Below are positions 1 to 64,000 of a stretch of 64,000 bases of DNA, in pieces. This DNA is from Spiractinospora alimapuensis. Its GTDB lineage: Bacteria > Actinomycetota > Actinomycetes > Streptosporangiales > Streptosporangiaceae. The translations under genes were made by a program, and so were the position numbers. Location: the NCBI RefSeq assembly GCF_018437505.1, contig NZ_CP072467.1, forward strand, positions 1,488,001 to 1,552,000, in the 5' to 3' direction. Each line of letters begins with the position of its first letter. Position 1 is the stretch's first letter. The notes under the pieces were generated by a model. It saw only the letters and a program-made list of their open reading frames with translations, did not search any database and was not told the origin of the DNA.

Positions 1-1120
1 TCACCACAACCTGCACCACCGAAAAGGCGGCGAATCCCAGCGAGGCGGCGAGGACGAGGCCAACGGCGACAGCGGACAGAGGTGCGACCACGAGCAGCGC
101 CACGCCGTACGCTGTCGCGATCGTGACCGCCCACGTGCGGGCCCCACTACCGAGGGCGTATCGTCCAGCGGTCCGGGAGAGGGCCGCGCCCGCCGCGGCG
201 CCCGGCAACAGCGCCAGTCCGACGGTGAGCACACTCCAGCCATGAACGTCGGTGAGGACCTGCGGCACGACGAACATGACCGAGAACAGGCCCGCGTAGG
301 TGCCCGCGCCCACGAGGGCCGCGCCACGGTACTGACGGTCGCGTACGAGGTCCCGCGGCACGAACCCCGCCGAAGTTCGCCGAGTGCGGAACACGAGCAG
401 GAGCAGCGCGGCGCCACCCACGGCGACCACGGCGACGATCGTGCTCACGCCCAGCCCCAGGGCGGGTTCCTGCAGCAGGATCACCACGCACGCGACGGCC
501 GTGGTCAGGGTTGCCGCCCCGAGGAGATCGACCTGCCGGCCCGAGCCGTCACGTCGCAGCAGTCGCCAGCAACCGGGGACGGCCAGCAGGGCCAGTGCTG
601 GCAGCACCACGGTCGCTCGCCACGAGGCGACGTCGGTGACCACTCCGCCGGCCAGGGTGGCACATGCGGCGAACAGGGCCATCGCGCCACCGAACACGCC
701 GAGGACGGTCGCGCGGTCCTCTGGACGAACCGAACCGACGAGCGACAGGGCGGAGGCGGACATCGCGCCCGATCCAGCGCCGAGGCACAGGCGTCCGAGA
801 ACGAGGACGGAGAGGTCCGGCGCCCACAGACAGATCCCCGTCCCGACGAGCAGCAGCCCCGACCCGACGGTGAGCACGATCCGTCCTCCGGCCGCGTCGG
901 ACCAGCGCCCGAAGAGAGCGATTCCGATGCCCAACGCGAGCGCGTGGGCGGTGAGGACCCAGGTGACGGTCCCGGCGTCCACCCCGAGGTCCACCGTCGC
1001 CTCCGGCAGTGCGAGTCCGGCGGCGGTGACGCCGAACACCGACGGTCCGAAGAGGGCGCCGAGGCGTATTCCGAAGGAGACCGCACCGGGGGTTCGGGAC
1101 ACGTTCTGTGTGGTGTTCAT
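1..1120 (-). CDS. MFS efflux transporter, cut by the left edge
   Basis: Major facilitator superfamily exporter, probably proton-driven drug or metabolite efflux in the cytoplasmic membrane. The visible 373 codons start at the ATG at 1118-1120 (MNTTQNVSRTPGAVSFG) and give about eleven hydrophobic helices. The loop between helices 2 and 3 carries the MFS motif A-like stretch GRWSDAAGGR. The frame is still open at base 2, so the end of the last helices lies outside the window. No clear ribosome site precedes the ATG. It is divergent from a LysR gene with a perfect operator-like palindrome between them, so that regulator probably controls it. The substrate cannot be told. Confidence 0.8.
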   Translation of the reverse strand, partial: MNTTQNVSRTPGAVSFGIRLGALFGPSVFGVTAAGLALPEATVDLGVDAGTVTWVLTAHALALGIGIALFGRWSDAAGGRIVLTVGSGLLLVGTGICLWAPDLSVLVLGRLCLGAGSGAMSASALSLVGSVRPEDRATVLGVFGGAMALFAACATLAGGVVTDVASWRATVVLPALALLAVPGCWRLLRRDGSGRQVDLLGAATLTTAVACVVILLQEPALGLGVSTIVAVVAVGGAALLLLVFRTRRTSAGFVPRDLVRDRQYRGAALVGAGTYAGLFSVMFVVPQVLTDVHGWSVLTVGLALLPGAAAGAALSRTAGRYALGSGARTWAVTIATAYGVALLVVAPLSAVAVGLVLAASLGFAAFSVVQVVV

Positions 1121-1252
1121 GGGCGGCCGTCCCGGCCCGTTGGGAGTGAAGTCGTTCTGTCCGGGCACGCCCCGGGGGTCGACAGTGTGTTCATGTCGTG
1201 CATCCCACCGCGTGCACACCCACCGAACCAGGGGCGATTCCGACGTACAGTT

Positions 1253-1267
1253 ATCACGAATCGTGAT
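1253..1267. promoter_or_regulatory. LysR operator candidate (7-1-7 palindrome)
   Basis: ATCACGA-A-TCGTGAT is a perfect 15-bp palindrome that meets the T-N11-A rule of LysR boxes. It lies 13 bases before the LysR start codon and about 130 bases before the divergent MFS start, so it could serve autoregulation and control of the exporter. Confidence 0.6.
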
Positions 1268-1280
1268 CGGAGGGGGTTCC

Positions 1281-2162
1281 GTGGAACTGCGACAGCTCCG
1301 TTACTTCGCGGCGGTCGCGGAGCGCGGTGGTTTCGCCCGGGCCGCGGAGTGGCTGCACGTGGGGCAGCCGGCAGTGAGCCAACAAGTTCGCCGCCTGGAA
1401 CGGGAACTGGGTGTCGCGCTGTTCGATCGCTCTACGCGTCACGTCCGCCTGACGAGTGCGGGGACGCGTCTCCTCCCTGAGGCCCGTGCGGTCCTCGCCA
1501 CCGCCGAACGCACCACGCAGGTGGCGGCCGAACTGGCGGGTATCTCCGCCTCCACTCTGCGCCTGGCAACGGGCGCCGGCCCCGGGGACCTGTTCTACGC
1601 CCTTCTCGAGCATGCGCGACGTCACGCCCCCGATGTCCAGGTGCGCCTGACCAAGACCTCGGTCGACGACCGCCTCACCGGCGTCCGTCACGGCTCCCTG
1701 GACGCGGCACTGGTTCGGGACCAGCATGAGCGACCCGACCTGGAGTTGATCCCCATTTGGTCGGACCCCCTCGTCGTCGCGCTGCCCTCCACCCACCCCC
1801 TCGCACACGCGGAGGCGGTCGACCTAGCCGATCTGGGCGGGCTTCCGCTGCGTCTGGCCCTACGGCGTAACAACGTCGCGTTCCACCGGCTCGTCCACGA
1901 GGCACTCGCCAGAGCCGGCGTCGCACCGCCCGCTGGTCCACTCTTCACCCGACTCCAGGACACGTTGTCGGACATCGCCCAGTCAGCTCCTTCGTGGACC
2001 CTCTTCTATCCGGTGGGCCCCCCACCGACCATCCCGGGGATCGCCTACTTCTCCCTTCCCGACGTGCACTCCACCGTCCAACTCGCCGTCCGACCGGGCC
2101 CGCCGGCCGCTCCGTTGCGCGGATTCGTGGCCGCCTGTGCCCTTTGGTCGCGGCCGGACTGA
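1281..2162 (+). CDS. LysR-family transcriptional regulator
   Basis: 293-residue LysR-type regulator, the usual family length. The N-terminal winged helix-turn-helix is plain (residues 1-60, with MELRQLRYFAAVAERGGFA and QPAVSQQVRRLE), followed by a periplasmic-binding-like effector domain from about residue 90. The GTG at 1281 was chosen because GGAGGGGG at 1268-1275 sits at good distance and the protein then begins exactly at the family start; the open frame runs much further upstream but only as antisense of the MFS gene. It probably senses a small molecule and controls the divergent exporter and itself through the palindrome at 1253-1267. Confidence 0.9.
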   Translation: MELRQLRYFAAVAERGGFARAAEWLHVGQPAVSQQVRRLERELGVALFDRSTRHVRLTSAGTRLLPEARAVLATAERTTQVAAELAGISASTLRLATGAGPGDLFYALLEHARRHAPDVQVRLTKTSVDDRLTGVRHGSLDAALVRDQHERPDLELIPIWSDPLVVALPSTHPLAHAEAVDLADLGGLPLRLALRRNNVAFHRLVHEALARAGVAPPAGPLFTRLQDTLSDIAQSAPSWTLFYPVGPPPTIPGIAYFSLPDVHSTVQLAVRPGPPAAPLRGFVAACALWSRPD

Positions 2163-2222
2163 GGCACTGAGTGCCGGTCGGGCTCGAGGTGGCCGATCGA
2201 CGCGGGCGGAGCGCGGGACTCC

Positions 2223-3512
2223 CTAGCGGGCGGCCGCCACCTCCGCGGATGCGTCCAACGCGGTGGGGGTGACGATCCGCAGGAACGGCACGACCGTGGT
2301 CGTGGCGGCGAGGGCGAAGAACGCGAAGGCCAGGGGGATACCGACGAACTCGGCGAGGACACCGACCAGGGCGGCGCCAATGGGCATGGCGCCCCAGCTG
2401 AAGAGGCGGGCGGCCGCGTTGTAGCGACCGAGCATCTCCCGGGGGACGACGCGTTGGCTGATGGTGCGGACGTTGACGGTCCACAGAGTTCCACCCATGC
2501 CGCCGAGGAACGCGGCGGTGCTGACGATGACCATGTTCGTCGTGAGCGCGGGGGCGGCCATCATGGCGACCGTCCCGAGGAGGTCGGCGAACATCGCCCA
2601 CCGTCGGCCGAGGAACCGGTTGACCCAGCGGACCGAGAGGGCGCCCACGATGCCCCCGGCCCCCAGCGCGCTCATCAGGACGCCGTACTCCTGGGGAGAC
2701 AGGTCCATGACCGCGGTGGCGAACAGCGGCATGAGCGCGAGCCAGGCGCCCCAGCACCCCGACAGCACGGTCAGCATGAGGGCGAGCCCGCGAAGGAGCC
2801 GGTTCCGCCACAGGTACGCCACCCCCTCTACGATCCGCGCGTGGACGGAGGTCACCGGGCGCTCGTCCCCCGTGCGGGGGGCGAACCGCCCGACGAGGAA
2901 CAGCAGCACCAGCATTCCGACGGCGTAGGCCGCCCCGGTCGCCCCTAGGGCGAGGCCGACTCCGATGGCGGCCAGGACTCCACCAAGGAACGGTCCGGTG
3001 AACTCGCCACAGGCCGTCTCCGCTCCGGCCACCCACGCGTTCGCGCGTTCTCTCGCACGGGGCGCCACCGCGGAGGGGACGATCGCGGCCGCGGAGGTCA
3101 TCGCGACGACCTCCGCGACTCCCAGCACGAGCCCCACCCCGTAGAGCAGGGGCAGCGGCACCGACCCGAACAGCATGACCGCGACGAACGCGGTCATCGT
3201 CACCACGCGGGTCAGGTTGGCCAGGAGCAGGAGTCGACGCCGATCGAACCGGTCGACCAGCACACCGACGTGGAGGGCGGTCAGTAGCCAGGGCAGCGAG
3301 AGCGTCAGGGCGACCGCCGCCACCAGCGCCGGCGAGTCGGTGATGCCGGTCGCGATGAGTGGCAGCACTACCTTCAGCACTCCGTCGGCCAGGTTGGTCA
3401 CGGCCGTGAAGACGACCAGCACCGTGGTGTTGCGTGTGCTGGTCGCGTCGAGGCGTCGCTCCGTGTCGTCCGGGGTGTCCTTCGCGTCGGGGCCCGCGCC
3501 CACAGCGTCCAT
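2223..3512 (-). CDS. MFS transporter, EntS-like (MFS_3 type)
   Basis: 429-residue major facilitator protein with twelve predicted helices, resembling the EntS/MFS_3 group of siderophore, macrolide or drug exporters. A charged N-terminal tail of about 30 residues precedes helix 1; the cytoplasmic loop between helices 2 and 3 reads LVDRFDRRRLLLLANL, the MFS motif A region. The ATG at 3510-3512 follows GGAGG with six-base spacing. It is divergent from a CGNR zinc-finger gene, a common arrangement for regulator and target pump. Substrate not deducible. Confidence 0.85.
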   Translation of the reverse strand: MDAVGAGPDAKDTPDDTERRLDATSTRNTTVLVVFTAVTNLADGVLKVVLPLIATGITDSPALVAAVALTLSLPWLLTALHVGVLVDRFDRRRLLLLANLTRVVTMTAFVAVMLFGSVPLPLLYGVGLVLGVAEVVAMTSAAAIVPSAVAPRARERANAWVAGAETACGEFTGPFLGGVLAAIGVGLALGATGAAYAVGMLVLLFLVGRFAPRTGDERPVTSVHARIVEGVAYLWRNRLLRGLALMLTVLSGCWGAWLALMPLFATAVMDLSPQEYGVLMSALGAGGIVGALSVRWVNRFLGRRWAMFADLLGTVAMMAAPALTTNMVIVSTAAFLGGMGGTLWTVNVRTISQRVVPREMLGRYNAAARLFSWGAMPIGAALVGVLAEFVGIPLAFAFFALAATTTVVPFLRIVTPTALDASAEVAAAR

Positions 3513-3530
3513 CTAACCTCCAAAATATGT

Positions 3531-3616
3531 TTGGTGGTTATCATGGCACAACTTGGGCGCCTCGAAAACAGGTAAATGCGCTACGTTGGTAACCACCGAA
3601 GCATGTTCATTGGTGG
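3531..3616. repeat. TTGGTGG repeats in the MFS/CGNR divergent promoter
   Basis: TTGGTGGTTA at 3531-3540 is repeated in inverted form as TAACCACC at 3590-3597, and TTGGTGG occurs again at 3610-3616, within 130 bp between the two divergent starts. The arrangement suggests binding sites for the CGNR protein or another regulator. The arms of the inverted pair are about 50 bases apart, so looping or separate sites are both possible. Confidence 0.4.
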
Positions 3617-3640
3617 ATCGCCCGGCGAGAGGAGACACGC

Positions 3641-4216
3641 GTGCATCAGCCGCCGGCGGCCCGGCGGGTCGAGGAGTTCGCCAACACCTTCGACCTGGAG
3701 TCCGGGCGGGACGACCTCAGCGACGCCGACGGCCTCGCCCGCTGGTTGACGGCCTCCGGACACGCCGAGGCGGCCCTCCGGGTCAGTGCGACCGACCACC
3801 AGATGTGCCTGGACCTGCGCGCGGGGATCCGGGAGGCGCTCTCCACCGATCGCCCCCCAGTCCCCCACCTGCTCGCCCGAGCCGACTCCGCGCTGACAGA
3901 GCTGCCGGTGCTGGTGAGCCTCGCCCAGTCCACCGCCACCGGCGGACACCCTCCCGACGCGCGCGCCCTCGTTCCGGCGCCGAGTCTTCCGCCGGTGCGT
4001 CGCGTCTACGCCTCGCTCGCCCTGGACTGGGCGGAGCTGGTCACCACCGGGCAGGTCACCCGCCTGAAGCTCTGCGCGGAGCACACCTGTCGCTGGGTCT
4101 TCTGGGACGGTTCGAAGAACCAGAGCCGCCGCTGGTGCTCGATGCGGGTCTGCGGAAACAGGACCAAGTCCCGGCGCCACTCCGAACGCGCTCGGGCACC
4201 AGAGAGCGAGAACTGA
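3641..4216 (+). CDS. CGNR zinc-finger regulator
   Basis: 191-residue protein of the CGNR family (ABATE-like N-terminal domain followed by a treble-clef zinc finger), probably a transcriptional regulator. The C-terminal signature is clear: C-x4-C (LCAEHTC), then WVFWDGSKNQSRRWC, then the name-giving CGNR tetrad at about residues 172-175. The GTG at 3641 follows GAGAGGAG at 3627-3634. It is divergent from the EntS-like pump and likely regulates it. A basic tail after CGNR fits DNA binding. Confidence 0.88.
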   Translation: MHQPPAARRVEEFANTFDLESGRDDLSDADGLARWLTASGHAEAALRVSATDHQMCLDLRAGIREALSTDRPPVPHLLARADSALTELPVLVSLAQSTATGGHPPDARALVPAPSLPPVRRVYASLALDWAELVTTGQVTRLKLCAEHTCRWVFWDGSKNQSRRWCSMRVCGNRTKSRRHSERARAPESEN

Positions 4217-4293
4217 CGCTCCAGTCGCCCGCCCTCCCGGACGGGAATCCCCACAGCGGAGAGTGAGGCCGACTCACCCAATGTCGTTTCCGT

Positions 4294-4299
4294 TAGTAT
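4294..4299 (+). promoter_or_regulatory. -10 element of a likely leaderless promoter
   Basis: TAGTAT lies six bases before the GTG at 4306. In actinobacteria this spacing places the transcript start at the start codon, and no ribosome site precedes the gene. The -35 region (about 4271-4276) is poor. Confidence 0.4.
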
Positions 4300-4305
4300 C
4301 TGAGC

Positions 4306-4704
4306 GTGTTCGACCGGGCTCCCACGCACGTGCCACGCCACCTTCTTCCGCTGGCGTGGGCGGTCCTGCTGGTGGCCCTGGTTCTCGGGGTCGGCACAAT
4401 GCACACTCTCGGCCACCCCGCCGAACACGGCGCCCCGGACCATGGGGCCGCGGCGGCGGAGCTCTCCCATTCGGCGCCCGTGTCCCCGGCGCCGGCCGCC
4501 GCCGAACTTCCCGCCCTGGACCCGTCGACGATGTGCCTGGCGATCATCGCGGTCGCGACACTGCTCCTCGGGCTGGGGTCACTGACTCGCGCTCCCTCCT
4601 TGGAGCTGCGACTCCCCCGATGGTCACGTGTCCAGGTGTCATGGTGGGCGCCCACGCCGCCCCGACCTCCTTCCCTCGCCCAGCTCCAAGCGTTGCGGAT
4701 CTAG
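4306..4704 (+). CDS. DUF6153 family protein
   Basis: 132-residue small membrane protein resembling the actinobacterial DUF6153 family, function unknown. It has an N-terminal hydrophobic helix (about residues 13-32), a His- and Ala-rich extracytoplasmic stretch with several histidines (HTLGHPAEHGAPDH), a second helix near residues 77-95 starting at a Cys, and a basic Trp/Pro-rich tail. The family commonly sits beside DUF305 genes, as here (104 bases downstream), and the His-rich segment suggests metal contact, perhaps copper; that is inference. The GTG start appears leaderless. Confidence 0.65.
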   Translation: MFDRAPTHVPRHLLPLAWAVLLVALVLGVGTMHTLGHPAEHGAPDHGAAAAELSHSAPVSPAPAAAELPALDPSTMCLAIIAVATLLLGLGSLTRAPSLELRLPRWSRVQVSWWAPTPPRPPSLAQLQALRI

Positions 4705-4808
4705 ATGCGCCCCCGGGGCGGCTCCCCGGGTTCGGACCGTTGACCGAGTACTTCCCCCACGCGCGGCCTCCACGGACCACGCGTGGGCAGGCATGCGAAG
4801 GACACACC

Positions 4809-5456
4809 ATGACGACCGTCAACCCCCGTACGTACGCACTCCTCTCGGCCGGACTGGCCACCACGCTGCTCCTCACCGCCTGTGGCGACAACGGAGAGCA
4901 GCCGGCGGAGAACGGGGAGAACACCGGCGCGCAGTTCAACGACACTGACGTCGAGTTCGCGACCATGATGATCCCGCACCACGAGCAGGCCATCGAGATG
5001 TCCCAGTTGGTCGAGGAACGCGCGGGCGAGGACGTCCGTGCGCTGGCGACGGAGATCGAGGACGCACAAGGGCCCGAGATCGAGGAGCTGACGGCGATGC
5101 TCAGCGAGTGGGGCGAGGAACCTCCGGCGGAGGGAGAGGACCACTCCAGCATGGCCGGAATGCTCTCCGAGGAGGAAATGACCCAGCTCGAAGAGGTCTC
5201 GGGCGATGCTTTCGACGCCCTGTTCCTCGGAATGATGATCGTTCACCATGAGGGGGCGATCGAGATGGCCGAGGACCAGATGGAAAACGGCGTCAACCCC
5301 CAGGCCGCGGAGATGGCACAGGAAATCGTCGATACCCAGGAGTCCGAGATCGCGCAAATGCGGGAGATGCTGGAGGACTATCCCGGACAGAAGGCACCAT
5401 CGCCCGATGAGGACGGCGGCGAAGACGAGAACGAGGACGGGCACGGGGACCACTAG
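4809..5456 (+). CDS. DUF305 lipoprotein
   Basis: 215-residue secreted lipoprotein with two DUF305 (ferritin-like helical) repeats. The signal peptide ends at a lipobox LLTAC near residue 24. Each repeat holds the diagnostic motif: MMIPHHEQAIEMS near residue 58 and MMIVHHEGAIEMA near residue 142, and the tail is acidic and His-ending (HGDH). The paired histidines and acids are thought to bind metal, and DUF305 proteins often occur with copper-handling genes. The ATG at 4809 follows GAAGGA. It lies directly behind the DUF6153 gene and is probably co-transcribed with it; a very strong hairpin follows. Confidence 0.88.
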   Translation: MTTVNPRTYALLSAGLATTLLLTACGDNGEQPAENGENTGAQFNDTDVEFATMMIPHHEQAIEMSQLVEERAGEDVRALATEIEDAQGPEIEELTAMLSEWGEEPPAEGEDHSSMAGMLSEEEMTQLEEVSGDAFDALFLGMMIVHHEGAIEMAEDQMENGVNPQAAEMAQEIVDTQESEIAQMREMLEDYPGQKAPSPDEDGGEDENEDGHGDH

Positions 5457-5470
5457 CCCATAACCGTGGG

Positions 5471-5519
5471 CCATCCGCGGCCGGGGTGCGATGGCGTCCA
5501 TCGCACCCCGGCCGCATGG
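5471..5519 (+). terminator. Strong hairpin after the DUF305 gene
   Basis: Arms at 5477-5494 and 5498-5515 form a perfect 18-bp GC-rich stem with a CGT loop; CCAT/ATGG at the base adds four pairs past a two-base bulge. It lies 20 bases after the stop. Confidence 0.85.
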
Positions 5520-5712
5520 TGAGTCCTCCAGAATCCGCCTCAGCTCGACAATTCTGGGTACCCGGACTCTTGGGGGCGGGTCACCCCCGTGAAATCCGTT
5601 CTGGCATTCTGTGAGAATACGTTCGACGCCTGGTGTCCCGTCGCTCGGGATATCGACGGCGGTGACAATGATGCCCACTCCCTATTCGATCGATCGTGAA
5701 CTCGGAGTAGCG

Positions 5713-6558
5713 ATGACGGACCCCACCGACTTCATGAAGCACACCGCCCCCTCCGAGGGAGAGTCAACGCCCTGGGCGGAGACCCGGATCGACACCTCCC
5801 GTCCGTCCATCGCCCGGGTCTACGACGCGTTGCTCGACGGCAAGGACAACTTCGCCGCCGACCGCGTCATCGCTGATCACTACCGCCAGGTCCCTGGGGC
5901 GCCGCGCGTCCCGTGGGACAACCGTGCGTGGATCGGTCGAGTGGTGCGGTGGCTGGTGGCCGAAGCGGGCATCCGCCAGATCATCGACATCGGCAGCGGC
6001 CTTCCCACCGCGAGCAACGTGCATGACGTCGCGCAGGCCATCGCCCCGGAGACCCGGGTGGCCTACGTCGACAACGACCCCATCGTCCTCGCCCACGGCC
6101 GCGCCATCCTCGCCAGCAACGACCGAACCACCGTCATCACCGCCGACGCCCAGGAGCCTGAGGGGATCTTCGGGAACCCCGAACTCCGTGCCCTGATCGA
6201 CCTCGACCAGCCCTACGCGGTCCTGCTCGCCGCGGTCCTCCACCATGTGCCCACCGGTGAGGACCAAAAGGTCGCGGCCGGCATCCGCGAACGCATCGCA
6301 CCCGGGAGCTACCTGGCCATCGCCAACTTCCACGACCCCGGTGACCCACGGGCGCAGGGGATCGAGACCGCGCTGGTCGAGAAGGGGCTCGGCTCCGGCT
6401 GGGTCCGCCCCTACCCCCAACACCGGATGTACTTCGGCGACCTCGACCTCGTCCACCCCGGACTGTGCCCGGCCAACGAATGGCACCCCGACGACGAGAC
6501 CCCCACCGACTCACCCGTCCACCACCTCTACCTCGGCGGAGTCGCGAAGCGACCCTAG
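5713..6558 (+). CDS. SAM-dependent methyltransferase, DUF574 (Methyltransf_19) type
   Basis: 281-residue S-adenosylmethionine-dependent methyltransferase of the DUF574 family, abundant in Streptomyces and relatives and mostly without known substrates. Motif I is IIDIGSGLP near residue 95, the acidic residue for the ribose is in VAYVDNDP near residue 118, and ITADAQEP follows. The family start (RPSIARVYDALLDGKDNF) is intact. The ATG at 5713 follows CGGAG; in-frame ATGs at 5668/5671 are possible but have no ribosome site. It stands alone between two hairpins. These proteins are usually cytosolic. Confidence 0.88.
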   Translation: MTDPTDFMKHTAPSEGESTPWAETRIDTSRPSIARVYDALLDGKDNFAADRVIADHYRQVPGAPRVPWDNRAWIGRVVRWLVAEAGIRQIIDIGSGLPTASNVHDVAQAIAPETRVAYVDNDPIVLAHGRAILASNDRTTVITADAQEPEGIFGNPELRALIDLDQPYAVLLAAVLHHVPTGEDQKVAAGIRERIAPGSYLAIANFHDPGDPRAQGIETALVEKGLGSGWVRPYPQHRMYFGDLDLVHPGLCPANEWHPDDETPTDSPVHHLYLGGVAKRP

Positions 6559-6574
6559 GGACCTCCCGCCGGGC

Positions 6575-6612
6575 GGGGCGGTGGTGGGATACGCGATCCC
6601 CACCACCGCCCC
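6575..6612 (+). terminator. Hairpin after the methyltransferase gene
   Basis: GGGGCGGTGGTGGG (6575-6588) pairs perfectly with CCCACCACCGCCCC (6599-6612), 14 bp with a 10-base loop, starting 16 bases after the stop. No U tract follows. Confidence 0.8.
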
Positions 6613-6671
6613 GTTCGCGCGAACGACGCCAACACCTTGCACACACATTTGGACACGCTCCGAGATATCCA

Positions 6672-6714
6672 CTGGTCACGTGTCGACCCTGACGGTTCGC
6701 GGGTAAGTGACCAG
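6672..6714. promoter_or_regulatory. Inverted repeat upstream of the Acg-type gene
   Basis: CTGGTCAC (6672-6679) and GTGACCAG (6707-6714) are perfect 8-bp arms, 27 bases apart, ending about 70 bases before the Acg-type start. It could be an operator pair. It does not match the DosR box known for the mycobacterial relatives. Confidence 0.35.
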
Positions 6715-6787
6715 CACAGGATGTCCACCGTGAGCCGTCCGAAGCGCACCCGCGCCTCCGGGGCTCCCTCGCAGGAGAGTGGCCGCC

Positions 6788-7798
6788 GTGAGCAGAGTTG
6801 ATTCCCGAGCGGACAGTGTCGACCCCATCCGCGCCGCGATCGAGGCGAGCGAGCGCGCTCCCTCCGTCCTGAACACCCGTCCATGGCAGTTGCGTCATCA
6901 CGAGAACGGGATCAGCCTGACGACGGACGCCGACCTGCGGTTGGACGTCGCGGACCCCGCGGGCCGAGAACTCGTCATCAGCTGCGGCGCCGCGCTGTTC
7001 AACATCCGGGCGGCCATGCGCGCGGCCGGGGCACGGCCCCTGGTCACCTTGCTGCCCGACCGGGAGCGCCCCGGGCTCCTCGCCGACATCCAGGTCGGTC
7101 CCGCACTGCCACCCGAGGCCGAGGACACCGAACTGTCCAACGCGATCGGGGTCCGCCACACCCACCGGGGGCCCTTCGACGCCGGCCTCGACGACGCCGC
7201 CCTGGTCCGCCGCCTCGCCACCGCCGTCGCCGCGGAGCACGCGGTCCTCCAGCTCGTCACCGACACCCCGATGGTCATCGCTCTGGCGGGTCTGGTGTCG
7301 GCGGCCGAACACGTGCAACGCCGGGACGCGGACCGCGTCGACGAGGAGTCGCGTTGGGTCCGCCCCGAGGGAAACCCCGACCGGCGCGGGGTCCACGCGG
7401 AGGACTTCCCCGCGGTCGACCAGACCATCGGCCAACTCTTCCCTCCGCGTGACTACGGGCACGGTCAGGTGCACGGGCTCCTGGACGGGAACGGCACCGA
7501 GACCGGACTCGTCTCGATGATCGTCACGCGGGGGGACGACCGGCCGAGCTGGCTGGCCGCCGGACAGGCGCTGGAGCGCATGCTCCTGGTCGCGGCGGTG
7601 AACGGGGTGTCGGCCGCGTTCCACACCCAACCCCTCGAGGAGCCCATGTTGCGGAACTTCATCGCGCAACGGTTCTGCCGCGGCGAGCACCCACAAATGA
7701 TCATGCGGCTGGGTCACGTCTCCTCCCGGGGTGACACCACCACCTCACCTCCGCAGTCGACCGTCACCGACCCTCCGTCGGCACCGCGCCCCCGTTGA
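6788..7798 (+). CDS. Acg family FMN-binding nitroreductase-like protein
   Basis: 336-residue protein of the Acg group (Rv2032/Rv3131-like), a split nitroreductase-fold flavoprotein family of uncertain catalytic role linked in mycobacteria to hypoxic or nitrosative stress. Characteristic segments are APSVLNTRPWQLR (FMN phosphate region, residues 23-35), GAALFNIRAAMRAAG, the RHTHRGPF motif near residue 121 and GVSAAFHTQPLE towards the end. GTG 6788 is preferred over GTG 6779 because AGGAG at 6773-6777 is only one base from the latter. The MMPL gene follows after 54 bases and may be co-transcribed. The Pro/Thr-rich tail is disordered. Confidence 0.8.
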   Translation: MSRVDSRADSVDPIRAAIEASERAPSVLNTRPWQLRHHENGISLTTDADLRLDVADPAGRELVISCGAALFNIRAAMRAAGARPLVTLLPDRERPGLLADIQVGPALPPEAEDTELSNAIGVRHTHRGPFDAGLDDAALVRRLATAVAAEHAVLQLVTDTPMVIALAGLVSAAEHVQRRDADRVDEESRWVRPEGNPDRRGVHAEDFPAVDQTIGQLFPPRDYGHGQVHGLLDGNGTETGLVSMIVTRGDDRPSWLAAGQALERMLLVAAVNGVSAAFHTQPLEEPMLRNFIAQRFCRGEHPQMIMRLGHVSSRGDTTTSPPQSTVTDPPSAPRPR

Positions 7799-7852
7799 GT
7801 TCGCACACGTTCGAGACGTCCGGACATCGCGGTGCCGTAGAGGGGCGACACG

Positions 7853-10381
7853 ATGGCAAAGCTGCTGTATCGCTTGGGCAAGTTCTCCTTCCGGCACCGG
7901 TGGTGGATGGTCGGCCTCTGGGTCGTACTACTTGGTGTGGTGGGCGCCGCGGCGCTGGTCTTCCGCGTGCCGGTGAACGACTCCTTCACGATCCCGGGCA
8001 CGGAGGCCCAGGCAACGGTCGACATGCTGGAGGAACGGTTCCCCGAGCACAGTGGCGGGGTGGCCACCGTCGTGTTCACCACACCGGACGACGATTCCGT
8101 CACCACCGATGACTACCCGGACGCCATCCAGGACACGACCGCGGAGATCGAGGGTCTCGACGGCATCGAGTCCGTCACCGACCCCATCGCCCTGTATGAG
8201 GAGGGCTACCAGCGGGCGCTGCGCAGTGACCAAGTGCGCGACCCAATGGTCGACGCCGGCATGGAGCAGGCCCGCCAGGAGTACGAGGAGCAGCGTGAGG
8301 AGGGTGTCGCCTCGGCCGTGGAGGAGGCGCGTCAGCGGGCCGAGGCCCAGATCCCGGCCGACGCGCCCGGACGTGACGCCCAACTCGAACAGGCGGAGGA
8401 ACAGGCACGGACCCAGGCGGAGGCCCAGGCCCCCGCCTTTCCGGAGGACGAGGCCCGCGCGCAAGTGGAGTCCGAGGTCGACCAGAGAATCGCCGACGAC
8501 GACCTCCCGGCGGATGTTCGGGACGAGGTTCGTGGCGAGGTGTTGGACCGTCTGCCGCTGATCTCCGACGACGGCACCACCGCGCTCGCACAGGTGCAGT
8601 TCACCGATCCCGACACCGACATCTCCCCCCACACCGTCGACACGCTGCTGGACAGTGGCGGGCCGGCGGAGGACGCGGGGCTCAGTGTGAACTTCAGCGG
8701 GCAGGCCATCACCGTCGCCGCGGTCGCCGGCATCCAGGGCGGCGAGGGGGTCGGGTTGGCAGTGGCCCTCGTCGTACTGATCGTCAATTTCGGCGTGCTG
8801 CTCGCGGCGGGGATCCCGATCCTCTCCGCCCTGGTCGGCACCGGAGTGGGCATCGCGCTGGTGTTCGCGCTGTCCCGGTTCGTGGAACTGAGTAGCACAG
8901 CGCCGCTGCTGGCAGTGATGCTCGGACTGGCGGTCGGCATCGACTACACCCTGTTCGTCCTGGCTCGCCACCGCCAACAACTTCTCACCGGCATGGATCC
9001 CGAGGAGTCGACCGGCCGCGCGATCGCCACGGCCGGCAGCGCGGTGGTGTTCGCGGGGACGACCGTCGTCATCGCCCTTCTCGGCCTGACGGTGGCGGGG
9101 ATCCCCTTCCTGTCCGTGATGGGTGTCGCGGCGGCGATCACCGTGGCGTTCTCGGTCCTGGTGGCCACGTCCTTCCTTCCTGCCGTGCTCGGGATCGTCG
9201 GCCGCCACTTCGACGCCCTGCCCGTCCCCTGGTTGAGCGGTCGAGCCAGGCGTGCCCTTGACTCCGACCGGTCGGCGGGGAGCCGGTGGGCGCGCCTGGT
9301 CACCCGACGACCGTGGATCTTCGTCGTACTGGTCCTCGCGGTCGTCGCGGTCACCATCGTTCCGGTCAAGGATCTGCGGCTCGGGCTGCCCACCGACGCC
9401 TCGAGCGCCCCGGACAGCACGCAGCACCGCGCCTACGACCTGATCTCGGAGAAGTTCGGCGCTGGTTACACCACGTCGCTCATCGTGACGGTCGAGTACG
9501 ACGACCCCGCCGCCCCCGCGGAGGTACGCGAAGACATCGCGGACATGTCCGGTGTCGAGGAGACCCAGCCTCCGGAGACCAACGACGCCAACGACACCGC
9601 GCTGATCGTGGTGATCCCCGAACACGGTGCGGAGTCCGTGGCGACCGAGGACCTGATCCACGAGATCCGGGACCAGCGCGACGCTTGGGAACGCGACACT
9701 GGCGCCACCATCTCCGTCACCGGCGCCACGGCCACGAGCATCGACACCTCAGAACGGCTCGCCGAGGTGATGCCGCTCTACCTCGCGGTCGTCGTCGGAC
9801 TCGCGTTCCTGTTGCTGATGGTCGTGTTCCGGTCCCTGTTGGTACCGCTGAAGGCCGCGCTGGGGTTCGTGCTGAGCATGGGGTCGGCGCTCGGAGCGAC
9901 GGTGGTCGTGTTCCAGTGGGGCGACGGGGCCGGTTTGCTCGGTGTCACCCCGGCCGAGACGCTGCTGGCGTTCCTGCCCATCGTGCTGATCGGGACCCTG
10001 TTCGGGCTCGCCATGGACTACGAGGTCTTTCTGGTGAGTCGGATGCGTGAGGACTACGTGCACGGTGGGAGCGCACCGCACGCCATCGTCAGCGGCTTCC
10101 GGTCCGGGGCGCGCGTGGTGACGGCGGCGGCTCTCATCATGACCTCCGTGTTCGCGTCCTTCGTGTTCAGTGACAACACCACGATCCAGCCCGTCGCGTT
10201 CGCCCTCGCCGTCGGGGTGCTCGTTGACGCGTTCCTCATTCGGATGACGCTGGTACCCGCGCTGATGCGGCTCTTCGGCACCGCGGCCTGGTGGCTGCCT
10301 TCATGGCTGGACCGGATCCTGCCCAACGTCGACATCGAAGGAGCACGTCTGCACCCCGACCGGCAGGACGGCCCCGGTTGA
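7853..10381 (+). CDS. MMPL family RND-type transporter
   Basis: 842-residue inner-membrane exporter of the MMPL branch of the RND superfamily, which typically moves lipids, glycolipids or hydrophobic metabolites using the proton gradient. Two repeated halves are visible: helix 1 (residues 17-36), a large extracytoplasmic domain rich in Glu, Gln and Ala (coiled-coil-like, about 120-240), five helices to residue 450, then helix 7 near 490, a second outer domain and five further helices. The conserved intramembrane acids are in GIDYTLF and AMDYEVFL. It follows the Acg-type gene closely. No MarR/TetR regulator is adjacent, so the inducer is unknown. Confidence 0.9.
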   Translation: MAKLLYRLGKFSFRHRWWMVGLWVVLLGVVGAAALVFRVPVNDSFTIPGTEAQATVDMLEERFPEHSGGVATVVFTTPDDDSVTTDDYPDAIQDTTAEIEGLDGIESVTDPIALYEEGYQRALRSDQVRDPMVDAGMEQARQEYEEQREEGVASAVEEARQRAEAQIPADAPGRDAQLEQAEEQARTQAEAQAPAFPEDEARAQVESEVDQRIADDDLPADVRDEVRGEVLDRLPLISDDGTTALAQVQFTDPDTDISPHTVDTLLDSGGPAEDAGLSVNFSGQAITVAAVAGIQGGEGVGLAVALVVLIVNFGVLLAAGIPILSALVGTGVGIALVFALSRFVELSSTAPLLAVMLGLAVGIDYTLFVLARHRQQLLTGMDPEESTGRAIATAGSAVVFAGTTVVIALLGLTVAGIPFLSVMGVAAAITVAFSVLVATSFLPAVLGIVGRHFDALPVPWLSGRARRALDSDRSAGSRWARLVTRRPWIFVVLVLAVVAVTIVPVKDLRLGLPTDASSAPDSTQHRAYDLISEKFGAGYTTSLIVTVEYDDPAAPAEVREDIADMSGVEETQPPETNDANDTALIVVIPEHGAESVATEDLIHEIRDQRDAWERDTGATISVTGATATSIDTSERLAEVMPLYLAVVVGLAFLLLMVVFRSLLVPLKAALGFVLSMGSALGATVVVFQWGDGAGLLGVTPAETLLAFLPIVLIGTLFGLAMDYEVFLVSRMREDYVHGGSAPHAIVSGFRSGARVVTAAALIMTSVFASFVFSDNTTIQPVAFALAVGVLVDAFLIRMTLVPALMRLFGTAAWWLPSWLDRILPNVDIEGARLHPDRQDGPG

Positions 10382-10426
10382 CCGGATGGTCGGCGTTGGC
10401 CACGATTGGGCCGGAAAGGAGCGTGT

Positions 10427-10681
10427 ATGCCGACACTCGAGCATTTCTTCTACGCCGATCAGCCGGTCACCTTCACGACCGTGCTCCGAGGCTACGACCA
10501 GAGACAGGTCACCGAGTTCCTGGACCGCGTCCGGCTGACCCGTGGCGCGCCACCCCCCGTGGCCGTCGCCGAACTGCGCCAGCAGAGCTTCGACGTCGTC
10601 CTGCGAGGGTTCGACCGACGCGAGGTCGACACCTACGTCTCGGACTTCGCCGACTACCTCACGGCGCTCGAGTCGCCCTAG
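10427..10681 (+). CDS. Tiny protein with two DivIVA-like motifs
   Basis: 84-residue protein made of two copies of the motif found in DivIVA-domain proteins: FTTVLRGYDQRQVTEFLDRV (residues 17-36) and FDVVLRGFDRREVDTYVSDF (residues 54-73). DivIVA/Wag31 proteins are much longer because a coiled coil follows the domain; here none exists, so the protein could act as a membrane-curvature or polar targeting peptide, or cap other DivIVA assemblies. The ATG at 10427 follows GGAAAGGAG. It starts 45 bases behind the MMPL transporter and is probably in the same transcript, which suggests a link between the transporter and growth sites. Confidence 0.72.
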   Translation: MPTLEHFFYADQPVTFTTVLRGYDQRQVTEFLDRVRLTRGAPPPVAVAELRQQSFDVVLRGFDRREVDTYVSDFADYLTALESP

Positions 10682-10693
10682 CCCCCAGACGGT

Positions 10694-10716
10694 CCAGCGC
10701 CGAGCCCCCGCGCTGG
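10694..10716 (+). terminator. Small hairpin after the DivIVA-like gene
   Basis: CCAGCGC (10694-10700) and GCGCTGG (10710-10716) form a 7-bp stem with a 9-base loop, 13 bases after the stop. Modest. Confidence 0.5.
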
Positions 10717-11022
10717 CCGCAACAGGTCCCCCGCCCGCGTCCCGGCGGCTTCACCTCACGCGATCAGCCACTCCGCACCAGACCACCGTCTGCCCGAGGA
10801 GAACGTCCTCGGCCCCGCGGAACATGTGATCGACGCGGCGAACACGATCGCCGATCCCCGTGAGAGCACTGGCGGAACGAGCGCGGACGCCGACCGCGGA
10901 CTGATCATTCCCAGCGCACCCTCCCCCAGGCCACGTCCCTGACCCACGCTCCGCAAACGCGGCCAACGTGGGGTTTCGTCACGCGCACACCACCCCACCC
11001 ACCCTGACGTCGGGTTATCTCC
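10717..11022. other. Non-coding spacer
   Basis: No convincing gene on either strand. The stretch separates the MMPL group from the sugar-acid operon, whose promoter begins just after it. Short open frames here lack ribosome sites and family-like sequence. Confidence 0.5.
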
Positions 11023-11025
11023 ACC

Positions 11026-11075
11026 CAACCGGAAACATCAACCGGTTGACCAATTTGCCGATTGTGACCTATGCT
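11026..11075 (+). promoter_or_regulatory. Promoter and operator of the sugar-acid operon
   Basis: TTGACC (11046-11051) and TATGCT (11070-11075) are spaced by 18 bases and form a good housekeeping-type promoter. A perfect 12-bp palindrome TCAACCGGTTGA (11038-11049) overlaps the -35 box, and the half-site CAACCGG is repeated 13 bases upstream (11026-11032). A repressor at this site would block RNA polymerase; the FadR-type gene at 15229 is the obvious candidate. Confidence 0.65.
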
Positions 11076-11122
11076 CGCCCGCCAGTGAGCCCAGTCACGC
11101 GAGCAGTGGAGGTGGACCGCGC

Positions 11123-11500
11123 ATGGTGATCGAAGAACGCATCTACAACCTGGACCCAGGGGTTCCCACTCAGGACTTCCTGAAGGTCTACGCCGAGAAG
11201 GGCCTACCGAGCCAACGCCGCATCCTGGGCGGGTTCCTCGGGTACTTCACGACGGAGTTCGGTGTACAGAACCAGGTGACCCACATGTGGGCCTTCACCG
11301 ACCTCGAGGAGCGACGCCGCCGCCGCGCCGCGCTGGCCGCGGACCCCGACTGGCAGGAGTGCGTCGCCATCGTTCGGCCGATGATCATCGCCTGGGAGAA
11401 CAAGATCATGTACCCGACGGACTTCTCCCCCATTCGGAACCTCCCGGTGACCTGCGACGACCCGTACACGGCCTTCGACTTCTCCCCCGACGCCCAGTAG
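11123..11500 (+). CDS. NIPSNAP family protein
   Basis: 125-residue protein of the NIPSNAP family, a dimeric alpha-beta barrel (ferredoxin-like) fold. Visible signature: EERIYNLDPG at the start, then GFLGYFTTEFG and VTHMWAFTDLEERRRRRAAL, the usual hydrophobic-WAY-like strand followed by a basic helix. The function is unknown in bacteria; members occur in catabolic operons where a small-molecule binding or isomerising role has been suggested. The ATG at 11123 follows GGAGGTGG. It is the first gene behind the promoter at 11046-11075. Confidence 0.82.
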   Translation: MVIEERIYNLDPGVPTQDFLKVYAEKGLPSQRRILGGFLGYFTTEFGVQNQVTHMWAFTDLEERRRRRAALAADPDWQECVAIVRPMIIAWENKIMYPTDFSPIRNLPVTCDDPYTAFDFSPDAQ

Positions 11501-11585
11501 AAACCCGACCCGGTAGGCAGTCACCGTCACCCCACGCTCACCCGGGCGTTGGCCGCACGGTGCCGAGAGGACCAGAGGACCAATC

Positions 11586-12920
11586 GTGAACCTGTACTCG
11601 TTGCTGCAGTCGCGCACCGCCGCCGAGGGACCCGTGCGGGTCGGCGTCATCGGTGCCGGCAAGTTCGCCTCGATGTTCCTGACCCAGGCGCTGAACATGC
11701 CGGAGCTGCATGTCGTCGGCGTCGCGGATCTGGACGTTGACAAGGCGCGAGCCGCCCTCGACCGGACGGGGTGGCGTGCGGACCGCTACGCGGCACGTGA
11801 CTGCGACGACGCCGCCCGCGCGGGAACCACGGTCGTCACCGACGACGCGATGGCCGTGATCACCCACCCGTCCGTCGAGGTCATCCTGGAGATCACCGGG
11901 AACCCCTACGCCGGGGTCGACCACGCGGTGGCCAGCATCGACAACGGCAAGCACGTGGTGATGGTCAACGTCGAGGCCGACTGTCTGGTCGGGCCCCTGC
12001 TCCTGCGGCGCGCCCAGCAGGCCGGAGTCGTCTACACCATGGCCTACGGCGACCAGCCATCCCTCATCGCCGAACAGGTCGACTGGTGCCGCACCGTCGG
12101 ATACGAGGTCGTCGCCGCCGGCAAGGGAACCAAGTACCTGCCCGAGTACCAGTACTCCACACCCGACACCGTGTGGGACTACTACGGCTTCTCACCGGAG
12201 AAGGTCGCCACCGGGGACTTCAACCCGCAGATGTTCAACTCGTTCCTGGACGGCACCAAGTCCGCCATCGAGATGGCGGCCGTGGCGAACGCGACCGGGC
12301 TGGTCCCGCAGGACCGCGGGCTCGCGTTCCCGCCGGCCTCCGTCCTCGACCTGCCCACCGTGTTCCGCCCCAAGGATCGCGGCGGGCTCCTCGACCACTC
12401 CGGGACGGTGGAGGTCGCCTCGAGTCTCAACCGGGACGGGTCGGAGATCGAGCGCGACCTGCGCTGGGGCGTCTACGTCTCCTTCCGCGCCCGGACCCAG
12501 TACGCGGCCGACTGCTTCGCCGAGTACGGGGTGCCCACGGACTCCACCGGTGAGTACGGCTCCCTGTACCGCCCATATCACATGATCGGAATGGAGCTCG
12601 GGGTGAGCGTTACCTCGGCCGTGCTCCGCGGCGAGGCGACGGGCCAGCCCAACGACTTCGTCGGTGACGTCATGACGACGGCGAAGCGGGACCTCACTCC
12701 GGGCGAGCGGCTCGACGGCGAGGGCGGATACCGGGTGTACGGAACACTCGCGCCCGCGGCTCGCTCCCGTGAGGTCGGTGCCCTGCCGATCGGGCTGGCC
12801 CACGGAGTCACCCTCGTCCGTCCCGTTCCCAAGGGTGGCACCGTCACCTGGCAGGACGTCGAGATCGACACCTCCCGGTCCGCGGTGCGACTGCGCCGTG
12901 AACTGGAGTCCCAGCTCTGA
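11586..12920 (+). CDS. NAD(P)-dependent oxidoreductase with C-terminal SAF domain
   Basis: 444-residue cytosolic enzyme. The N-terminal Rossmann domain has VGVIGAGKFASMFL (residues 19-32) and EITGNPYAG, like homoserine-dehydrogenase/Gfo-type oxidoreductases; a SAF (antifreeze/flagellar FlgA-like) domain lies at the C-terminus from about residue 340. This architecture recurs in sugar-acid and polyol-acid catabolic operons and is expected to oxidise a hydroxy acid, but no characterised member can be matched from sequence alone. GTG 11586 is preceded by AGAGGACC. Neighbours (KdgT permease, HpcH/HpaI aldolase) support a role before aldol cleavage. A hairpin follows within 10 bases of the stop. 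Confidence 0.78.
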   Translation: MNLYSLLQSRTAAEGPVRVGVIGAGKFASMFLTQALNMPELHVVGVADLDVDKARAALDRTGWRADRYAARDCDDAARAGTTVVTDDAMAVITHPSVEVILEITGNPYAGVDHAVASIDNGKHVVMVNVEADCLVGPLLLRRAQQAGVVYTMAYGDQPSLIAEQVDWCRTVGYEVVAAGKGTKYLPEYQYSTPDTVWDYYGFSPEKVATGDFNPQMFNSFLDGTKSAIEMAAVANATGLVPQDRGLAFPPASVLDLPTVFRPKDRGGLLDHSGTVEVASSLNRDGSEIERDLRWGVYVSFRARTQYAADCFAEYGVPTDSTGEYGSLYRPYHMIGMELGVSVTSAVLRGEATGQPNDFVGDVMTTAKRDLTPGERLDGEGGYRVYGTLAPAARSREVGALPIGLAHGVTLVRPVPKGGTVTWQDVEIDTSRSAVRLRRELESQL

Positions 12921-12929
12921 GCCACACGT

Positions 12930-12950
12930 GTTCTCGAGTCGTTCGAGAAC
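12930..12950 (+). terminator. Hairpin between the oxidoreductase and permease genes
   Basis: GTTCTCGA (12930-12937) and TCGAGAAC (12943-12950) form a perfect 8-bp stem with a 5-base loop, 9 bases after the stop. Its position inside the gene group suggests partial termination or mRNA end protection. Confidence 0.5.
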
Positions 12951-13030
12951 CCCGACTCCCAGGCCCGGGCCCGACGGATCCCTGCGTCCTCGCAGCGGGC
13001 CAGTGACGTTCGTCAGCCCCAGACCAACCC

Positions 13031-13055
13031 GTACGGCCTCGCATCGGGGCCGTAC
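13031..13055. promoter_or_regulatory. Second intra-operon hairpin before kdgT-like gene
   Basis: GTACGGCC (13031-13038) and GGCCGTAC (13048-13055) form an 8-bp stem in the 273-base leader of the permease gene. Could be an attenuator or simply mark a second transcription unit; no promoter is obvious. Confidence 0.35.
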
Positions 13056-13193
13056 CGGGCCGGGTCCCACGCACCCGCCGGGCCAGGGCTCGGCGAACGG
13101 GCCGAAACCCACGCGGAGTCATCCCTGTCCCACTTTCCCGGTGACACCGGACCCCGCGACACAGCGCTCCGCATGTCACAGGAAGGCAGCGTC

Positions 13194-14300
13194 ATGTCCC
13201 AATCCTCACCGCGCGCCGCGGGTCGTCCGCTCGCGGCGGTCGGCAGCATGGTGGCCCGGATCCCGGGCGGCCTAATGATCATCCCGCTCTTCCTCGCGGC
13301 GTTCATCAACACGTTCTTCCCCCAGATCCTCGACATCGGTGGCTTCACCACGGGGTTGTTCCGGGACGGCATCAGCGCGCTGCTGGGTCTGTTCTTCGTC
13401 TGCATGGGCGCCCAACTGCGGATCCGGACCACCGGGCCCACCCTGGAGAAGGGACTCGCCCTGCTGGTCGGCAAGGCCGCGGCCGGCGCCGCGGTCGGCC
13501 TCGCCGTGGCGTTCCTCATGCCGAGTGGGACCCTGTTCGGCCTGGTCCCCCTGGCCATCGTCGCCGCGATGACCAACTCCAACTCCGCGCTGTACGTGGC
13601 GCTGACCAAGCAGTTCGGCAACACCACCGACCGCGGCGCGGTGTCCGTGATCGCCGTCAACGACGGCCCGTTCATCACCATGGTGATCCTGGGAGTCGCG
13701 GGGCTCGCGTCGTTCCCGGTGGAGATGATCGTCGCGGTGATCATTCCGCTGCTGGTCGGTTTCATCATCGGCAACGTCAGCGACACCGCCCGCGACTTCC
13801 TGAAGTCCGGCGAGACACTGTTGATCCCGTTCATGGCGTTCGCGGTCGGCCAGGGCATCGACTTCGCCACGCTGGGCCAGGCCGGGATCCCCGGCATCGG
13901 CCTCGGGGTGATGACCGTGGTCCTCTCCGGCGGAGCCGCGATGCTCCTGGTGTGGCTCACCCATGTCATCCGGCGCCGGCCACGGGAACAGCGCAACCTG
14001 ATCTCCGGCCCCAGTGAGGCCACGACCGCGGGCAACGCGGTCGCGACACCGGCCGCCATCGCCCTGGCCGACCCGGCCTACCGCGGCGTCGAGGCACTGG
14101 CCACCGCCCAGATCGCCGCCGCCACCATTACCACCGCCCTCATCGTGCCCTTCGTCGTGGCCTACGTGGCCCGATGGCAGAAGGCACGCGGTGTGTCGGT
14201 CGAAGCCGAGGAGCGGGCCGCCGCAGGTGAACCCGCGAACGACCGGACACCGGAACCGCACACAGAGAAGACCTCGGCCGTCGAAAGGGAGGAACAATGA
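13194..14300 (+). CDS. kdgT: 2-keto-3-deoxygluconate permease (KdgT family)
   Basis: 368-residue membrane protein of the KdgT family (TC 2.A.10), proton symporters for 2-keto-3-deoxygluconate and related sugar acids. About ten helices; diagnostic stretches are IPGGLMIIPLFLAAFINTFFP (written here in part: residues about 22-42), MGAQLRIRTTG, and GNAVATPAAIALADP near residue 285. The first ATG at 13173 is rejected because AGGAAGG (13180-13186) lies behind it and ideally before the ATG at 13194. The tail after residue 335 is charged and disordered. The stop overlaps the aldolase start by four bases (ATGA), so the two are translationally coupled. Confidence 0.88.
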   Translation: MSQSSPRAAGRPLAAVGSMVARIPGGLMIIPLFLAAFINTFFPQILDIGGFTTGLFRDGISALLGLFFVCMGAQLRIRTTGPTLEKGLALLVGKAAAGAAVGLAVAFLMPSGTLFGLVPLAIVAAMTNSNSALYVALTKQFGNTTDRGAVSVIAVNDGPFITMVILGVAGLASFPVEMIVAVIIPLLVGFIIGNVSDTARDFLKSGETLLIPFMAFAVGQGIDFATLGQAGIPGIGLGVMTVVLSGGAAMLLVWLTHVIRRRPREQRNLISGPSEATTAGNAVATPAAIALADPAYRGVEALATAQIAAATITTALIVPFVVAYVARWQKARGVSVEAEERAAAGEPANDRTPEPHTEKTSAVEREEQ

Positions 14301-15076
14301 ACGAGGAACTGCGTCGCAAGCTCAAGGGGGAGGAGACCGCGTTCGGTCTCTGGGTGACGTCGGAGGCGCCCGCCGTCACCGAGGTCGCGGCCATTCTGGG
14401 CCTCGACTGGATCTGCATCGACATGGAGCACGGCTACCTGGACTACCGCGCCATCGCCGGCCACCTGACCGCGGCCCGGGGCACGGACATGTCCGTGATC
14501 GTTCGGCCTCCGTCACACGACCTGGAGCCGACCAAGCGCGCCCTGGACCTTGGGGCCCACGGGATCATCCTCCCCCTCGTGGAGAACGCCGACGAACTCC
14601 GCGCGGCGCACGACAACGTGTTCTACCCGCCGAAGGGTCGGCGGGGAATCGGTGGTGAGCGCAGTGTGACCTGGGGACTCGCCCTGGAGGAGTACGTCAA
14701 GACCGCGAACGACGACATCATGCTCATCCCGATGATCGAAACCCGGCAGGCCGCGGAGAACTTCGACGACATCCTCGCCGTGGAGGGAACCGAGACCATC
14801 TTCCTCGGCCCGGGCGACATGTCGGCGAGCTACGGTTACGTGGGCCAATGGGAGGGTCCGGGTATCGCGGAACTGAACCTGAACCTGCTGGCGCGCGCCC
14901 GGGAGGCCGGCGTGTCCACCGGTATCGTCGCTCGCCACACCGACGAAGCGATCCAGCGACGTGACCAGGGATTCGGCATGGTCTCGCTCGGTTCTGACAT
15001 CGGCCTGATGATCCGTCAGATCCGGTCGATGGCCGAGGCCCTGGGCAAGTCCCCGGTCGGGCACCGCTGGTTCTGA
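14297..15076 (+). CDS. HpcH/HpaI-type class II aldolase
   Basis: 259-residue metal-dependent pyruvate aldolase of the HpcH/HpaI family (4-hydroxy-2-oxovalerate or 2-keto-3-deoxy-sugar-acid type). Signatures: ICIDMEHGYLDY near residue 40 with the metal-side acid and catalytic His region, IVRPP near residue 73, LGAHGIILPLVENADE near residue 93, IPMIETRQAAEN near residue 143, and FLGPGDMSASYG near 170 with the metal-ligand Glu and Asp. It probably cleaves the keto acid brought in by the coupled permease into pyruvate and an aldehyde. The rhamnonate-type aldolase is an alternative name. Overlap with the permease gene shows operon membership. Confidence 0.87.
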   Translation: MNEELRRKLKGEETAFGLWVTSEAPAVTEVAAILGLDWICIDMEHGYLDYRAIAGHLTAARGTDMSVIVRPPSHDLEPTKRALDLGAHGIILPLVENADELRAAHDNVFYPPKGRRGIGGERSVTWGLALEEYVKTANDDIMLIPMIETRQAAENFDDILAVEGTETIFLGPGDMSASYGYVGQWEGPGIAELNLNLLARAREAGVSTGIVARHTDEAIQRRDQGFGMVSLGSDIGLMIRQIRSMAEALGKSPVGHRWF

Positions 15077-15111
15077 CCCTGGCCGGGGCCATCGCCTCCG
15101 ATGTCCCAGCG

Positions 15112-15159
15112 CGATGCCACACCCGTTCCGGACGCTCGTCCGGAACGGGTGTGGCATCG
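15112..15159 (+). terminator. Perfect 22-bp hairpin after the aldolase gene
   Basis: Arms 15112-15133 and 15138-15159 are perfectly complementary, with a GCTC loop. It begins 35 bases after the aldolase stop and 70 bases before the regulator start; a U tract is missing. It should separate the regulator from the operon. Confidence 0.8.
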
Positions 15160-15228
15160 TATTACCAGCGAACGTGACAAGGCCGGGCACGTCCGGCACG
15201 CGAGCAGAACAGTGGAAGGATCGACGCC

Positions 15229-15996
15229 GTGACGGCTGACAGATCGTCGACCGAGACCGGGTCCGAAGGGCTGCTCAAGCTGCAACCGTACCCCCGTGCC
15301 AGTGCGGTCTCCGAAATCGTGAGCCAACTCGTCTCGCGCATCCTCGCGGGGGACATCCCTCCCGGAGGCAAACTCCCCCCCGAGCGGCGACTGGCCGAGA
15401 ACCTCGGGGTCGGACGTTCCGCCATCCGCGAGGCGCTCAAGGCTCTCGACCTCCTGGGCCTCATCGAGATCCGTCAGGGCGACGGGACCTACCTGTCCCA
15501 GGGCACCTCCAGCCTTCTCCCGCAGGTCGTGGAGTGGGGCATGCTGCTTGGCACTCCCCAGACCCTCGATCTCATCGAGACGCGTTCCCACCTGGAGGTC
15601 ATCCTCGCCCGGCTCGCCGCCGAACGCATCACCGACGACGAGGCCTCGGCGCTGCGCACCTGTCTGACGCGGATGGGCTTCGCCGAGTCCGCGGCCGACT
15701 TCGCCCGCGCCGACACCGAGTTCCACCTCACCATCGCCGCCGCGGCGCGTAACCAGGTACTTTCCGACATCCTGTCCAGCATCAAGTCACTGCTGCACGT
15801 CTGGGTGCTGCGCGTCATCCGCCAGACCGGCGAGCGCGAGTCGGTCATCGAGCAGCACCAGGCGATCCTGGACGCCGTCGTCTCCCGCTCTCCCGACGGT
15901 GCCGCCGCCGCCATGGACCAACACATGCGGACCGTCACCGCGCGCCTACGTCAGTCGATCGACGAGGAGGGTGGGGCCCCCTCCTCGTCGACCTGA
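15229..15996 (+). CDS. FadR-type GntR regulator (FCD domain)
   Basis: 255-residue GntR regulator of the FadR subfamily. The winged helix occupies about residues 25-90 (PPERRLAENLGVGRSAIREA is the recognition region), and the all-helical FCD ligand domain follows with metal-site residues in ADTEFHLTIAAAARN near residue 163 and the later His of EQHQAILDAV. FCD domains usually bind organic acids, fitting the upstream sugar-acid genes. GTG 15229 follows GGAAGGA. It is separated from the aldolase by a strong hairpin but likely controls the palindrome at 11038-11049 as a repressor released by a pathway intermediate. Confidence 0.88.
   Translation: MTADRSSTETGSEGLLKLQPYPRASAVSEIVSQLVSRILAGDIPPGGKLPPERRLAENLGVGRSAIREALKALDLLGLIEIRQGDGTYLSQGTSSLLPQVVEWGMLLGTPQTLDLIETRSHLEVILARLAAERITDDEASALRTCLTRMGFAESAADFARADTEFHLTIAAAARNQVLSDILSSIKSLLHVWVLRVIRQTGERESVIEQHQAILDAVVSRSPDGAAAAMDQHMRTVTARLRQSIDEEGGAPSSST
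15961..15989. terminator. Bidirectional hairpin between convergent regulators
   Basis: GACGAGGAGGG (15961-15971) pairs with CCCTCCTCGTC (15979-15989). It lies inside the last codons of the FadR-type gene and just before the end of the convergent UTRA-type gene at 16002. Confidence 0.6.
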
Positions 15997-16001
15997 CCCC
16001 G

Positions 16002-16757
16002 TCAGTTCACGAGCGTGGTCTCGAAGGAGTAGAGGTCGGGACGGTAGGCGTGCCGGCCGAACGCGACGGCCGTGCCCACACTGTTGAACGCCGTGCGCTG
16101 CGCGGTGAGCACCGGACCGTGGGTGTCGACCTCCAACAAGCCGCTCTCCTCCTTGGTCGCCGCCCGGGCGCCGATCCGCTGCCGGGCGACCTGGATCGTC
16201 ACTCCCCTGGCCCGCAGCACCTGGTAGAGGCCGCGCGTCTCCAGTTCCGCGGGCGTCGGCGCGTCGACCGTCGACGGCAGGAAGTGCTCCAGCACGGCCA
16301 GAGGGACGTCCCCGGCCGAGCGCAGACGACGGATCCGCAGCACGGCACCCCTGGTCCCCAGCGTCGCGGCGACCTCCTCGCTGGGTGTGGTGATCTCGTG
16401 CGTGAGAACGGTGGTGCGCGGATCCCGCCCGGACGTCGCAAGGTCCTCGTACAGGCTGGTCAGCGCGACCTTCCGGGGAGTGAGCTGACCGGCCACCACC
16501 TGTGTGCCGATCCCCCGGCGGCGCACCAGGAGCCCCTTGTCCACGAGATCCTGGATGGCGCGACGCACCGTGGGCCGGGAGAACCCGAGCCGCTGGCACA
16601 GCGAGAGCTCGTTCTCCAACCGTGCCCCCGGCGGCAGCGTCCGGTCGTGGATCGCCTGCTCCAGCCGGCTGGCGATCTGGACGTACAGCGGCACGGGACT
16701 CGACCGGTCCACATCCGCGAACAGCGACATCGGAAGCGGGTGCTCCGCCTGCGGCAT
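16002..16757 (-). CDS. GntR regulator with UTRA domain (HutC subfamily)
   Basis: 251-residue GntR-HutC regulator. Residues about 20-85 form the winged helix (ELSLCQRLGFSRPTVRRAIQ), followed by a UTRA domain from about residue 95 that in relatives binds phosphorylated sugars, amino-sugar phosphates or phosphonate-related ligands. ATG 16757 is preferred: AAAGGA lies eight bases before it, whereas the ATG at 16766 is part of that ribosome site. It is the last minus-strand gene behind the ABC importer, phosphatase and phosphodiesterase genes, so a phosphorylated effector made or imported by them is plausible. Operator candidates sit directly upstream. Confidence 0.87.
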   Translation of the reverse strand: MPQAEHPLPMSLFADVDRSSPVPLYVQIASRLEQAIHDRTLPPGARLENELSLCQRLGFSRPTVRRAIQDLVDKGLLVRRRGIGTQVVAGQLTPRKVALTSLYEDLATSGRDPRTTVLTHEITTPSEEVAATLGTRGAVLRIRRLRSAGDVPLAVLEHFLPSTVDAPTPAELETRGLYQVLRARGVTIQVARQRIGARAATKEESGLLEVDTHGPVLTAQRTAFNSVGTAVAFGRHAYRPDLYSFETTLVN

Positions 16758-16792
16758 GTGGCGCACATCCTTTGCGGGCGATGACGATATTT

Positions 16793-16832
16793 ATGTCCGG
16801 ACATTGTATGGAGATCCGGGCATTGCCTGGAG
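16793..16832. promoter_or_regulatory. Operator candidates upstream of the UTRA-type gene
   Basis: A perfect 12-bp palindrome ATGTCCGGACAT lies at 16793-16804. It is part of a tandem direct repeat: TCCGGACATTGTATGGAG (16796-16813) and TCCGGGCATTGCCTGGAG (16815-16832) agree in 15 of 18 bases with a 19-base period, i.e. nearly two helical turns. This looks like two regulator sites on one face of the DNA, 40-75 bases before the start; autoregulation is likely. Confidence 0.5.
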
Positions 16833-16895
16833 GCATTCTCGACGAATTGGGCCCTCGTCAGCGGTGCGCCACACTAGTCATCCGAGTTGGGGCGA

Positions 16896-16931
16896 GCGCA
16901 CCAGCCGCCCGATCTCGGACGACTGGTGCGC
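16896..16931 (-). terminator. Hairpin after the phosphodiesterase gene
   Basis: GCGCACCAG (16896-16904) and CTGGTGCGC (16923-16931) form a 9-bp stem with an 18-base loop, about 40 bases beyond the stop of the minus-strand phosphodiesterase gene. Confidence 0.45.
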
Positions 16932-16973
16932 GAGTGTTGGTGCGCGGGGTGGGGGCGGACCTCCCCGCTTCGG

Positions 16974-18251
16974 TTACCGGGGAACGATGTAGGAGAAGGT
17001 GTCGACGATCTCGTGGTCGTCGTTGTAGTAGGTGATGGTGTCACCTCGGGTGTTGTTCAGCATCCCGGTGTCATAGCCGTTGTAGTAGGCGTCCGGTCGG
17101 TTGGTTCCGGGCCCGACGTAGACGCGGAAGAGGCTCCCGGCCTCGATGGTGCTGTCGTCACCCATGAAGAGCACGGTGTTCCCCGCCTGGTCGCGGAGGT
17201 AGTGTCCACTGATGTCGACCGGCTCGTCGGTGGTGTTGCGCAGGGTGACGTGCTCGCCGTTCTCGGGTTGGACGTCGTCGCCGGGCGGGTTCTCCAACAC
17301 GTGGTCCACGAGGACGTCGTTGGGGTGCGGATCGTGTTGGGGCTTGTCGCGGGCCTGGAGCGCGGTCTCGGGCTGGTTGGTCAGGATCCAGGTGTAGCCC
17401 TGGTCGACGGCCATCCGGACCTGTTCCGGACTGTCGACCGGGTCAGCGTAGACCTGGAGACCGTGGTCGGTGGCGCGTTGGATGTCCGACGCCCGGGTGG
17501 CGCGAGGGTCGGCGAACACCCCCATCGTCCACTCGGAGAGCTCGGCCAGTTCCTCGTCCTCGAGCATGGGACCGCCGGTGAGGTACACCAGCGGAACGTC
17601 GGGAAGGACGTCCGCGAACTCGCGCAGCGCGTCCTGACCCCGTGAGTGCACCATGATCTCGTAGGCGCCGGTCCTGGTCCGGTCGTCGTCGGTGAGGTCG
17701 TACTCCTCCAGCAGGTTCGCCAACTCCGTCGCCACGCCGGGGCTGTTCTCTGGAGCCTTCAGCTCCAGCGTGATACCGACCTCGCCGTCGTTGAGCTCGA
17801 GCAGCTCCTCGACCGTGAGGATCCGCTCACCGGCGAACCGGTCGTCGAACCAGGACCCGGCGTCGAGCGACTTGATCTCCTCCAGGGTGAGGTCACCGAC
17901 GTTCCAGGGATCCCGGTCCGGGAACTCCTCCTTCACGTTGGTGTTGCGGGTCAGACTGTCGTCGTGGACCAGGACCAACTCGCCGTCGGCGGTGAGCTGG
18001 ACGTCGCCCTCGAGAACGTCCGCGCCCTCCTCAATGGCGGACGTGTAGGCCGGCTCGGTCTGCTCCGGAGCGACCCGCGGTGATCCGCGGTGTGCCACGA
18101 TCCATGGGCCGGACCGTGGGCCGCCGCCGGGGTGGGACGCCGTGGAGGACTCCTCAGGCTCGTCCGGCCCCTCGTTGTTCATGGGGACCGCGAAAGCGAG
18201 GGTGGCGGCGGCGACCGCGACGTTGGACAGGATCACGTTTCTGAGTGCCAT
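16974..18251 (-). CDS. Secreted glycerophosphodiester phosphodiesterase fused to a lamin-tail domain
   Basis: 425-residue exported enzyme. A signal peptide (residues 1-24) and a Pro/Ser-rich linker precede a GDPD domain (about 50-300) that hydrolyses glycerophosphodiesters to glycerol 3-phosphate and an alcohol. The catalytic set is present: HRGSPRVAPEQTEPAY (His, Arg, Glu), EGDVQLTADGELVLVHDD (metal acids and second His), LELKAPE. The C-terminal about 105 residues (HVTLRNTTDEPVDISGHYL, GDTITYYNDD, VDTFSY) form a lamin-tail beta domain, seen on secreted nucleases and esterases, probably for surface or substrate attachment. ATG 18251 follows AAAGGTG; the frame extends two codons to GTG 18257. 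Unusual: PEQ instead of the common PEN. Confidence 0.88.
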   Translation of the reverse strand: MALRNVILSNVAVAAATLAFAVPMNNEGPDEPEESSTASHPGGGPRSGPWIVAHRGSPRVAPEQTEPAYTSAIEEGADVLEGDVQLTADGELVLVHDDSLTRNTNVKEEFPDRDPWNVGDLTLEEIKSLDAGSWFDDRFAGERILTVEELLELNDGEVGITLELKAPENSPGVATELANLLEEYDLTDDDRTRTGAYEIMVHSRGQDALREFADVLPDVPLVYLTGGPMLEDEELAELSEWTMGVFADPRATRASDIQRATDHGLQVYADPVDSPEQVRMAVDQGYTWILTNQPETALQARDKPQHDPHPNDVLVDHVLENPPGDDVQPENGEHVTLRNTTDEPVDISGHYLRDQAGNTVLFMGDDSTIEAGSLFRVYVGPGTNRPDAYYNGYDTGMLNNTRGDTITYYNDDHEIVDTFSYIVPR

Positions 18252-18445
18252 ATTCACCTTTCATCGTGGTGACGACATGGTCGGTTCTGGATCTCTCGGT
18301 GCGGACGGGACCGTGTGGGCCCGACCATCGCGGCTCTCCCCCGATGTCGTGGCTCGACGAACGACGATGGGCTGGTCTGTGCACGTTGACCCGTTGTGGA
18401 GACTCCTTCCTGACGACGGGTGGACCGACGGCGGAACTCCCGGTG

Positions 18446-19276
18446 TCAGTCGGTGATCAGGCCCGCCTCGCGGTGCCACTCGACGATCCGGGGTCCGAGG
18501 GAGCGGGCCAGGGCCAGGTTGGTCGCGATGATCATCGCGGGGCTGGCGGCTTCACCGTCAAGCCCCAGGACCTTCGCTCCTGCCTCCTGCGCCACGAGGG
18601 TTCCCGCGGCGATGTCCCAGGCGTTGAGGCCACGCTCGTAGAACATGTCGAGGCGTCCGGCACCCACCGCGCACAGGTCGAGGGCCGCCGACCCCACCCG
18701 GCGCAGGTCCCGAACCACACCGACGAGGTTGCGGATGACCTCGGCCTGGCGCATGCGTTCCTCGGGGAAGTAGCCGAAACCGGTGGCGACCAGGGCGAGG
18801 GACGGGTTGTCGTTCGTCCCCACGCTGAGCGGACGTCCGTCGAGTTCCGCGCCGCGGCCTCGGGCCGCCGAGTACACCTCCCCCGAGTCGATGTTGACGA
18901 CGCTCGCCGCCAGCGCCCGCCACGTGGTCGGTTCGGGCTCTCCCTCGACCACGGCGACACTCACGGAACAGGGTGACTGACCGTACAGATAGTTGACGGT
19001 CCCGTCGATGGGATCGACCAACCAGTGCAGTCCGCTGGTGCCGGTGACCGCCGGAGACTCCTCGCCACAGAACCCGTCGTCGGGTCGGGCCGCGGTGACC
19101 TCCGACCTGATCAGCTCCTCCACCTCGCGGTCGGCCTGCGTGACGATGTCCTCGGGGGACTTCTTGCTCGCGGCGACGGTCACGCCACGCCGCCGGAGTT
19201 CGGCGGCGCGGTTCGCTCCCGCGACCGCCACCTCCACAGCGATCTTCCTCAGCTCGTCGACATCCGTCATCGTCAT
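18446..19276 (-). CDS. Inositol-monophosphatase family phosphatase
   Basis: 276-residue Mg2+-dependent phosphatase of the inositol monophosphatase superfamily (inositol phosphates, fructose bisphosphate, histidinol phosphate or PAP are possible substrates). Both signature motifs are intact: WLVDPIDGTVNYLYG (residues about 85-99) and WDIAAGTLVAQEAG (about 220-233), plus the metal Glu of CGEESP at about residue 69-74. Start ATG 19276 follows GAGAGG; a second ATG at 19270 is possible. It is 12 bases behind the ABC permease gene, hence in the same operon. Context (importer, phosphodiesterase, UTRA regulator) favours dephosphorylation of an imported polyol or sugar phosphate. Confidence 0.88.
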   Translation of the reverse strand: MTMTDVDELRKIAVEVAVAGANRAAELRRRGVTVAASKKSPEDIVTQADREVEELIRSEVTAARPDDGFCGEESPAVTGTSGLHWLVDPIDGTVNYLYGQSPCSVSVAVVEGEPEPTTWRALAASVVNIDSGEVYSAARGRGAELDGRPLSVGTNDNPSLALVATGFGYFPEERMRQAEVIRNLVGVVRDLRRVGSAALDLCAVGAGRLDMFYERGLNAWDIAAGTLVAQEAGAKVLGLDGEAASPAMIIATNLALARSLGPRIVEWHREAGLITD

Positions 19277-19288
19277 TGCGTCCGCCTC

Positions 19289-20980
19289 TCAGACGAGGAA
19301 GTCCTCGTCCTTGCCCAACACCTTGAAGAGGATCACGATGGGCACGAGGCTCACCGCGATCAGCACCGTCCCCACCACCGACGCGTTGCCGAAGTTGCCC
19401 GCGATCACCTCACGGAAGACCTCCACCGACATGGTCTGGGTGCTGCTTCCGTAGAGGATGATCGTGGCGTTGAACTCCCGTGCGATGGTGGCCCACGTGA
19501 TCAGCGCTCCGGAGACGACCGCGGGCATCATCATGGGGAACGTGATGCGCCAGAACGTCTGCCCCGGCGGAACACCGAGGTTGACCGACGCCTCCTCCGT
19601 CTGTCGGCCGATCTGGCTCAGCATCCCGGTGACCGAGCGGATCGAGTACGGGAGGCGCCGGATGAAGTAGGCCAACACGAGGATGGTCATGGTGCCCGCG
19701 AGGAAGTACGGCGAGCCACCGAAGGTCAGACTGAAGGCGAGCCCCAGGACCACGCCGGCGACCGCGTACGGAATCATCGAGAACACGTCGATGACGGGGC
19801 CGAGGCGGTTGGTGCGTCGGGCGATGACGTATCCGATGAGACAGCCCGCGAACACACACACCACGGTCGCCACCGTCGTGAACAGCAGGGTGTTCGTCAG
19901 GGACGACAGCAGACGCGGCGCGTTGAGGTACCCGTCGAGCGTGAACTCAGGCGTGATCACCGACTTCTCGGTCCGGAGGAACGACGTGACGATGACCGTG
20001 AGGATCGGTAGGCAGGCGAGCGCGATCACCAGGTAGACGAAGGCCGACGCCAGGAAACGGTGTGTCCCCGTCAGCCGCCGTACCCCGAGCGGGCGCACGG
20101 TCTCCTGGCCGTAGGAGCGGACCGTTGAGTACCAGCGCTGGATCAGGAGCGCTCCGACACACACCACGAGCAACACCACCGACAGGGCGCTCGCGGTCCT
20201 GTAGTCACCGGCGGACGTCTCGTTGATGAACTCCCCGTAGATCAGGCGAGGGAAGACCCGAATGTTCTGGCCGATGATGGCGGGCGTGCCGATGTCGGAG
20301 AAGGACGTCACGAAGACCAGCAGGGCTCCGGTCGAGACGCCGGGCGCGATGAGTGGCAGGATCGCCGTGGTCACGACCTGGAACGGGCGGCGGCCCAGGC
20401 TGATGGCCGCGTCCTCGATGCTCTGGTCGACCGTGCGCAGCGCGGAGCTCACCATGAGGAAGACGAACGGGAGGCCCTGGAGCGTCAGCACCAGGATGAG
20501 CCCGGGCCATCCGTACACCGTAGGCGGGGAGAACCCGATCGCGGCGAAGGGCACACGCAGGACCCCGCTCTCCCCCAGCAGCAGGACCCAGGAGTAGGCC
20601 CCGATGAAGGGCGGAGAGATGAACGTCAGGACGACCGCCGCCCGGATGAACAGCTTGCCCGGGATGTTGAACCGGGTGACGCAGTAGGCGAGGGGAACAC
20701 CGACGAGCAGGGCGGCCACGGTCGCGCACGCCCCGAGCAGGAGACTGTTGAGCAGCGCCTCGTAGTAGTAGGGGACGGTGAACAACTCACGGTAGATGTC
20801 GAGCACGGTCTTGTCACTGACGGTGTCCGTCAGCATGCTCGATATCACCAGGTTGAGTAGCGGATACACCAGGAACGCGAGGAACAGCAGGATCGCGGCG
20901 ACGGAGATGCCGCCCCAGAAGTTCGGCCGGGGCAACCATGGGAGTCGCGGTGGGGCGTCGGCGGGACGCTCGATGGTCAA
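19289..20980 (-). CDS. ABC transporter permease, duplicated FbpB/AfuB-like
   Basis: 563-residue integral membrane subunit with two fused permease domains of six helices each (residues about 20-285 and 310-555), as in FbpB, SfuB and AfuB. Each half holds the EAA-type coupling loop: the DAAISLGRRPFQVVTTAILP region in the first, EASVNLGVPPGQTFWRITFP in the second. It starts with TTG (TTG at 20978-20980), overlapping the ATPase stop by four bases (TTGA), behind a G-rich ribosome site. Such permeases are often annotated as ferric iron importers, but AfuABC was shown to import sugar phosphates; the phosphatase next door favours the second reading. Confidence 0.88.
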   Translation of the reverse strand: MTIERPADAPPRLPWLPRPNFWGGISVAAILLFLAFLVYPLLNLVISSMLTDTVSDKTVLDIYRELFTVPYYYEALLNSLLLGACATVAALLVGVPLAYCVTRFNIPGKLFIRAAVVLTFISPPFIGAYSWVLLLGESGVLRVPFAAIGFSPPTVYGWPGLILVLTLQGLPFVFLMVSSALRTVDQSIEDAAISLGRRPFQVVTTAILPLIAPGVSTGALLVFVTSFSDIGTPAIIGQNIRVFPRLIYGEFINETSAGDYRTASALSVVLLVVCVGALLIQRWYSTVRSYGQETVRPLGVRRLTGTHRFLASAFVYLVIALACLPILTVIVTSFLRTEKSVITPEFTLDGYLNAPRLLSSLTNTLLFTTVATVVCVFAGCLIGYVIARRTNRLGPVIDVFSMIPYAVAGVVLGLAFSLTFGGSPYFLAGTMTILVLAYFIRRLPYSIRSVTGMLSQIGRQTEEASVNLGVPPGQTFWRITFPMMMPAVVSGALITWATIAREFNATIILYGSSTQTMSVEVFREVIAGNFGNASVVGTVLIAVSLVPIVILFKVLGKDEDFLV

Positions 20981-22230
20981 AGTTCCCCCTCCTCCTCCAC
21001 GCCGGGGAAGACCATGACCCGCGTCTCGTCGACACGAACGGCGAGAGGCGAACCGACCTCCACTCCTCGGGGGACCGCGCTGTGGTCGAGCTGCAGCGAC
21101 ACGGTGCGGTCCAGCCCGATGTCCAACTCGAACCGGACGTAGGGTCCGTAGTAGAAGCGCGAGACCACGTGGCCGCGCAGGACGTTTCCGCCGCCCCGCA
21201 CCGCCACGTCGTCGCGTCGTTCCACCGCACCGGCCGGCACGGTCGCCTCATCCGGCCCATCCGACTCGTCCACGGTGTCCACGGTGTCGGTCCGGTCCGC
21301 GGCGCCGCGGGTGTCGGCCATGTCCGGTGTGGGGGGCGTGTCGACGGTGTCCGTGGTCTCGTCCGCGCGTACGTCCTGGGGACGGAACCCGAGCCACACG
21401 TCACCGGCGAGGCCGGCACCGGCGCCTCTCGCGCGTAACGTTCCGGCGTCCCCGAAGCTCACCGTTGAGGTGTCTCCGTCCGCCCGGGCGGACCCCCGCA
21501 GGAACGTGCCCTCACCGATGAACTCCGCGACGCGCAGGGACACGGGCGTCTCGTAGATCTCCTCCGGCGTTCCGACCTGCAGGATTCTGCCGGCGCTCAT
21601 CACCGCGATCCGGTCGGAGAGGCTCAGCGCCTCGTCCTGGTCGTGCGTGACGTAGATCGTCGTGATACCCAGCTTCGCCTGGAGGTCCTTGAGGTCGTGG
21701 CGCAGCCGCACCCGCAGTTTCGCGTCGAGGTTGGCCAGGGGCTCGTCCATCAGGAGCACGCGCGGCCGGGCGACCAGGGCCCGGGCGATCACCACGCGCT
21801 GTTGCTGCCCGCCTGAGAGTTGTCGCGGGGAACGCTTCTCGTATCCCGCGAGGTCGACGAGCTCCAGTGCCTCGAGGATCCGGTCCTTCGCCTCCTGGCC
21901 TCGGATACCGCGGCTCTTCAGGGCGTAGGCGACGTTCCCCCAGACGCTGAGGTGGGGGAAGATCGCGTAGCTCTGGAAAACCATCCCGGTGTCACGTTTG
22001 TGTGCGGGAACCCGGTCGATGAGGGTGTCACCGATCCGGATGTGCCCGGACGTCTGCGTCGTGAAGCCGGCGACCGCCCGCAGCAACGTGGTCTTCCCGC
22101 ACCCGCTGGGACCGAGCAGGGTGAAGAACTCCCCTGACTTGACTCGCAGGTCGGCCTGGTGGACGGCGGTCGTGTCGCCGAAGCGGACCTGCACCCGCTC
22201 CAGTTCGACGGTCGCGGTCTGTGCTTGCAC
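20977..22230 (-). CDS. ABC transporter ATPase with C-terminal TOBE region
   Basis: 417-residue ATPase driving the duplicated permease. Walker [10 protein letters not shown] near residue 43, Q-loop in FQSYAIFPH, signature LSGGQQQR, Walker B LLMDEPL and the switch His in YVTHDQDE are all intact. The C-terminal TOBE part is interrupted by a low-complexity acidic insert (about residues 293-336) made of repeats such as TDTVDT, absent from typical family members. Start GTG 22230 is chosen because GGAGGA stands six bases before it; the ORF extends 18 codons to an ATG without support. Stop overlaps the permease start. Confidence 0.9.
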
Positions 22231-22411
22231 CTTCGTTCCTCCGCGTGTGGAATCAGGCGGGGCCGTGGGGACGGACGTCTCCACGGATCACCTCGGGACG
22301 GTCGCCCTGATCGTGTGCCGAGTTCTCGGCTCGGGCCCGGACACGAGCGGTGTGGGCACCGTGCGCCCGCGGCTGGTGGGACAGGCCTTGGTGGTTCTGG
22401 CGTCGCGACTC

Positions 22412-23401
22412 TCACTCAACCGCGGTGATGATGTCGCGCCAGGTGTCGTTCCACTCCTCGCGGTTCTCGTTCGCCTCGTCGGGAACCTCGATGATGGTGA
22501 GCTCGTCCAGCGGAGGCACCACGTCCGACTGGGGCTCGTCGCTCAGCACCGAACGCATCCCGGGGAACTCTTCGACCATGACCTGCTGGTTCTCGGGGTC
22601 CAGCATGTAGTTCATGAAGTTCGCCCCGTTCGTGGGGCTCGGGGAGTTGGCGATCTGGTACCAGGTCTGGACGTGCATCACGATGCCGTCCGTGGGGTAG
22701 CCGGCGTGGATGGTGTCGTCGTTCGTCCACTGGTAGACCTGCTGCTCCACGCCGACACCGATCGCGGCCTCACCGTTGCCCACGGCACGCATCGGGTCGG
22801 TCGACCCCTCGGTGACGACGACGTTCTGCGCGATTCCCTCGACGAGGTCCCAGCCGCCGATGGACCACCAGGTGGCCATGGCTTTGTACGCGGCCTCTGA
22901 GGTGGTCGGGTTGCCCATGTAGATGCGCCCCTCCCACGTGGGGTCGGCCATCTCCTCCCAGGTTTCGGGCACGTCGTCCCCGTCGAGTACGTCGTCGTTG
23001 TAGATGAAGTTCACCGGGAAGACCACGATGGGGGTCGCGTATCCCTCCGGGTCGACGTAGTCGGGGTTGACGTCGGACAGGTCGACGTCGTCGTTCTCGA
23101 GGAAAAGGTCCGGATTCGTGGTCGCCGGATCGTTGCCCGCGACCACGATGTCGCCCTGGGGGCGGTCGCTCTCCGCCACGACGCGGGCGACGGATTCTCC
23201 CGAGCTGCCTTTCACGACGTCGATTCCGACCTCCGAGTTCTCGCCCTCGTACCGTTCGGCGAAGAAGTCCACGACCTCCTCCGCGGAGTAGATCACCAGA
23301 CTGTCGGGGTCGTCACGGTTCTCGATGTCCTCACCGCAACCGACAAGTGGAAGAAGGAGCACGTGGGCACCGGCGAGTGCCACGAGGGGGCGAGTTCTCA
23401 A
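22412..23401 (-). CDS. ABC substrate-binding lipoprotein (FbpA/AfuA-like fold)
   Basis: 329-residue extracytoplasmic binding protein. Signal peptide ends in the lipobox LVGC at about residue 22. The mature part has the type-2 periplasmic-binding fold (LVIYSAEEVVDFFAERYE at the N-terminus, VVKGSSGESVARVV near residue 64, PETWEEMADPTWEGRIYM, GMRSVLSD near the end). The neighbouring tyrosines that bind iron in FbpA proteins are not seen; the GSSGE segment resembles an anion-binding loop. Start TTG 23401 is proposed because AGGAG lies five bases before it; GTG 23407 would abut the ribosome site. It heads the minus-strand importer operon; 181 bases separate it from the ATPase. Confidence 0.82.
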   Translation of the reverse strand: MRTRPLVALAGAHVLLLPLVGCGEDIENRDDPDSLVIYSAEEVVDFFAERYEGENSEVGIDVVKGSSGESVARVVAESDRPQGDIVVAGNDPATTNPDLFLENDDVDLSDVNPDYVDPEGYATPIVVFPVNFIYNDDVLDGDDVPETWEEMADPTWEGRIYMGNPTTSEAAYKAMATWWSIGGWDLVEGIAQNVVVTEGSTDPMRAVGNGEAAIGVGVEQQVYQWTNDDTIHAGYPTDGIVMHVQTWYQIANSPSPTNGANFMNYMLDPENQQVMVEEFPGMRSVLSDEPQSDVVPPLDELTIIEVPDEANENREEWNDTWRDIITAVE

Positions 23402-23596
23402 CTTCACTCCTGGCAATGTAGGGGGAGGCGTGGGCCGGGAATACGACCATGGGAGTAGGGAGATGGGGTCGCGCGGCGAGGGCGAACGCACCGCGCCGCC
23501 TCGCTGGTCGTCGACCTCGCCGACGAATCCTCACAGGGGGCATCCGACCGATCAATGCCGCCCAGAATGACGCTGACCAGGCCTTTCAAGGCTCGC

Positions 23597-23620
23597 TGTT
23601 AATTGCATGTTAAGTTAACA
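23597..23620. promoter_or_regulatory. TGTTAA-type operator upstream of the ABC importer
   Basis: TGTTAAGTTAACA at 23608-23620 is a perfect 6-1-6 palindrome in an AT-rich island; a further half-site TGTTAA lies 11 bases upstream (23597-23602). It is about 200 bases before the binding-protein gene. A regulator with this target could be the UTRA protein or a LacI/ROK-type protein elsewhere. Confidence 0.4.
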
Positions 23621-23831
23621 CCTCAAGCCATCGGCCTGCAAGATCCATAGCGGCCCGAAATGCAGCAAACCACTCAGACGGAACCGGCACCAGGCGCCGG
23701 ACGGCATGCGGGTCGCGCCGCCACCACTCCCCCAACAGGAATAAGTGAACAGCTTCCACCAGGGAAGATGGTGAGGAAGCTGGGAACGAGTGGATTTCCG
23801 GCACCAACCGAGGAGCGCTTCGACCCTCCAA
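23610..23831 (-). CDS. Possible small orphan protein or gene remnant
   Basis: 73-codon open frame with TTG start and no clear ribosome site. The sequence is not typical of antisense noise: it holds an amphipathic Trp-rich part (LGEWWRRDPHAVRRLVPV, then EWFAAFRAAMDLAGRWLEVL) and ends in a TAA within AT-rich DNA. Third codon positions are much less GC-rich than in the neighbours, and two TTA codons occur, so it may be acquired DNA or the tail of a lost gene. I do not recognise a family. Codons could also be chance; weak call. Confidence 0.22.
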   Translation of the reverse strand: MEGRSAPRLVPEIHSFPASSPSSLVEAVHLFLLGEWWRRDPHAVRRLVPVPSEWFAAFRAAMDLAGRWLEVLT

Positions 23832-23840
23832 ACAACTCGC

Positions 23841-23880
23841 TGTTATCTTAGCGATAAATGGCGTTAACAGTAACGCTATC
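23841..23880. repeat. AT-rich inverted repeats
   Basis: GCGTTA (23861-23866) and TAACGC (23871-23876) surround ACAG, and TAGCG (23849-23853) pairs with CGCTA (23874-23878). The island is visibly AT-richer than its surroundings and holds TGTTA and GTTAACAG elements related to the operator at 23597-23620, so it may be a second binding region. Confidence 0.35.
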
Positions 23881-23972
23881 GGTGTGGCGAAGCCGCGGCC
23901 AGGCCGCGAGCGGTGCGCCCGTCACGGGGGCACGAAGTCCCGTACGCACATGGCGCGCGAAAGAGCCCACCC

Positions 23973-24006
23973 GCACCACGGAGGGCGGATGGGCTCAGCG
24001 CGGTCA
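23973..24006 (-). terminator. Hairpin after the BCCT gene
   Basis: GAGCCCA (23973-23979) pairs with TGGGCTC (24000-24006) and, past one mismatch, CCGC with GCGG. In the minus direction a short T run follows. It lies about 20 bases past the BCCT stop. Confidence 0.6.
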
Positions 24007-24027
24007 ACGACGTGCGTGACCTCGTGG

Positions 24028-25572
24028 TCAGGGCAGACGTTCCAGCGCGTCGTCCGGGGCGGAGGGGATGGCCTTCTCCGACGGTGGACCCGACCCTTCG
24101 GGTTGGTCGTGTTCGCGAAGCCAGCGCACCAGGGAGATCGCGACCATCGTCAGGATGACGATCAGTGGGGCCGCGGTGACGACCGCCAATGTCTGCAGCG
24201 CGCCGACTCCTCCCGCGGACATCACGGCGACGGAGACCGCGGCGAGCACCACGGCCCACAGCACACGGTTGGCGCGCGCGGGCTCGACCTCGTTGGGAAG
24301 GTCGCGGGAGGTCGTGGCGCCCATGACGTAGGCCGCCGAGTCCAGGGTGGTGGACAGGAAGATCAGCAGCAGGACCAGGTAGAGCGTGGTGATCAGACCG
24401 CTGAGTGGGAAGGCGTCGAGGGTCGCGAAGATCGCCGCGACCGCTCCCTCGCTCTCGAGAGCGTCGGCGATACCCGCGCCTCGCTGCTCGTAGGCGAGCC
24501 CGGAGTTGCCGAGCAGGGTGAAGGACAGCCAGCAGCCGAGGCTGCCGAACCCACACATGCCGAGAATCATCTGGCGAACGGTGCGGCCCTTGGAGATCTT
24601 GGCGCAGAACAGGCCCACGAACGGCCCATAGGAGATCCACCACCCCCAGTAGAAGACGGTCCAGGTCTCCTCGAATCCCGACTCACCCACCGGGTCGGTG
24701 TAGAAGCTCATCTGGACGACGTTCTGCAGCAGCGTTCCAACGCTGTTGGTGAAGGTGTCGAGAATGAAGACGGTCGGTCCGACGACCAGGACGATCAGAC
24801 CCAGGATGCCGGCCAGCCACAGGTTGATGTTGGCGAGACGCCGGAGGCCACGCTGGAGGCCGAGGAAGACACTACCGCCGAAGAGCAGCGTCCACAGGGC
24901 GATGACGCCGACGTCCAGCCACGTGCCCGAGGGGAGACCGAACAAACGGGCGAACCCGGCGGAGATGGTGGGAACGGCGAGCCCCAGGGATGTTCCCGCG
25001 GCTCCGAGCATTCCGAGGATGAAGATGACGTCGATGACGCGGCCGGCCCAGCCGTCCACACGGTCGCCGAGGACGCCGCGGCAGGCGTCGCTGAGACGCA
25101 GACTGCGAATCCTGCGCACGTGGTACAGGTAGGCCAGTGCCAACGCCGGCACGCAGAACACCGCCCAGGCGGTGAAACCCCAGTGGAAGAGCGGATAGGT
25201 CGCCGACCACTCCGCCGCCTCGACACTGCGCGGCTCCAGTTGGAACGGCGGTTCCACGTAGTAGTGGGCCCACTCGATGATGCCCCAGTACATGATTCCG
25301 CCGCCGATCGCGGCGGTGAAGATCATCGCGAGCCAGGCGGCGGTGGAGAACTCGGGGCGGTCCTCGTCGCGACCCATGCGGATACGGCCGTTCCGGCTGC
25401 AGGCCAGCCACCCCAGAAGGCCGGCGGCGCCAGCGACGAACCAGATGTAGAGCCAACCGAAGTCGGACTCCAGGACGGATAAGACAGAACCCAGGACGGC
25501 CTGCGCGGTGTCCGGCACGATCACGAACGGCGTCACGAAGCCGATGACCAGTACCAGCGCAGGCCAGAACAC
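24028..25572 (-). CDS. BCCT family transporter (betaine/carnitine/choline type)
   Basis: 514 residues (520 if the alternative start is used) with about twelve helices. The BCCT signature is intact: GGGIMYWGIIEWAHYY near residue 90 and FYWGWWISYGPFVGLF near residue 310, whose Trp residues form the aromatic quaternary-ammonium cage. Since carnitine dehydrogenase lies across the divergent regulator, carnitine is the likely substrate, with glycine betaine or choline as alternatives. The GTG at 25572 has no ribosome site, whereas CCTCC/GGAGG at 25598-25602 stands seven bases from an in-frame ATC at 25590, which would give the family-like start INIDKRVFWPA; the true start is open. The short C-terminal tail argues against osmosensing. 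Confidence 0.88.
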   Translation of the reverse strand: MFWPALVLVIGFVTPFVIVPDTAQAVLGSVLSVLESDFGWLYIWFVAGAAGLLGWLACSRNGRIRMGRDEDRPEFSTAAWLAMIFTAAIGGGIMYWGIIEWAHYYVEPPFQLEPRSVEAAEWSATYPLFHWGFTAWAVFCVPALALAYLYHVRRIRSLRLSDACRGVLGDRVDGWAGRVIDVIFILGMLGAAGTSLGLAVPTISAGFARLFGLPSGTWLDVGVIALWTLLFGGSVFLGLQRGLRRLANINLWLAGILGLIVLVVGPTVFILDTFTNSVGTLLQNVVQMSFYTDPVGESGFEETWTVFYWGWWISYGPFVGLFCAKISKGRTVRQMILGMCGFGSLGCWLSFTLLGNSGLAYEQRGAGIADALESEGAVAAIFATLDAFPLSGLITTLYLVLLLIFLSTTLDSAAYVMGATTSRDLPNEVEPARANRVLWAVVLAAVSVAVMSAGGVGALQTLAVVTAAPLIVILTMVAISLVRWLREHDQPEGSGPPSEKAIPSAPDDALERLP

Positions 25573-25643
25573 TCTTTTGTCGATGTTGATGGCAGAGCCT
25601 CCGACTAGGGGATGGGACCTCTAACTCATATCCCTGTTGCGCC

Positions 25644-25665
25644 TGACTGATCAACCAGCCAGTCA
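25644..25665. promoter_or_regulatory. Inverted repeat in the BCCT/regulator divergent region
   Basis: TGACTG (25644-25649) and CAGTCA (25660-25665) with a 10-base spacer, 54-75 bases before the BCCT start. Size and symmetry suit a TetR-type dimer. Confidence 0.45.
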
Positions 25666-25786
25666 CCGCATTCGCCCGAATGCCACCGCCACACCAGCCT
25701 CCCGAACACACGGGAAACCCCAGTGGACAAGGCCCTACGTGCCTCCACACCCATTCCGGGATAACGAATTGACAACACCTCGCCAA

Positions 25787-25822
25787 TTGCGAATCCCGCG
25801 ACTTCCCTGCTAGCGTCCCCGG
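25787..25822 (+). promoter_or_regulatory. Leaderless promoter of the XRE-TetR regulator
   Basis: TTGCGA (25787-25792), 18 bases, TAGCGT (25811-25816), then six bases to the GTG at 25823. The expected transcript start coincides with the start codon and no ribosome site is present. Confidence 0.5.
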
Positions 25823-26710
25823 GTGATGAGCGACAGGGCAACGAACGACGTACGGGACCGGGTGCGGGACATCATCCAACGCTCGGACGAGCTGCAACGC
25901 GTGTTCGCGACGCGGATCGGCATGGAGCCCTCCAAGCTCTCCAAATCACTGACCGGGACGCGACGCTTCAGCGCCGACGAACTGGTCAGCATCGCCGAAG
26001 CCGGTGGGGTGACCGTCAACTGGCTGGTCAACGGGGACGACACGGCGACGACGGTCACCGCCACGCCACGCCCCTCCGCGGAGGTCACCTCCACGCCGGT
26101 CGGCATCGCCGACGACACGGGTGCACTGCGGGAACACAACCGACGCCAGCAGATCATCGACGCCGCCTGGACGTTGATCGCCGAACGCGGTTACCACGCC
26201 GTCCGGGTCGCCGACATCGCCAAGGAGTGTGGAACGTCCGCGGCGACGGTGCACTATCACTTCCCGACCCTTCGTGACCTGCTGCTCGAGGCACTGCGAC
26301 ACTCCGTGCGTCTCGCGTTCGACCGTCAGGTCGCGGGGCTGCACACCATCGTCGACCCGCGGGAACGCCTGTACCAGTTGATCGAGCTCCAGCTCCCCCA
26401 CCCTGGGCGTCTACGTCTGGAGTGGTCGATCTGGCTGCAGGTCTGGACCGCCGCCGCGCTGGACCCCACCATGCGGGACCTCCACGCCGACTCCTACTGG
26501 CGTTGGCACGAGACCATCGCCCGCACCCTGCGCGAGGGCCAGGACACCGGGGTGTTCGGCGCGTTCGATCCAGAGCAGATGACCAAGCGCATCACGGCGC
26601 TCGTCGACGGGATGGGCATCCAGGTCCTCGCCGGTATGCCCGGACGCACCGTGACGGACATGCGCCAGACCATGCGCGACGTCATCGAACGCGACATCGT
26701 CCAGGAGTGA
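25823..26710 (+). CDS. Regulator with N-terminal XRE-like and central TetR DNA-binding domains
   Basis: 295-residue protein with two DNA-binding units. Residues 1-75 look like a Cro/C1 helix-turn-helix (MEPSKLSKSLTGTRRFSADELVSIAEAG, shown in part: about residues 33-60), then a linker rich in Thr/Pro/Ala, and from about residue 107 a TetR domain (QIIDAAWTLIAERGYHAVRV, then GTSAATVHYHF). The C-terminal helices resemble the BetI-like ligand domain. Ordinary TetR proteins are about 200 residues, so the N-terminal unit is an addition. GTG 25823 or ATG 25826 is the start. Divergent from the BCCT carrier and upstream of carnitine dehydrogenase, it probably senses carnitine or a product. Confidence 0.83.
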   Translation: MMSDRATNDVRDRVRDIIQRSDELQRVFATRIGMEPSKLSKSLTGTRRFSADELVSIAEAGGVTVNWLVNGDDTATTVTATPRPSAEVTSTPVGIADDTGALREHNRRQQIIDAAWTLIAERGYHAVRVADIAKECGTSAATVHYHFPTLRDLLLEALRHSVRLAFDRQVAGLHTIVDPRERLYQLIELQLPHPGRLRLEWSIWLQVWTAAALDPTMRDLHADSYWRWHETIARTLREGQDTGVFGAFDPEQMTKRITALVDGMGIQVLAGMPGRTVTDMRQTMRDVIERDIVQE

Positions 26711-26897
26711 CCGCCGACCGCCCCCGGTCCCCCGGAACCCCGACACCCCCACGACCGCGCGTTCCCAGCCGACGCCCGGCGTAGTCCGCCGCGGCCGCCG
26801 GGCCGCGGCCCACGCAGCACCGCGATCACCGTGGGTGCACGCTCCCGTGGCACCCCCGTGCCCGAATCGACGGATCCGACCCCCTGACGAGGAGATC

Positions 26898-27896
26898 ATG
26901 ACTTCGACCGCACCATCGACCCTGCCCGCGCCGGACGCCGTTCGCACCGTCGCCTGCGTGGGAGCGGGCGTCATCGGAGGTGGCTGGGTCGCCCACTTCC
27001 TGGCCCGCGGCTACCACGTCGTCGCGTGGGACCCCGCTCCGGACGCGGAGGCCCGACTCCGGGAACTGGTCGCCGCTGCCTGGCCGGCCCTCACCCAACT
27101 GGGTCTGGCCACGGGTGCCAGCGTCGACAATCTCCAGGTCGCGGCCACACTCGCCGACGCGGTGTCGCGAGCGGACTTCGTGCAGGAGAGCGCCCCCGAG
27201 CGGCTGGATGTGAAGGTCGAGCTGTTGGCGGAGATCGATCGCGCGGCCCCCGAGCACGTGGTGGTCGGTTCCTCCACCTCCGGCTACGGGATGAGCGAGA
27301 TGCAGACCGGAGCGACGCTGCACCCCGAACGGCTCGTGGTCGGCCACCCGTTCAACCCGCCCTATCTGGTACCGCTGGTCGAGGTCGTCGGCGGACGGGC
27401 CAGTGCGGACTGGGCGGTGCGCTGGGCGTCGGAGTTCTACCGAGCCGCGGGCAAGTCCGTCATCACCCTCGACTCCGAGCTGCCGGGGTTCATCGGCAAT
27501 CGTATCCAGGAGGCGGCGTGGCGCGAAGCGCTGCACATGGTGGCCAACAAGGAGGCGACGGTCGCGCAGATCGACCAGGCCATGACCGACGGCCCCGGTC
27601 TGCGCTGGGCCTTCCACGGGCCGTGCCTCACCTTCCACCTCGCCGGCGGTGACGGGGGTATGGCACACATGCTCGACCACTTCGGTCCGGCCCTGCGCTA
27701 CCCGTGGACCCGGTTGACGGCGCCCGAACTCACCGATGAGCTCCGCCAGGACATGGTGGAGGGCACCGAGCGGGTCGTGAACGGACGGACCACGGCCGAA
27801 CTCATCGCCCAACGTGACCGCCGCATGATCGCGGTCATGCGCGCCCTGGCCGAGGTCGACCGCCAGGAGGTCGACGAGTCGACCCCTGGGCGGTAG
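26898..27896 (+). CDS. L-carnitine 3-dehydrogenase
   Basis: 332-residue NAD-dependent enzyme of the 3-hydroxyacyl-CoA dehydrogenase superfamily, expected to oxidise L-carnitine to 3-dehydrocarnitine in the cytosol. Rossmann motif VGAGVIGGGWVAHF (residues 21-34); the active-site run VVGSSTSGYGMSEM, the catalytic His in VVGHPFNPPYLVPLVEVVGG, GFIGNRIQEAAWREALHMV, and the carnitine-dehydrogenase-like GPGLRWAFHGPCLTFHLAGG are seen. Some homologues carry a fused thioesterase domain; this one ends without it, and no beta-keto acid cleavage enzyme or thioesterase is adjacent. ATG 26898 follows GAGGAG. The BCCT carrier nearby supports the call. Confidence 0.85.
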   Translation: MTSTAPSTLPAPDAVRTVACVGAGVIGGGWVAHFLARGYHVVAWDPAPDAEARLRELVAAAWPALTQLGLATGASVDNLQVAATLADAVSRADFVQESAPERLDVKVELLAEIDRAAPEHVVVGSSTSGYGMSEMQTGATLHPERLVVGHPFNPPYLVPLVEVVGGRASADWAVRWASEFYRAAGKSVITLDSELPGFIGNRIQEAAWREALHMVANKEATVAQIDQAMTDGPGLRWAFHGPCLTFHLAGGDGGMAHMLDHFGPALRYPWTRLTAPELTDELRQDMVEGTERVVNGRTTAELIAQRDRRMIAVMRALAEVDRQEVDESTPGR

Positions 27897-27923
27897 AACG
27901 TCAGCACCGAGGGTGCGGCTCCT

Positions 27924-27958
27924 CGCTCCGCCCACTCGATCACACGCCCGGCGGAGCG
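27924..27958 (+). terminator. Hairpin after carnitine dehydrogenase
   Basis: CGCTCCGCC (27924-27932) and GGCGGAGCG (27950-27958), 9-bp stem with a 17-base loop, 27 bases after the stop. Confidence 0.55.
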
Positions 27959-28241
27959 CACGCGCCCGGGCGGCGGCGAGCCCCCAGGACGAGCGCGCCT
28001 CACTCACCCACTCGCCCTCGTACCCTCCACCGGTGGCCGACCGCCGTGCCGGAGCGGGGAGCCGGCCGGAGCGCGATGACGGTCCGGGGTGACGGAAGGA
28101 CGCGGGCGCGTGCCCCTCGGGGACGCGCACCCGACGGCGCCTCGCGCGGCCCCGTGACGACGTCGCGGGGTCGCGCCCGCGACGCCAACGGCCAACTCCG
28201 TCATCGGACCAGGCGCGGGGCCACCCCCCGGGTACGACCCG
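27959..28241. other. Non-coding gap between convergent genes
   Basis: Very GC-rich stretch (with 27897-27958, 345 bases) between carnitine dehydrogenase and the M20 hydrolase ends. Apart from the hairpin I see no gene or regulatory element. Confidence 0.5.
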
Positions 28242-29477
28242 TCACCGTGCCCCGCCCAGTCGGGACAGGATCGCGGCGAGGGCGGCCCGGACTCCGGTCG
28301 ACAGGGTCGGTTCCAGTACCGGGGCGAAGTGGGGCGAGTGGTTGGTGGGGACTGGATCGCCGCCGTCGACCACCGCGTCCGGCATGCCACCGAAGAACCA
28401 GTAGACGCCGGGCACGCCGATCGCGTCGGGCAGGTGCCCGAAGTCCTCGCTGCCCATCTGGGCCGGACGGTCCATGACCTTGTCCTCCCCCAGCGCGGCC
28501 GCGAGAGCCGCCCGGACCGACGCCGTCTCCTCGGGGTCGTTGACGAGGAGCGGGAAACTGTACAGCTCCTCGATCTCCGGCTCGGGCGCCGCGGAGGCGG
28601 CCGCCTCCGCGGCGATGACCCGCCGTAGCGCCGCGAGGACGCGCTCACGAACGGCGGGGTCGAGACTGCGCACGTTGAGCGTGAACTCGGCCGTCGCGGG
28701 GATGATGTTCTCCTTCAGCCCGGCGTGGAAGGTCGCGACCGTCACCACCGTCGCCGCCTGCGCCGGAACCTCTCGGGAGGTGACGCTCTGGATCCGCACC
28801 ACCATGTGGGCCGCGAGCACCACCGGGTCGATCGTGTCCTCCGGGCGGGACCCGTGTCCACCTCTGCCGTGCACCGTCACGCGCCAGGAGTCGGCCATCG
28901 CCATCGCGGGTCCCGTGGACAGTTCCACGCCGCCGCTGCGCCCGGCCCACACGTGCTGACCGTAGACGACCTCGGGGCGGGGCGCGCGGTCCCACAGGCC
29001 GTCCTCGACCATGGCCTTCGCACCGGCGGCCGTCTCCTCCCCCGGTTGGAACAGGAAGACGACCGTGCCCGCCCACGCCTCAGGAGTGGCGGCGAGCCGT
29101 GTCGCCGCTCCGATCGCGCAGGTCACGTGGGTGTCGTGCCCACAGGCGTGCATCACCGGAACGTCTGTGCCGTCGGGAAGCGTGCCTCGTGCCGTCGACG
29201 CGTAGTCCAGCCCCGTGTCCTCCTGAACCGGCAGCGCGTCGGTGTCGGCCCGGAAGCCGACGATCGGCCCGTCTCCGTTGCGCAGGACCGCGACCACCCC
29301 TGTCCCACCGCACCGGAAGGTCTCGCACCCCAGCGCCCGCATGCGCTCCTCGATGAGCTCCGCCGTGCGGTTCTCCTGCATCGACAGTTCCGGGTTGCGA
29401 TGCAGGTGCACGTACAACTGGTGGAGTTGGTCCCGCAGCTCGTCGCCGAGGTGTGCGACCGATTCCAACGTCGTCAA
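28242..29477 (-). CDS. M20D-type amidohydrolase/peptidase
   Basis: 411-residue zinc-dependent hydrolase of the M20D group (hippurate hydrolase, N-acetyl-L-amino-acid or aminobenzoyl-glutamate amidohydrolases). Metal and catalytic residues are in GFRADTDALP, MHACGHDTHV, FQPGEETAAGAKAM, and HGRGGHGSRPEDTIDP; the late MGSEDFGHLP supplies the last ligand. It has no signal peptide, so it acts in the cytosol on an imported N-acyl compound. The proposed start is TTG 29477 behind GAAGGAGG. It is followed upstream in the same orientation by two membrane proteins (29560-31018) that probably form the uptake system of the substrate. Confidence 0.85.
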   Translation of the reverse strand: MTTLESVAHLGDELRDQLHQLYVHLHRNPELSMQENRTAELIEERMRALGCETFRCGGTGVVAVLRNGDGPIVGFRADTDALPVQEDTGLDYASTARGTLPDGTDVPVMHACGHDTHVTCAIGAATRLAATPEAWAGTVVFLFQPGEETAAGAKAMVEDGLWDRAPRPEVVYGQHVWAGRSGGVELSTGPAMAMADSWRVTVHGRGGHGSRPEDTIDPVVLAAHMVVRIQSVTSREVPAQAATVVTVATFHAGLKENIIPATAEFTLNVRSLDPAVRERVLAALRRVIAAEAAASAAPEPEIEELYSFPLLVNDPEETASVRAALAAALGEDKVMDRPAQMGSEDFGHLPDAIGVPGVYWFFGGMPDAVVDGGDPVPTNHSPHFAPVLEPTLSTGVRAALAAILSRLGGAR

Positions 29478-29559
29478 TGATCCTCCTTCGTGTGGTGCGG
29501 TGCTGACCAGCGATCCCGGGTTCTCCCGTCGAGTGCCGGTCACTGGCTGGGGGTCGGGG

Positions 29560-30297
29560 TCAGGCGTCCGGCTGGGGCGCTGTCTGTCCGCGCCGATCGC
29601 GCAGGAGCCACGACAGGACCACGGTGAACAGGACGACGAGGGCGGTCGCGAAGTTGGAGAACATCTGGCCCAGGTACGGGGCGAGCAGGACCTGGATCAC
29701 CAGCGCGACGACGAGGGCGATCACCGTGATGCGTGGCTGTTTGGCGTAGGCGGCGAGTTGGACGACCACCGCCCCGATGATGGCGGGGAAGATGTAGTCG
29801 CGCGCCACGTCGACCACGGCGGTGGGCAGCAGGCTGATGAGCCAGGTGCCCAGTAGCCCCACGAACACCAGCAGGGAGACGATGTGGACGATGGCCGCAC
29901 CACTGATGGCCATGACGGCGCTGAACTCGGCGCGGCGGGTTCCGGGCTTGGCTCCGATGGTCTGCTGCGCCACGATCGCCGACGGTACGAGTTTGTTGGC
30001 GATGTTGCCGATCATGAAGGCCTGGTACATCGCGGCCGGGCCGAGCACCGGATAGTAGGTGAGGGGCTCGATCACCCAGATCACGCCGTAGACGGCCGCC
30101 ACGGCGAGGAACGCGATGAGCAGGCCGTTCGAGGTGAACTCCAGGTCCGTGCCGAACACGAGGTACAGCGGGCCCGCGACGGAGAACGCGAGCGCGACCA
30201 GCATGGTGATCCGGCCCCACCGCGAGGTGGTCCGGTCGTAGGTGGCGTAGGCGAGGTCGCCCGCTCCGGCCGAGAACGATTCGGTTCCGAGTGACAC
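29560..30297 (-). CDS. Integral membrane protein, partner of DUF5058 protein
   Basis: 245-residue membrane protein with about seven helices starting at residue 30, no charged catalytic motif, and a short basic tail. I cannot name a characterised family; similar proteins are usually called hypothetical and are found as the second gene of DUF5058 pairs beside M20 hydrolases. Conserved-looking features are PLTYYPVLGPAAMYQAFMIG and GNIANKLVPSAIVAQQ in the central part. GTG 30297 follows GGAGGAA. It lies 10 bases behind the DUF5058 gene and 82 bases before the hydrolase, so the three form one operon. A two-subunit transporter for an acylated amino acid or similar compound is inferred. Confidence 0.6.
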   Translation of the reverse strand: MSLGTESFSAGAGDLAYATYDRTTSRWGRITMLVALAFSVAGPLYLVFGTDLEFTSNGLLIAFLAVAAVYGVIWVIEPLTYYPVLGPAAMYQAFMIGNIANKLVPSAIVAQQTIGAKPGTRRAEFSAVMAISGAAIVHIVSLLVFVGLLGTWLISLLPTAVVDVARDYIFPAIIGAVVVQLAAYAKQPRITVIALVVALVIQVLLAPYLGQMFSNFATALVVLFTVVLSWLLRDRRGQTAPQPDA

Positions 30298-30307
30298 GAT
30301 TCCTCCT

Positions 30308-31018
30308 TCAGGCCAGGCCGAGCGATGTCTCGTGCAGGAAGTAGGCGACGACCAAGCCGGTGATGATCGCGAATCCGAGTGCCCACTCCCTGAGCCAGTG
30401 CATATTGAGCTGCCGGGCGAGCAGGAGACACACCGCCATGACGAGTGCGGAGACCGCCACGATCAAGGCGTGCAAGTTGCTCTTGGGAAGCTCCGCCACC
30501 GCGAGTGAGGAGAACGCCCCGAGCAGCGCGGCCGAGGGCACGATCGACATCAGGACGGGGTTCACCCTGCGCAGTTTGGCGTCGCCGCGCTTCAGAATGG
30601 GGGTCAGGATCAATGTGGCGACCATCCACATGATTCCCGAGAAGGACATCGCGAAGAAGGCGACCGCGAAAACCTCGGCGGTCCAACTGGGCCCGCCGAG
30701 CTCCGCGTCCATCGTTCCCGCGGCCAACTGCGCCGAGGCCGTCTCGGTCGCCGCCGAGCCGACCAGCCCGATCCGGACCAGAACGGCCGGCGTTCCGAAG
30801 AGTGCCAGCAGGGCGACGGCGACGACCACGACCGCGAGGGACGGTCCGATCGCCGCCACAGCGCCGGAGCGAAAGGAGGCCCGCAGATCGGCGCGCGACA
30901 CCCCGACCTCAGGTCCGGCCAGGCTGGCGGCGCGCATGTAGATGAGGCTCTGTACGGCGATCACGACGAACACCGCGATCGCGCAGATCCACAGAATCGG
31001 CGAGTTCATGTATTCCAA
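30308..31018 (-). CDS. DUF5058-like membrane protein
   Basis: 236-residue membrane protein with about six to seven helices, resembling the DUF5058 family (function unknown). The typical start NSPILWICAIAVFVVIAVQS and the amphipathic segment GVSRADLRASFRSGAVAAIGPS are visible. The start is TTG 31018, five bases after AGGAG; the in-frame ATG 31009 is further away. First gene of the operon with its membrane partner and the M20 hydrolase; a promoter and a palindrome lie upstream. Together they may import the substrate of the hydrolase. Confidence 0.6.
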   Translation of the reverse strand: MEYMNSPILWICAIAVFVVIAVQSLIYMRAASLAGPEVGVSRADLRASFRSGAVAAIGPSLAVVVVAVALLALFGTPAVLVRIGLVGSAATETASAQLAAGTMDAELGGPSWTAEVFAVAFFAMSFSGIMWMVATLILTPILKRGDAKLRRVNPVLMSIVPSAALLGAFSSLAVAELPKSNLHALIVAVSALVMAVCLLLARQLNMHWLREWALGFAIITGLVVAYFLHETSLGLA

Positions 31019-31187
31019 CGCGGCTCCTGGTCGAGTGGGGGCGGGGATGGACCCACCGAAGGGACCGAACTCCGCGCGTTCGGACCGGCCCGGTGGCTAC
31101 GGCGCCGACGTGGCTGCTCACGCCAGGGCGGCTCCGCCGTCACAGCCGACGCGAGGCGCAGGCGAACCCCGCGAGGCGAAGAGATCC

Positions 31188-31200
31188 GTCTACCGTAGAC
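31188..31200. promoter_or_regulatory. 6-1-6 palindrome behind the DUF5058 promoter
   Basis: GTCTAC-C-GTAGAC is perfect and lies about 20-30 bases downstream of the predicted transcript start (minus strand), a good place for a repressor. No regulator gene is adjacent. Confidence 0.45.
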
Positions 31201-31224
31201 AAAAACTGCGTGATCATGCGCGAG

Positions 31225-31253
31225 ATTCTAGGTCGCGCGACATTTCCACACAA
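31225..31253 (-). promoter_or_regulatory. Promoter of the DUF5058/M20 operon
   Basis: On the minus strand TTGTGT (31248-31253), 17 bases, TAGAAT (31225-31230). It gives a leader of about 200 bases. Confidence 0.5.
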
Positions 31254-31400
31254 TGGACCCGGGGTTACCATCCGATTCATTGCCGCTTTTCCCGGCCACA
31301 TCCACGAAATTGGTTCACGCCCCGCCAGCTCGCCGTTCGACCGGCCCCAGTGCCGTGACCAGGGACGCCGGTGCGCGACCACGCCGGCCTGAATCGTCGA
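31254..31400. other. Remainder of the spacer behind the alpha/beta hydrolase gene
   Basis: Together with 31019-31253 this is a 382-base gap. Apart from the promoter and palindrome listed, I see no gene; the part near 31400 holds only the downstream region of the hydrolase gene. Confidence 0.4.
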
Positions 31401-32234
31401 TCACGGCGTGTCGGTCGAGGCGAGAAGTCCACGCAGCACGTGGGTGAACTCCTCGGGCGCCACCCCGGAGCCACGCTCGTCGACGAATCCCGTGTGACCA
31501 CCAGGGAAGGTGACGACCTCGGTGGCCAGTTCGTCCGCCAAGGCGAGGGTGGCACGGTGGGCGAGCGTTCCGACGGAGTCGGATCCCACCCCGAGGACCA
31601 GCCTCACCCCCGCGGCGCGAAGCGCGGGGAGGTCGGGGATATAGGTGGTGGTCGGGACGAGACTGTGTCCGATCATGCGCCGGGCGTTGGCCGTGGTTTG
31701 CTCGGCGTCACGGCCCGGCGGCGGGGAGGGGAGTGCCTCGTCCACGGTGAAGCCGGCGAAGGAGAGGAACGCCCCCAGCGCGATTTCCGGGTCGCCGGCG
31801 CGCAGGGTGGCGCGGATGTCGGTCGCCACCCCCTCGAGCTCCGCGGCGTCGGGGAGGACGTGGACGGTCGGTGGTTCGTGCACCACGGCGGTGAGCACCT
31901 GGTCGGGGTGCGTGGCGACGAGCTCGAGCGCTGTGACGCCTCCTCCGCTGCTGCCGAAGACACGCACCGGCCCGGGCCCCACGGTCGACAACACCCGGCC
32001 GACGTCGTCGGCGGCCAGCCGCGGCGTGGTGTCCTGGTCGGGATCCTCGATGGTGCTGCGGCCGTAGCCGCGTGGGTCGTAGGTGACCACGGTGTAGGTG
32101 TCGGCGAGCGCGTCGGCCAGAGGCGCGAACTCCGGCGCGGTCATCGGTAGCCCGATCAGCGCCAGTGCCGGGCCGGACCCCCGAACCTCGTAGCGCAGCC
32201 GGGCGCCGGGAACTTCCAGGAAGGACTCTCTCAC
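31401..32234 (-). CDS. Alpha/beta hydrolase
   Basis: 277-residue alpha/beta-fold hydrolase. The nucleophile elbow is VFGSSGGGVTALEL near residue 92-105 (Ser in G-S-S-G-G), the oxyanion region precedes LIGLPMTAPEF near residue 27, and the catalytic His is in FPGGHTGFVDE near residue 247. Substrate not deducible; the family includes esterases, epoxide hydrolases and haloperoxidase-like proteins. GTG 32234 is near GAAGGA, rather close. It lies 30 bases behind the TetR gene in the same direction and is thus probably co-regulated with the exporter pair. Confidence 0.82.
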   Translation of the reverse strand: MRESFLEVPGARLRYEVRGSGPALALIGLPMTAPEFAPLADALADTYTVVTYDPRGYGRSTIEDPDQDTTPRLAADDVGRVLSTVGPGPVRVFGSSGGGVTALELVATHPDQVLTAVVHEPPTVHVLPDAAELEGVATDIRATLRAGDPEIALGAFLSFAGFTVDEALPSPPPGRDAEQTTANARRMIGHSLVPTTTYIPDLPALRAAGVRLVLGVGSDSVGTLAHRATLALADELATEVVTFPGGHTGFVDERGSGVAPEEFTHVLRGLLASTDTP

Positions 32235-32264
32235 GTCCTTCAGTCTTCCCCGTTGGCCACCGAC

Positions 32265-32861
32265 TCACCAGCGCCTGGGCTCACCCGCTCGGCCGGTTAC
32301 CCCCGGGGGTTCGCGCTCCGCGCGTGCCCGCGCGGCCCGGTCCACCAGGTCGTCGATGATCCTGCGGGTGATCACGGGGTCGGGCTGGGGCAGCTCGGCG
32401 ATGGCGGTGAGATAGAGACCGTCTCCAACGAGGCGGATGGTCTCGGCCAGGACCGGGTCACCGACGTCCTCGCGCAGCATCGTGGCCCAACGGGTGAAGA
32501 TATCGTTGATCAGCCCCATTGCCTCGGGCGAGGCCAGTTCCTGGCTGCGTAGCGCGGCGATGAGCGACCAGTACAGCGCCGCCTCCTCGCGCGAGCTCGG
32601 GAGCGAGTCCTCCAGGAACGCGCCGGTCACTCCGCCGCTGTGCTGGGGGGCGGCCGCGAAGAGCTCCTCCGCCTCCGCCGCCATCCGCTCGACCAACCCG
32701 TTGATCAGGGCGTTCTTGGACGGGAAGTGGTAGAGAAGTCCGCCCTTGGAGACCCCGGCCCGGTCGGCCACCGCCTCCAGGGTGACGGCGGAACTGCCCT
32801 GGTCGATCAGGATCTCGGCGAGAGAGTCGAGGATCCGGTCACGTGTTGTCGTTGAACTCAC
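32265..32861 (-). CDS. TetR family repressor
   Basis: 198-residue TetR regulator with the helix-turn-helix at residues 8-55 (RDRILDSLAEILIDQG, then VSKGGLLYHFPSKNALI). The C-terminal ligand domain is of the TetR_C type seen in multidrug-pump regulators. GTG 32861 is chosen as the start: TATACT (minus strand, 32869-32874) lies seven bases before it, making the mRNA leaderless, and the ORF upstream only reads through the operator. Divergent from the DHA2 exporter, with a 33-bp operator between them; it likely represses both directions and is released by exporter substrates. Confidence 0.88.
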   Translation of the reverse strand: MSSTTTRDRILDSLAEILIDQGSSAVTLEAVADRAGVSKGGLLYHFPSKNALINGLVERMAAEAEELFAAAPQHSGGVTGAFLEDSLPSSREEAALYWSLIAALRSQELASPEAMGLINDIFTRWATMLREDVGDPVLAETIRLVGDGLYLTAIAELPQPDPVITRRIIDDLVDRAARARAEREPPGVTGRAGEPRRW

Positions 32862-32873
32862 AATCACGAGTAT

Positions 32874-32906
32874 ACCGTCCAGACGGTACTGTACCGTCTG
32901 GACGGT
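32874..32906. promoter_or_regulatory. Tandem TetR operator, 33-bp perfect palindrome
   Basis: Arms 32874-32888 and 32892-32906 are perfectly complementary around CTG. Each arm itself holds a 14-bp palindromic site, ACCGTCCAGACGGT and ACCGTCTGGACGGT, with centres 19 bp apart. This fits two TetR dimers bound side by side. The site overlaps the TetR gene's -10/-35 region and the DHA2 gene's presumed promoter (TAACAT at 32907-32912). Confidence 0.85.
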
Positions 32907-32949
32907 TAACATAAACGTGTCACACCTTCACGAGGAAACAGAGGCAGGA

Positions 32950-34581
32950 ATGAGCTCCGCGGTGACAACGCCCGGTGTCACGCACGACGACGCCCCCCGC
33001 GCCGGTGCGCGCGCGTGGGTCTCCCTCGGGGTCCTGGTGTTGCCCGTGTTGCTCATCTCGGTCGACATGACCGTCCTGGGCTTCGCGGTCCCGCACCTGA
33101 GCACCGACCTCGGCCCGAGCGGGACACAACTTCTGTGGATCGTCGACATCTACTCCTTCATGCTGGCCGGTCTCCTGGTCACCATGGGCACGTTGGGTGA
33201 CCGGATCGGTCGGCGGCGCCTGCTGCTGGTCGGGGCGTTCGGATTCGGCGCCGCGTCCCTCGTCGCCGCCTTCTCCACCAGCCCGGAGATGTTGATCGCG
33301 GCCCGGGCCCTCCTGGGGATCGCCGGCGCGACCCTCATGCCGGCCACCCTTTCACTGTTGCGCAACATCTTCCTCAACCGTCGCCAACGCCTGCTCGCCA
33401 TCGCCGTGTGGAGCTCCGCGTTCTCGGCCGGTGCCGCCCTCGGTCCTGTCCTCGGTGGTTGGCTCCTGGAGCACTTCTGGTGGGGGTCGGTGTTCCTGAT
33501 CAACCTGCCGGTCATGGTGGTCACCCTTGTGCTGGGCCGCACGCTGCTCCCCGAGTCACGAGACCCGAACCCGGGGCGCTACGACCTGCCGAGCGTGGCG
33601 CTGTCGATGATGGCGCTCCTGGCCGTGGTTTTCGGCATCAAGAAGCTGGTCGCCGGGGACTCCGTGCTGTTGGCCGTGGTGGCGTTGGCCGTGGGGGTCG
33701 GCGCGGGCGCTCTCTTCGTACGCCGGCAGCTACGCTTGCCCAACCCGCTGTTGGACGTGCGACTGTTCGCGATCCGGCCGTTCAGTGTGGGCGTCGTCAC
33801 CAACCTCATCCTGACCTTCGCCCTGGTCGGCACGCTGTTCTCCCTCACCCAGTTCCTCCAGTTGGTCCTGGGGTTGAGCCCGATGCGGGCCGGACTCGTG
33901 CTTGTTCCCGGCATGGCGCTGACGGTCGCCTTCGGCTTCGTCGCCGTACCGTTGGCCCGCCGCCTGCCGATGGGGCTGCTCCTGCTGGTGGGACTGTCTG
34001 TCGCGACCCTCGGACTCGTACTTCTGGGGTCGATGACCCCCGACACGGGGATCACCCTCGCCGTCTTCGCGTTCGTCTTGGTCGGCGTGGGAGTCGGATT
34101 CTCCGACACCATCACCAACGACGCGATCCTCGCCTCGGCCCCGCCGGAGAAGGCCGGGGCGGCGTCCGCGATCTCCGAGACCGCCTACGAGCTCGGCGCG
34201 GCCCTGGGGGTCGCGGTCCTGGGCAGCATCCTGACAGTGGTCTACAGCACTCGGATCGGAGTCGTCCCGGACGTCCCCGCGTCCGCGATGACGGAAGCCC
34301 GCGAGACCCTCGGCGGGGCGGTGGAGGCCGCGCGCGACCTCCCGGCCGACGTCGCGACCTCGCTGGTCGCCACGGCACAGGACGCGTTCACGCAGGGACT
34401 GCAGATCGCCAGCCTCGCCGGGGCGGTACTCGTCGCCTACGCCGGCGTCCAGGCGTTCCTGGCCCTGCGTCGGGTGCGGCCACAGGAGCTCACCACGTCG
34501 ACCCGTGGCATGGGGTCACCCGACGGCACCAGTACCGGCGAGGCGGCCGTGTCCGTGGCGACCCCGAACGGGTCCGGGTGA
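32950..34581 (+). CDS. MFS exporter, DHA2 (14-helix, QacA-like)
   Basis: 543-residue proton-driven multidrug exporter of the DHA2 family with 14 helices. Motif A is in LGDRIGRRRLLLVGAFGFG; an acidic residue in helix 1 (LISVDMTVLGFAVPHL) and the antiporter motif C region (AFSAGAALGPVLGGWL) are present. The ATG at 32950 follows GAGG; the upstream frame only covers the operator. Divergent from a TetR repressor, with the co-oriented alpha/beta hydrolase behind it. Likely exports cationic or lipophilic compounds; exact substrate unknown. Confidence 0.9.
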   Translation: MSSAVTTPGVTHDDAPRAGARAWVSLGVLVLPVLLISVDMTVLGFAVPHLSTDLGPSGTQLLWIVDIYSFMLAGLLVTMGTLGDRIGRRRLLLVGAFGFGAASLVAAFSTSPEMLIAARALLGIAGATLMPATLSLLRNIFLNRRQRLLAIAVWSSAFSAGAALGPVLGGWLLEHFWWGSVFLINLPVMVVTLVLGRTLLPESRDPNPGRYDLPSVALSMMALLAVVFGIKKLVAGDSVLLAVVALAVGVGAGALFVRRQLRLPNPLLDVRLFAIRPFSVGVVTNLILTFALVGTLFSLTQFLQLVLGLSPMRAGLVLVPGMALTVAFGFVAVPLARRLPMGLLLLVGLSVATLGLVLLGSMTPDTGITLAVFAFVLVGVGVGFSDTITNDAILASAPPEKAGAASAISETAYELGAALGVAVLGSILTVVYSTRIGVVPDVPASAMTEARETLGGAVEAARDLPADVATSLVATAQDAFTQGLQIASLAGAVLVAYAGVQAFLALRRVRPQELTTSTRGMGSPDGTSTGEAAVSVATPNGSG

Positions 34582-34616
34582 GCGGCCGTGGGACCACGCT
34601 GGGCTCGGCGACGCGC

Positions 34617-35498
34617 TCAGAGAGCTGAGCAGCCCGGGCCCGGCGAGGACGGCGTGTCCTCGTCTCTCCCCTCCCCGACGTCCGCTCCGTCGTCCTCCCG
34701 CTCCTCGAGGTCGCCGTCCTGCGGATAGGGACCGGCGTAGGGCTCGCCCAGATCGAACTCCGCTGCGAGCACGTCGGCGAACGCCGCGGCGATGCGCATC
34801 TCGCCCTCGTCGTTCGGATGGGTTCCGTCATAGGTGTCGTTCTCGGCGGTGAACCCGTGCTCGCCGGCGATGTCGACCACGGCGATCGGCGACTCGGGCG
34901 TGCTCTCCTCACGCGCGACCTCGTTGATCACCTCGTTGTACTCCGCCAGCGTCCGTTCACGTTCACCGTCGATGCCCATGTACTCCATGGGCGGCACCTC
35001 CCCGATGGCGAAGTGCAGGTCGGGCACTTCGGCGCGGGCGTCGGCGATATAGGTGCGAAGGCTCTGTTCGTAGTCCTCCGGTGACGCACGGAACGCGAGA
35101 TCGTTGGTGCCCAGCAGAACGAGCAACAGGTCCGGCTGGTACTCGGCCACGTCGGCACCGATGGTCCGCGCGGCCTGTTCCAGGGACCGTCCCCACGCGG
35201 AGTTGTGGTCCTGGTCGAAGTCCGGGTCACGGTATGAGGAGTCCTCGGACCCGAAAGGCCACCCGCCGAGAACATCGTCGTCGGGCCCCACGAAGTCCAG
35301 ATCGTCCACGCTCGGTTCCAGGTGGTTCCACATGTGGAACCTCCACGTCCAGTCGTCGCTGGCCCCCTGGGTGAGCGAGTCGCCCGAGAACATGACGCGG
35401 GAGAGGTCGTCGTCCGCGGCCGAGGCCTCCGGACGCTCCAGCGTGGTCGCGAGAAGCCCCACGACACCCAGGACGACCGGCAGGGAGCGGCGTCCCAT
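34617..35498 (-). CDS. Secreted SGNH-hydrolase (GDSL-type esterase)
   Basis: 293-residue exported hydrolase. After a signal peptide of about 28 residues (cleavage near ASAADD), block I is MFSGDSLTQG with the nucleophile Ser, block III is LLVLLGTNDLAF, and block V is DGTHPNDEG with the catalytic Asp and His. The C-terminal about 35 residues are acidic and disordered, ending in GCSAL. ATG 35498 follows GGAGG; upstream codons lack a signal-peptide-like start. Convergent with the DHA2 gene and divergent from the pyruvyl transferase gene; it may trim acyl groups from a surface polymer, which is inference from the neighbour genes. Confidence 0.87.
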   Translation of the reverse strand: MGRRSLPVVLGVVGLLATTLERPEASAADDDLSRVMFSGDSLTQGASDDWTWRFHMWNHLEPSVDDLDFVGPDDDVLGGWPFGSEDSSYRDPDFDQDHNSAWGRSLEQAARTIGADVAEYQPDLLLVLLGTNDLAFRASPEDYEQSLRTYIADARAEVPDLHFAIGEVPPMEYMGIDGERERTLAEYNEVINEVAREESTPESPIAVVDIAGEHGFTAENDTYDGTHPNDEGEMRIAAAFADVLAAEFDLGEPYAGPYPQDGDLEEREDDGADVGEGRDEDTPSSPGPGCSAL

Positions 35499-35715
35499 GT
35501 ACGTCCTCCGTCCGTCACGCCAGTCCCGACGGGGCGTGACTCGAGTCCAGTCCCACGACAATTCGACCATCGACCCATCTGTTCGGGCAATCGCGGCACC
35601 CCGAGCGAGGATCTCGCGGCGCGGGCACCGACCCCCCGCGCCGAAGATCGCAACGAGCAACCAAAAGTGACAACATAACTACTTGACGCGATCGACCGAG
35701 GTGAGGACTGTCGAC

Positions 35716-37125
35716 ATGACGCGTGTACTGCTGCGCTCCAGCAAGAGCCCGTTCGAGCCCATCAGCGCGGAGATGGCGATGCGGCGCAGCGTCGGAGGCG
35801 CGAACCTGGGCAACCTGGTCTTCAGTGACTCGGTCCACAAGACGCTGTACACGCCAGGGCAGGAAATCACCGTCGGTGGGTTCCGCCCGGATCCGCTCGC
35901 CGCGGAACACATCAACGAGACCTACGACGTGCTGGTCCTCCCCTTCGCCAACGCCTTCCGGCCGGGGATGCGCCACGTGCTGGCGGCCTGGACCGAACTC
36001 ATCCGCCAACTTCGCATCCCCGTGGTCGTGTTGGGCATCGGCGCACAGACCAGCCTGGACTACGACCTGGAACGACTACGCCCGCTGGACGACACCGTGC
36101 GGGCGTTCGTCGGCACCGTCCTGGACCACGGGCCCAGCATCGGCGTTCGGGGCCCGCTGACCGAGCGGTACCTCAACCGGCTCGGCTTCTCCGACGTCGA
36201 CGTCATCGGCTGCCCCTCGCTGTTCCGCTACGGCGGCCGGCTGAACGTGGAGAAGTCCCCGGCGGAGCTCTCCCGGGACGCCGCGATCGCCGTGTCCATG
36301 ACCTCCAGTTGTGCACAACCCATCGCGGCACTGGTCAACACGAACCTGAACCGCTACCCGCGCCTCCACTACGTCGCCCAGGACATCAAGGACCTGGAAC
36401 TCCTCTACTGGGGCGACACCTCGGAGGCGGCCGGAACGGGCGCCGACTACCCACGGCATCGCTCCCATCCCCTCCTGCGCGAGAACCGGACGCGCCTCTA
36501 CCTCGAGCCCGAGACGTGGATCAGGCACATGGCGACGTTCGACTTCGCCCTCGGGACACGCATCCACGGCACCATCACCGCGCTCCTCGGCGGCACACCG
36601 GGCATGGTCCTGTGCCACGACTCCCGGACGCGCGAACTCAGCGAGTACTTCGAGATCCCGCACTACTTCCTCAACGACCTTCCCTCCGACGCGGACCCGG
36701 CCAAGCTCTACGCCGAATCCGACTACACCCCACTGGTGTCCGGGCACGGCGACCGGTTCCAGCGCTTCGTGGGGTACCTGGATCGCCACGGCGTCGACCA
36801 CGTGTACGCCCCGGGCGGCGACGCCGGCGCGGCGTTCGAGGCGCGGCTGGCCTCCGTGACGCTTGCGCCGCCGGTGGAGCCGTGGCTCGGTGACGACGGT
36901 GACCTGGCCTACCGGTTCGCGTGGCTGAAGGAGAACGCGACGCGGGTCGGCCGTCGACAGGACAAGGCCGACAAGCGGATCAGCGAGCTCCACGAGGAGA
37001 TCGCCGCACTGCGGACCCAGCTCGAGCACCTCGCGGCCAGCCCGGAACCCCACACGTACGAGGACCGGCGCGGGGTCACCGAACGACTCACCGACGCGGT
37101 CAACGCCTTCCGCGGGCGCGGGTAG
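35716..37125 (+). CDS. Polysaccharide pyruvyl transferase family protein
   Basis: 469-residue cytosolic enzyme of the polysaccharide pyruvyl transferase family, which transfers pyruvate from phosphoenolpyruvate to sugar hydroxyls or plays related glycosyl-type roles. Features: VGGANLGNLVFSDSVHKTLY near residue 27, VLGIGAQTSLDYDLERLRP near residue 107, and GTRIHGTITALLGGTPGMVLCHDSR near 276 (shown in part), with the typical acceptor-site RIHG. The C-terminal 70 residues form a coiled coil. ATG 35716 follows AGGTGAGG. It precedes a teichoic-acid-type transferase and should help build a pyruvylated surface polymer. Confidence 0.82.
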   Translation: MTRVLLRSSKSPFEPISAEMAMRRSVGGANLGNLVFSDSVHKTLYTPGQEITVGGFRPDPLAAEHINETYDVLVLPFANAFRPGMRHVLAAWTELIRQLRIPVVVLGIGAQTSLDYDLERLRPLDDTVRAFVGTVLDHGPSIGVRGPLTERYLNRLGFSDVDVIGCPSLFRYGGRLNVEKSPAELSRDAAIAVSMTSSCAQPIAALVNTNLNRYPRLHYVAQDIKDLELLYWGDTSEAAGTGADYPRHRSHPLLRENRTRLYLEPETWIRHMATFDFALGTRIHGTITALLGGTPGMVLCHDSRTRELSEYFEIPHYFLNDLPSDADPAKLYAESDYTPLVSGHGDRFQRFVGYLDRHGVDHVYAPGGDAGAAFEARLASVTLAPPVEPWLGDDGDLAYRFAWLKENATRVGRRQDKADKRISELHEEIAALRTQLEHLAASPEPHTYEDRRGVTERLTDAVNAFRGRG

Positions 37126-37442
37126 CCGAACACTCCGCCCCGCTCGCCCCGGCGCTGCGCCCTCGCCCCCGCCGGGGGTCGATCGACGCTGACCGCGTCC
37201 CGCCACACCGCGTCACCCGTCCGCGTCAAGCTCGCGGCGACCAACGGTGGCCGACCGAACGGCGAACGTCAAAGCGTCCTCAAGAATGCGCATGCACTGC
37301 CCCGTCCTCCTGTGTGCCGTCTGGCCGTGGACGGGTCTTCCTCGTGACACTCGTGCCCGACAGCCATATGCACCATTTGCACTGGTCATAGCCAATCGGC
37401 GGGAAATGCCTGTCTCCCGCCGCCGGCAGGAGGGACACACGT
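37126..37442. other. 317-base spacer before the large transferase
   Basis: No gene is supported. The last part is visibly less GC-rich and presumably holds the promoter of the large transferase, but no clear -35/-10 pair is found; a good ribosome site (GGAGGG, 37428-37433) ends the region. Confidence 0.45.
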
Positions 37443-40400
37443 ATGGTCGCCCTCAGCGTCGTTGTGCCGATATACAACGTCGAGCGATACCTGGAAGAGT
37501 GCCTGAGATCGCTCCAGCTGCAGTCGTGGCGGGACCTCGAGGTCATCATGGTCGACGACGGGTCAACCGACGGAAGCGCCACCATCGCCAAGCGGATGGC
37601 GAGCCAGGACAGTCGGTTCCATCTCGTCGAACAGGAGAACGGCGGCCTGGGTGCGGCGCGGAACACCGGCATCGACCACGCCGAGGGCGAGTTCCTCTCC
37701 TTCGTCGACTCCGATGACGTGATCCCTCCGCAGGCGTTCGGATGCCACCTGCACGGGCTTCGGGAGTCGGGGTCGGACTTCTCCACCGGGAACGTTCGTC
37801 GCCTGACGGAGCTGGGCACCCATCCCTCCCCCATGCACCGGCGCGTCTTTCGCGGTGACGCCCGTCGAGCGCACATCTCCACGCGGGAGTCGCTGCTCAC
37901 CGACCGGTTGGTGACCAACAAGGTGTGGCGCCGTGACTTCTGGGACGGCGAGGGGCTGCGCTTCCCTGAGGGGGTCCTGTACGAGGACATCGCCGTCGCC
38001 ATCCCGGCGCACTTCGCGGCGTCCGCGGTCGACGTCCACTCCGCCCCGGTGTACCTGTGGCGGGAACGGCCCAGCGACGACGCCACCTCGATCACCCAGG
38101 ACCGCCTCCAACCGGGGGCGATGGAGGACCGGTTCCGGGCCGTGTGGGCCACCAGCCACTTCCTGTCGATCCGGGCACGTCCGGAGGACAAACGCGCGTG
38201 GGACACCACCGCGCTGCGCAGTGACCTGAAGCTGTTCATGCGGCTGCTGGACGAGGGCGACGACGACTACCGCGAACGTTTCCTCGACCTCGGCAACTCG
38301 TTCCTCGACACGGTGAGCAAGGACGCCCTCACCAAGCTGCCGGCGATGGAACGCCTCATGTGGCACCTGGTGCGCCGCCGCATGACGCCCGAGCTGGTGG
38401 AGATGGTCGCCTACTCCAAGAGCGCGGAGCAACGCCGCGCTCCCGCCGTCCGGCACGGGGCACGCTTCTACGCGTCCTATCCCTACAAGGACGACCGGAC
38501 GAACCGGATCCCGCGCCACGTGTTCCGGCTCGACGACGAGCTGACACTCCGGCAGAAAACCGAGGAAGTGACCTGGGTCGACGACAAGCTCGTGATCTCC
38601 GGACGCGTGTGCCTGAAGTACCTACGGCCCACCCGACGGTGGCAACAGTTCGTGCGGGCCCACGCCGTCCACCCCGAGTCGGGACGCCGCGTGCGACTGG
38701 CCGTGTCCCAGCATCGTGCCAACGAGTTCAGCCTCCCGGCGGACGTCGAGACGGCACGGGAGGACTGGGGAGGCTACGAGGTCACCCTCGACCCCCAGCG
38801 GCTACGCACCGGCGGCTGGTGGAAACCCGGTGAATGGTTCGTCGAGCTGACCGTACTGAACCGGGGCCTGCGACGCACCGGACGTCTCACCAGCCCGGCC
38901 TCGGGTCAGCCGCAGCGCCCCTCCCCCATCGACGTCGCGCCAGGTGTGTCCGTTCGGCCGACGTGGCGGGGCTCCGACGGCCTGTGCCTCATCGTCGACA
39001 GCCAGCGCGCGGAGATCACCGAACACGCGCACGACGGCGACGACCTGGTGATCGCCGGTCAGGTGCACGCGACATGGACGCCCGCCACCGTGCGCCTTAC
39101 CCGAATGCCGGGGGACGTCCGGTTGGAGTTCACGCCCGAGACGAAGGGGTCCCTGTTCCGGGCACGGGTCCCGATCGCCACCCTGGCGGAGGGCTTCGCG
39201 GACCGGCGTTCCGTTCCGGGGGGGCCGCTCGTCGCGGAACGCTGGCGGGCGGAGCTCGTGGACGACCAGGGCGAGACCAAGCCGCTCAGCCTGGCCCCGC
39301 TCCGTCGCGAGGGCCGCTACGAACTGGCCGGGTACCAGGTCACTGTGGAGCGCGACCACGCCGGATGGGCCGTCATGCGCGTCGGTGTTCCACGGCCCTA
39401 CCTCACCGCGGTGAGCTGGAGCGGGGACGAACTCCGCCTCTCGGGTGAGCTCGCCGACGCCGACACCATGGCGCTGTCACTCGTGGTGCGGGCGCACGGA
39501 CGGGCCGAGGAGCACCTCATACCGCTCGTCACCTCCGGAAACCTGTTCGAGGCCCGGCTGCGTCCGCTCGCCCTCCCCGACTACGGGTCGGGCATCCCGA
39601 TGAAGCCGGGACGCTACAGCCTGTCCCTGCGGCGACACCTCGCGGGCAACGACCACGACGACCTGCACACACAGTTCGACCACAGTGTCATTCAAACGTT
39701 GCCGGCGCGCACCGAGGTGGAGGGACAGACACTCAGCGTGGACGCGATCCGGTTCGACGTACCGGTGCTGCGCGTCGGCTCCGTCCTGCCCGCCGCCGAC
39801 CAGGGACGGTACGCACAGCAACTACTGCGCGAACGTACCTACCCCGCGCTGCGGCGCGGGGTCATCGAGGACTTCGCCTACTTCGAGAGCTACTCCGGGC
39901 GGCAGTACTCCGACAGCCCGCGGGACATCTACGAGGAACTGTCCCGACGTGGATCCACCACACCGACCGGCTGGCTGGTACGCGAAGGGCAGGCACGCGT
40001 GCCCGAGGACACCGACGCCGTCGTCCACGGGAGCCGTTCCTACTTCCACGCCCTCGCGCGGTCGTCCCACGTGGTGACCAACGCCCACCTGCCGATCTGG
40101 TACGAACGCCACCCGGACCAGACCGTGGTGCAGACCTGGCACGGATCGATGCTCAAGCGCATCGGGGTGGACATCGAGACGGTGCGATTCACCGACCAGA
40201 ACTTCCACGACCGGGTTCGTCGCGACGCCCAGCAGTGGACGTACCTCGTCTCGCCCAGTCCCTGGGCGACGCCGATCCTCCGCGAGGCCTTCGAGTTCGA
40301 CGGCGAGGTCCTGGAGACCGGCTACCCGCGCAACGACATCTTCTTCCGGCCGGAACGCGCGGAGACCGCCGCACGGGTCCGGGCCCGGCTGGGGGTACCG

Positions 40401-40949
40401 CCCGACAAGCAGGTGATCCTCTACGCCCCGACCTGGCGCGACGACAAGTTCTACACGCCGGGCAAGTACAAGCTGGACCTGCACCTGGACTTCGAGCGGA
40501 TGCGCGACGCCCTCGGAGCGAACCACGTGCTGCTCGTTCGCCGGCACCCCAACATCGTCGACCGGGTGCCGACCGTTGACGGCGGGTTCGTCCACGACGT
40601 GTCCACCTACCCCGAGATCCAGGAACTCTTCCTGATCACCGACGTCCTGGTGACGGACTACTCGTCCCTCATGTTCGACTTCGCGAACACGCGGCGGCCG
40701 ATGCTGTTCTTCACCTACGACCTCGAGGAGTACCGGGACAAGCTGCGTGGGTTCTACTTCGACTTCGACGCGATGGCACCGGGACCGCTGCTCCCGACGT
40801 CGCAGTCGGTGATCGAGGCGGTCCAGGACATCGACTCGGTGTACGCCGCGCACAAGGCCCGCTACGGCGCGTTCGTCGAGCAGTTCTGCCCGTTGGACGA
40901 CGGTGGGGCGGCCGCGCGGGTCGTGGACCGGGTCTTCGGCGAGAGCTAG
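37443..40949 (+). CDS. Bifunctional glycosyltransferase and CDP-glycerol glycerophosphotransferase
   Basis: 1168-residue fused enzyme for a teichoic-acid-like surface polymer. Residues 1-230 form a GT-A family 2 domain (LSVVVPIYNVERYLEECLRS, MVDDGSTDGS, SFVDSDDV with the metal-binding DxD). The middle (about 330-780) holds two or three beta-rich modules with no recognisable catalysis, probably substrate binding or spacing. The C-terminus (about 800-1165) is a CDP-glycerol poly(glycerophosphate) transferase (TagF-like): VVQTWHGSMLKRIG with catalytic His, LYAPTWRDDKF, RRHPN and VTDYSSLMFDFA with the second His/Asp set. ATG 37443 follows GGAGGG. Strongly linked with the pyruvyl transferase ahead of it. 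Confidence 0.88.
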   Translation: MVALSVVVPIYNVERYLEECLRSLQLQSWRDLEVIMVDDGSTDGSATIAKRMASQDSRFHLVEQENGGLGAARNTGIDHAEGEFLSFVDSDDVIPPQAFGCHLHGLRESGSDFSTGNVRRLTELGTHPSPMHRRVFRGDARRAHISTRESLLTDRLVTNKVWRRDFWDGEGLRFPEGVLYEDIAVAIPAHFAASAVDVHSAPVYLWRERPSDDATSITQDRLQPGAMEDRFRAVWATSHFLSIRARPEDKRAWDTTALRSDLKLFMRLLDEGDDDYRERFLDLGNSFLDTVSKDALTKLPAMERLMWHLVRRRMTPELVEMVAYSKSAEQRRAPAVRHGARFYASYPYKDDRTNRIPRHVFRLDDELTLRQKTEEVTWVDDKLVISGRVCLKYLRPTRRWQQFVRAHAVHPESGRRVRLAVSQHRANEFSLPADVETAREDWGGYEVTLDPQRLRTGGWWKPGEWFVELTVLNRGLRRTGRLTSPASGQPQRPSPIDVAPGVSVRPTWRGSDGLCLIVDSQRAEITEHAHDGDDLVIAGQVHATWTPATVRLTRMPGDVRLEFTPETKGSLFRARVPIATLAEGFADRRSVPGGPLVAERWRAELVDDQGETKPLSLAPLRREGRYELAGYQVTVERDHAGWAVMRVGVPRPYLTAVSWSGDELRLSGELADADTMALSLVVRAHGRAEEHLIPLVTSGNLFEARLRPLALPDYGSGIPMKPGRYSLSLRRHLAGNDHDDLHTQFDHSVIQTLPARTEVEGQTLSVDAIRFDVPVLRVGSVLPAADQGRYAQQLLRERTYPALRRGVIEDFAYFESYSGRQYSDSPRDIYEELSRRGSTTPTGWLVREGQARVPEDTDAVVHGSRSYFHALARSSHVVTNAHLPIWYERHPDQTVVQTWHGSMLKRIGVDIETVRFTDQNFHDRVRRDAQQWTYLVSPSPWATPILREAFEFDGEVLETGYPRNDIFFRPERAETAARVRARLGVPPDKQVILYAPTWRDDKFYTPGKYKLDLHLDFERMRDALGANHVLLVRRHPNIVDRVPTVDGGFVHDVSTYPEIQELFLITDVLVTDYSSLMFDFANTRRPMLFFTYDLEEYRDKLRGFYFDFDAMAPGPLLPTSQSVIEAVQDIDSVYAAHKARYGAFVEQFCPLDDGGAAARVVDRVFGES

Positions 40950-40968
40950 CCGCACGAGGAGGAAGACC

Positions 40969-41002
40969 GTGGCCCGCCTGACGCGTGCGTCAGGCGGGCC
41001 AC
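40969..41002. terminator. Bidirectional terminator (perfect 16-bp arms)
   Basis: Arms 40969-40984 and 40987-41002 are perfectly complementary around GT. It serves the large transferase gene (+) and, overlapping its stop, the LysR gene (-). Confidence 0.85.
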
Positions 41003-41889
41003 TCGTCGATGGAGCGCAGACGGGTGAGGAAGGCGGACTCGGCGGGTGAGAGCAACCGGTCCCGGCGGTGGCAGGCGACGATGTCACGCCCCCGTACCGG
41101 CGGGTCGACCCCGATGACGGTGATGCGTCCGGCCGAGAGGTCGTCGCCCACGGCGTGCTCCGACATGAGGGTGATCCCCAGGCCCGACGTCACCGACCGT
41201 TTGATGGTCTCCGCGCCCCAGATGTCGGCGGTCGTGGCGTTGTCCAGACGCCACTGACGCAGCGCCGCGCACTGGTCGGCTCGGGTGGACGAGCCGGGTT
41301 CCCGCAGCAGGAAGCGCTCTTGGGCGAGTCGCCGTGGGTCGACTCCCGTGGCGCCGCCCAAGGGATGGCTCGGTGACGCGCACAGCACCAGGGTGTCGGT
41401 GAGGATCCGCTCCGCCACCAACTGCGGCGCCGTGGGGTTTCCGGCGAGCACCGCGAGCCCGATGTCCCCCGTCAGCAGGGCCTCCTCAACCTGTTCGCTG
41501 TTGCCCACCACGAGGTCGCTCTCGACCCCGGGATGTTCCGCGCAGAACGAGGAGATCAACGCGGGTAACAGGTACGTCCCCACGGTCGTCGTCCCACCCA
41601 ACCGCAGTCGCCCCGCCCGCACCCCTTGCACCTGTTCCACGGCCGCGCCCGCCTCCTCCACCAACAACAGGATTCGGCGCGCGTACTGGGCCAGCACCTC
41701 CCCCGCCGCCGTCGGACGGACCCGACTCCCCGCGCGGTCCACCAACGTCGCCCGGACCGACGTCTCCAACTGTTTCACCTGGTTGGACACTGACGGCTGG
41801 CTCATGTGCAACTTCCGCGCCGCCGCCGAGAAACTCCCCGCGTCCACCACCCGAAGGAATATCCCCAACCGGTGCAAGTTCAGGTCCAT
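40990..41889 (-). CDS. LysR-family transcriptional regulator
   Basis: 299-residue LysR regulator of normal length. HTH at residues 1-60 (MDLNLHRLGIFLRVVDAGS, AARKLHMSQPSVSNQVKQLE), co-inducer domain from residue 90 (LRLGGTTTVGTYLLPALISS, typical of CysB/CbbR-like members). The ATG at 41889 gives the canonical family start; the 33 codons of open frame upstream lack similarity to any start. Divergent gene is a sensor kinase about 200 bases away, so no classical target is obvious; it may control the kinase or a gene elsewhere. Confidence 0.9.
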   Translation of the reverse strand: MDLNLHRLGIFLRVVDAGSFSAAARKLHMSQPSVSNQVKQLETSVRATLVDRAGSRVRPTAAGEVLAQYARRILLLVEEAGAAVEQVQGVRAGRLRLGGTTTVGTYLLPALISSFCAEHPGVESDLVVGNSEQVEEALLTGDIGLAVLAGNPTAPQLVAERILTDTLVLCASPSHPLGGATGVDPRRLAQERFLLREPGSSTRADQCAALRQWRLDNATTADIWGAETIKRSVTSGLGITLMSEHAVGDDLSAGRITVIGVDPPVRGRDIVACHRRDRLLSPAESAFLTRLRSIDEWPA

Positions 41890-42041
41890 ACGCCCCCATC
41901 CCCCTCCGCCCCAGTGTCTCGCCCCAGGCCACGCGCGGGTGTGCCGGGGCACGGTGGTGGGTGGCCGCCCCGCCCCGCATGGCCTCACCTGACCGGCACG
42001 CGCTCCGTGCCGCCCCCGTGCCGGTAACGTCCGACCGACGG

Positions 42042-42064
42042 CCCGCGGCGGAACCAGCCGCGGG
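42042..42064 (+). other. Hairpin in the leader of the sensor kinase
   Basis: CCCGCGGC (42042-42049) and GCCGCGGG (42057-42064), 8-bp stem with a 7-base loop, about 30 bases before the kinase start. Possibly an attenuator, possibly chance in GC-rich DNA. Confidence 0.25.
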
Positions 42065-42092
42065 CGGGGCGCGGAGTCGGGAGTGAGGACAC

Positions 42093-43382
42093 GTGTGGGC
42101 TCGTCGATGGTCCCCCACGACCGGACAGTTCAAGGCCCGGTGGGTGGATTCTCTCGTCGCCGTGGGACTGGTCGCCATGGTCCTGTTGGGCCAGTACGGA
42201 TCAACACCGTGGTGGGTCCTGGGCATCGCACTGGTCCTGCTGGTCGGATCGATCGGCCTCGCCCGGCGGTGGCCGTGGGCCTCCTTGACGGCGTCGGTCG
42301 TCCTCACGATCTGGAGTCCGAACCTCGCCGTCGCGGCCGGGCTCGTCGCGTTCCGGATCGGACGGTGGGGACTGCGCCCTCCCCCCTTCGCCGTGGGCAT
42401 GGGAGGTGTTCTGGCGGTCGGTGCGCTCACCCTGCCGTGGTTGACCGCGCGGGTCTCCCTGGAGCAGCTCGGAACCGTCCCGATGGTCGTCGTGGCGGCG
42501 TGGGCCACGGGGACCTACCTGTACCGGCGCGACGAGCTGGAACGACGGGCGCGTGCTGGCATCGCCGCGCGGGTCCGCTCTCGGGAACGCGCCCGCATCG
42601 CACAGGACATGCACGACTCGTTGGGACACGAGATCGGCCTGATCGCCGTACGGGCGGGCGTGTTGGAGCTCTCCCCGCACGGCGGCCCCCAGGAGGTACG
42701 GGACTCCGCCCGGTCCCTGCGGCTGGGGGCCGCGCGAGCCGCCGAGCGACTCCGTCAGGTGGTTGGTGTCCTGCACGCCAACGACACCGAGGGGGATGGC
42801 GCGACGGCCTCCACGCGACCACACCCGACCGAGGAACCGGAGAACGTCGATGGCCTGGTGGGACGGGCCCGGGAAGCCGGAATGACGGTACACCTCGAGG
42901 TACGGGGTGGCCCTCGGGAGGTTCCCGAGACGGTCAGACGCAGCGTGGACCGCGTGGTCCGGGAGGCACTCACCAACGCGGCCAAACACGCTCCGGGCGC
43001 ACCGGTCGAGGTACGCGTGACACACGCGGACGAGGAGACCGTGATCGCCGTCGCCAACCCGGTGGCCGGCGACGGTGACGTCCGTGGCCCGGAGGCCGGC
43101 CACGGCACCGGCCTGGTCGGTCTGCGCGAACGGGTTCGGCTCACCCACGGCACGTTCTCCGCCGCGGTCACCGACGAGGGGTTCACGGTGCACGTCCGGC
43201 TCCCCCACGCGGTTCCAACCCACACACTCCCGGAGACTCCGTCAGACACGGCGGTCCCCCTCCATCCTGACCTCGTCGGTCGGGAACGAGGCCGTGTCCG
43301 TGGCGAGCTCGTGCGTCTCACCGTGGCGACCGCCGCCGTGTGTGTCGCTCTCACCTCGGTCGCCGCGCTCTACGGATGGTGA
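42093..43382 (+). CDS. NarL-type sensor histidine kinase
   Basis: 429-residue membrane kinase. Four to five N-terminal helices (residues 17-145) without a large outside domain, then a HisKA_3 dimerisation domain (ARIAQDMHDSLGHEIGLIAV, phospho-His near residue 173) and HATPase_c (REALTNAAKHAPG for the N-box, GHGTGLVGLRERV for the G-box). An additional helix at the very C-terminus (VATAAVCVALTSVAALYGW) is unusual for the group. GTG 42093 follows GAGTGAGGA. The NarL-type regulator gene at 44964-45641 is the likely partner although a serine hydrolase gene lies between on the other strand; the coding ends overlap by 13 bases with it. Confidence 0.87.
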   Translation: MWARRWSPTTGQFKARWVDSLVAVGLVAMVLLGQYGSTPWWVLGIALVLLVGSIGLARRWPWASLTASVVLTIWSPNLAVAAGLVAFRIGRWGLRPPPFAVGMGGVLAVGALTLPWLTARVSLEQLGTVPMVVVAAWATGTYLYRRDELERRARAGIAARVRSRERARIAQDMHDSLGHEIGLIAVRAGVLELSPHGGPQEVRDSARSLRLGAARAAERLRQVVGVLHANDTEGDGATASTRPHPTEEPENVDGLVGRAREAGMTVHLEVRGGPREVPETVRRSVDRVVREALTNAAKHAPGAPVEVRVTHADEETVIAVANPVAGDGDVRGPEAGHGTGLVGLRERVRLTHGTFSAAVTDEGFTVHVRLPHAVPTHTLPETPSDTAVPLHPDLVGRERGRVRGELVRLTVATAAVCVALTSVAALYGW

Positions 43383-44851
43383 ACGGGCGACGCAAGCCGG
43401 ACACGGCGTAGGTGCACCGTCCGAACAACGAGAGTGGCCAGGTTGGCGACCGCGGCGGCGATGATCCAGATCGTGACCGCGGGCCACATGAACGCGAATC
43501 CGGCGACGACGCTCGGCTCGGCGCGGGCGAGGATCCCCAGCACCAGGTATCCGCAGATGGCGAGGAACGGGAGGGACCGAGCACCGTAACCGAGGAGCGG
43601 TCTCCACGTCGGTCGCGCACCATGACGACGTGCCCACTCCTCGGCACGTACGAGCCGGCGAACCCCCAGTGCCAGCGTGAGCAGAGTCAACGCGGCCACG
43701 GTGTAGTCCACGTAGTGGTGGTAGGGCGTGGGCGGGTCGGGCGTGCCACCGTCCACGATGTCGAGGATTCCCACCGCGATCGGCTGTGGCGTCTCGTACA
43801 TGGTGAGGCTGTTGTTGAGGACGGCGACCCCCACCCCGTCCGCTGTCACCGTCTGGTAGGTGGTGTAGCCAAGCAGCGTCCCCGCGTGCGCGACCCGGTC
43901 CTCGCCGGGGACGTCACGCCATCCGAGGCCGTACTCCGCGTCCGGATCCGAGGGAGTGACGAGTTCCTGGACGGTCTCCGCGGACACGAACGGCTCGCCG
44001 TCGACGGTGCGGCCCTCGTTGGTGAAGGGGGCGAGCCACCGCGCCATGTCCTCCGCGCTGGCCACGACCCCGCCGGCGCCGGTCGCGAAGTCCGCGGGCT
44101 CGTCACGGGGAACCGAGAACCCGTAGGTCGAGACGTGGCCGTCGACGACTCCCTCGAGCTGTTCCACCCCGGTCGCACCGTCCCGCGCCGACGCGCTGTC
44201 CCGCATGCCCAGCGGATCGAGCACCTCGCCTTGGAGGACATCGGCGTACTCCTCGCCAGTGGTGGCCTCCACGACCCGCGCCGCCAGCCAGTAGTTCCCG
44301 TTGAAGTACTCGTGCTGGGCGCCCGGGTCGGTGGCCAGCTCCTTGGCGCCCAGGATCGACGCCATCTCCTCCAGTGACGCAACAGACCGCCGCTCCGGGC
44401 TGAGCACCCCATCGGAGGCCATGCCGGACGTCTGGTCCAGCAGGTGGCGCACGGTGATCTCCTCGGCGCGGGGGTCGACCGGGTCGAACTCGGGCACGTA
44501 GTCGACGACCGCGGTGTCCAGGTCGACCAGGCCGTCCTCCACCAGTCGGAGCACGGTCATCGCGGTGGTCGACTTCGACACCGACGCCAACATCATCGGG
44601 CTGCGCGAGGTCACGGCCTCGCCCGTGGAGTCGTGTCCGTATCCTTCGGTGAACAGGACGTCGCCGTCCCGAACCACCGCGACCGACACCCCCGCCAATC
44701 CCAGGCGGTCCGCCGACTCCCCCACATAGGCGTCGATCTCGGCGGCGAGGGAGGAACCGTCAGGGGCCGCGGAGGCGGGCGCCGGCGACGCGCACGCGGC
44801 GAGGAGTGCGACCAGAGCGGCCCCGCACGCGCGGGGCACAGTTGTGAACAT
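43370..44851 (-). CDS. Serine hydrolase (beta-lactamase/AmpC fold) with membrane tail
   Basis: 493-residue exported serine hydrolase of the class C beta-lactamase/esterase fold. Signal peptide 1-28, with an alternative lipobox at LLAAC (residue 20). Ser-x-x-Lys motif is SVSKST near residue 91, the Tyr-x-Asn motif is YFNGNY near residue 183, and the third motif is HAGTLLG near residue 317. The last 110 residues hold three membrane helices, as in bacterial relatives of penicillin-binding protein 4*-like esterases. Placed between a sensor kinase and its probable regulator, it may act on the cell wall or a peptide signal; inference. ATG 44851 is the first in-frame start. Confidence 0.85.
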   Translation of the reverse strand: MFTTVPRACGAALVALLAACASPAPASAAPDGSSLAAEIDAYVGESADRLGLAGVSVAVVRDGDVLFTEGYGHDSTGEAVTSRSPMMLASVSKSTTAMTVLRLVEDGLVDLDTAVVDYVPEFDPVDPRAEEITVRHLLDQTSGMASDGVLSPERRSVASLEEMASILGAKELATDPGAQHEYFNGNYWLAARVVEATTGEEYADVLQGEVLDPLGMRDSASARDGATGVEQLEGVVDGHVSTYGFSVPRDEPADFATGAGGVVASAEDMARWLAPFTNEGRTVDGEPFVSAETVQELVTPSDPDAEYGLGWRDVPGEDRVAHAGTLLGYTTYQTVTADGVGVAVLNNSLTMYETPQPIAVGILDIVDGGTPDPPTPYHHYVDYTVAALTLLTLALGVRRLVRAEEWARRHGARPTWRPLLGYGARSLPFLAICGYLVLGILARAEPSVVAGFAFMWPAVTIWIIAAAVANLATLVVRTVHLRRVRLASPVHHP

Positions 44852-44963
44852 GCGGCGAACCTACGGGCCGTCCCGGCGACACCACATCGGGTGATCGCCA
44901 CCACCCCACCTGACTTTTGGGGGACCTCGGACGATCGAGACGGCCTGGGAGGCCGGAGGTGGG

Positions 44964-45641
44964 TCAGCCGTCGTCCGAGCCGACGATCCCGGCCTCGTAG
45001 GCGAGCACCGCCGCCTGTACTCGGTTCGTCGTCCCCAACCGGAGGCGGATCGAGTCCAGATGCGTCTTGACGGTGCTGTCCGCCAGCGCGAGGTGACGCG
45101 CGATCTCCCGGTTGGTCATCCCCGCCGCCACCAGGGAGAGAACCTCCCGCTCCCGCGCGCTCAGCGACGCCACGCGGTCCCGCGCCTCGGCGGCTCGGCC
45201 GGCGTGCGACCCGCCGAGCTGGTCGATCACCCACCGCGCCACCGGCGGTGAGAGGAAGACCGCCCCCTCCGCGGCCGCCCGCAGCCCGGCGAGCAACTCG
45301 AACGGGTCCCCCGTCTTCAGCACGAAGCCACTGACACCATGGTCGAGTGCCGACGCGATGTAGGACTCCTCGCCGAACAGCGTGAGCATGACGACCGCGG
45401 TGTCGGGGAAGTCCCGGCGCAGCTCCGCGGCGGCGGTCAGCCCGTCAGTCCCTGGCATACGGATGTCCAGCAGCACCACGTCGGGACTGTGCTCCGCCAC
45501 CAACCCCACCGCCACCCGCCCGTCAGCGGCCTCCCCCACCACCGCCACGTCCCCATCCGCCGTGACCAACGCGCGCACCCCCGCCCGCATCATCGCCTCG
45601 TCGTCGGCCAACACCACCCGGATCATCCGCCCACCACTCAC
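44964..45641 (-). CDS. NarL-type response regulator
   Basis: 225 residues (220 from the alternative ATG 45626). Receiver domain at the start (VVLADDEAMMRAG, phospho-Asp in VVLLDIRMPG near residue 60, Lys in FVLKTGDP) and a LuxR helix-turn-helix at the end (LSAREREVLSLVAAGMTNRE, STVKTHLDSIRLRLG). GTG 45641 is preferred because GGAGG stands four bases before it, but MIRVVLADD from 45626 is the common family start. Partner is most likely the kinase at 42093-43382. It is 112 bases behind the serine hydrolase gene's start and may be transcribed together with it. Confidence 0.88.
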   Translation of the reverse strand: MSGGRMIRVVLADDEAMMRAGVRALVTADGDVAVVGEAADGRVAVGLVAEHSPDVVLLDIRMPGTDGLTAAAELRRDFPDTAVVMLTLFGEESYIASALDHGVSGFVLKTGDPFELLAGLRAAAEGAVFLSPPVARWVIDQLGGSHAGRAAEARDRVASLSAREREVLSLVAAGMTNREIARHLALADSTVKTHLDSIRLRLGTTNRVQAAVLAYEAGIVGSDDG

Positions 45642-45854
45642 GACGCCTCCCGCATCCCAGGCCCGGCCCGCCACATCTGGACACTGTCCGTCGTTGGAGC
45701 GTGCTCCACCCGTCACCCCACAGTGTCCCTGACGAGGAGTCGTCGTGCGCGAACGATCGCGGGCTACCGACAGGGTTGCCCGCTGGCCCCCAGGGCCGGG
45801 CCTCGTCTCCTCGTTCGAGGTCACCGTTCGCACGCGGAGTCCGACCACTCCTCC

Positions 45855-46859
45855 CTAGCTCGTCCGACCTCTCGCCCAGTACCTCGTGACAACGCGAAGG
45901 ATCACCGACAGGTCGGACGCCGAGACGCCAGGGAGAGCGCCGAGGTCATGGGTGAGGAACTGGGCGAGGGCGGTTTCGTGGGTGAAGAGACCGTGAAAGA
46001 GCACTGAGGCGCGCCCGCCCACGGTCGCGACATAGCGTGCGCTGGGGTGACGGGCGAGCGTGGTGGCGAGTTCCTCGGCTTGGCCAGGGACGGCGGTGAG
46101 CGAGACGACCACTTCCAGTGGGTAGCCGAGCAGGGTGGGCTCGATATCGACTCGGGGGACCACTACTCGTCGGGTGAGCAACGCTCGTATGAGGCGATAC
46201 GCGGTCGATGGACTTGTCCCCACCTCGCGGGCGACATCGGCGGCCGAGGCACGTCCGTCGCGGCCGAGGACGCGGGCGACGCCCAACTCGTCCGTGGTGA
46301 GTCCCGACGCGCCGTCGGGTTTTCCTCCCGCGGGAGGAACCTCGGCGCGCAGCGCCTCTAACTGGCTGGGACTGAGGCGCTCCAGTCGCCACTGGGCGCC
46401 GGTCCGGTGCGCCGCCAGTCCGATCTCGGCCCGGGTCGCGACGATGCCGCCGACGGACGGCAGACGAACACGGAGCAGGTCGCTGAGTTGGTCCCGGCGT
46501 TCGGGGTGCAGGATGCAGAAGACGTCCGCTTCTCCGGTCGTGACCGCGACGAAGCGCGCCTCGGGCAGTTCGGCGATGTCCTCGGCGACGCGGTCCGCCG
46601 TTCCCGGGACCGTGGTGATCCACACGTGCTGTGGATGTGTCTCGGACAGCGCCGACCATGACACCTGTCCGAGAACCTTGAGCCCGCATTCCTCCGTGAG
46701 TCGCTGGTAACGGCGACTCACCGTACTCACCGACACCCCCAGGGCGTCGGCGATCACGCGCAGGCTCGCCCGAGGAGCGACCTGCAGCGCCGCGACCAGG
46801 TCGAGGTCACCCCCACCACGGAGAGCCACTCCCGGTGTTCCACTTGATCTGCCACTCAT
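45855..46859 (-). CDS. Lrp/AsnC regulator with two HTH-RAM units
   Basis: 334 residues, twice the usual 150 of Lrp/AsnC proteins. Unit 1: HTH at about 18-60 (LRVIADALGVSVSTVSRRYQ) and RAM domain at 75-150. Unit 2: HTH at about 185-225 (ASAADVAREVGTSPSTAYRL) and RAM domain at 235-315. Such tandem proteins are common in actinobacteria and bind amino acids or other small ligands. ATG 46859 has no strong ribosome site. Divergent from an amidohydrolase-symporter pair that it probably regulates through the AT-rich 98-base spacer. Confidence 0.85.
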   Translation of the reverse strand: MSGRSSGTPGVALRGGGDLDLVAALQVAPRASLRVIADALGVSVSTVSRRYQRLTEECGLKVLGQVSWSALSETHPQHVWITTVPGTADRVAEDIAELPEARFVAVTTGEADVFCILHPERRDQLSDLLRVRLPSVGGIVATRAEIGLAAHRTGAQWRLERLSPSQLEALRAEVPPAGGKPDGASGLTTDELGVARVLGRDGRASAADVAREVGTSPSTAYRLIRALLTRRVVVPRVDIEPTLLGYPLEVVVSLTAVPGQAEELATTLARHPSARYVATVGGRASVLFHGLFTHETALAQFLTHDLGALPGVSASDLSVILRVVTRYWARGRTS

Positions 46860-46873
46860 AACCGAAACAATCT

Positions 46874-46898
46874 ATTCACTGGCCTGTATTGACTGAAT
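46874..46898. promoter_or_regulatory. Inverted repeat in the Lrp/amidohydrolase spacer
   Basis: ATTCA (46874-46878) and TGAAT (46894-46898), 15 bases apart; TGAATCACTTCA follows directly. The spacer is AT-rich, as expected for Lrp-type binding. TTGACT at 46889-46894 could be a -35 box of the amidohydrolase gene. Confidence 0.35.
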
Positions 46899-46957
46899 CA
46901 CTTCATCTGTACACACTATTTTGAACGAGAATTCGCACGATCGATGAGGTGTGGCCG

Positions 46958-48181
46958 ATGGCCGGATCACTCTTGCTCGTCAATGCCCTCGTCCTCGACG
47001 TCGACTCCGGTGCGTACCAGGAGTCCGACCTGCTCATAGTGGACGGTCGCGTCGCCGAACGCGGCCGGATACGTTCAACGTCAGAAGACACCCGAACCGT
47101 CGACCTTCGGGGCGCCCCCGTCCTCCCCGGACTGATCGACTGCCATGTGCACGTCAACGCGGTCAACGCTCATCTCGGCGTGATCGGAACCTGGTCCCCG
47201 TCGTATGTCACAGCCGGCGCGATCCAGCGCATGGGCGCGATGCTCGACCGGGGGTTCACCTCGGTCCGTGACACTGGGGGCGCGGATCATGGCCTCGCCC
47301 GCGCCCAAGAGGAGGGTCTGGTCCGCGGACCCCGGCTCTTCCACGGGGGGCGGGCCCTCAGCCAGACGGGTGGCCACGGCGACAAACTACCCCGGGGGGT
47401 CCGCCGATTCGAGGAGGACGCCTGCTGCGCCGGGACGTCGCGAGTGGTGGACGGGGTCGACGGAGTCCGCCGCGCGGCCAGGGAGGAACTGCGCCTGGGG
47501 GCGCACCACATCAAAGTCCACGTTTCCGGGGGCGTGTCCTCGCCGAACGATCGCGTCTCCTCGACGCAGTACTCCATGGATGAGATCAGGGCCGTCGTGG
47601 CCGAGGCGGATGCGGCCGAACGCTACGTGACGGTCCACGCCTACCCCGCCCGTGCCGTGAACCGCGCACTGCGCGCCGGGGTCCGGTGCGTCGAACACGG
47701 CAACCAGATCGACTCCGAAAGTGTCGACCTGTTCCTCGACCACGGCGCCTTCCTGGTCCCGACCCTGGTCACCTACCGATACCTCAAAGAGGAAGGGCCA
47801 CGGTACGGGCTTCCGGCGGACAACTGGGAGAAGGTCGGGGACCTGTTCGACCAGGGTCTGGCGGCCTTGGAACGGGCGGACCGCGCCGGGGTGCGCCTCG
47901 CCTACGGAACCGACCTTCTGTCCGGCATGAACGAGCACCAGACCGAGGAGTTTCGGATCCGCGGCGAAGTGCAACGCCCTCTGGGCGTCATCCGGTCGGC
48001 GACCACCGTGGCGGCCGACCTGTTGGGAATGTCCGGGCTGCTGGGAACACTCGCACCCGGCGCCCACGCCGACCTGGTGGTCCTCGACTCCGACCCACTC
48101 GACGACCTGAACGTCCTCGCCGACCACCATCGGCACCTTCGCATGGTCGTTCAGGAGGGCGAGGTCGTCGTGGAGCGGTAG
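46958..48181 (+). CDS. Metal-dependent amidohydrolase (imidazolonepropionase/prolidase-like)
   Basis: 407-residue amidohydrolase-superfamily enzyme. Metal ligands are in GLIDCHVHVN near residue 60, the carboxylated-Lys region in HHIKVHVSGG near 185, His in VTVHAYPARAV near 225 and VEHGN near 246, and Asp in LAYGTDLLSG near 312. Such proteins cleave cyclic amides, dipeptides or carbamates, e.g. Xaa-Pro dipeptides in relatives; the substrate cannot be decided. No signal peptide. ATG 46958 follows GAGGTG. The symporter gene starts 31 bases later and presumably imports the substrate. Confidence 0.84.
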   Translation: MAGSLLLVNALVLDVDSGAYQESDLLIVDGRVAERGRIRSTSEDTRTVDLRGAPVLPGLIDCHVHVNAVNAHLGVIGTWSPSYVTAGAIQRMGAMLDRGFTSVRDTGGADHGLARAQEEGLVRGPRLFHGGRALSQTGGHGDKLPRGVRRFEEDACCAGTSRVVDGVDGVRRAAREELRLGAHHIKVHVSGGVSSPNDRVSSTQYSMDEIRAVVAEADAAERYVTVHAYPARAVNRALRAGVRCVEHGNQIDSESVDLFLDHGAFLVPTLVTYRYLKEEGPRYGLPADNWEKVGDLFDQGLAALERADRAGVRLAYGTDLLSGMNEHQTEEFRIRGEVQRPLGVIRSATTVAADLLGMSGLLGTLAPGAHADLVVLDSDPLDDLNVLADHHRHLRMVVQEGEVVVER

Positions 48182-48212
48182 CCGCTGTCCCCCTCCCCTC
48201 GAAGGAGTCGTT

Positions 48213-49634
48213 ATGGACCGCCCCTTCATCCTGACCGCGGTGATCACATACCTGGCGGTCATGGTTCTTATCGGTTTCTGGTACGGGCGTCGGATCAAGA
48301 ACAAGGACGATTTCCTGGTGGCGGGCCGCAGCCTGCCGCAGTGGATCCTCACGGGTACGCTCCTGGCGACCTGGACCGGCGCGGGAACCATCATCGGTCG
48401 GGCGAACTTCACCTACACCTATGGCCCTCTCGCCAGTGTCTTCTACAGCCTTGGCCCGCCCTTGGGCATTCTGATCATGTATCTGTTCCTGGCCCGACGG
48501 ATCCGCGCCCTGGGCAAGTACACCGTCCCGGAGATCATCGAGCTGCGCTACGGCCGCACCGTGCGCATCGTCGCCGCGTGCGCGATCGTGCTCGCCTACA
48601 TGTCGATCATCTCCGAGCAGATCACGGCGCTCGGCTACATTCTCAATCTCGCGGTGGGCGTACCCCCAGCCGTTGGCGAGGTGGTGGGGCTGTGTCTGAT
48701 CCTGTTCACGGCGTTCGTCGGTGGAATCCTCGCGATGGCCTACATGGACGCCGTGAGCGCCATCGTCATCACGGGGGCCTTCTTCGGGGGCATCGTCTTC
48801 GTCCTCGTCGCCGTGAGCGGCTTCTCCGGGGCTCCCACTGACCTTCCCGCCGACCACCTCACCTGGACGGGCGGTCTGACCCCTTTCCAGCTTCTCGGGT
48901 TCGTCCTGCCAGGGCTGTTCCTTTTCCTCGGCGACCAGAACATGTACCAACGGTTCGGGGCCGCCCGCTCGCCCGACGTCGCCCGCCGTTCGGCGCTGGG
49001 GTTTCTGGCCGGGGACATCCTCTTCTACGGTGCGGTCATCGTCCTGGCCACGGGAGCGGTGCTGTTGTTGCCCGGGATCGCCCCTGACACCGCGATCCTG
49101 CGGCTGGCGACGGACGCGATGCCCCTGGCCCTGGGAGCCGCGGTGATGATGGCGGCCACGGCGTTCATCATCACCACGGGCAACTCCTTCGTTCTCTCGA
49201 CCTCGACCAACCTCGTGCAGGACATCTACGCGAGCCTCTCCCGACGCGAACTGACGTCGAAACAGACTTTGTGGGCGACTCGGCTGACCCTGATCGCCGT
49301 GGGCTTGGCGGCGTATGGCACGTCGAAGCTGTTCCCCGACGTCCTGGCCATCCAAGTGTTCGCCTACACCATGTACGGGGCCGTCATCACGCCCTGCCTC
49401 CTCGCCGTCTTCCTCACGCGCCGGGTCACCCCCGCGGGCGCGATCGCCTCGATGACGACCGGCGCCCTGGCCACCATCGGGTGGGAGTTCGCGCTGGACA
49501 AACCGTTCGAGTGGAACAGCATCCTGGTGTCCCTCCCCCTGTCCGTCACCGCATTGGTCGTGGTGAGTCTGTGCACCTCGCCACGGCCGGACGTGCGCGA
49601 TGAGCCCGCGAGTGCGACCGATCGGACCTCGTAG
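48213..49634 (+). CDS. Sodium:solute symporter (SSS family)
   Basis: 473-residue member of the SSS family with about 13 helices, of the type including PutP, PanF and proline/purine-like carriers. Typical segments are YGRRIKNKDDFLVAGRSLPQ near residue 24 (in part), GTIIGRANFTYTYG near residue 57, and SALGFLAGDILFYGAVIVL. Na+-site-like Ser/Thr residues occur in the STSTNLVQDIY part. ATG 48213 follows GAAGGAG. Together with the amidohydrolase ahead and the divergent Lrp-type regulator it forms an uptake-and-degradation module. A perfect terminator follows. Confidence 0.88.
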   Translation: MDRPFILTAVITYLAVMVLIGFWYGRRIKNKDDFLVAGRSLPQWILTGTLLATWTGAGTIIGRANFTYTYGPLASVFYSLGPPLGILIMYLFLARRIRALGKYTVPEIIELRYGRTVRIVAACAIVLAYMSIISEQITALGYILNLAVGVPPAVGEVVGLCLILFTAFVGGILAMAYMDAVSAIVITGAFFGGIVFVLVAVSGFSGAPTDLPADHLTWTGGLTPFQLLGFVLPGLFLFLGDQNMYQRFGAARSPDVARRSALGFLAGDILFYGAVIVLATGAVLLLPGIAPDTAILRLATDAMPLALGAAVMMAATAFIITTGNSFVLSTSTNLVQDIYASLSRRELTSKQTLWATRLTLIAVGLAAYGTSKLFPDVLAIQVFAYTMYGAVITPCLLAVFLTRRVTPAGAIASMTTGALATIGWEFALDKPFEWNSILVSLPLSVTALVVVSLCTSPRPDVRDEPASATDRTS

Positions 49635-49656
49635 GCCACCTCCCCTCCCCCAACGA

Positions 49657-49690
49657 CCACAGGTCGGCGGCCATGGCCGCCGACCTGTGG
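49657..49690. terminator. Bidirectional terminator (34-bp perfect palindrome)
   Basis: Arms 49657-49672 and 49675-49690 (16 bp) around AT, between the symporter stop and the convergent TRAP operon end at 49706. A T-rich stretch follows on the plus strand. Confidence 0.88.
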
Positions 49691-49705
49691 GTATCGCTGT
49701 TGTCT

Positions 49706-50998
49706 TTATCCGCCGGGGAACAGGAGGTCGGGGAGGAAGGTGACGACGGGTTCGATGAGGGCGCTGGTGAGGAGGGCGATGAGGAGGGCGGTGAGGAAGG
49801 GGAGGACCTCGCGGACGAGGGCTCCGAAGGGGACTTGGCCGATTTTGCTGAGGACGAAGAGGAGGGCGCCCATTGGTGGGGTGAGCAGGCCGATCATGAG
49901 GTTGACGACGGTGAGGACCCCGAAGTGGATGGGGTCGACGCCGATGTCGATGGCCACGGGCATGAGGATCGGCAGGAAGATCAGGATGGCGGGGACCGCG
50001 TCGAGGACCATGCCGATGATCAGGAAGAAGAGCATGGCGAGCAGCAGGAACGCGGTCGGGCCGAGCTCCCACTCGCCGATCACGTCGGCGACCTGGTCAC
50101 CGACGCGTTGGACGGCGATGATGAAGGTGAATCCGCCGACCGCAGCGAACAGCATCATGATCGTCGAGGAGAACACGCTCGTGTCGCGGAACAACGCGGG
50201 CAGGACGCGTGGGGTGATGGTCCGGTAGGCGAACCCCAGGAGCAGGACGTAGAAGGCGGCGATGATCGCGACTTCGGTGATGGTCACGAAGCCGCCGATG
50301 ATGCCCACGAGGATGAACACGGGGGCGCCCAGGGCCGGGGCCGCGCGGAGCAGGAGCGTGCCGAACGGTGCCGGCTTCTCGGCGGTCTCGGCGGTGGCGT
50401 CGGGGAGTTTGCCGCGCCGGGCCTGCCAGAAGACCGTTCCGAACAGGGCGAGACAGAGCAGGATTCCCGGCCCGATGCCTCCGATGAACAGTTGCCCGAG
50501 GGACAGGGCGGTGACCAGCGACACGAACACCATGGGGACGCTGGGTGGCATCACCGGGCCGAGGACCGCCGCGCTGGCGTTGACGGCGGAGGAGAACTCG
50601 CGACGGTAGCCGCCCTTGCTCATCGCCGGCAGCATCGCCGAGGAGACCATGGACGCGGAGGCGGGCGCGGAACCGCTGACGCTGGACGCGAAGGCGTTCA
50701 CGCCGACGACCGCGTAGGCGAGCCCGCCCCGATAGCGTCCGAAGAAGTACATCATCAGATCGACGATGCGCTGTGTCAGTCCGGCCCGGGCCATCAGCTC
50801 GCCCATGAGGATGAAGAAGGGGATGGCGAGGAGCTGCGGGTTCGCCACTCCCGAGGCCATCTGGGTGGGCAGCACGGTTCCGCTGCCGATGCCGGCCACC
50901 GCGAGTGTCACGAGCGCGGAGCCGAGCATGGCGACGAAGATGGGGGCGCCGAGCAGCATCAGGGCGAAGAGGACGCCGAAGAGGATCAGGAGTTCCAC
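49706..50998 (-). CDS. dctM: TRAP transporter large permease (DctM family)
   Basis: 430-residue large membrane subunit of a tripartite ATP-independent periplasmic transporter, about 12 helices. Typical runs: ELLILFGVLFALMLLGAPIF at the start (in part), GGLAYAVVGVNAFASSVSGS near residue 92, PPSVPMVFVSLVTALSLGQLF, GLLTPPMGALLF. GTG start at 50998, two bases from the end of the creatininase-family gene, so it is translated as part of the operon. It works with the small subunit and binding protein two and three genes upstream, although the creatininase gene splits the trio. Confidence 0.92.
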   Translation of the reverse strand: MELLILFGVLFALMLLGAPIFVAMLGSALVTLAVAGIGSGTVLPTQMASGVANPQLLAIPFFILMGELMARAGLTQRIVDLMMYFFGRYRGGLAYAVVGVNAFASSVSGSAPASASMVSSAMLPAMSKGGYRREFSSAVNASAAVLGPVMPPSVPMVFVSLVTALSLGQLFIGGIGPGILLCLALFGTVFWQARRGKLPDATAETAEKPAPFGTLLLRAAPALGAPVFILVGIIGGFVTITEVAIIAAFYVLLLGFAYRTITPRVLPALFRDTSVFSSTIMMLFAAVGGFTFIIAVQRVGDQVADVIGEWELGPTAFLLLAMLFFLIIGMVLDAVPAILIFLPILMPVAIDIGVDPIHFGVLTVVNLMIGLLTPPMGALLFVLSKIGQVPFGALVREVLPFLTALLIALLTSALIEPVVTFLPDLLFPGG

Positions 50999-50999
50999 G

Positions 51000-51821
51000 T
51001 CACTCCTCCGCTCGGGGCAGGTATGTCGGGTCGTCGGCCGGTGCGGTGCGGGGCTCCCGCGCGGCGAGGTCGCGGACGAAGGCCGCGGTCCGGTCGACCA
51101 CCGTCCGCGCGATCTCCGCCCCGATCTCCGGGGTGGCGGCGCGCGCGTCGCCGAACACGCCGTTGCGGGTACGCGAGGCGAAGCCGCGCGCGGTCGTCAA
51201 CGCGTGGGGCCGGTAGTTGTCCTCGTAGGCCCCGTAGTCCTCGATGTGGTCACCGGGTTCCAGGGTCTCCGCCACCAGGGACTCGTCCAGCGCCATCGCC
51301 AGGCTCGTCTCGATCTCGCACCCGTGTCCCCACCGCTCGGAGATCCGGTGGTGGGCGATCACGTCGGCGGCCTGCGTCATCCAGAAGGAGGACGCCGCCT
51401 CGACACCGAGGTCGTAGGTCAGCTCGCCGACCAGGACACCGAGGACGTTCTCGTTGCCCCGGTGTCCGTTGACGAACACGACCCGATCGACGCCGTGCCG
51501 GCGCAGGCTGGTGATGACGTCCTTGTACACGGCCATGAAGGTGGACGCCGAGACGTGAAGGGTTCCGGGGAAGTCCAGGTGGTGCCCGGAGAGCCCGAAC
51601 GGGAGCGGAGGTACCACGACCGCGATCGGGGCCACCGCCTCCGCGATGCGCGACGCGAGTCGTTCGGCGATCCGCCAGTCGACCCCCGTCGCGAGGTTGG
51701 GACCGTGCTGCTCGGTCGCGCCGACGGGGAGGAGGGCCACCGTGGCGTCACGCAACGCCTGGCCGGCCCTTTCTGTGGTCATGTCGTCGAGTCGCCAGGA
51801 GTGCTGGTGCGACACCGTCAT
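51000..51821 (-). CDS. Creatininase family amidohydrolase
   Basis: 273-residue metal-dependent amidohydrolase of the creatininase fold (creatinine amidohydrolase, FAPy deformylase and mycofactocin-type relatives). Metal and catalytic residues are in VGATEQHGPNLATGVDWRIA (residues about 35-54, in part), GHHLDFPGT, FVNGHRGNENVL near residue 116, and WGHGCEIETSLA near 162. Start ATG 51821 follows AGGAGA and overlaps the small TRAP subunit stop by four bases. Its insertion inside the TRAP gene set suggests it opens an amide or lactam of the imported compound. Confidence 0.86.
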   Translation of the reverse strand: MTVSHQHSWRLDDMTTERAGQALRDATVALLPVGATEQHGPNLATGVDWRIAERLASRIAEAVAPIAVVVPPLPFGLSGHHLDFPGTLHVSASTFMAVYKDVITSLRRHGVDRVVFVNGHRGNENVLGVLVGELTYDLGVEAASSFWMTQAADVIAHHRISERWGHGCEIETSLAMALDESLVAETLEPGDHIEDYGAYEDNYRPHALTTARGFASRTRNGVFGDARAATPEIGAEIARTVVDRTAAFVRDLAAREPRTAPADDPTYLPRAEE

Positions 51822-52366
51822 GGGGTCTCCTCTCGTCTGGACGCGGCGTCGGTTCGGGTACCCGATGTCGCGGCCGGCTGGTCCGGCGCTGTCGGTGGGG
51901 CGGGTATCCGGCTGAGGCCGAGCAGCAGCAGGAGCGCACCGAGGGCGGGGATGGCGAGGAAGGTCCACCCGGTCGGCACCCCGAGCTGGACGTAGGGGAC
52001 GTCCATGCGGGTGGTGGCGACCTGGAGGCCCGCGACCAGGAGCACGAACCCGAGGACGAGCTCGATCCCGCGCACACCGAACGCGACGACGCGCTGTGCC
52101 AACGCGGGGAACCACTCGACGAGGAAGCCGGCCACGATGTGGTCGTTCCTGCCGTACGCCGCCGCCGCGCCCAGCATGATCATCCACGCGAACAGCAGCT
52201 CACTCAGGTCACTGACCCAGACCATGCCGCTGTTGAACTGGCGTCCGGTGATGTTGGCGAGGTTCAGCACGAAGATCGTGACGAACGCGGCGGCGGACAC
52301 CCACCCCGCGGCGGCGATGACCCGACCGCGCCAGCGGACCACACCGGAGTGGAGGACCCCCCACAT
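51818..52366 (-). CDS. dctQ: TRAP transporter small permease (DctQ family)
   Basis: 182-residue small membrane subunit with four helices (about 13-35, 48-68, 88-110, 128-150). Typical features: NITGRQFNSGMVWVSDLSEL near residue 37 and LLFAWMIMLGAAAAYGRNDH. The ATG at 52366 overlaps the binding-protein stop (TGATG), and its stop overlaps the creatininase start (ATGA). A Pro/Thr/Ala-rich tail follows helix 4. Confidence 0.88.
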   Translation of the reverse strand: MWGVLHSGVVRWRGRVIAAAGWVSAAAFVTIFVLNLANITGRQFNSGMVWVSDLSELLFAWMIMLGAAAAYGRNDHIVAGFLVEWFPALAQRVVAFGVRGIELVLGFVLLVAGLQVATTRMDVPYVQLGVPTGWTFLAIPALGALLLLLGLSRIPAPPTAPDQPAATSGTRTDAASRREETP

Positions 52367-53421
52367 CAGGCGTTCTCCTCGGCGAGCTCCCGCGTCTCCT
52401 CCAGGAGCCCCTCCGGCCACATGTCGCCGTCGAACTGGTCGAACACGCCGTCGAGTTCGTCGCGGAAGGCCTCGACGTCCACCTCCACGACCTCCAGGTC
52501 GCTGTCGAGCGTCGCCATGGCCTCGTCCATCTGCGTCCCGACCTCGTCAGTGGTGACCTCACCGGCCGTCTCGGCCTGCTCGGTGATGACGTCCTGGTGC
52601 TCCGAGCACAATGTGCTCCACACCTGGTCACTGAAGTACCAGGCCTGCACGTCACGGATGTAGTCCGTCGGCATGAAGTGCGACTGGACCTCCATCAGGC
52701 TCTGGTTCACCATGCTGATCGCGCCGTTCTCCTGGGCGTCGACCACCCCCTGGTTCAGCGAGAGATAGAGGTCGGAGAGCGGCACGACCTGTGGTTGCGC
52801 GCCGAGTACGCGCGCGAACTCCTGCGGCATCGGAGCGTCGGCGATCCGCAGTTGGAGGCCGTCCATCTCCTCCGGGGTGGGAACCGCCCGGTTGGCGCTG
52901 AGGGCACGGGGTTCGGCGTCGCCGGCCGTGGCCACCACGCGCACCCCGGTCTCGTCCGCGGCCTCGTCGATCAGTTCCCGGTAGCGGTCGCTCTCCAGCA
53001 CACCGCGCATCTGCTCGTAGCTGTCCCACAGGAAGGGCACGCTCAACACCGTGAACGCCTGGGCGCCGTCCAGCGTGGGGTAGAGGCTGATGCCGTTGTA
53101 GAAGATGTCGACTTCCTGGCCGGAGGCCATGGAGGCGAAGAGGTCGTCGGCGTCGCCGAGTTCACTGTTCGGGAACACCTGCACCGTGAGCTGGCCGTCG
53201 GTCGCCTCACTCACTCCGTCGGCGAACGCCTGGGCGCCCTGGGTGGTCGGGTCGTCGTTGGCGCGAATGGTGGCCAGGCGCAGCGTGCTCTCCTGACACT
53301 CCGAACCGTCAGCGTCCGAGGCGCTGTTCCCCGTGAGGAATCCGCAGCCGCTGAGGGTCAGGGCCGCGACGGCGACCAGGGCGATGTTCGATCGTGCGGG
53401 GAATGCGTTCTTCGTGTTCAT
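52366..53421 (-). CDS. dctP: TRAP substrate-binding lipoprotein (DctP family)
   Basis: 351-residue extracytoplasmic binding protein. Signal peptide with lipobox LSGC near residue 26. DctP fold: LRLATIRANDDPTTQGAQAF near residue 48, VQVFPNSELGDADDLFASMASG near 80 (in part), and the carboxylate-binding Arg region LQLRIADAPMPQEFARVLG near 190 (in part), plus NGAISMVNQSL. DctP proteins usually bind organic acids through that Arg. ATG 53421 follows GGAGGAAC. Part of the nine-gene operon, with 26 bases from the RidA gene. Confidence 0.9.
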   Translation of the reverse strand: MNTKNAFPARSNIALVAVAALTLSGCGFLTGNSASDADGSECQESTLRLATIRANDDPTTQGAQAFADGVSEATDGQLTVQVFPNSELGDADDLFASMASGQEVDIFYNGISLYPTLDGAQAFTVLSVPFLWDSYEQMRGVLESDRYRELIDEAADETGVRVVATAGDAEPRALSANRAVPTPEEMDGLQLRIADAPMPQEFARVLGAQPQVVPLSDLYLSLNQGVVDAQENGAISMVNQSLMEVQSHFMPTDYIRDVQAWYFSDQVWSTLCSEHQDVITEQAETAGEVTTDEVGTQMDEAMATLDSDLEVVEVDVEAFRDELDGVFDQFDGDMWPEGLLEETRELAEENA

Positions 53422-53447
53422 GACTGTTCCTCCGACTGCCTCGGCGG

Positions 53448-53930
53448 TTAGATCCGCCGAGTGGTGAAGATGAACTCGATCTCGACCGGGGCCCGACGCG
53501 GCAGGGACTGCACCCCGACCGCTGAGCGGGCATGGCGACCGGCGTCGCCGAAGACCTCCCCGAGGAGGTGGCTGGCGGCGTCCAGGACCGCGGGTTGTTC
53601 GTGGAAGTCAGGGGTGGAGGCGACGAAGCCGGTCACGCGCAGGACACGGAGCACGTTGTCGATCCCGCCCGCGGCCTCCGCCGCGCAGGCGATGCCCTGG
53701 AGCGTGCAGACCCGCGCGGCCCGCTGCGCGAGCGCGACGTCGACGTCGTCTCCGCAGCGGCCCGTGATCCGGACCTCGCCATCCTCCTTCGGGAGTTGAC
53801 CGGCGACGTAGATGACGTGGCCGTCGCGCACCGCAGGGCGGTAGTCGAACGAGGGCGCCGCGGGTTCCGGGAGCGTCAGCCCGGCCCGGGCGAGGCGATG
53901 GGACGGGAGGTCGGCGTAGGTGTCGCTCAC
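53448..53930 (-). CDS. RidA family protein (YjgF type)
   Basis: 160-residue protein of the RidA/YER057c/UK114 superfamily, which deaminates reactive enamines/imines or related intermediates. Family features: VYVAGQLP-like IYVAGQLPKEDGEVRITGR (residues about 44-62), VLRVLRVTGFVAS, and RSAVGVQSLPRRAPVEIEF with the conserved Arg of the active site. GTG 53930 follows GGAGGAA and overlaps the previous stop (GTGA). Present here probably because the pathway forms an enamine or imine; in catabolic operons some members are specialised hydrolases. Confidence 0.88.
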   Translation of the reverse strand: MSDTYADLPSHRLARAGLTLPEPAAPSFDYRPAVRDGHVIYVAGQLPKEDGEVRITGRCGDDVDVALAQRAARVCTLQGIACAAEAAGGIDNVLRVLRVTGFVASTPDFHEQPAVLDAASHLLGEVFGDAGRHARSAVGVQSLPRRAPVEIEFIFTTRRI

Positions 53931-54865
53931 TGGGAGTTCCTCCTGTTCGTCGCGTCGACGCCGTGCAGGTAGTCGGCCGCGCTGAGCGTGATGTCCGAGA
54001 GTTGGGGAGCCCATCCCGTGTCGTCACGGATCCGCGCGTCATCGGTGGCGGGCAGGTCGGGCGCGCCGTCCGGGGTGAAGGCCACCCGGACCCCGTCGGG
54101 ACGACCTGCGGCCGCCAGCAGCGCGTCGGCGATGTCCGCGAGGGAACCGCGGTGACCGACCACGTGATAGGCAGCCGCGACGGTCTCGGCCCGGAGCAGG
54201 GCGACGACGGCCTCGGCCGCGTCGCGGACGTGGATCCAGTCGGCGTCGCCCTCCCACACCGTGACCTCCGCTGGGTCGCCGGCACGCAGAGCGCGTCGCA
54301 GCCTGACGAGTGGTTCCTGGCTCCCGCCGTACCACCGCCCCGGCCCGTAGACCATCGGCAGTCTGAGTGCGACGACGTCGACGCCCAGGCGGGCCGCCAG
54401 AAGCGGGCCGAGGAACTCACACGCGGCCTTGGTCGCCCCGTAGGTCATGGTGGGCCGCAGGGCGGCCGACTCGTCGACGACGGCCGGGTACTGGTCGGCC
54501 GTTCCGTAGACGGTCGTGGACGACGACCACACCACGCGGCGGGCGCCGTTGCGGGCCGCGGCCTCGACCACACGGACGAACCCCTCGACGTTGGTGCGTA
54601 CCGCGGCGGCCGGGTCGAGGTCGGCTCCGGCGACGAGGCCACGGTCCCCGGACCCCGCCGCCGCCAGGTGTACGACCGCGTCAAGCGGCCCCGCCGCGGC
54701 GAAAGCGGCGTCCATCCCCTCGCTGTCGCCGACGTCCACCGCGGTGACGTCGGGGGCGGCGTGCAGGTCCGTGGCCAGGACGTCGATCCCGGCACCGCGG
54801 AGGGCGGTCCGTACGGCCGCTCCGAGGAATCCGGTCGCTCCGGTCACCGCCACGACGCGTGTCAT
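53927..54865 (-). CDS. NAD-dependent epimerase/dehydratase (extended SDR)
   Basis: 312-residue short-chain dehydrogenase of the extended type. Nucleotide motif TGATGFLGAA near residue 8, WSSSTTVYG near 107 with catalytic Ser/Thr, and YGATKAACE near 137 with the Tyr-x3-Lys pair. It may be a dehydrogenase or epimerase acting on the sugar- or hydroxy-acid intermediate; uronate dehydrogenase-like and UDP-sugar epimerase-like are options. ATG 54865 overlaps the enolase gene's stop (ATGA); the stop overlaps the RidA gene's start. Confidence 0.86.
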   Translation of the reverse strand: MTRVVAVTGATGFLGAAVRTALRGAGIDVLATDLHAAPDVTAVDVGDSEGMDAAFAAAGPLDAVVHLAAAGSGDRGLVAGADLDPAAAVRTNVEGFVRVVEAAARNGARRVVWSSSTTVYGTADQYPAVVDESAALRPTMTYGATKAACEFLGPLLAARLGVDVVALRLPMVYGPGRWYGGSQEPLVRLRRALRAGDPAEVTVWEGDADWIHVRDAAEAVVALLRAETVAAAYHVVGHRGSLADIADALLAAAGRPDGVRVAFTPDGAPDLPATDDARIRDDTGWAPQLSDITLSAADYLHGVDATNRRNSQ

Positions 54866-55992
54866 GTGTCCTCCCGAAGGAACTCGACGGCTCGCTCGTC
54901 CACCTCGACACCAAGCCCCGGCCCCGTCGGCACGTCGATGCGGCCGTCCGTTGGGCGGAAGGGGCTGGTCAGCAGGCGCTCGCGGAGCGCGTTGTCGCCC
55001 CGGTCCAACTCCAGCCACAGCGGGTCCGGGGCGTGGTCGGTGTGCGGAGTGTCGGGAACCGACGCGAGGAGCTGCACTGTGGCGGCGAGCGCCACGCCCC
55101 CGCCCCACACGTGGGGGGAAACACGCACACCCCACGTCCGCGCCAGCTCACAGATCGCCTTCGCCTCGAACAGGCCACCGACCTTGGTGACGTCCGGTTG
55201 GACGAGGTCCACGAGTCGTTCGGCGACCAGGCGCCGGAACGGGGCGCGGGTGTACAGGGCCTCACCGGTCGCCAGTGGAACACCCAGCGCGCGGAGCAGT
55301 GGGAGACCGTCGACGTCGTCGGGCGCGAGTGGCTCCTCTAGCCAGGTCATGTCCGTCTCGGCCATGGCCTCGGCCGAGGCCCGCGCCTGGTCGGCGGTGT
55401 AGTTGCCGTTCAGGTCCACCATCAGGGCGCCGTCGCCCAGGACGGCGCGGGCCGCCCGCGCGCGTTCACGGTCCTCGACGACACCGAACCCGCACTTGAT
55501 CTTCGCGCCGCGCATGCCGTCGACGGCGTCGGCGAGCTCCGCGGCGAAGAGGTCGAGGTCGCGGTCACGTCGGGCGTATCCGGCGGACGCGTAGGGAACG
55601 ACGTGGTCCCGCGCCTGACCGCCGAGGAGTGTCGCGACTCCGACGCCGAGCTGACGGCCGAGCACGTCCCACAGGGCGATCTCGATCCCGGACACCGCGG
55701 CGGCGTGCAGTCCGCCGCCCCGGTGGTAGTGCTGCTGCAGTTGAGCGGTGACGAAGGGGACGGGTGCGGTCACGGCGACGCCGGGAAGCGGGGCGGCGAT
55801 CTCCCTGACGAGGGGAACCATGGCGGTGGTCGGTCCGAAGGACTCCCCCCACCCGACGACGCCGTCGTCGGTCTCCACCCGCACGAGCGTGGTCTGTCGG
55901 GCCGGGACGAGTCCCCGCGCGGACCCGTAGGGCGCGTCGTGAAGGGGGTGGCTCAGGGGGATCGCCTCGACCGCACGGATCCGGGAGGTCAT
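54862..55992 (-). CDS. Enolase-superfamily enzyme (mandelate racemase/muconate lactonizing type)
   Basis: 376-residue enzyme that abstracts the proton next to a carboxylate. The acid-base set of the mandelate-racemase branch is visible: Lys-x-Lys in GAKIKCGFG near residue 165, metal ligands in LMVDLNGNY (Asp), TWLEEPL (Glu) and LATGEALY (Glu), and the His in RVSPHVWGGGVALA near residue 293. It should act as a dehydratase or racemase on a hydroxy-acid derivative. ATG 55992 overlaps the ThDP gene's end by four bases. Sugar-acid dehydratase is the best guess for the substrate class. Confidence 0.87.
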   Translation of the reverse strand: MTSRIRAVEAIPLSHPLHDAPYGSARGLVPARQTTLVRVETDDGVVGWGESFGPTTAMVPLVREIAAPLPGVAVTAPVPFVTAQLQQHYHRGGGLHAAAVSGIEIALWDVLGRQLGVGVATLLGGQARDHVVPYASAGYARRDRDLDLFAAELADAVDGMRGAKIKCGFGVVEDRERARAARAVLGDGALMVDLNGNYTADQARASAEAMAETDMTWLEEPLAPDDVDGLPLLRALGVPLATGEALYTRAPFRRLVAERLVDLVQPDVTKVGGLFEAKAICELARTWGVRVSPHVWGGGVALAATVQLLASVPDTPHTDHAPDPLWLELDRGDNALRERLLTSPFRPTDGRIDVPTGPGLGVEVDERAVEFLREDT

Positions 55993-57634
55993 CGCGTCCC
56001 CCCGTCCATCGCACTGAGCGAACGGCCGGGAGCGATGACGTCGGGATCGGTCCGGACGACCAGGACCGCGGGCCCCTCCGCTCCCATCAGCTCGGCGGCG
56101 GCCGCCGGGAGGTCGGCCTCGTCGTCCACGGTGGCGGCCTTCGCGCCCAATGACCGGGACAGGCTCTCGATGTCGACCGGCTCGATGTCACAGGCGCTGA
56201 CGGAGCGACCACTGGACGCCTGGTGCATGGCGATGGTTCCGTACAGGCCGTTCTGCAGGACGAGGATCTTCACGTCGGCCCCGACGCGGACGGCCGTCTC
56301 GATCTCCGTCGCCGTCATCAGGAACCCTCCGTCGCCGGCGACCCCGAGCACGGGGATGCCGGGCCGGGCGAGCGCGGCACCGATCGCGCCCGGTACGGCG
56401 TAGCCCATGGCGCCGGAGATCGGCGCGGCCTGGGTCCGTGGGTGGCGGAACATCCACTGTCGGTGCAGGAAGACCGAGAAGTTTCCGGCGTCGTTGGTGA
56501 CGATGGTCTCCTCCGGCGCGACGGCGCGCACCGCCTCGATCGCCCGACCGGGGTGAAGTCGGCCGTCGCCGTCAGGAGCGGCCGACGCCCCGGCGACCCG
56601 CAGGTATCTGTCGTGTCCGTCCCGCCACCAGGGATCATCGGTGGAGGGGTTCGCCACGTCGACCAGTTCCAGGAGCTGTCGGGCCAGGACGAGGGGATCG
56701 GCGGTGAGTGCCAGGTCGGCACGCTGGTGGACGCCGAGCACGGCGGGATCCGGGTGGACGTGCACGACCCGCGCCGAGGCGGAGGGGAGCGTGAATCCCT
56801 GTGCCGTCGTCCGTCGAGCCGCTCCCCCAACACCAGCACCAGGTCGGCCTCGCGGAGAGAGGTCAGGGTCTCGGGCGGCGTTCCAAGGGTGAGGTGCCCG
56901 AGGAAGTGGGGGTCGTCGTTGGGAAAGCTGTCCTGCCGGCGGAACGCGGAGTAGACGCCGGTTCCGTACCGGTCGGCGAGCTCCCGCACGACGGCCGGGT
57001 CACCGCCTTGACCGGTGATGACGACCGGTCGGCGCGCCGCGGCGAGCCACTGGGCCAACTTCCGCGCGTCCTCGGGGCGTGCGGCGGGGCGTGGCGGGGT
57101 GAGCAGCGGGGACTGCCGGGGGCACTGCCCTTCGAGGGTGTCCGCGGGGAAGGCGACGACGGCGGGACCGCCGCGTCCGGTGGTCGCGCGGACGAGCGCC
57201 CGCGCCACGGTCTCCGCGGCGCGGTCACTGCGGTGGAGCGTCGTGCCCCACACGGTGACCTCGCGGAGGAAGGCGGGGAGGTCGACCTCCTGGAATCCCT
57301 CGTTGCCGAGGTGCGGTGTGTCGACCTGTCCGACGAAGGCAAGCAGAGGGGTGCTGTCCTGCCGCGCCGTGTGCAGCCCGATGGCGAGGTTCGCGGCCCC
57401 CACGCCACGGGTGGCCATGACGACGGCCGGGGCGTCGGACAGCTTGCCGTCGGCCTCGGCCATGAACGCCGCGCCTGACTCGTGGCGGGTGGAGATCACG
57501 CGCAGGTCGGGGTGTCGGTGGAAGGACTCGAGCAGCGGGAGGAAGCTCTCCCCGGGGACGGTGTACACGCGGCGGACACCCGACTCGACGAGCAGGTCCG
57601 CGATGGCGTCGGCGACGGGAACTGTGGTGCTCAT
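55989..57634 (-). pseudogene. Thiamine-diphosphate-dependent enzyme, frameshifted
   Basis: ThDP enzyme of the acetolactate-synthase/2-ketoacid-decarboxylase group, about 548 residues if intact. Part 1 reads from ATG 57634 (ESGVRRVYTVPGESFLPLLE, with the catalytic Glu) to LVLVLGERLD at 56813; part 2, in another frame, continues from about 56813 (RTTAQGFTLPSASARVVHV) to the stop at 55989 and holds the ThDP motif GDGGFLMTATE to NGLYG. The length 1646 is one short of a codon multiple, and the join needs one extra base near 56814-56816. So a single-base deletion, or a sequencing error, breaks it. Without repair the product ends at 56318 without the cofactor motif. The gene's ATG overlaps the GntR stop. 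Confidence 0.85.
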
Positions 57635-58329
57635 CGGACCCCCGCGTCCTGGTCGGTCTCGAGGTCGCTGCGCAGTCGGGTCAGCACCCCGTCGATGTGG
57701 GACGTGACGTGCTCCGTCACCTCGGTGTCGTCGCCCCGCGTGATCGCGTCGAGGATCCGACGGTGTTCCTCGTTGGAACGACGGGCCTCCATCGGCGGTC
57801 GCCCCTGAAAGTGCCGGGCGATCTGGACGTGGGCGTGCAGGGAGTCGAAGGCGTGGACGAGGAACCGGTTTCCGGACGTTTCGACGATGCGCCGGTGGAA
57901 CTCCGCGTCCGCGGCGTTGAACGCCTTGACGTCGAGGTTCTCCGCCCGCGCCAGCTCGTCCATGGTGTCGACCACCCGTCGGAGCGCGGAGAGGGTGTCG
58001 CGGGTGCCGGTCGTCACGGCCTGCTTCGCCGCGGCGCACTCGAGCACCTCGCGTGCCCGCAACAGTTGGGCGAGGTCGTCATAGCTGAGGAGTTCGCTGA
58101 CTCTGAAGCCTCGGTAGGGCTCCACGGTGACGAGGCCTTCCGCGGAGAGGCGGTTGAGGGCCTCCCGCACCGGAGTCGGGCTCACGTCGAACTCCTTGCT
58201 GAGCCCGTGGATCTGCAGCGGGGCCTCTGGCTTGAGCTCAAGGTCCATGATCTGGGCGCGCAGCAGGCTCGCCACCCGGTCCGTCATGGCGTTGCGTACC
58301 GGCTGCGCCGTCCTTGCCGATCGAATCAT
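57631..58329 (-). CDS. GntR regulator of the FadR/FCD type, first gene of the operon
   Basis: 232-residue GntR-FCD regulator. Winged helix at about 12-75 (LQIHGLSKEFDVSPTPVREA), then the FCD helical ligand domain with metal-site residues in FNAADAEFHRRIVE near residue 140 and the His in EEHRRILDAI. It probably senses an organic acid of the pathway and represses the operon. ATG 58329 lies directly at the predicted transcript start; stop overlaps the ThDP gene (ATGA), so all genes from here to 49706 appear co-expressed. Confidence 0.88.
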   Translation of the reverse strand: MIRSARTAQPVRNAMTDRVASLLRAQIMDLELKPEAPLQIHGLSKEFDVSPTPVREALNRLSAEGLVTVEPYRGFRVSELLSYDDLAQLLRAREVLECAAAKQAVTTGTRDTLSALRRVVDTMDELARAENLDVKAFNAADAEFHRRIVETSGNRFLVHAFDSLHAHVQIARHFQGRPPMEARRSNEEHRRILDAITRGDDTEVTEHVTSHIDGVLTRLRSDLETDQDAGVR

Positions 58330-58335
58330 GGAAAA

Positions 58336-58364
58336 TATATAAACTACGATTTCCTGTGAGTCAA
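58336..58364 (-). promoter_or_regulatory. Near-consensus promoter of the GntR-TRAP operon, leaderless
   Basis: On the minus strand TTGACT (58359-58364), 17 bases, TATATA (58336-58341), then six bases to the ATG at 58329. The predicted transcript starts at or next to the start codon, so the first gene lacks a leader. Confidence 0.75.
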
Positions 58365-58510
58365 TGCACAGACCGTGGTCAACCGGGTCACAACCGGAGT
58401 CGGCCGGAGCCGCCGACGCTCTGGAACCGCGACGGACACACGCTTCCAGGCCGCTGCGGGGCAGGGTGGAACCGCGGAAAATTCACCGGAAATCGGCACC
58501 GGCCACGACC

Positions 58511-58560
58511 AGGAAAAACACGAAGGCCGCCCCGCGGGATCACGGCGGGGCGGCCTTCGT
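58511..58560 (-). terminator. Intrinsic terminator of the SLC13 gene
   Basis: Arms 58520-58535 and 58545-58560 (16 bp, perfect) with a 9-base loop; on the minus strand TGTTTTTCCT follows, a true U tract. Lies 16 bases after the SLC13 stop. Confidence 0.92.
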
Positions 58561-58575
58561 CCTCGGCTCGGCTCG

Positions 58576-60144
58576 CTAGAACACGTCCACGCCGAGGGTC
58601 CAACTGAACAGCGCGTACATCGCGAACATGATCATGGCGAGCGCCGCGAAGTTGAACCACACGCCGGCTCGGAGCATCTCGGTGATCTTCACGTAGCCCG
58701 AGCCGAACGCGATGGCGTTCGGCGGGGTCGCCACGGGAAGCATGAACGACATGGAGGCGGCCAGCGTGGCCGGAATGACCAGGGCCAGGACGTCGACGTC
58801 CATGCCGACGGCGATACCGCCCATGATCGGGAGGAACGTCGCGGCGGTCGCGGTGTTGCTGGTCAGCTCGGTCAGACAGAGCACGAGCACCAGGACCGCC
58901 AGGATGAGCGCCCAGATGGGCACACCGTCGAGGATGGCGACCCGCCCGCCGATCCACTCGCTGAGCCCGGTGGCGGTGAACTGGCTGGAGATCGCGATCC
59001 CGCCGCCGAACAGCAGCAGGATCCCCCAGGGAAGCTTGAGCGCGGAGTCCCAGTCGAGGAGGCGTTCGGTCCGGCTCACCGGGATGATGAAGAGAAGGAC
59101 GGCGACCATCATCGCGACCAGGGCGTCGGAGACGCTCTCCAGCCAGGGGGCCGCCGCGGCGATGGTGGCGTTCTTCGCGAGCATCGGAGCGACGATCCAG
59201 GAGAAGGCCGCGAAACCGAAGACCGCGAGGACCAGCTTCTCGCCACGCTTCATCGGCCCCATGGCGGCGAGCTCGGACCGAATGAGTTCCTGGGCGCCCT
59301 CGAGCCGCTTGGTCGCGGGCGGGAAGATCACCTTGGCGAGCAGGAACCAGGCGAGGACGAGGAAGATGATGGCGAGCGGAACGCCCGCCATCATCCACTC
59401 ACCGAAGCCGATATGGATGTCGTGGGTCTCGGCGAGGTAGCCGGCCATCATGACGTTCGGTGGCGTGCCGATCAGGGTGGAGACGGAGCCGATGGACGCG
59501 GAATAGGCGATCGCCAGCATGAGGGCGGTCGCGAAGTTCGTGTCGGTCTTCCCGGCACGGAGCTGGGTGACGAGGCCGATCACCGACAGACCGACCGGCA
59601 GCATCATCACCGCGGTCGCCGTGTTGGACACCCACATGCCGATGACGAACGTCGCGGCCATGAAACCGGCGATGAGGCCGACGGTGTTGGACCCGACCCT
59701 CGAGACGATCACCAGCGCGATGCGACGGTGCAGGTCCCACTTCTGCATCGCGAGGGCGAGCATGAAACCGCCCATGAACAGGAAGGTGACGTCGGACCCG
59801 TAGGAGGGAGAGATGTCGGCGACGCCCACTCCGTCGATCAGCAGCGGGAAAAGCACCAACGGCAACAGTGATGTGGCCGGGATCGGGATGGGCTGGGTCG
59901 CCCACCAGATCGCGACCCACGCGGTGATTCCCGCGGCGATGCCACCGTTGACGGACATGACCTGCCCGGTCTCGCCCTCTTCGAGCGGGAGCGGCATCTC
60001 GGGCAGCACCAGGTAGAGCAGCAGACCGACGAGCGGGCCGGCGACGAAGCCGATCACGCGCGCCAGGGTGGTGTGCTCCGCGCCGGTCTCTTGGCTCCGC
60101 TCCGGTTCCTTGCCTGTCGTGGTGTCGGCGGTGCCCAACGCCAT
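58576..60144 (-). CDS. SLC13 (DASS) family sodium:dicarboxylate-type carrier
   Basis: 522-residue carrier of the divalent-anion:Na+ symporter family (VcINDY-like), about 12 helices. The two Ser-Asn-Thr sodium/carboxylate motifs are clear: WVSNTATAVMMLPVGLS near residue 150 and LTSNTATAATFLPIMGG near residue 435. Substrates are di- or tricarboxylates, or sulfate in some relatives. ATG 60144 follows AGGAGGAG. It stands behind its own promoter, downstream of nothing else on the strand, and is separated from the GntR-TRAP operon by an intrinsic terminator; a functional link to that operon's organic acids is possible. Confidence 0.9.
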   Translation of the reverse strand: MALGTADTTTGKEPERSQETGAEHTTLARVIGFVAGPLVGLLLYLVLPEMPLPLEEGETGQVMSVNGGIAAGITAWVAIWWATQPIPIPATSLLPLVLFPLLIDGVGVADISPSYGSDVTFLFMGGFMLALAMQKWDLHRRIALVIVSRVGSNTVGLIAGFMAATFVIGMWVSNTATAVMMLPVGLSVIGLVTQLRAGKTDTNFATALMLAIAYSASIGSVSTLIGTPPNVMMAGYLAETHDIHIGFGEWMMAGVPLAIIFLVLAWFLLAKVIFPPATKRLEGAQELIRSELAAMGPMKRGEKLVLAVFGFAAFSWIVAPMLAKNATIAAAAPWLESVSDALVAMMVAVLLFIIPVSRTERLLDWDSALKLPWGILLLFGGGIAISSQFTATGLSEWIGGRVAILDGVPIWALILAVLVLVLCLTELTSNTATAATFLPIMGGIAVGMDVDVLALVIPATLAASMSFMLPVATPPNAIAFGSGYVKITEMLRAGVWFNFAALAMIMFAMYALFSWTLGVDVF

Positions 60145-60463
60145 TGGTCTCCTCCTGGGGGTGGGAGCCGCCGGTGGGCGGCCCGTGCACCGCGCACGAG
60201 ATCCCCTCGCCATGGAGCGGATCCGTCGTCACGGCACGTCTTTTCCGGGAACACGGCTCTCGGTCACACAGCTCTCGCGTTCCTCCCGCGGTGAAGCCTG
60301 CGACCGCCACAGAGATGGTGTGGATTACGGAGGGGTGTGTGCAACGCAATGCTCGAAGAGTTGGGATTCCTCGAAGGTTTCGCCACGTTCCGTGGAACGG
60401 GCGAGACGCAGCGTGCCGAAAGCCGCGCCGTGAGTCCTGACGGCGTGCGCCTAGGCTGCGGTT
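60145..60463. other. Divergent spacer with palindrome
   Basis: 319 bases between the SLC13 and TAXI genes without a supported gene. CGTTCC-GT-GGAACG (60386-60399) is a 6-2-6 inverted repeat 65 bases before the TAXI start and could be a regulator site. TAGGCT at 60452-60457 is a possible -10 box for a leaderless TAXI transcript. Confidence 0.4.
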
Positions 60464-61405
60464 ATGCAGTGGACACCGGGGCGGAGGACCGCCCTGCTCA
60501 CCCTGGCGGGGGCGGCGACCGCCGCGATCACGGGCTGCGCGCGGGCCCCGGAGGGAGCGGTCGATCGGCTCGTCGTGGCGACGGGACCCCCCGGCGCGGT
60601 CTACCGGGAGATCGGTAGCGAACTCGCGGCGCTACTCGACGAGCACCTCGACGAGATCGAGGTGGTCACCATGGAGACCCGTGCCTCACACGACAACCTC
60701 TTCCTCCTCGCGGACGGTGAGGCTCACCTCGGACTGGCCAACCTCGACTCCATCCTGTCGGCGGGAGTCGCCGACGGCGACGACGTGTTCGCCGTCGGAC
60801 GCCTCTACGACAGCTTCGTCCACCTCGTCGTGCCCGGGGACTCCCCCGTCCGGTCGCTGACGGACCTCGACGGCCGACGGGTTTCGGTGGGGGCGGTGAA
60901 CTCGGGGACCGAGTTCACCGCCGCGCAGCTCATCGGGGAGATCGGTTTGGACGTCGAGGAGCGTCGGTTGGACCAGGCGGCCTCGGCCGCGGCCCTCACC
61001 TCAGGGGACATCGACGCGATGTTCTCCCTCACGGGTCTGCCGACGCCCGCCGTGGCCACCGCGGCGGAGGAAGGGCGGATCCGGCTGATCGACCTCTCCG
61101 CGGCGGCCGACGCCTTGGCCGACGTCTCCCCGGAGGCCTACTTTCCGGCGAGCATCCCCGCGACCACCTACGACGGTGTGCCCGCCTGTCCCACCGTGTC
61201 GGTACCCAATCTGCTGCTGTGCGGCGCCGCCCTGCCCGACTCGCTCGTGCGAGTCGTGACCGGCACCCTGTACGCGGGTGTGGACCGCCTGTCCGCCCAG
61301 CGGCCCGAGGCGGCGCAGATCAACGTCCGAACCGGGATCTCCACCGGGATCGTGCCGCTGCACCCGGGGGCGTCGCAGTGGTACCGGGACCAGAAGCCCG
61401 CGTGA
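60464..61405 (+). CDS. TAXI-family substrate-binding lipoprotein, orphan
   Basis: 313-residue binding protein of the TAXI (TRAP-associated extracytoplasmic immunogenic) family. Twin-arginine-like signal RRTALLTLAGAATAAITGC with lipobox Cys near residue 25. Core features: VVATGPPGAVYREIGSELAALL (in part) near residue 37, SHDNLFLLADGEAHLGLANLDS near 75 (in part), LDGRRVSVGAVNSGTEFTA near 134. No fused TRAP permease (DctQM type) is adjacent, so it may serve a distant transporter or act as the sensor part for the two-component system 9 bases downstream (convergent). ATG 60464 has no ribosome site. Confidence 0.85.
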   Translation: MQWTPGRRTALLTLAGAATAAITGCARAPEGAVDRLVVATGPPGAVYREIGSELAALLDEHLDEIEVVTMETRASHDNLFLLADGEAHLGLANLDSILSAGVADGDDVFAVGRLYDSFVHLVVPGDSPVRSLTDLDGRRVSVGAVNSGTEFTAAQLIGEIGLDVEERRLDQAASAAALTSGDIDAMFSLTGLPTPAVATAAEEGRIRLIDLSAAADALADVSPEAYFPASIPATTYDGVPACPTVSVPNLLLCGAALPDSLVRVVTGTLYAGVDRLSAQRPEAAQINVRTGISTGIVPLHPGASQWYRDQKPA

Positions 61406-61414
61406 GCGAACGCC

Positions 61415-62788
61415 CTACGTGGCGAGGGGGAGTTCGATGGAGACCCCGAACCCCGGCCGCCCGTCGTCCGCCAAACCCTCCCCCAGGGTGATCTGGCCGT
61501 TGGCTCCGCGAACCAGGTCCGCGGCGATCGCGAGGCCCATTCCGCTCCCCTCCGTGTTTTGGTGGTGGGCGGAACGCCAGAAGCGCTCCAGTGCGGCCTG
61601 CCGGTGTTCCGGCGCCAGTCCGGTGCCGTTGTCCAGCACCCGAATGTGGACGGGGTCGCCGACCTCGACCCGGACCTCCACCCGGTCGCCTCCGGACAGT
61701 CGGAGGGCGTTGCTGACCAGCTCGTCGAGGATGCTGCCCAGTCCTCCGGCGGGGGCGACGACGGAGACCCCGGTGGGAACGGTCGTGGACACGTCGACGC
61801 CGCGGGCCTCGCCCAGGGCGCGCCACCGGTCGGCCCTGGTCGCCACCACTTCGGCGACCTCGACCGTCTCGGTCCCGGTGAGGCTCTCCAGCCGCGTGGC
61901 GGCGAGCAACGAGTTCAGCATGCGGTGCATCGCCGTCGCCTCCTCGACCGCCACGGCGTGGGCGTCGCGCGACTCCCGTGTCGACAGGTAGGGGGCGAGG
62001 TTCTCCACCGCGAGGCGCAGGCTGGCCAGTGGGTTGCGTAGCTGGTGGGACGCCTCGGAGACGAACGCTCGTTGCCGTTCCAGGGCGGTGCGCACCACGT
62101 CCACCATCGTGTTGAAGGAGTTGGTGAGGCGCCGCAGTTCCGGCGGTCCCCGCTCCGCGTCCACCCGGACGTCCAGGTCCCCCGAGGCGACCGCCTCCGT
62201 GGCGGCGTCCAGGCCGCGGATGGGGTGGAGCACCCAACGCGACAGAGGGAGTCCGGCGAAGACCAGGAGCGCCAGCGGGATGAGGCTGGCCAGCGCCAGC
62301 CACCCCCAGGCCCTGAGCACGTCGCGGCCCAGGTCCTGTGTCGGTGCGATGAGGACGACCGCACCGACGACCTCACTGTCGCGCCCGATGGGGTCGGCGA
62401 TGACCAGGGGAGCGTCCGACCACGGCCAGACCGTGGACGGCGGGGCGGGTCGCTCCCCCGCCAGGGCCGTGGTCACGTCGGTCGCGAGCAGGGCGCCGTC
62501 GACGTCGCCCCGACCGGAGCCGGCGACGACGTCACCGTCCGGCGCGACCACGACCGCGGGGATGTCGTACAAGTCCTCGTAGCGGCCCATCTCCTGGTCG
62601 AGCGCGTCCTGGCGGTCGGTCTCCAGCGCCGTTCGGGCCAGTGAGGCGAACCGGCCGGCGTCGCCGAGCCGGTCGACGTACATCTCCTGGGTCCGTTGCT
62701 GGGCCACCATCGCTCCCATCGGGACGAAGACCGCTGCGACCAGTACGAACGCGACCGGGATGAGGATGCCGAGGAGCCGACGCAGCAT
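61415..62788 (-). CDS. Sensor histidine kinase (HAMP, HisKA)
   Basis: 457-residue membrane kinase. Helix 1 at 7-28, a 130-residue outside sensory domain (residues 30-160), helix 2 at 165-185, a HAMP linker (RWVLHPIRGLDAATEAVASG), HisKA with phospho-His in FVSEASHQLRNPLASLRLAV near residue 245, and HATPase (DELVSNALRLSGGD; GSGMGLAIAADLV). The gene lies three bases behind its response regulator gene. The TAXI lipoprotein gene ends 9 bases away on the other strand; together they could form a TctDE-like carboxylate-sensing system, though that is inference. Confidence 0.88.
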   Translation of the reverse strand: MLRRLLGILIPVAFVLVAAVFVPMGAMVAQQRTQEMYVDRLGDAGRFASLARTALETDRQDALDQEMGRYEDLYDIPAVVVAPDGDVVAGSGRGDVDGALLATDVTTALAGERPAPPSTVWPWSDAPLVIADPIGRDSEVVGAVVLIAPTQDLGRDVLRAWGWLALASLIPLALLVFAGLPLSRWVLHPIRGLDAATEAVASGDLDVRVDAERGPPELRRLTNSFNTMVDVVRTALERQRAFVSEASHQLRNPLASLRLAVENLAPYLSTRESRDAHAVAVEEATAMHRMLNSLLAATRLESLTGTETVEVAEVVATRADRWRALGEARGVDVSTTVPTGVSVVAPAGGLGSILDELVSNALRLSGGDRVEVRVEVGDPVHIRVLDNGTGLAPEHRQAALERFWRSAHHQNTEGSGMGLAIAADLVRGANGQITLGEGLADDGRPGFGVSIELPLAT

Positions 62789-62791
62789 GGT

Positions 62792-63460
62792 CTACCCCCG
62801 GTCGAGGACGTAGCCGACACCGCGGACCGTTCGAAAGCGCACCGCGTCGCCGAGTTTGGCCCGCAGCGAGGCCACGTGTGTGTCCAGGGTGCGTGAGGAC
62901 GCCTCCCAGGCCGCGCCCCACACCTGGTCCAGGATGTGGTCGCGGCCGACCACGGCCGGGGCGCGCTGCACGAGAAGTGCGAGCAGGTCGAACTCCTTGC
63001 GGGTGAGTTGGGTGGGCAGGCCGTTGACCCGCGCCTCGCGCGTCGTCGGGTCCAAGGTCAGCGCGCCGAGCCGTACCGAGGGTTCCGCGTCCGGCGTCTC
63101 CGCCCGGGCCGCTCGCGTCCGACGCAACACCGCGTCGATCCGGGCCAGCAGCTCCGCCACCCCGAACGGTTTCACCACGTAGTCGTCGGCGCCGGCGCGC
63201 AACCCCCGGACCCGCTCGCGTTCCTCCCCGCGCGCGGTCACCGCGATGATCGCGGTCTGTGGTCGCTCCCGGAGTCTGCGCAGCAGGTCGATCCCGTCGG
63301 CGTCCGGCAACCCGAGGTCGAGCAGCACCACGTCGGCCGGAGGGGCGTTCAGGGCACGCTCGGCCGTTGCGGCCCGCTGCACGTCGAACGACGCCGCCGT
63401 CAGAGCGGTGACCAGGCCCCGCGCCACCCGGTCGTCGTCCTCCACCACGAGAATGCGCAT
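62792..63460 (-). CDS. OmpR-type response regulator
   Basis: 222-residue regulator. Receiver domain with acidic pocket ILVVEDDDRVA, phospho-Asp in VVLLDLGLPDADG near residue 51 and Lys in VVKPFGVAEL near 101; OmpR winged helix at the end (LTRKEFDLLALLVQRAPAVV, SSRTLDTHVASLRAKLG). ATG 63460 is the standard family start; no ribosome site is present, and TACCAT ends eight bases before it on the minus strand, so it might be leaderless. Stop and kinase start are three bases apart. Confidence 0.9.
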   Translation of the reverse strand: MRILVVEDDDRVARGLVTALTAASFDVQRAATAERALNAPPADVVLLDLGLPDADGIDLLRRLRERPQTAIIAVTARGEERERVRGLRAGADDYVVKPFGVAELLARIDAVLRRTRAARAETPDAEPSVRLGALTLDPTTREARVNGLPTQLTRKEFDLLALLVQRAPAVVGRDHILDQVWGAAWEASSRTLDTHVASLRAKLGDAVRFRTVRGVGYVLDRG

Positions 63461-63590
63461 GTCATGCAATGGTAGGCGCCGCGCGTGCCGCACCGATGAC
63501 GCGTGGACGATGGGCCGGCCGACCAGGATTCCTGGAGCGCCGGGCGGGAATCGGCACAAGTGAGCCCCAATCGTGAGAGGCCGAGGTGCG

Positions 63591-64000
63591 ATGCGACGTC
63601 ATCCCATGGATCTTCCGGCGTACGAGGCACGTGCTCGCCACGGGCCGTGCTTCGTCTGCTCCTTCGTGGCCGGTGACCCGGAGTACCGGCATGAGACCGT
63701 CCACGAGGACGAGTCGCACGTCGCCTTCCTCGATCGCTGGCCGACGGTTCCGGGGAAAGTCCTGGTCGCCCCCAAGGCACACGTCGAGCACGTCGTCCGC
63801 GACCTCGAGGAGTCGGCGTACCTGGAGTTGATGTCGTTCGTCCGGACGGTGGCTCTGGCCGTCGAACGGGTGATGGGCCCCGAACGCACCTACCTGCTCT
63901 CCCTCGGGAGTCAACAGGGCAACGCGCACCTGCATTGGCACGTCGCCGGTCTTCCGCCCGGTGTGCCCTACGCGGAGCAACAGTTCCACGCGCTCATGAG
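63591..64000 (+). CDS. HIT family protein, cut by the right edge
   Basis: 136 visible codons of a histidine-triad nucleotide-binding hydrolase. N-terminal CFVCSFVAGDPEY is like the Cys-rich start of HIT hydrolases, followed by FLDRWPTVPGKVLVAPKAHV, and the diagnostic triad GNAHLHWHVAGLPPG (His-x-His-x-His) near residue 108-122. Acts on nucleotide phosphoramidates or dinucleotides. ATG 63591 follows GAGG; ATG 63606 has no ribosome site. The end is outside the window; divergent from the OmpR-type regulator gene. Confidence 0.87.
   Translation, partial: MRRHPMDLPAYEARARHGPCFVCSFVAGDPEYRHETVHEDESHVAFLDRWPTVPGKVLVAPKAHVEHVVRDLEESAYLELMSFVRTVALAVERVMGPERTYLLSLGSQQGNAHLHWHVAGLPPGVPYAEQQFHALM

Follow-up and report, generated by a model that had tools for sequence, protein, structure and literature searches.

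A recurrent nine-gene TRAP transporter operon with a possible role in breakdown of a uronate-like acid

The window, a 64,000-nt stretch of the Spiractinospora alimapuensis genome, carries nine consecutive minus-strand genes that Pfam assigns to a GntR regulator, a ThDP enzyme, an enolase-superfamily enzyme, an SDR, a Rid protein, DctP, DctQ, a creatininase-family hydrolase and DctM (Table 1). The same nine genes occur in identical order at four further actinobacterial loci among the matches listed (L018, L015, L111 and L112), and recurrence of this order in five loci is more than chance would give. We tentatively propose that the nine genes form a catabolic operon through which an imported acid of uronate-like character, likely nitrogen-bearing (an amino-, acylamino- or amide-uronate, or its aldonate or aldarate), is broken down by an oxidative route. 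Gene set, order, overlaps, conservation, families, catalytic motifs and a frameshift are direct observations from the DNA.

Table 1. The nine-gene set of the window, in gene order from 58329 to 49706
Feature	Coordinates	Strand	Evidence
GntR/FCD-family regulator	57631..58329	-	Pfam GntR 62.1 bits, FCD 97.3 bits; 68% to L018
ThDP-dependent enzyme gene, acetolactate-synthase-like, split	55989..57634	-	best model PRK08199
Enolase-superfamily enzyme, mandelate racemase type	54862..55992	-	Pfam MR_MLE_N and MR_MLE_C; best solved relatives 5olc, 4ggb
Extended SDR, NAD-dependent epimerase/dehydratase family	53927..54865	-	Pfam Epimerase 124.7 bits
Rid protein, nearest Rid1 (PA0814), GTG start	53448..53930	-	Pfam YjgF_endoribonc 69.7 bits
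TRAP solute-binding protein DctP	52366..53421	-	Pfam DctP 172.9 bits; AlphaFold model with TRAP binding-protein fold
TRAP small permease DctQ	51818..52366	-	Pfam DctQ 77.1 bits
Creatininase-family metal hydrolase	51000..51821	-	Pfam Creatininase 213 bits
TRAP large permease DctM	49706..50998	-	Pfam DctM 329.1 bits

The nine genes are tightly packed, with 4-nt overlaps at five of the eight junctions in the window (GntR-ThDP, ThDP-enolase, enolase-SDR, SDR-Rid and DctQ-creatininase), a 1-nt overlap between DctP and DctQ, and gaps of 26 nt between Rid and DctP and 1 nt between creatininase and DctM. DctP, DctQ and DctM each score above the Pfam cut-off, so the TRAP transporter is complete. An earlier note on this DNA had described a coupled TRAP catabolic operon joined mostly by four-base overlaps, and its nine genes and family assignments were borne out. 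From GntR to SDR, all three 4-nt overlaps are kept in five of five full operons compared, with start codons picked by hand in four of the five.

Per-gene identity between the window and L018 is 59-77%. Scanning contigs for relatives (80 of the 517 listed) also revealed partial or rewired versions. One, located elsewhere in one of the four full-operon genomes (L113), has all five enzymes with an oligopeptide/nickel-type ABC permease replacing TRAP, and is adjoined by a 4-oxalocrotonate tautomerase (88.4 bits versus a cut-off of 86). Another, from the alphaproteobacterium Marinimicrococcus (L019), has four of the five enzymes with an ABC transporter that looks similar by eye; a ThDP match was sought in that stretch and none was found. 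Rid is present in eight of the nine cassette loci, and the constancy of the creatininase-family gene is partly built in because five of the nine were found via creatininase. Further creatininase relatives comprised one with no other operon match (G158, L117) and others in G520 and G448 that gave no functional clue.

The earlier note had treated the ThDP gene as encoding an intact enzyme, but its frame is broken in the window genome. The N-terminal part (TPP_enzyme_N and TPP_enzyme_M) aligns over 56801-57634, with an open frame that continues to 56318, and the C-terminal part (TPP_enzyme_C) occupies 55989-56765 in a different frame; alignment with the intact L018 orthologue places a net one-base loss near 56811. 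Orthologues are open in L018, L015, L111, L112, L113 and L124. Scored apart, the two window parts reach 279.6 and 199.9 bits against PRK08199 (NF006052), for which the intact L018 orthologue scores 511.2 bits, the top of 55 models and below the cut-off of 539. For BbmA and CsmA, the nearest ThDP enzymes of solved structure, the literature yielded no functional lead. If the frameshift is genuine and not a sequencing error, the window genome has probably lost the ThDP step. Whatever the substrate, the deletion raises the prospect that the whole operon is decaying here with its function already gone, which we regard as a serious possibility while leaning somewhat against it. The remaining eight window genes are open, and both ThDP parts show normal coding constraint, with amino-acid identities of 0.71 and 0.69 to L018 and codon-position constraint resembling that of neighbouring genes; the lesion is therefore either recent or a sequencing error.

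Uronate chemistry is suggested first by the enolase-superfamily enzyme, in which K164/K166, D193, E219/E220, E244, D267 and H294 align with 4ggb. Its best scores are with sugar-acid dehydratase models, including 182.2 bits for galactonate dehydratase (NF010624, cut-off 311), and cis-3-hydroxyproline dehydratase reaches 94.9 bits, also below cut-off. In a tree sampling 22 of 78 other contig loci, hand-chosen, and four of the ten haloarchaeal loci viewed, the eight cassette enolases form one clade (support 97/90), although L019 sits on a long branch and is placed unsurely. The closest group comprises the four haloarchaeal enolases (89/80), which are 42-47% identical to the cassette enzymes, and a 98/95 branch parts the cassette enolases from two rows of Gci-type clusters. 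Identity to the Thioclava enzyme is 39%.

The ten haloarchaeal loci, drawn from a set of 37 matching plasmid records (30 of them listed), resemble uronate/pectin clusters. By gene tables that are incomplete, seven of the ten hold an NAD(P)-dependent oxidoreductase that shares 28-31% identity with the putative Thioclava uronate dehydrogenase; a DHDPS-family gene matching KdgD proteins at 25-30% identity is present in seven, and an aldehyde dehydrogenase in five. These plasmid clusters share with the cassette their nearest enolases, the oxidoreductase and an aldehyde dehydrogenase, but differ in their KdgD-like gene and in the kind of aldehyde dehydrogenase (28-35% identical to those on the cassette side). 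One haloarchaeal locus (L101) encodes a ThDP enzyme, 27% identical and ~6.6 kb from the enolase. None of the ten stretches gave a Rid or creatininase match at E 1e-4, so the haloarchaeal uronate context does not cover these two proteins.

The oxidative uronate pathway of the Agrobacterium type comprises Udh, Gli, Gci, KdgD and KGSADH, as described in PMC6353982, and apparently operates in Thioclava (L118). The Thioclava locus and the cassette alike cluster an SDR, a mandelate-racemase-type enzyme and TRAP genes. The cassette SDR, with Tyr142 and Lys146 invariant in seven rows, is 24% identical to the Thioclava Udh-like protein over 177 residues (E 1e-8), with GalE as the top-scoring NCBIfam model (76.5 bits, under the cut-off of 262.3). 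A KGSADH-like dehydrogenase, 46-48% identical to the Thioclava one, adjoins three of the five full operons (L018, L112 and L111). No KGSADH was found in the 64-kb window, and two KGSADH-like genes, 47-50% identical, lie elsewhere in the window genome; at E 1e-70 the L015 and L019 genomes returned none. Taken together, the enolase and the dehydrogenase adjoining three of the five operons point towards an oxidative uronate pathway of the known type.

Unlike that pathway, the operons hold a ThDP enzyme, a Rid protein and a creatininase-family hydrolase in place of KdgD. A tblastn search with Thioclava KdgD at E 1e-6 matched nothing in the window, L015, L018, L111, L112 or L113, and searches of the Thioclava stretch with the operon ThDP enzyme, Rid and hydrolase (E 1e-4 for the latter two) were likewise negative. 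We therefore rejected an Agrobacterium-type pathway for the operon, KdgD being absent from it. At the genome level, G267 and G354 encode a KGSADH-like dehydrogenase and no KdgD-like protein above 34-35% identity, matches at that level being probably DapA-type. KdgD-like genes lie elsewhere in the window genome and in Tamaricihabitans; in those two, therefore, the ThDP enzyme does not have to stand in for KdgD.

A role for nitrogen is suggested by the Rid protein. Its best solved relatives are 3d01 and 9bk9 (PA0814), and R135 (RidA Arg105) is invariant in seven of seven rows and aligns with the HAR motif of PA0814. By nearest match it would belong to the Rid1 subfamily, the arginine being common to RidA and Rid1-3. 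Like the Rid1 members PA0814 and ACIAD3089, which are among its best solved relatives, it keeps the arginine, but it lies in a sugar-acid-type operon. PLP enzymes and amine oxidases are the usual makers of imines, and neither is in the cassette, which counts against our reading. PMC4433059 and PMC5619798 identify the arginine as an imine-hydrolysis residue, and the latter describes Rid1 proteins as imine deaminases in vitro and the pathways making Rid substrates as hard to identify. With its nearest relatives in Rid1 and this arginine in all seven rows, the Rid protein lends some weight to the earlier proposal of a nitrogen-containing acid.

Taking the families together, we infer every substrate and reaction of the following scheme, in which GntR would regulate the operon. 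DctPQM would import the acid, the extended SDR would oxidize it with NAD to a lactone as uronate dehydrogenase does, and the creatininase-family metal hydrolase would open either that lactone or an amide. Next, the enolase-superfamily enzyme may remove the proton beside the carboxylate and expel the beta group, affording a 2-keto-3-deoxy acid, via an enamine if that carbon bears nitrogen; Rid would hydrolyse the resulting enamine or imine. Decarboxylation of the 2-keto acid by the ThDP enzyme, in place of KdgD, would give a semialdehyde for oxidation by the KGSADH-like dehydrogenase, perhaps toward 2-oxoglutarate. Counting against this scheme, the ThDP product would be a dihydroxy semialdehyde, one further dehydration away from 2-oxoglutarate semialdehyde. 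Also against it stand the low SDR identity to the Udh-like protein with GalE as top model, the missing ThDP match in L019, the missing KGSADH-like genes in the L015 and L019 genomes, the KdgD-like genes elsewhere in two of the host genomes, and the differing aldehyde dehydrogenases and unmatched Rid and hydrolase of the haloarchaeal stretches. In its favour, besides the recurrence of the set and the enolase kinship, is the pairing in G267 and G354 of a KGSADH-like dehydrogenase with no closer KdgD-like protein. In a narrower version that we consider rather unlikely, the substrate is an amino-uronic acid, the enolase dehydratase makes a 2-enamine on purpose, Rid1-type hydrolysis is a regular step and not damage control, and the ThDP decarboxylase replaces KdgD before the KGSADH-like dehydrogenase.

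Plain hexuronate oxidation without nitrogen is somewhat unlikely yet the foremost alternative for the substrate. Here the SDR would form an aldarolactone, the creatininase-family enzyme would be its lactonase, the enolase would act like a galactarolactone cycloisomerase, and the ThDP decarboxylase and Rid (in L113 also the 4-oxalocrotonate tautomerase) would replace KdgD, with Rid clearing stray imines or easing tautomerisation. The enolase kinship and haloarchaeal uronate context agree with this account, as do the KGSADH-like neighbours and the tautomerase beside L113. A Rid protein so regularly present, with its arginine kept, is nevertheless hard to explain without an imine; neither Rid nor the hydrolase finds a match at E 1e-4 in the uronate stretches of haloarchaea or Thioclava, and the operons lack a KdgD match.

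Solved relatives of DctP among the matches listed share 17-27% identity and bind mixed ligands; the best sequence match is 4pc9/4pcd, which we take to be sugar-acid-bound structures. An AlphaFold model (eight sequences, pLDDT 79.8) matches TRAP binding proteins generally, with sialic-acid, sugar-acid and isethionate binders all within a few Z units, and a ligand assignment from structure was rejected on that ground. The DctP alignment covered the window protein and seven of nine rows listed. What we take to be the SiaP arginine and asparagine positions align and other SiaP contacts do not; sialic acid was rejected because of such misaligned contacts and because the operon holds no sialic-acid enzyme. 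The earlier reading as a coupled TRAP catabolic operon is supported, with a substrate that sequence does not assign, and DctP did not cluster with a protein of known ligand and matching pathway (at most 27% identity among the matches listed). We know of no ligand or activity for any cassette member.

The hydrolase bears on the two remaining alternatives. Its E-x-H, D and N-G-H motifs are invariant in four rows, with Gly at the Glu position of creatininase NGHYE, a residue that is presumably a metal ligand. It shares PF02633 with creatininase, MftE and IolN but falls below all three equivalog cut-offs (TIGR04448, 96.5 bits versus 235; TIGR03964, 94.5 versus 172; NF041098, 71.5 versus 245), and we rejected creatinine, mycofactocin and inositol roles accordingly; the genome's MftE is a separate gene (L128, 5265-5939; 308 bits versus 172). 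The "amide opening" that the earlier note listed for the set is not supported by these scores.

Amide opening would be the entry step for a nitrogen-ring hydroxy acid, a lactam or hydroxyproline-like compound whose ring the creatininase-family enzyme opens before the enolase epimerises or dehydrates it and a KGSADH-like enzyme finishes. Hydroxyproline breakdown ends with a KGSADH-type enzyme, and the creatininase fold, the Rid protein and the ABC permeases of L113 and L019 would fit. We nonetheless judge this improbable, given that the enolase scores higher with galactonate dehydratase than with cis-3-hydroxyproline dehydratase, both below cut-off, and that a sugar-nucleotide-type extended SDR is ill-suited to a ring amino acid. 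A carboxylated cyclitol or cyclic diketone, with an IolD-like C-C hydrolase (78.6 bits for the ThDP C-terminal part) and an IolN-like creatininase-family enzyme, is very improbable, since the IolN score and the IolD score (cut-off 715) fall far short and other family models score higher.

Literature searched by family names described no pathway with this enzyme set, and literature on the two host genera gave no lead. The earlier statement that the combination matches no described pathway stands in that scope, qualified by the enolase and adjoining dehydrogenase, which recall the known oxidative uronate type. If the uronate-like reading holds, the operon would supply the enzymes of a sugar-acid breakdown route without a description in the papers searched, a concrete pathway role for a Rid1-type protein and a KdgD-independent way to the semialdehyde. 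Its recurrence in distant relatives marks the set as a lead to a new breakdown pathway, and the operon can be tested directly, being compact and, in the named strain Tamaricihabitans halophyticus, made up of open genes.

The nine genes from GntR to DctM form a catabolic operon of the sugar-acid type in which uptake depends on a binding protein; its substrate and reactions are putative. Pfam names GntR/FCD, TPP_enzyme_N/M plus TPP_enzyme_C, MR_MLE, Epimerase (an extended SDR), YjgF_endoribonc/Ribonuc_L-PSP, DctP, DctQ, Creatininase and DctM. The families and minus-strand arrangement of the translationally coupled TRAP operon claimed in the earlier note were thus recovered, with one exception, the ThDP gene, whose frame is broken. 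Given junctions of -4, -4, -4, -4, +26, -1, -4 and +1 nt from GntR to DctM, most of the operon can reasonably be read as translationally coupled. The ThDP gene is split into parts in different frames by a net one-base loss relative to the intact gene of Tamaricihabitans halophyticus (L018). Because both parts retain identity to this orthologue (0.71 N-terminal, 0.69 C-terminal) and a codon-position pattern like that of neighbouring genes, and the frame is intact in six orthologues examined (L018; L015, in genome G002; L111, in G354; L112 and L113, in G267; and L124), the lesion reflects either a recent event or an error in the window sequence.

Positions of the operon, its neighbours and related loci
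Feature	Sequence	Position	Strand	Remark
Nine-gene operon	window	58329 down to 49706	-	Pfam
ThDP gene	window	55989-57634	-	N-terminal part 56801-57634, C-terminal part 55989-56765; base lost near 56811
Intact ThDP gene	L018	8355-10001
Amidohydrolase, then sodium:solute symporter-like gene	window	46949-49634	+	convergent with operon; Xaa-Pro dipeptidase model 257.1 bits (cut-off 500); best symporter model PutP, 111.5 bits (cut-off 515.5)
DASS-family anion symporter	window	58576-60144	-	upstream of GntR; family score over cut-off
TAXI-family TRAP solute-binding protein	window	60464-61405	+	family score over cut-off; no adjoining TRAP permease gene seen in the window (by eye)
KGSADH-like dehydrogenase	L018	directly upstream	divergent
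KGSADH-like dehydrogenase	L112	downstream of DctM
KGSADH-like dehydrogenase	L111/L126	about 2 kb upstream of GntR
Second enzyme set of G267	L113	4214-10619
Creatininase open frame	L125 (G583)	5648-6346
RidA-annotated gene	L119 (Pseudooceanicola)	4569-4961
KdgD-type and KGSADH-like genes	L129 (own genome, about 5.267-5.271 Mb)	7218-11141
Proline-racemase/hydroxyproline-epimerase-like and DHDPS-family genes	L016 (own genome, left of window)	2-1916
Aldehyde dehydrogenase and phosphonoacetate-hydrolase-like gene	L017 (own genome, right of window)	198-3030

Scanning genome contigs with two enolase sequences kept 80 loci of 517 relatives, and the cassette occurred in at least two: L018, with all nine genes, and L019 of the alphaproteobacterium Marinimicrococcus flavescens, with enolase, SDR, Rid and creatininase. 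Counting the own genome, the enolase was found in 2 of 150 genomes of the order (E 1e-80), and the creatininase-family hydrolase in 2 of 200 of the family (E 1e-70) and 6 of 396 of the phylum (E 1e-55); three of these six, the own genome, G267 and G354, carry the cassette, and in the stretches fetched from G520, G448 and G158 the other operon genes were not found. Within the class of G267, the hydrolase occurred in 3 of 66 genomes (E 1e-70). The full operon is known from five loci (the window, L018, L015, L111 and L112). G267, whose TRAP operon (L112) lies separately, has a second copy (L113) of SDR, ThDP enzyme, enolase, Rid and creatininase. These follow genes for an ABC transporter of the oligopeptide/nickel type and an amidohydrolase-like protein, and a 4-oxalocrotonate tautomerase gene lies downstream of them. 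An ABC transporter likewise replaces TRAP in L019, in whose stretch no ThDP match was present. Partial loci hold GntR, ThDP enzyme and creatininase (L124) or enolase, Rid and a truncated creatininase (L125). Over the nine loci the enolase and Rid each appear eight times, the SDR seven, the ThDP enzyme seven (one broken) and the creatininase nine, a count biased because five loci (L111, L112, L113, L124 and L125) were found through it. That the transporter varies while most enzymes stay marks these enzymes as one putative pathway. The creatininase frame of L125 loses homology past about residue 189, and its tail resembles an MFS transporter end by eye, a deletion fusion or assembly artefact.

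The cassette resembles oxidative uronate pathways, from which it differs in having a ThDP enzyme, Rid and creatininase-family hydrolase and in lacking KdgD; no description of this enzyme set was recognised among the open-licence PMC papers searched. The closest solved relatives of the window enolase are 5olc and 4ggb, the latter of which we take to be the Agrobacterium galactarolactone cycloisomerase. K164, K166, D193, E219/E220, E244, D267 and H294 do not vary among four aligned rows and also align with 4ggb, presumably with the roles usual in the family. In a tree of 36 enolase rows, the eight cassette enolases form one clade (97/90), within which L019 is a long branch whose position the tree program called unsure. 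Four haloarchaeal plasmid enolases lie nearest (89/80, not a starred branch). Gci-type clusters supply two rows, Thioclava and Pseudooceanicola, which a 98/95 branch separates from the cassette clade. About 3 kb from the Pseudooceanicola enolase lies a gene annotated RidA, which gave no match with the Rid of the cassette at E 1e-4. Judged by gene content, the haloarchaeal surroundings are of the oxidative uronate type described in PMC6353982. Among ten loci viewed, an NAD(P)-dependent oxidoreductase with 28-31% identity to the putative Thioclava uronate dehydrogenase is present in seven, a DHDPS-family gene with 25-30% identity to KdgD proteins in seven, and an aldehyde dehydrogenase in five; several loci are annotated with pectate lyase, pectinesterase, GH28, GH78, GH88, GH115, glucuronate isomerase or mannonate dehydratase. 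However, the analogy is limited, as these aldehyde dehydrogenases share only 28-35% identity with those found beside the cassette and the ten stretches gave no Rid or creatininase match at E 1e-4.

The closest solved relatives of the Rid protein are 3d01 and PA0814 (9bk9), followed by ACIAD3089; in PMC5619798, PA0814 and ACIAD3089 are classed as Rid1, a group reported to deaminate 2-aminoacrylate and imino acids with the exception of iminoarginine. The arginine essential for imine hydrolysis, according to PMC4433059, is kept in all seven cassette Rid proteins aligned. No PLP enzyme or amine oxidase occurs in the cassette. We prefer a nitrogen-bearing substrate, mainly because, if an acid carried nitrogen on the carbon adjacent to its carboxylate, dehydration by an enolase-type mechanism would yield an enamine of the kind Rid1 proteins act on. 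The hydrolase belongs to PF02633, scores below the creatininase, MftE and IolN cut-offs, and has Gly in place of the Glu of the creatininase NGHYE motif; it may be a lactonase or an amidase. The SDR keeps its active-site Tyr and Lys and is only distantly similar to uronate dehydrogenase. By sequence, DctP is nearest 4pc9/4pcd, presumably structures with sugar-acid ligands, and next to SiaP proteins; fold searches gave only 17-27% identity among the matches listed, and thus no ligand is assignable.

A dehydrogenase 46-48% identical to a Thioclava KGSADH-like enzyme adjoins the operons of L018, L112 and L111/L126; none was found in the 64-kb window or the 19-kb L015 stretch. G267 and G354 possess this dehydrogenase with KdgD relatives of only 30-35% identity (best E about 1e-26), probably DapA-type, which makes the ThDP enzyme a natural candidate decarboxylase there. 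Against such a replacement of KdgD, KdgD-like genes occur elsewhere in the own and Tamaricihabitans genomes (39-43% relatives and the L129 gene), and G002 and the L019 genome, with KdgD relatives of at most 34%, yielded no KGSADH-like dehydrogenase at E 1e-70. The own genome encodes two KGSADH-like genes outside the window, one beside a KdgD-like gene that scores over the PRK03620 cut-off (402.3 bits) and just under that of TIGR03249 KdgD (366.9 against 373.95). L129, with an enolase-superfamily gene by eye, is probably a separate cluster for glucarate. The adjoining L016 genes, recognised by eye, perhaps serve hydroxyproline breakdown. The L017 aldehyde dehydrogenase is 27-33% identical to the KGSADH-like ones, and its phosphonoacetate-hydrolase-like neighbour was identified by eye.
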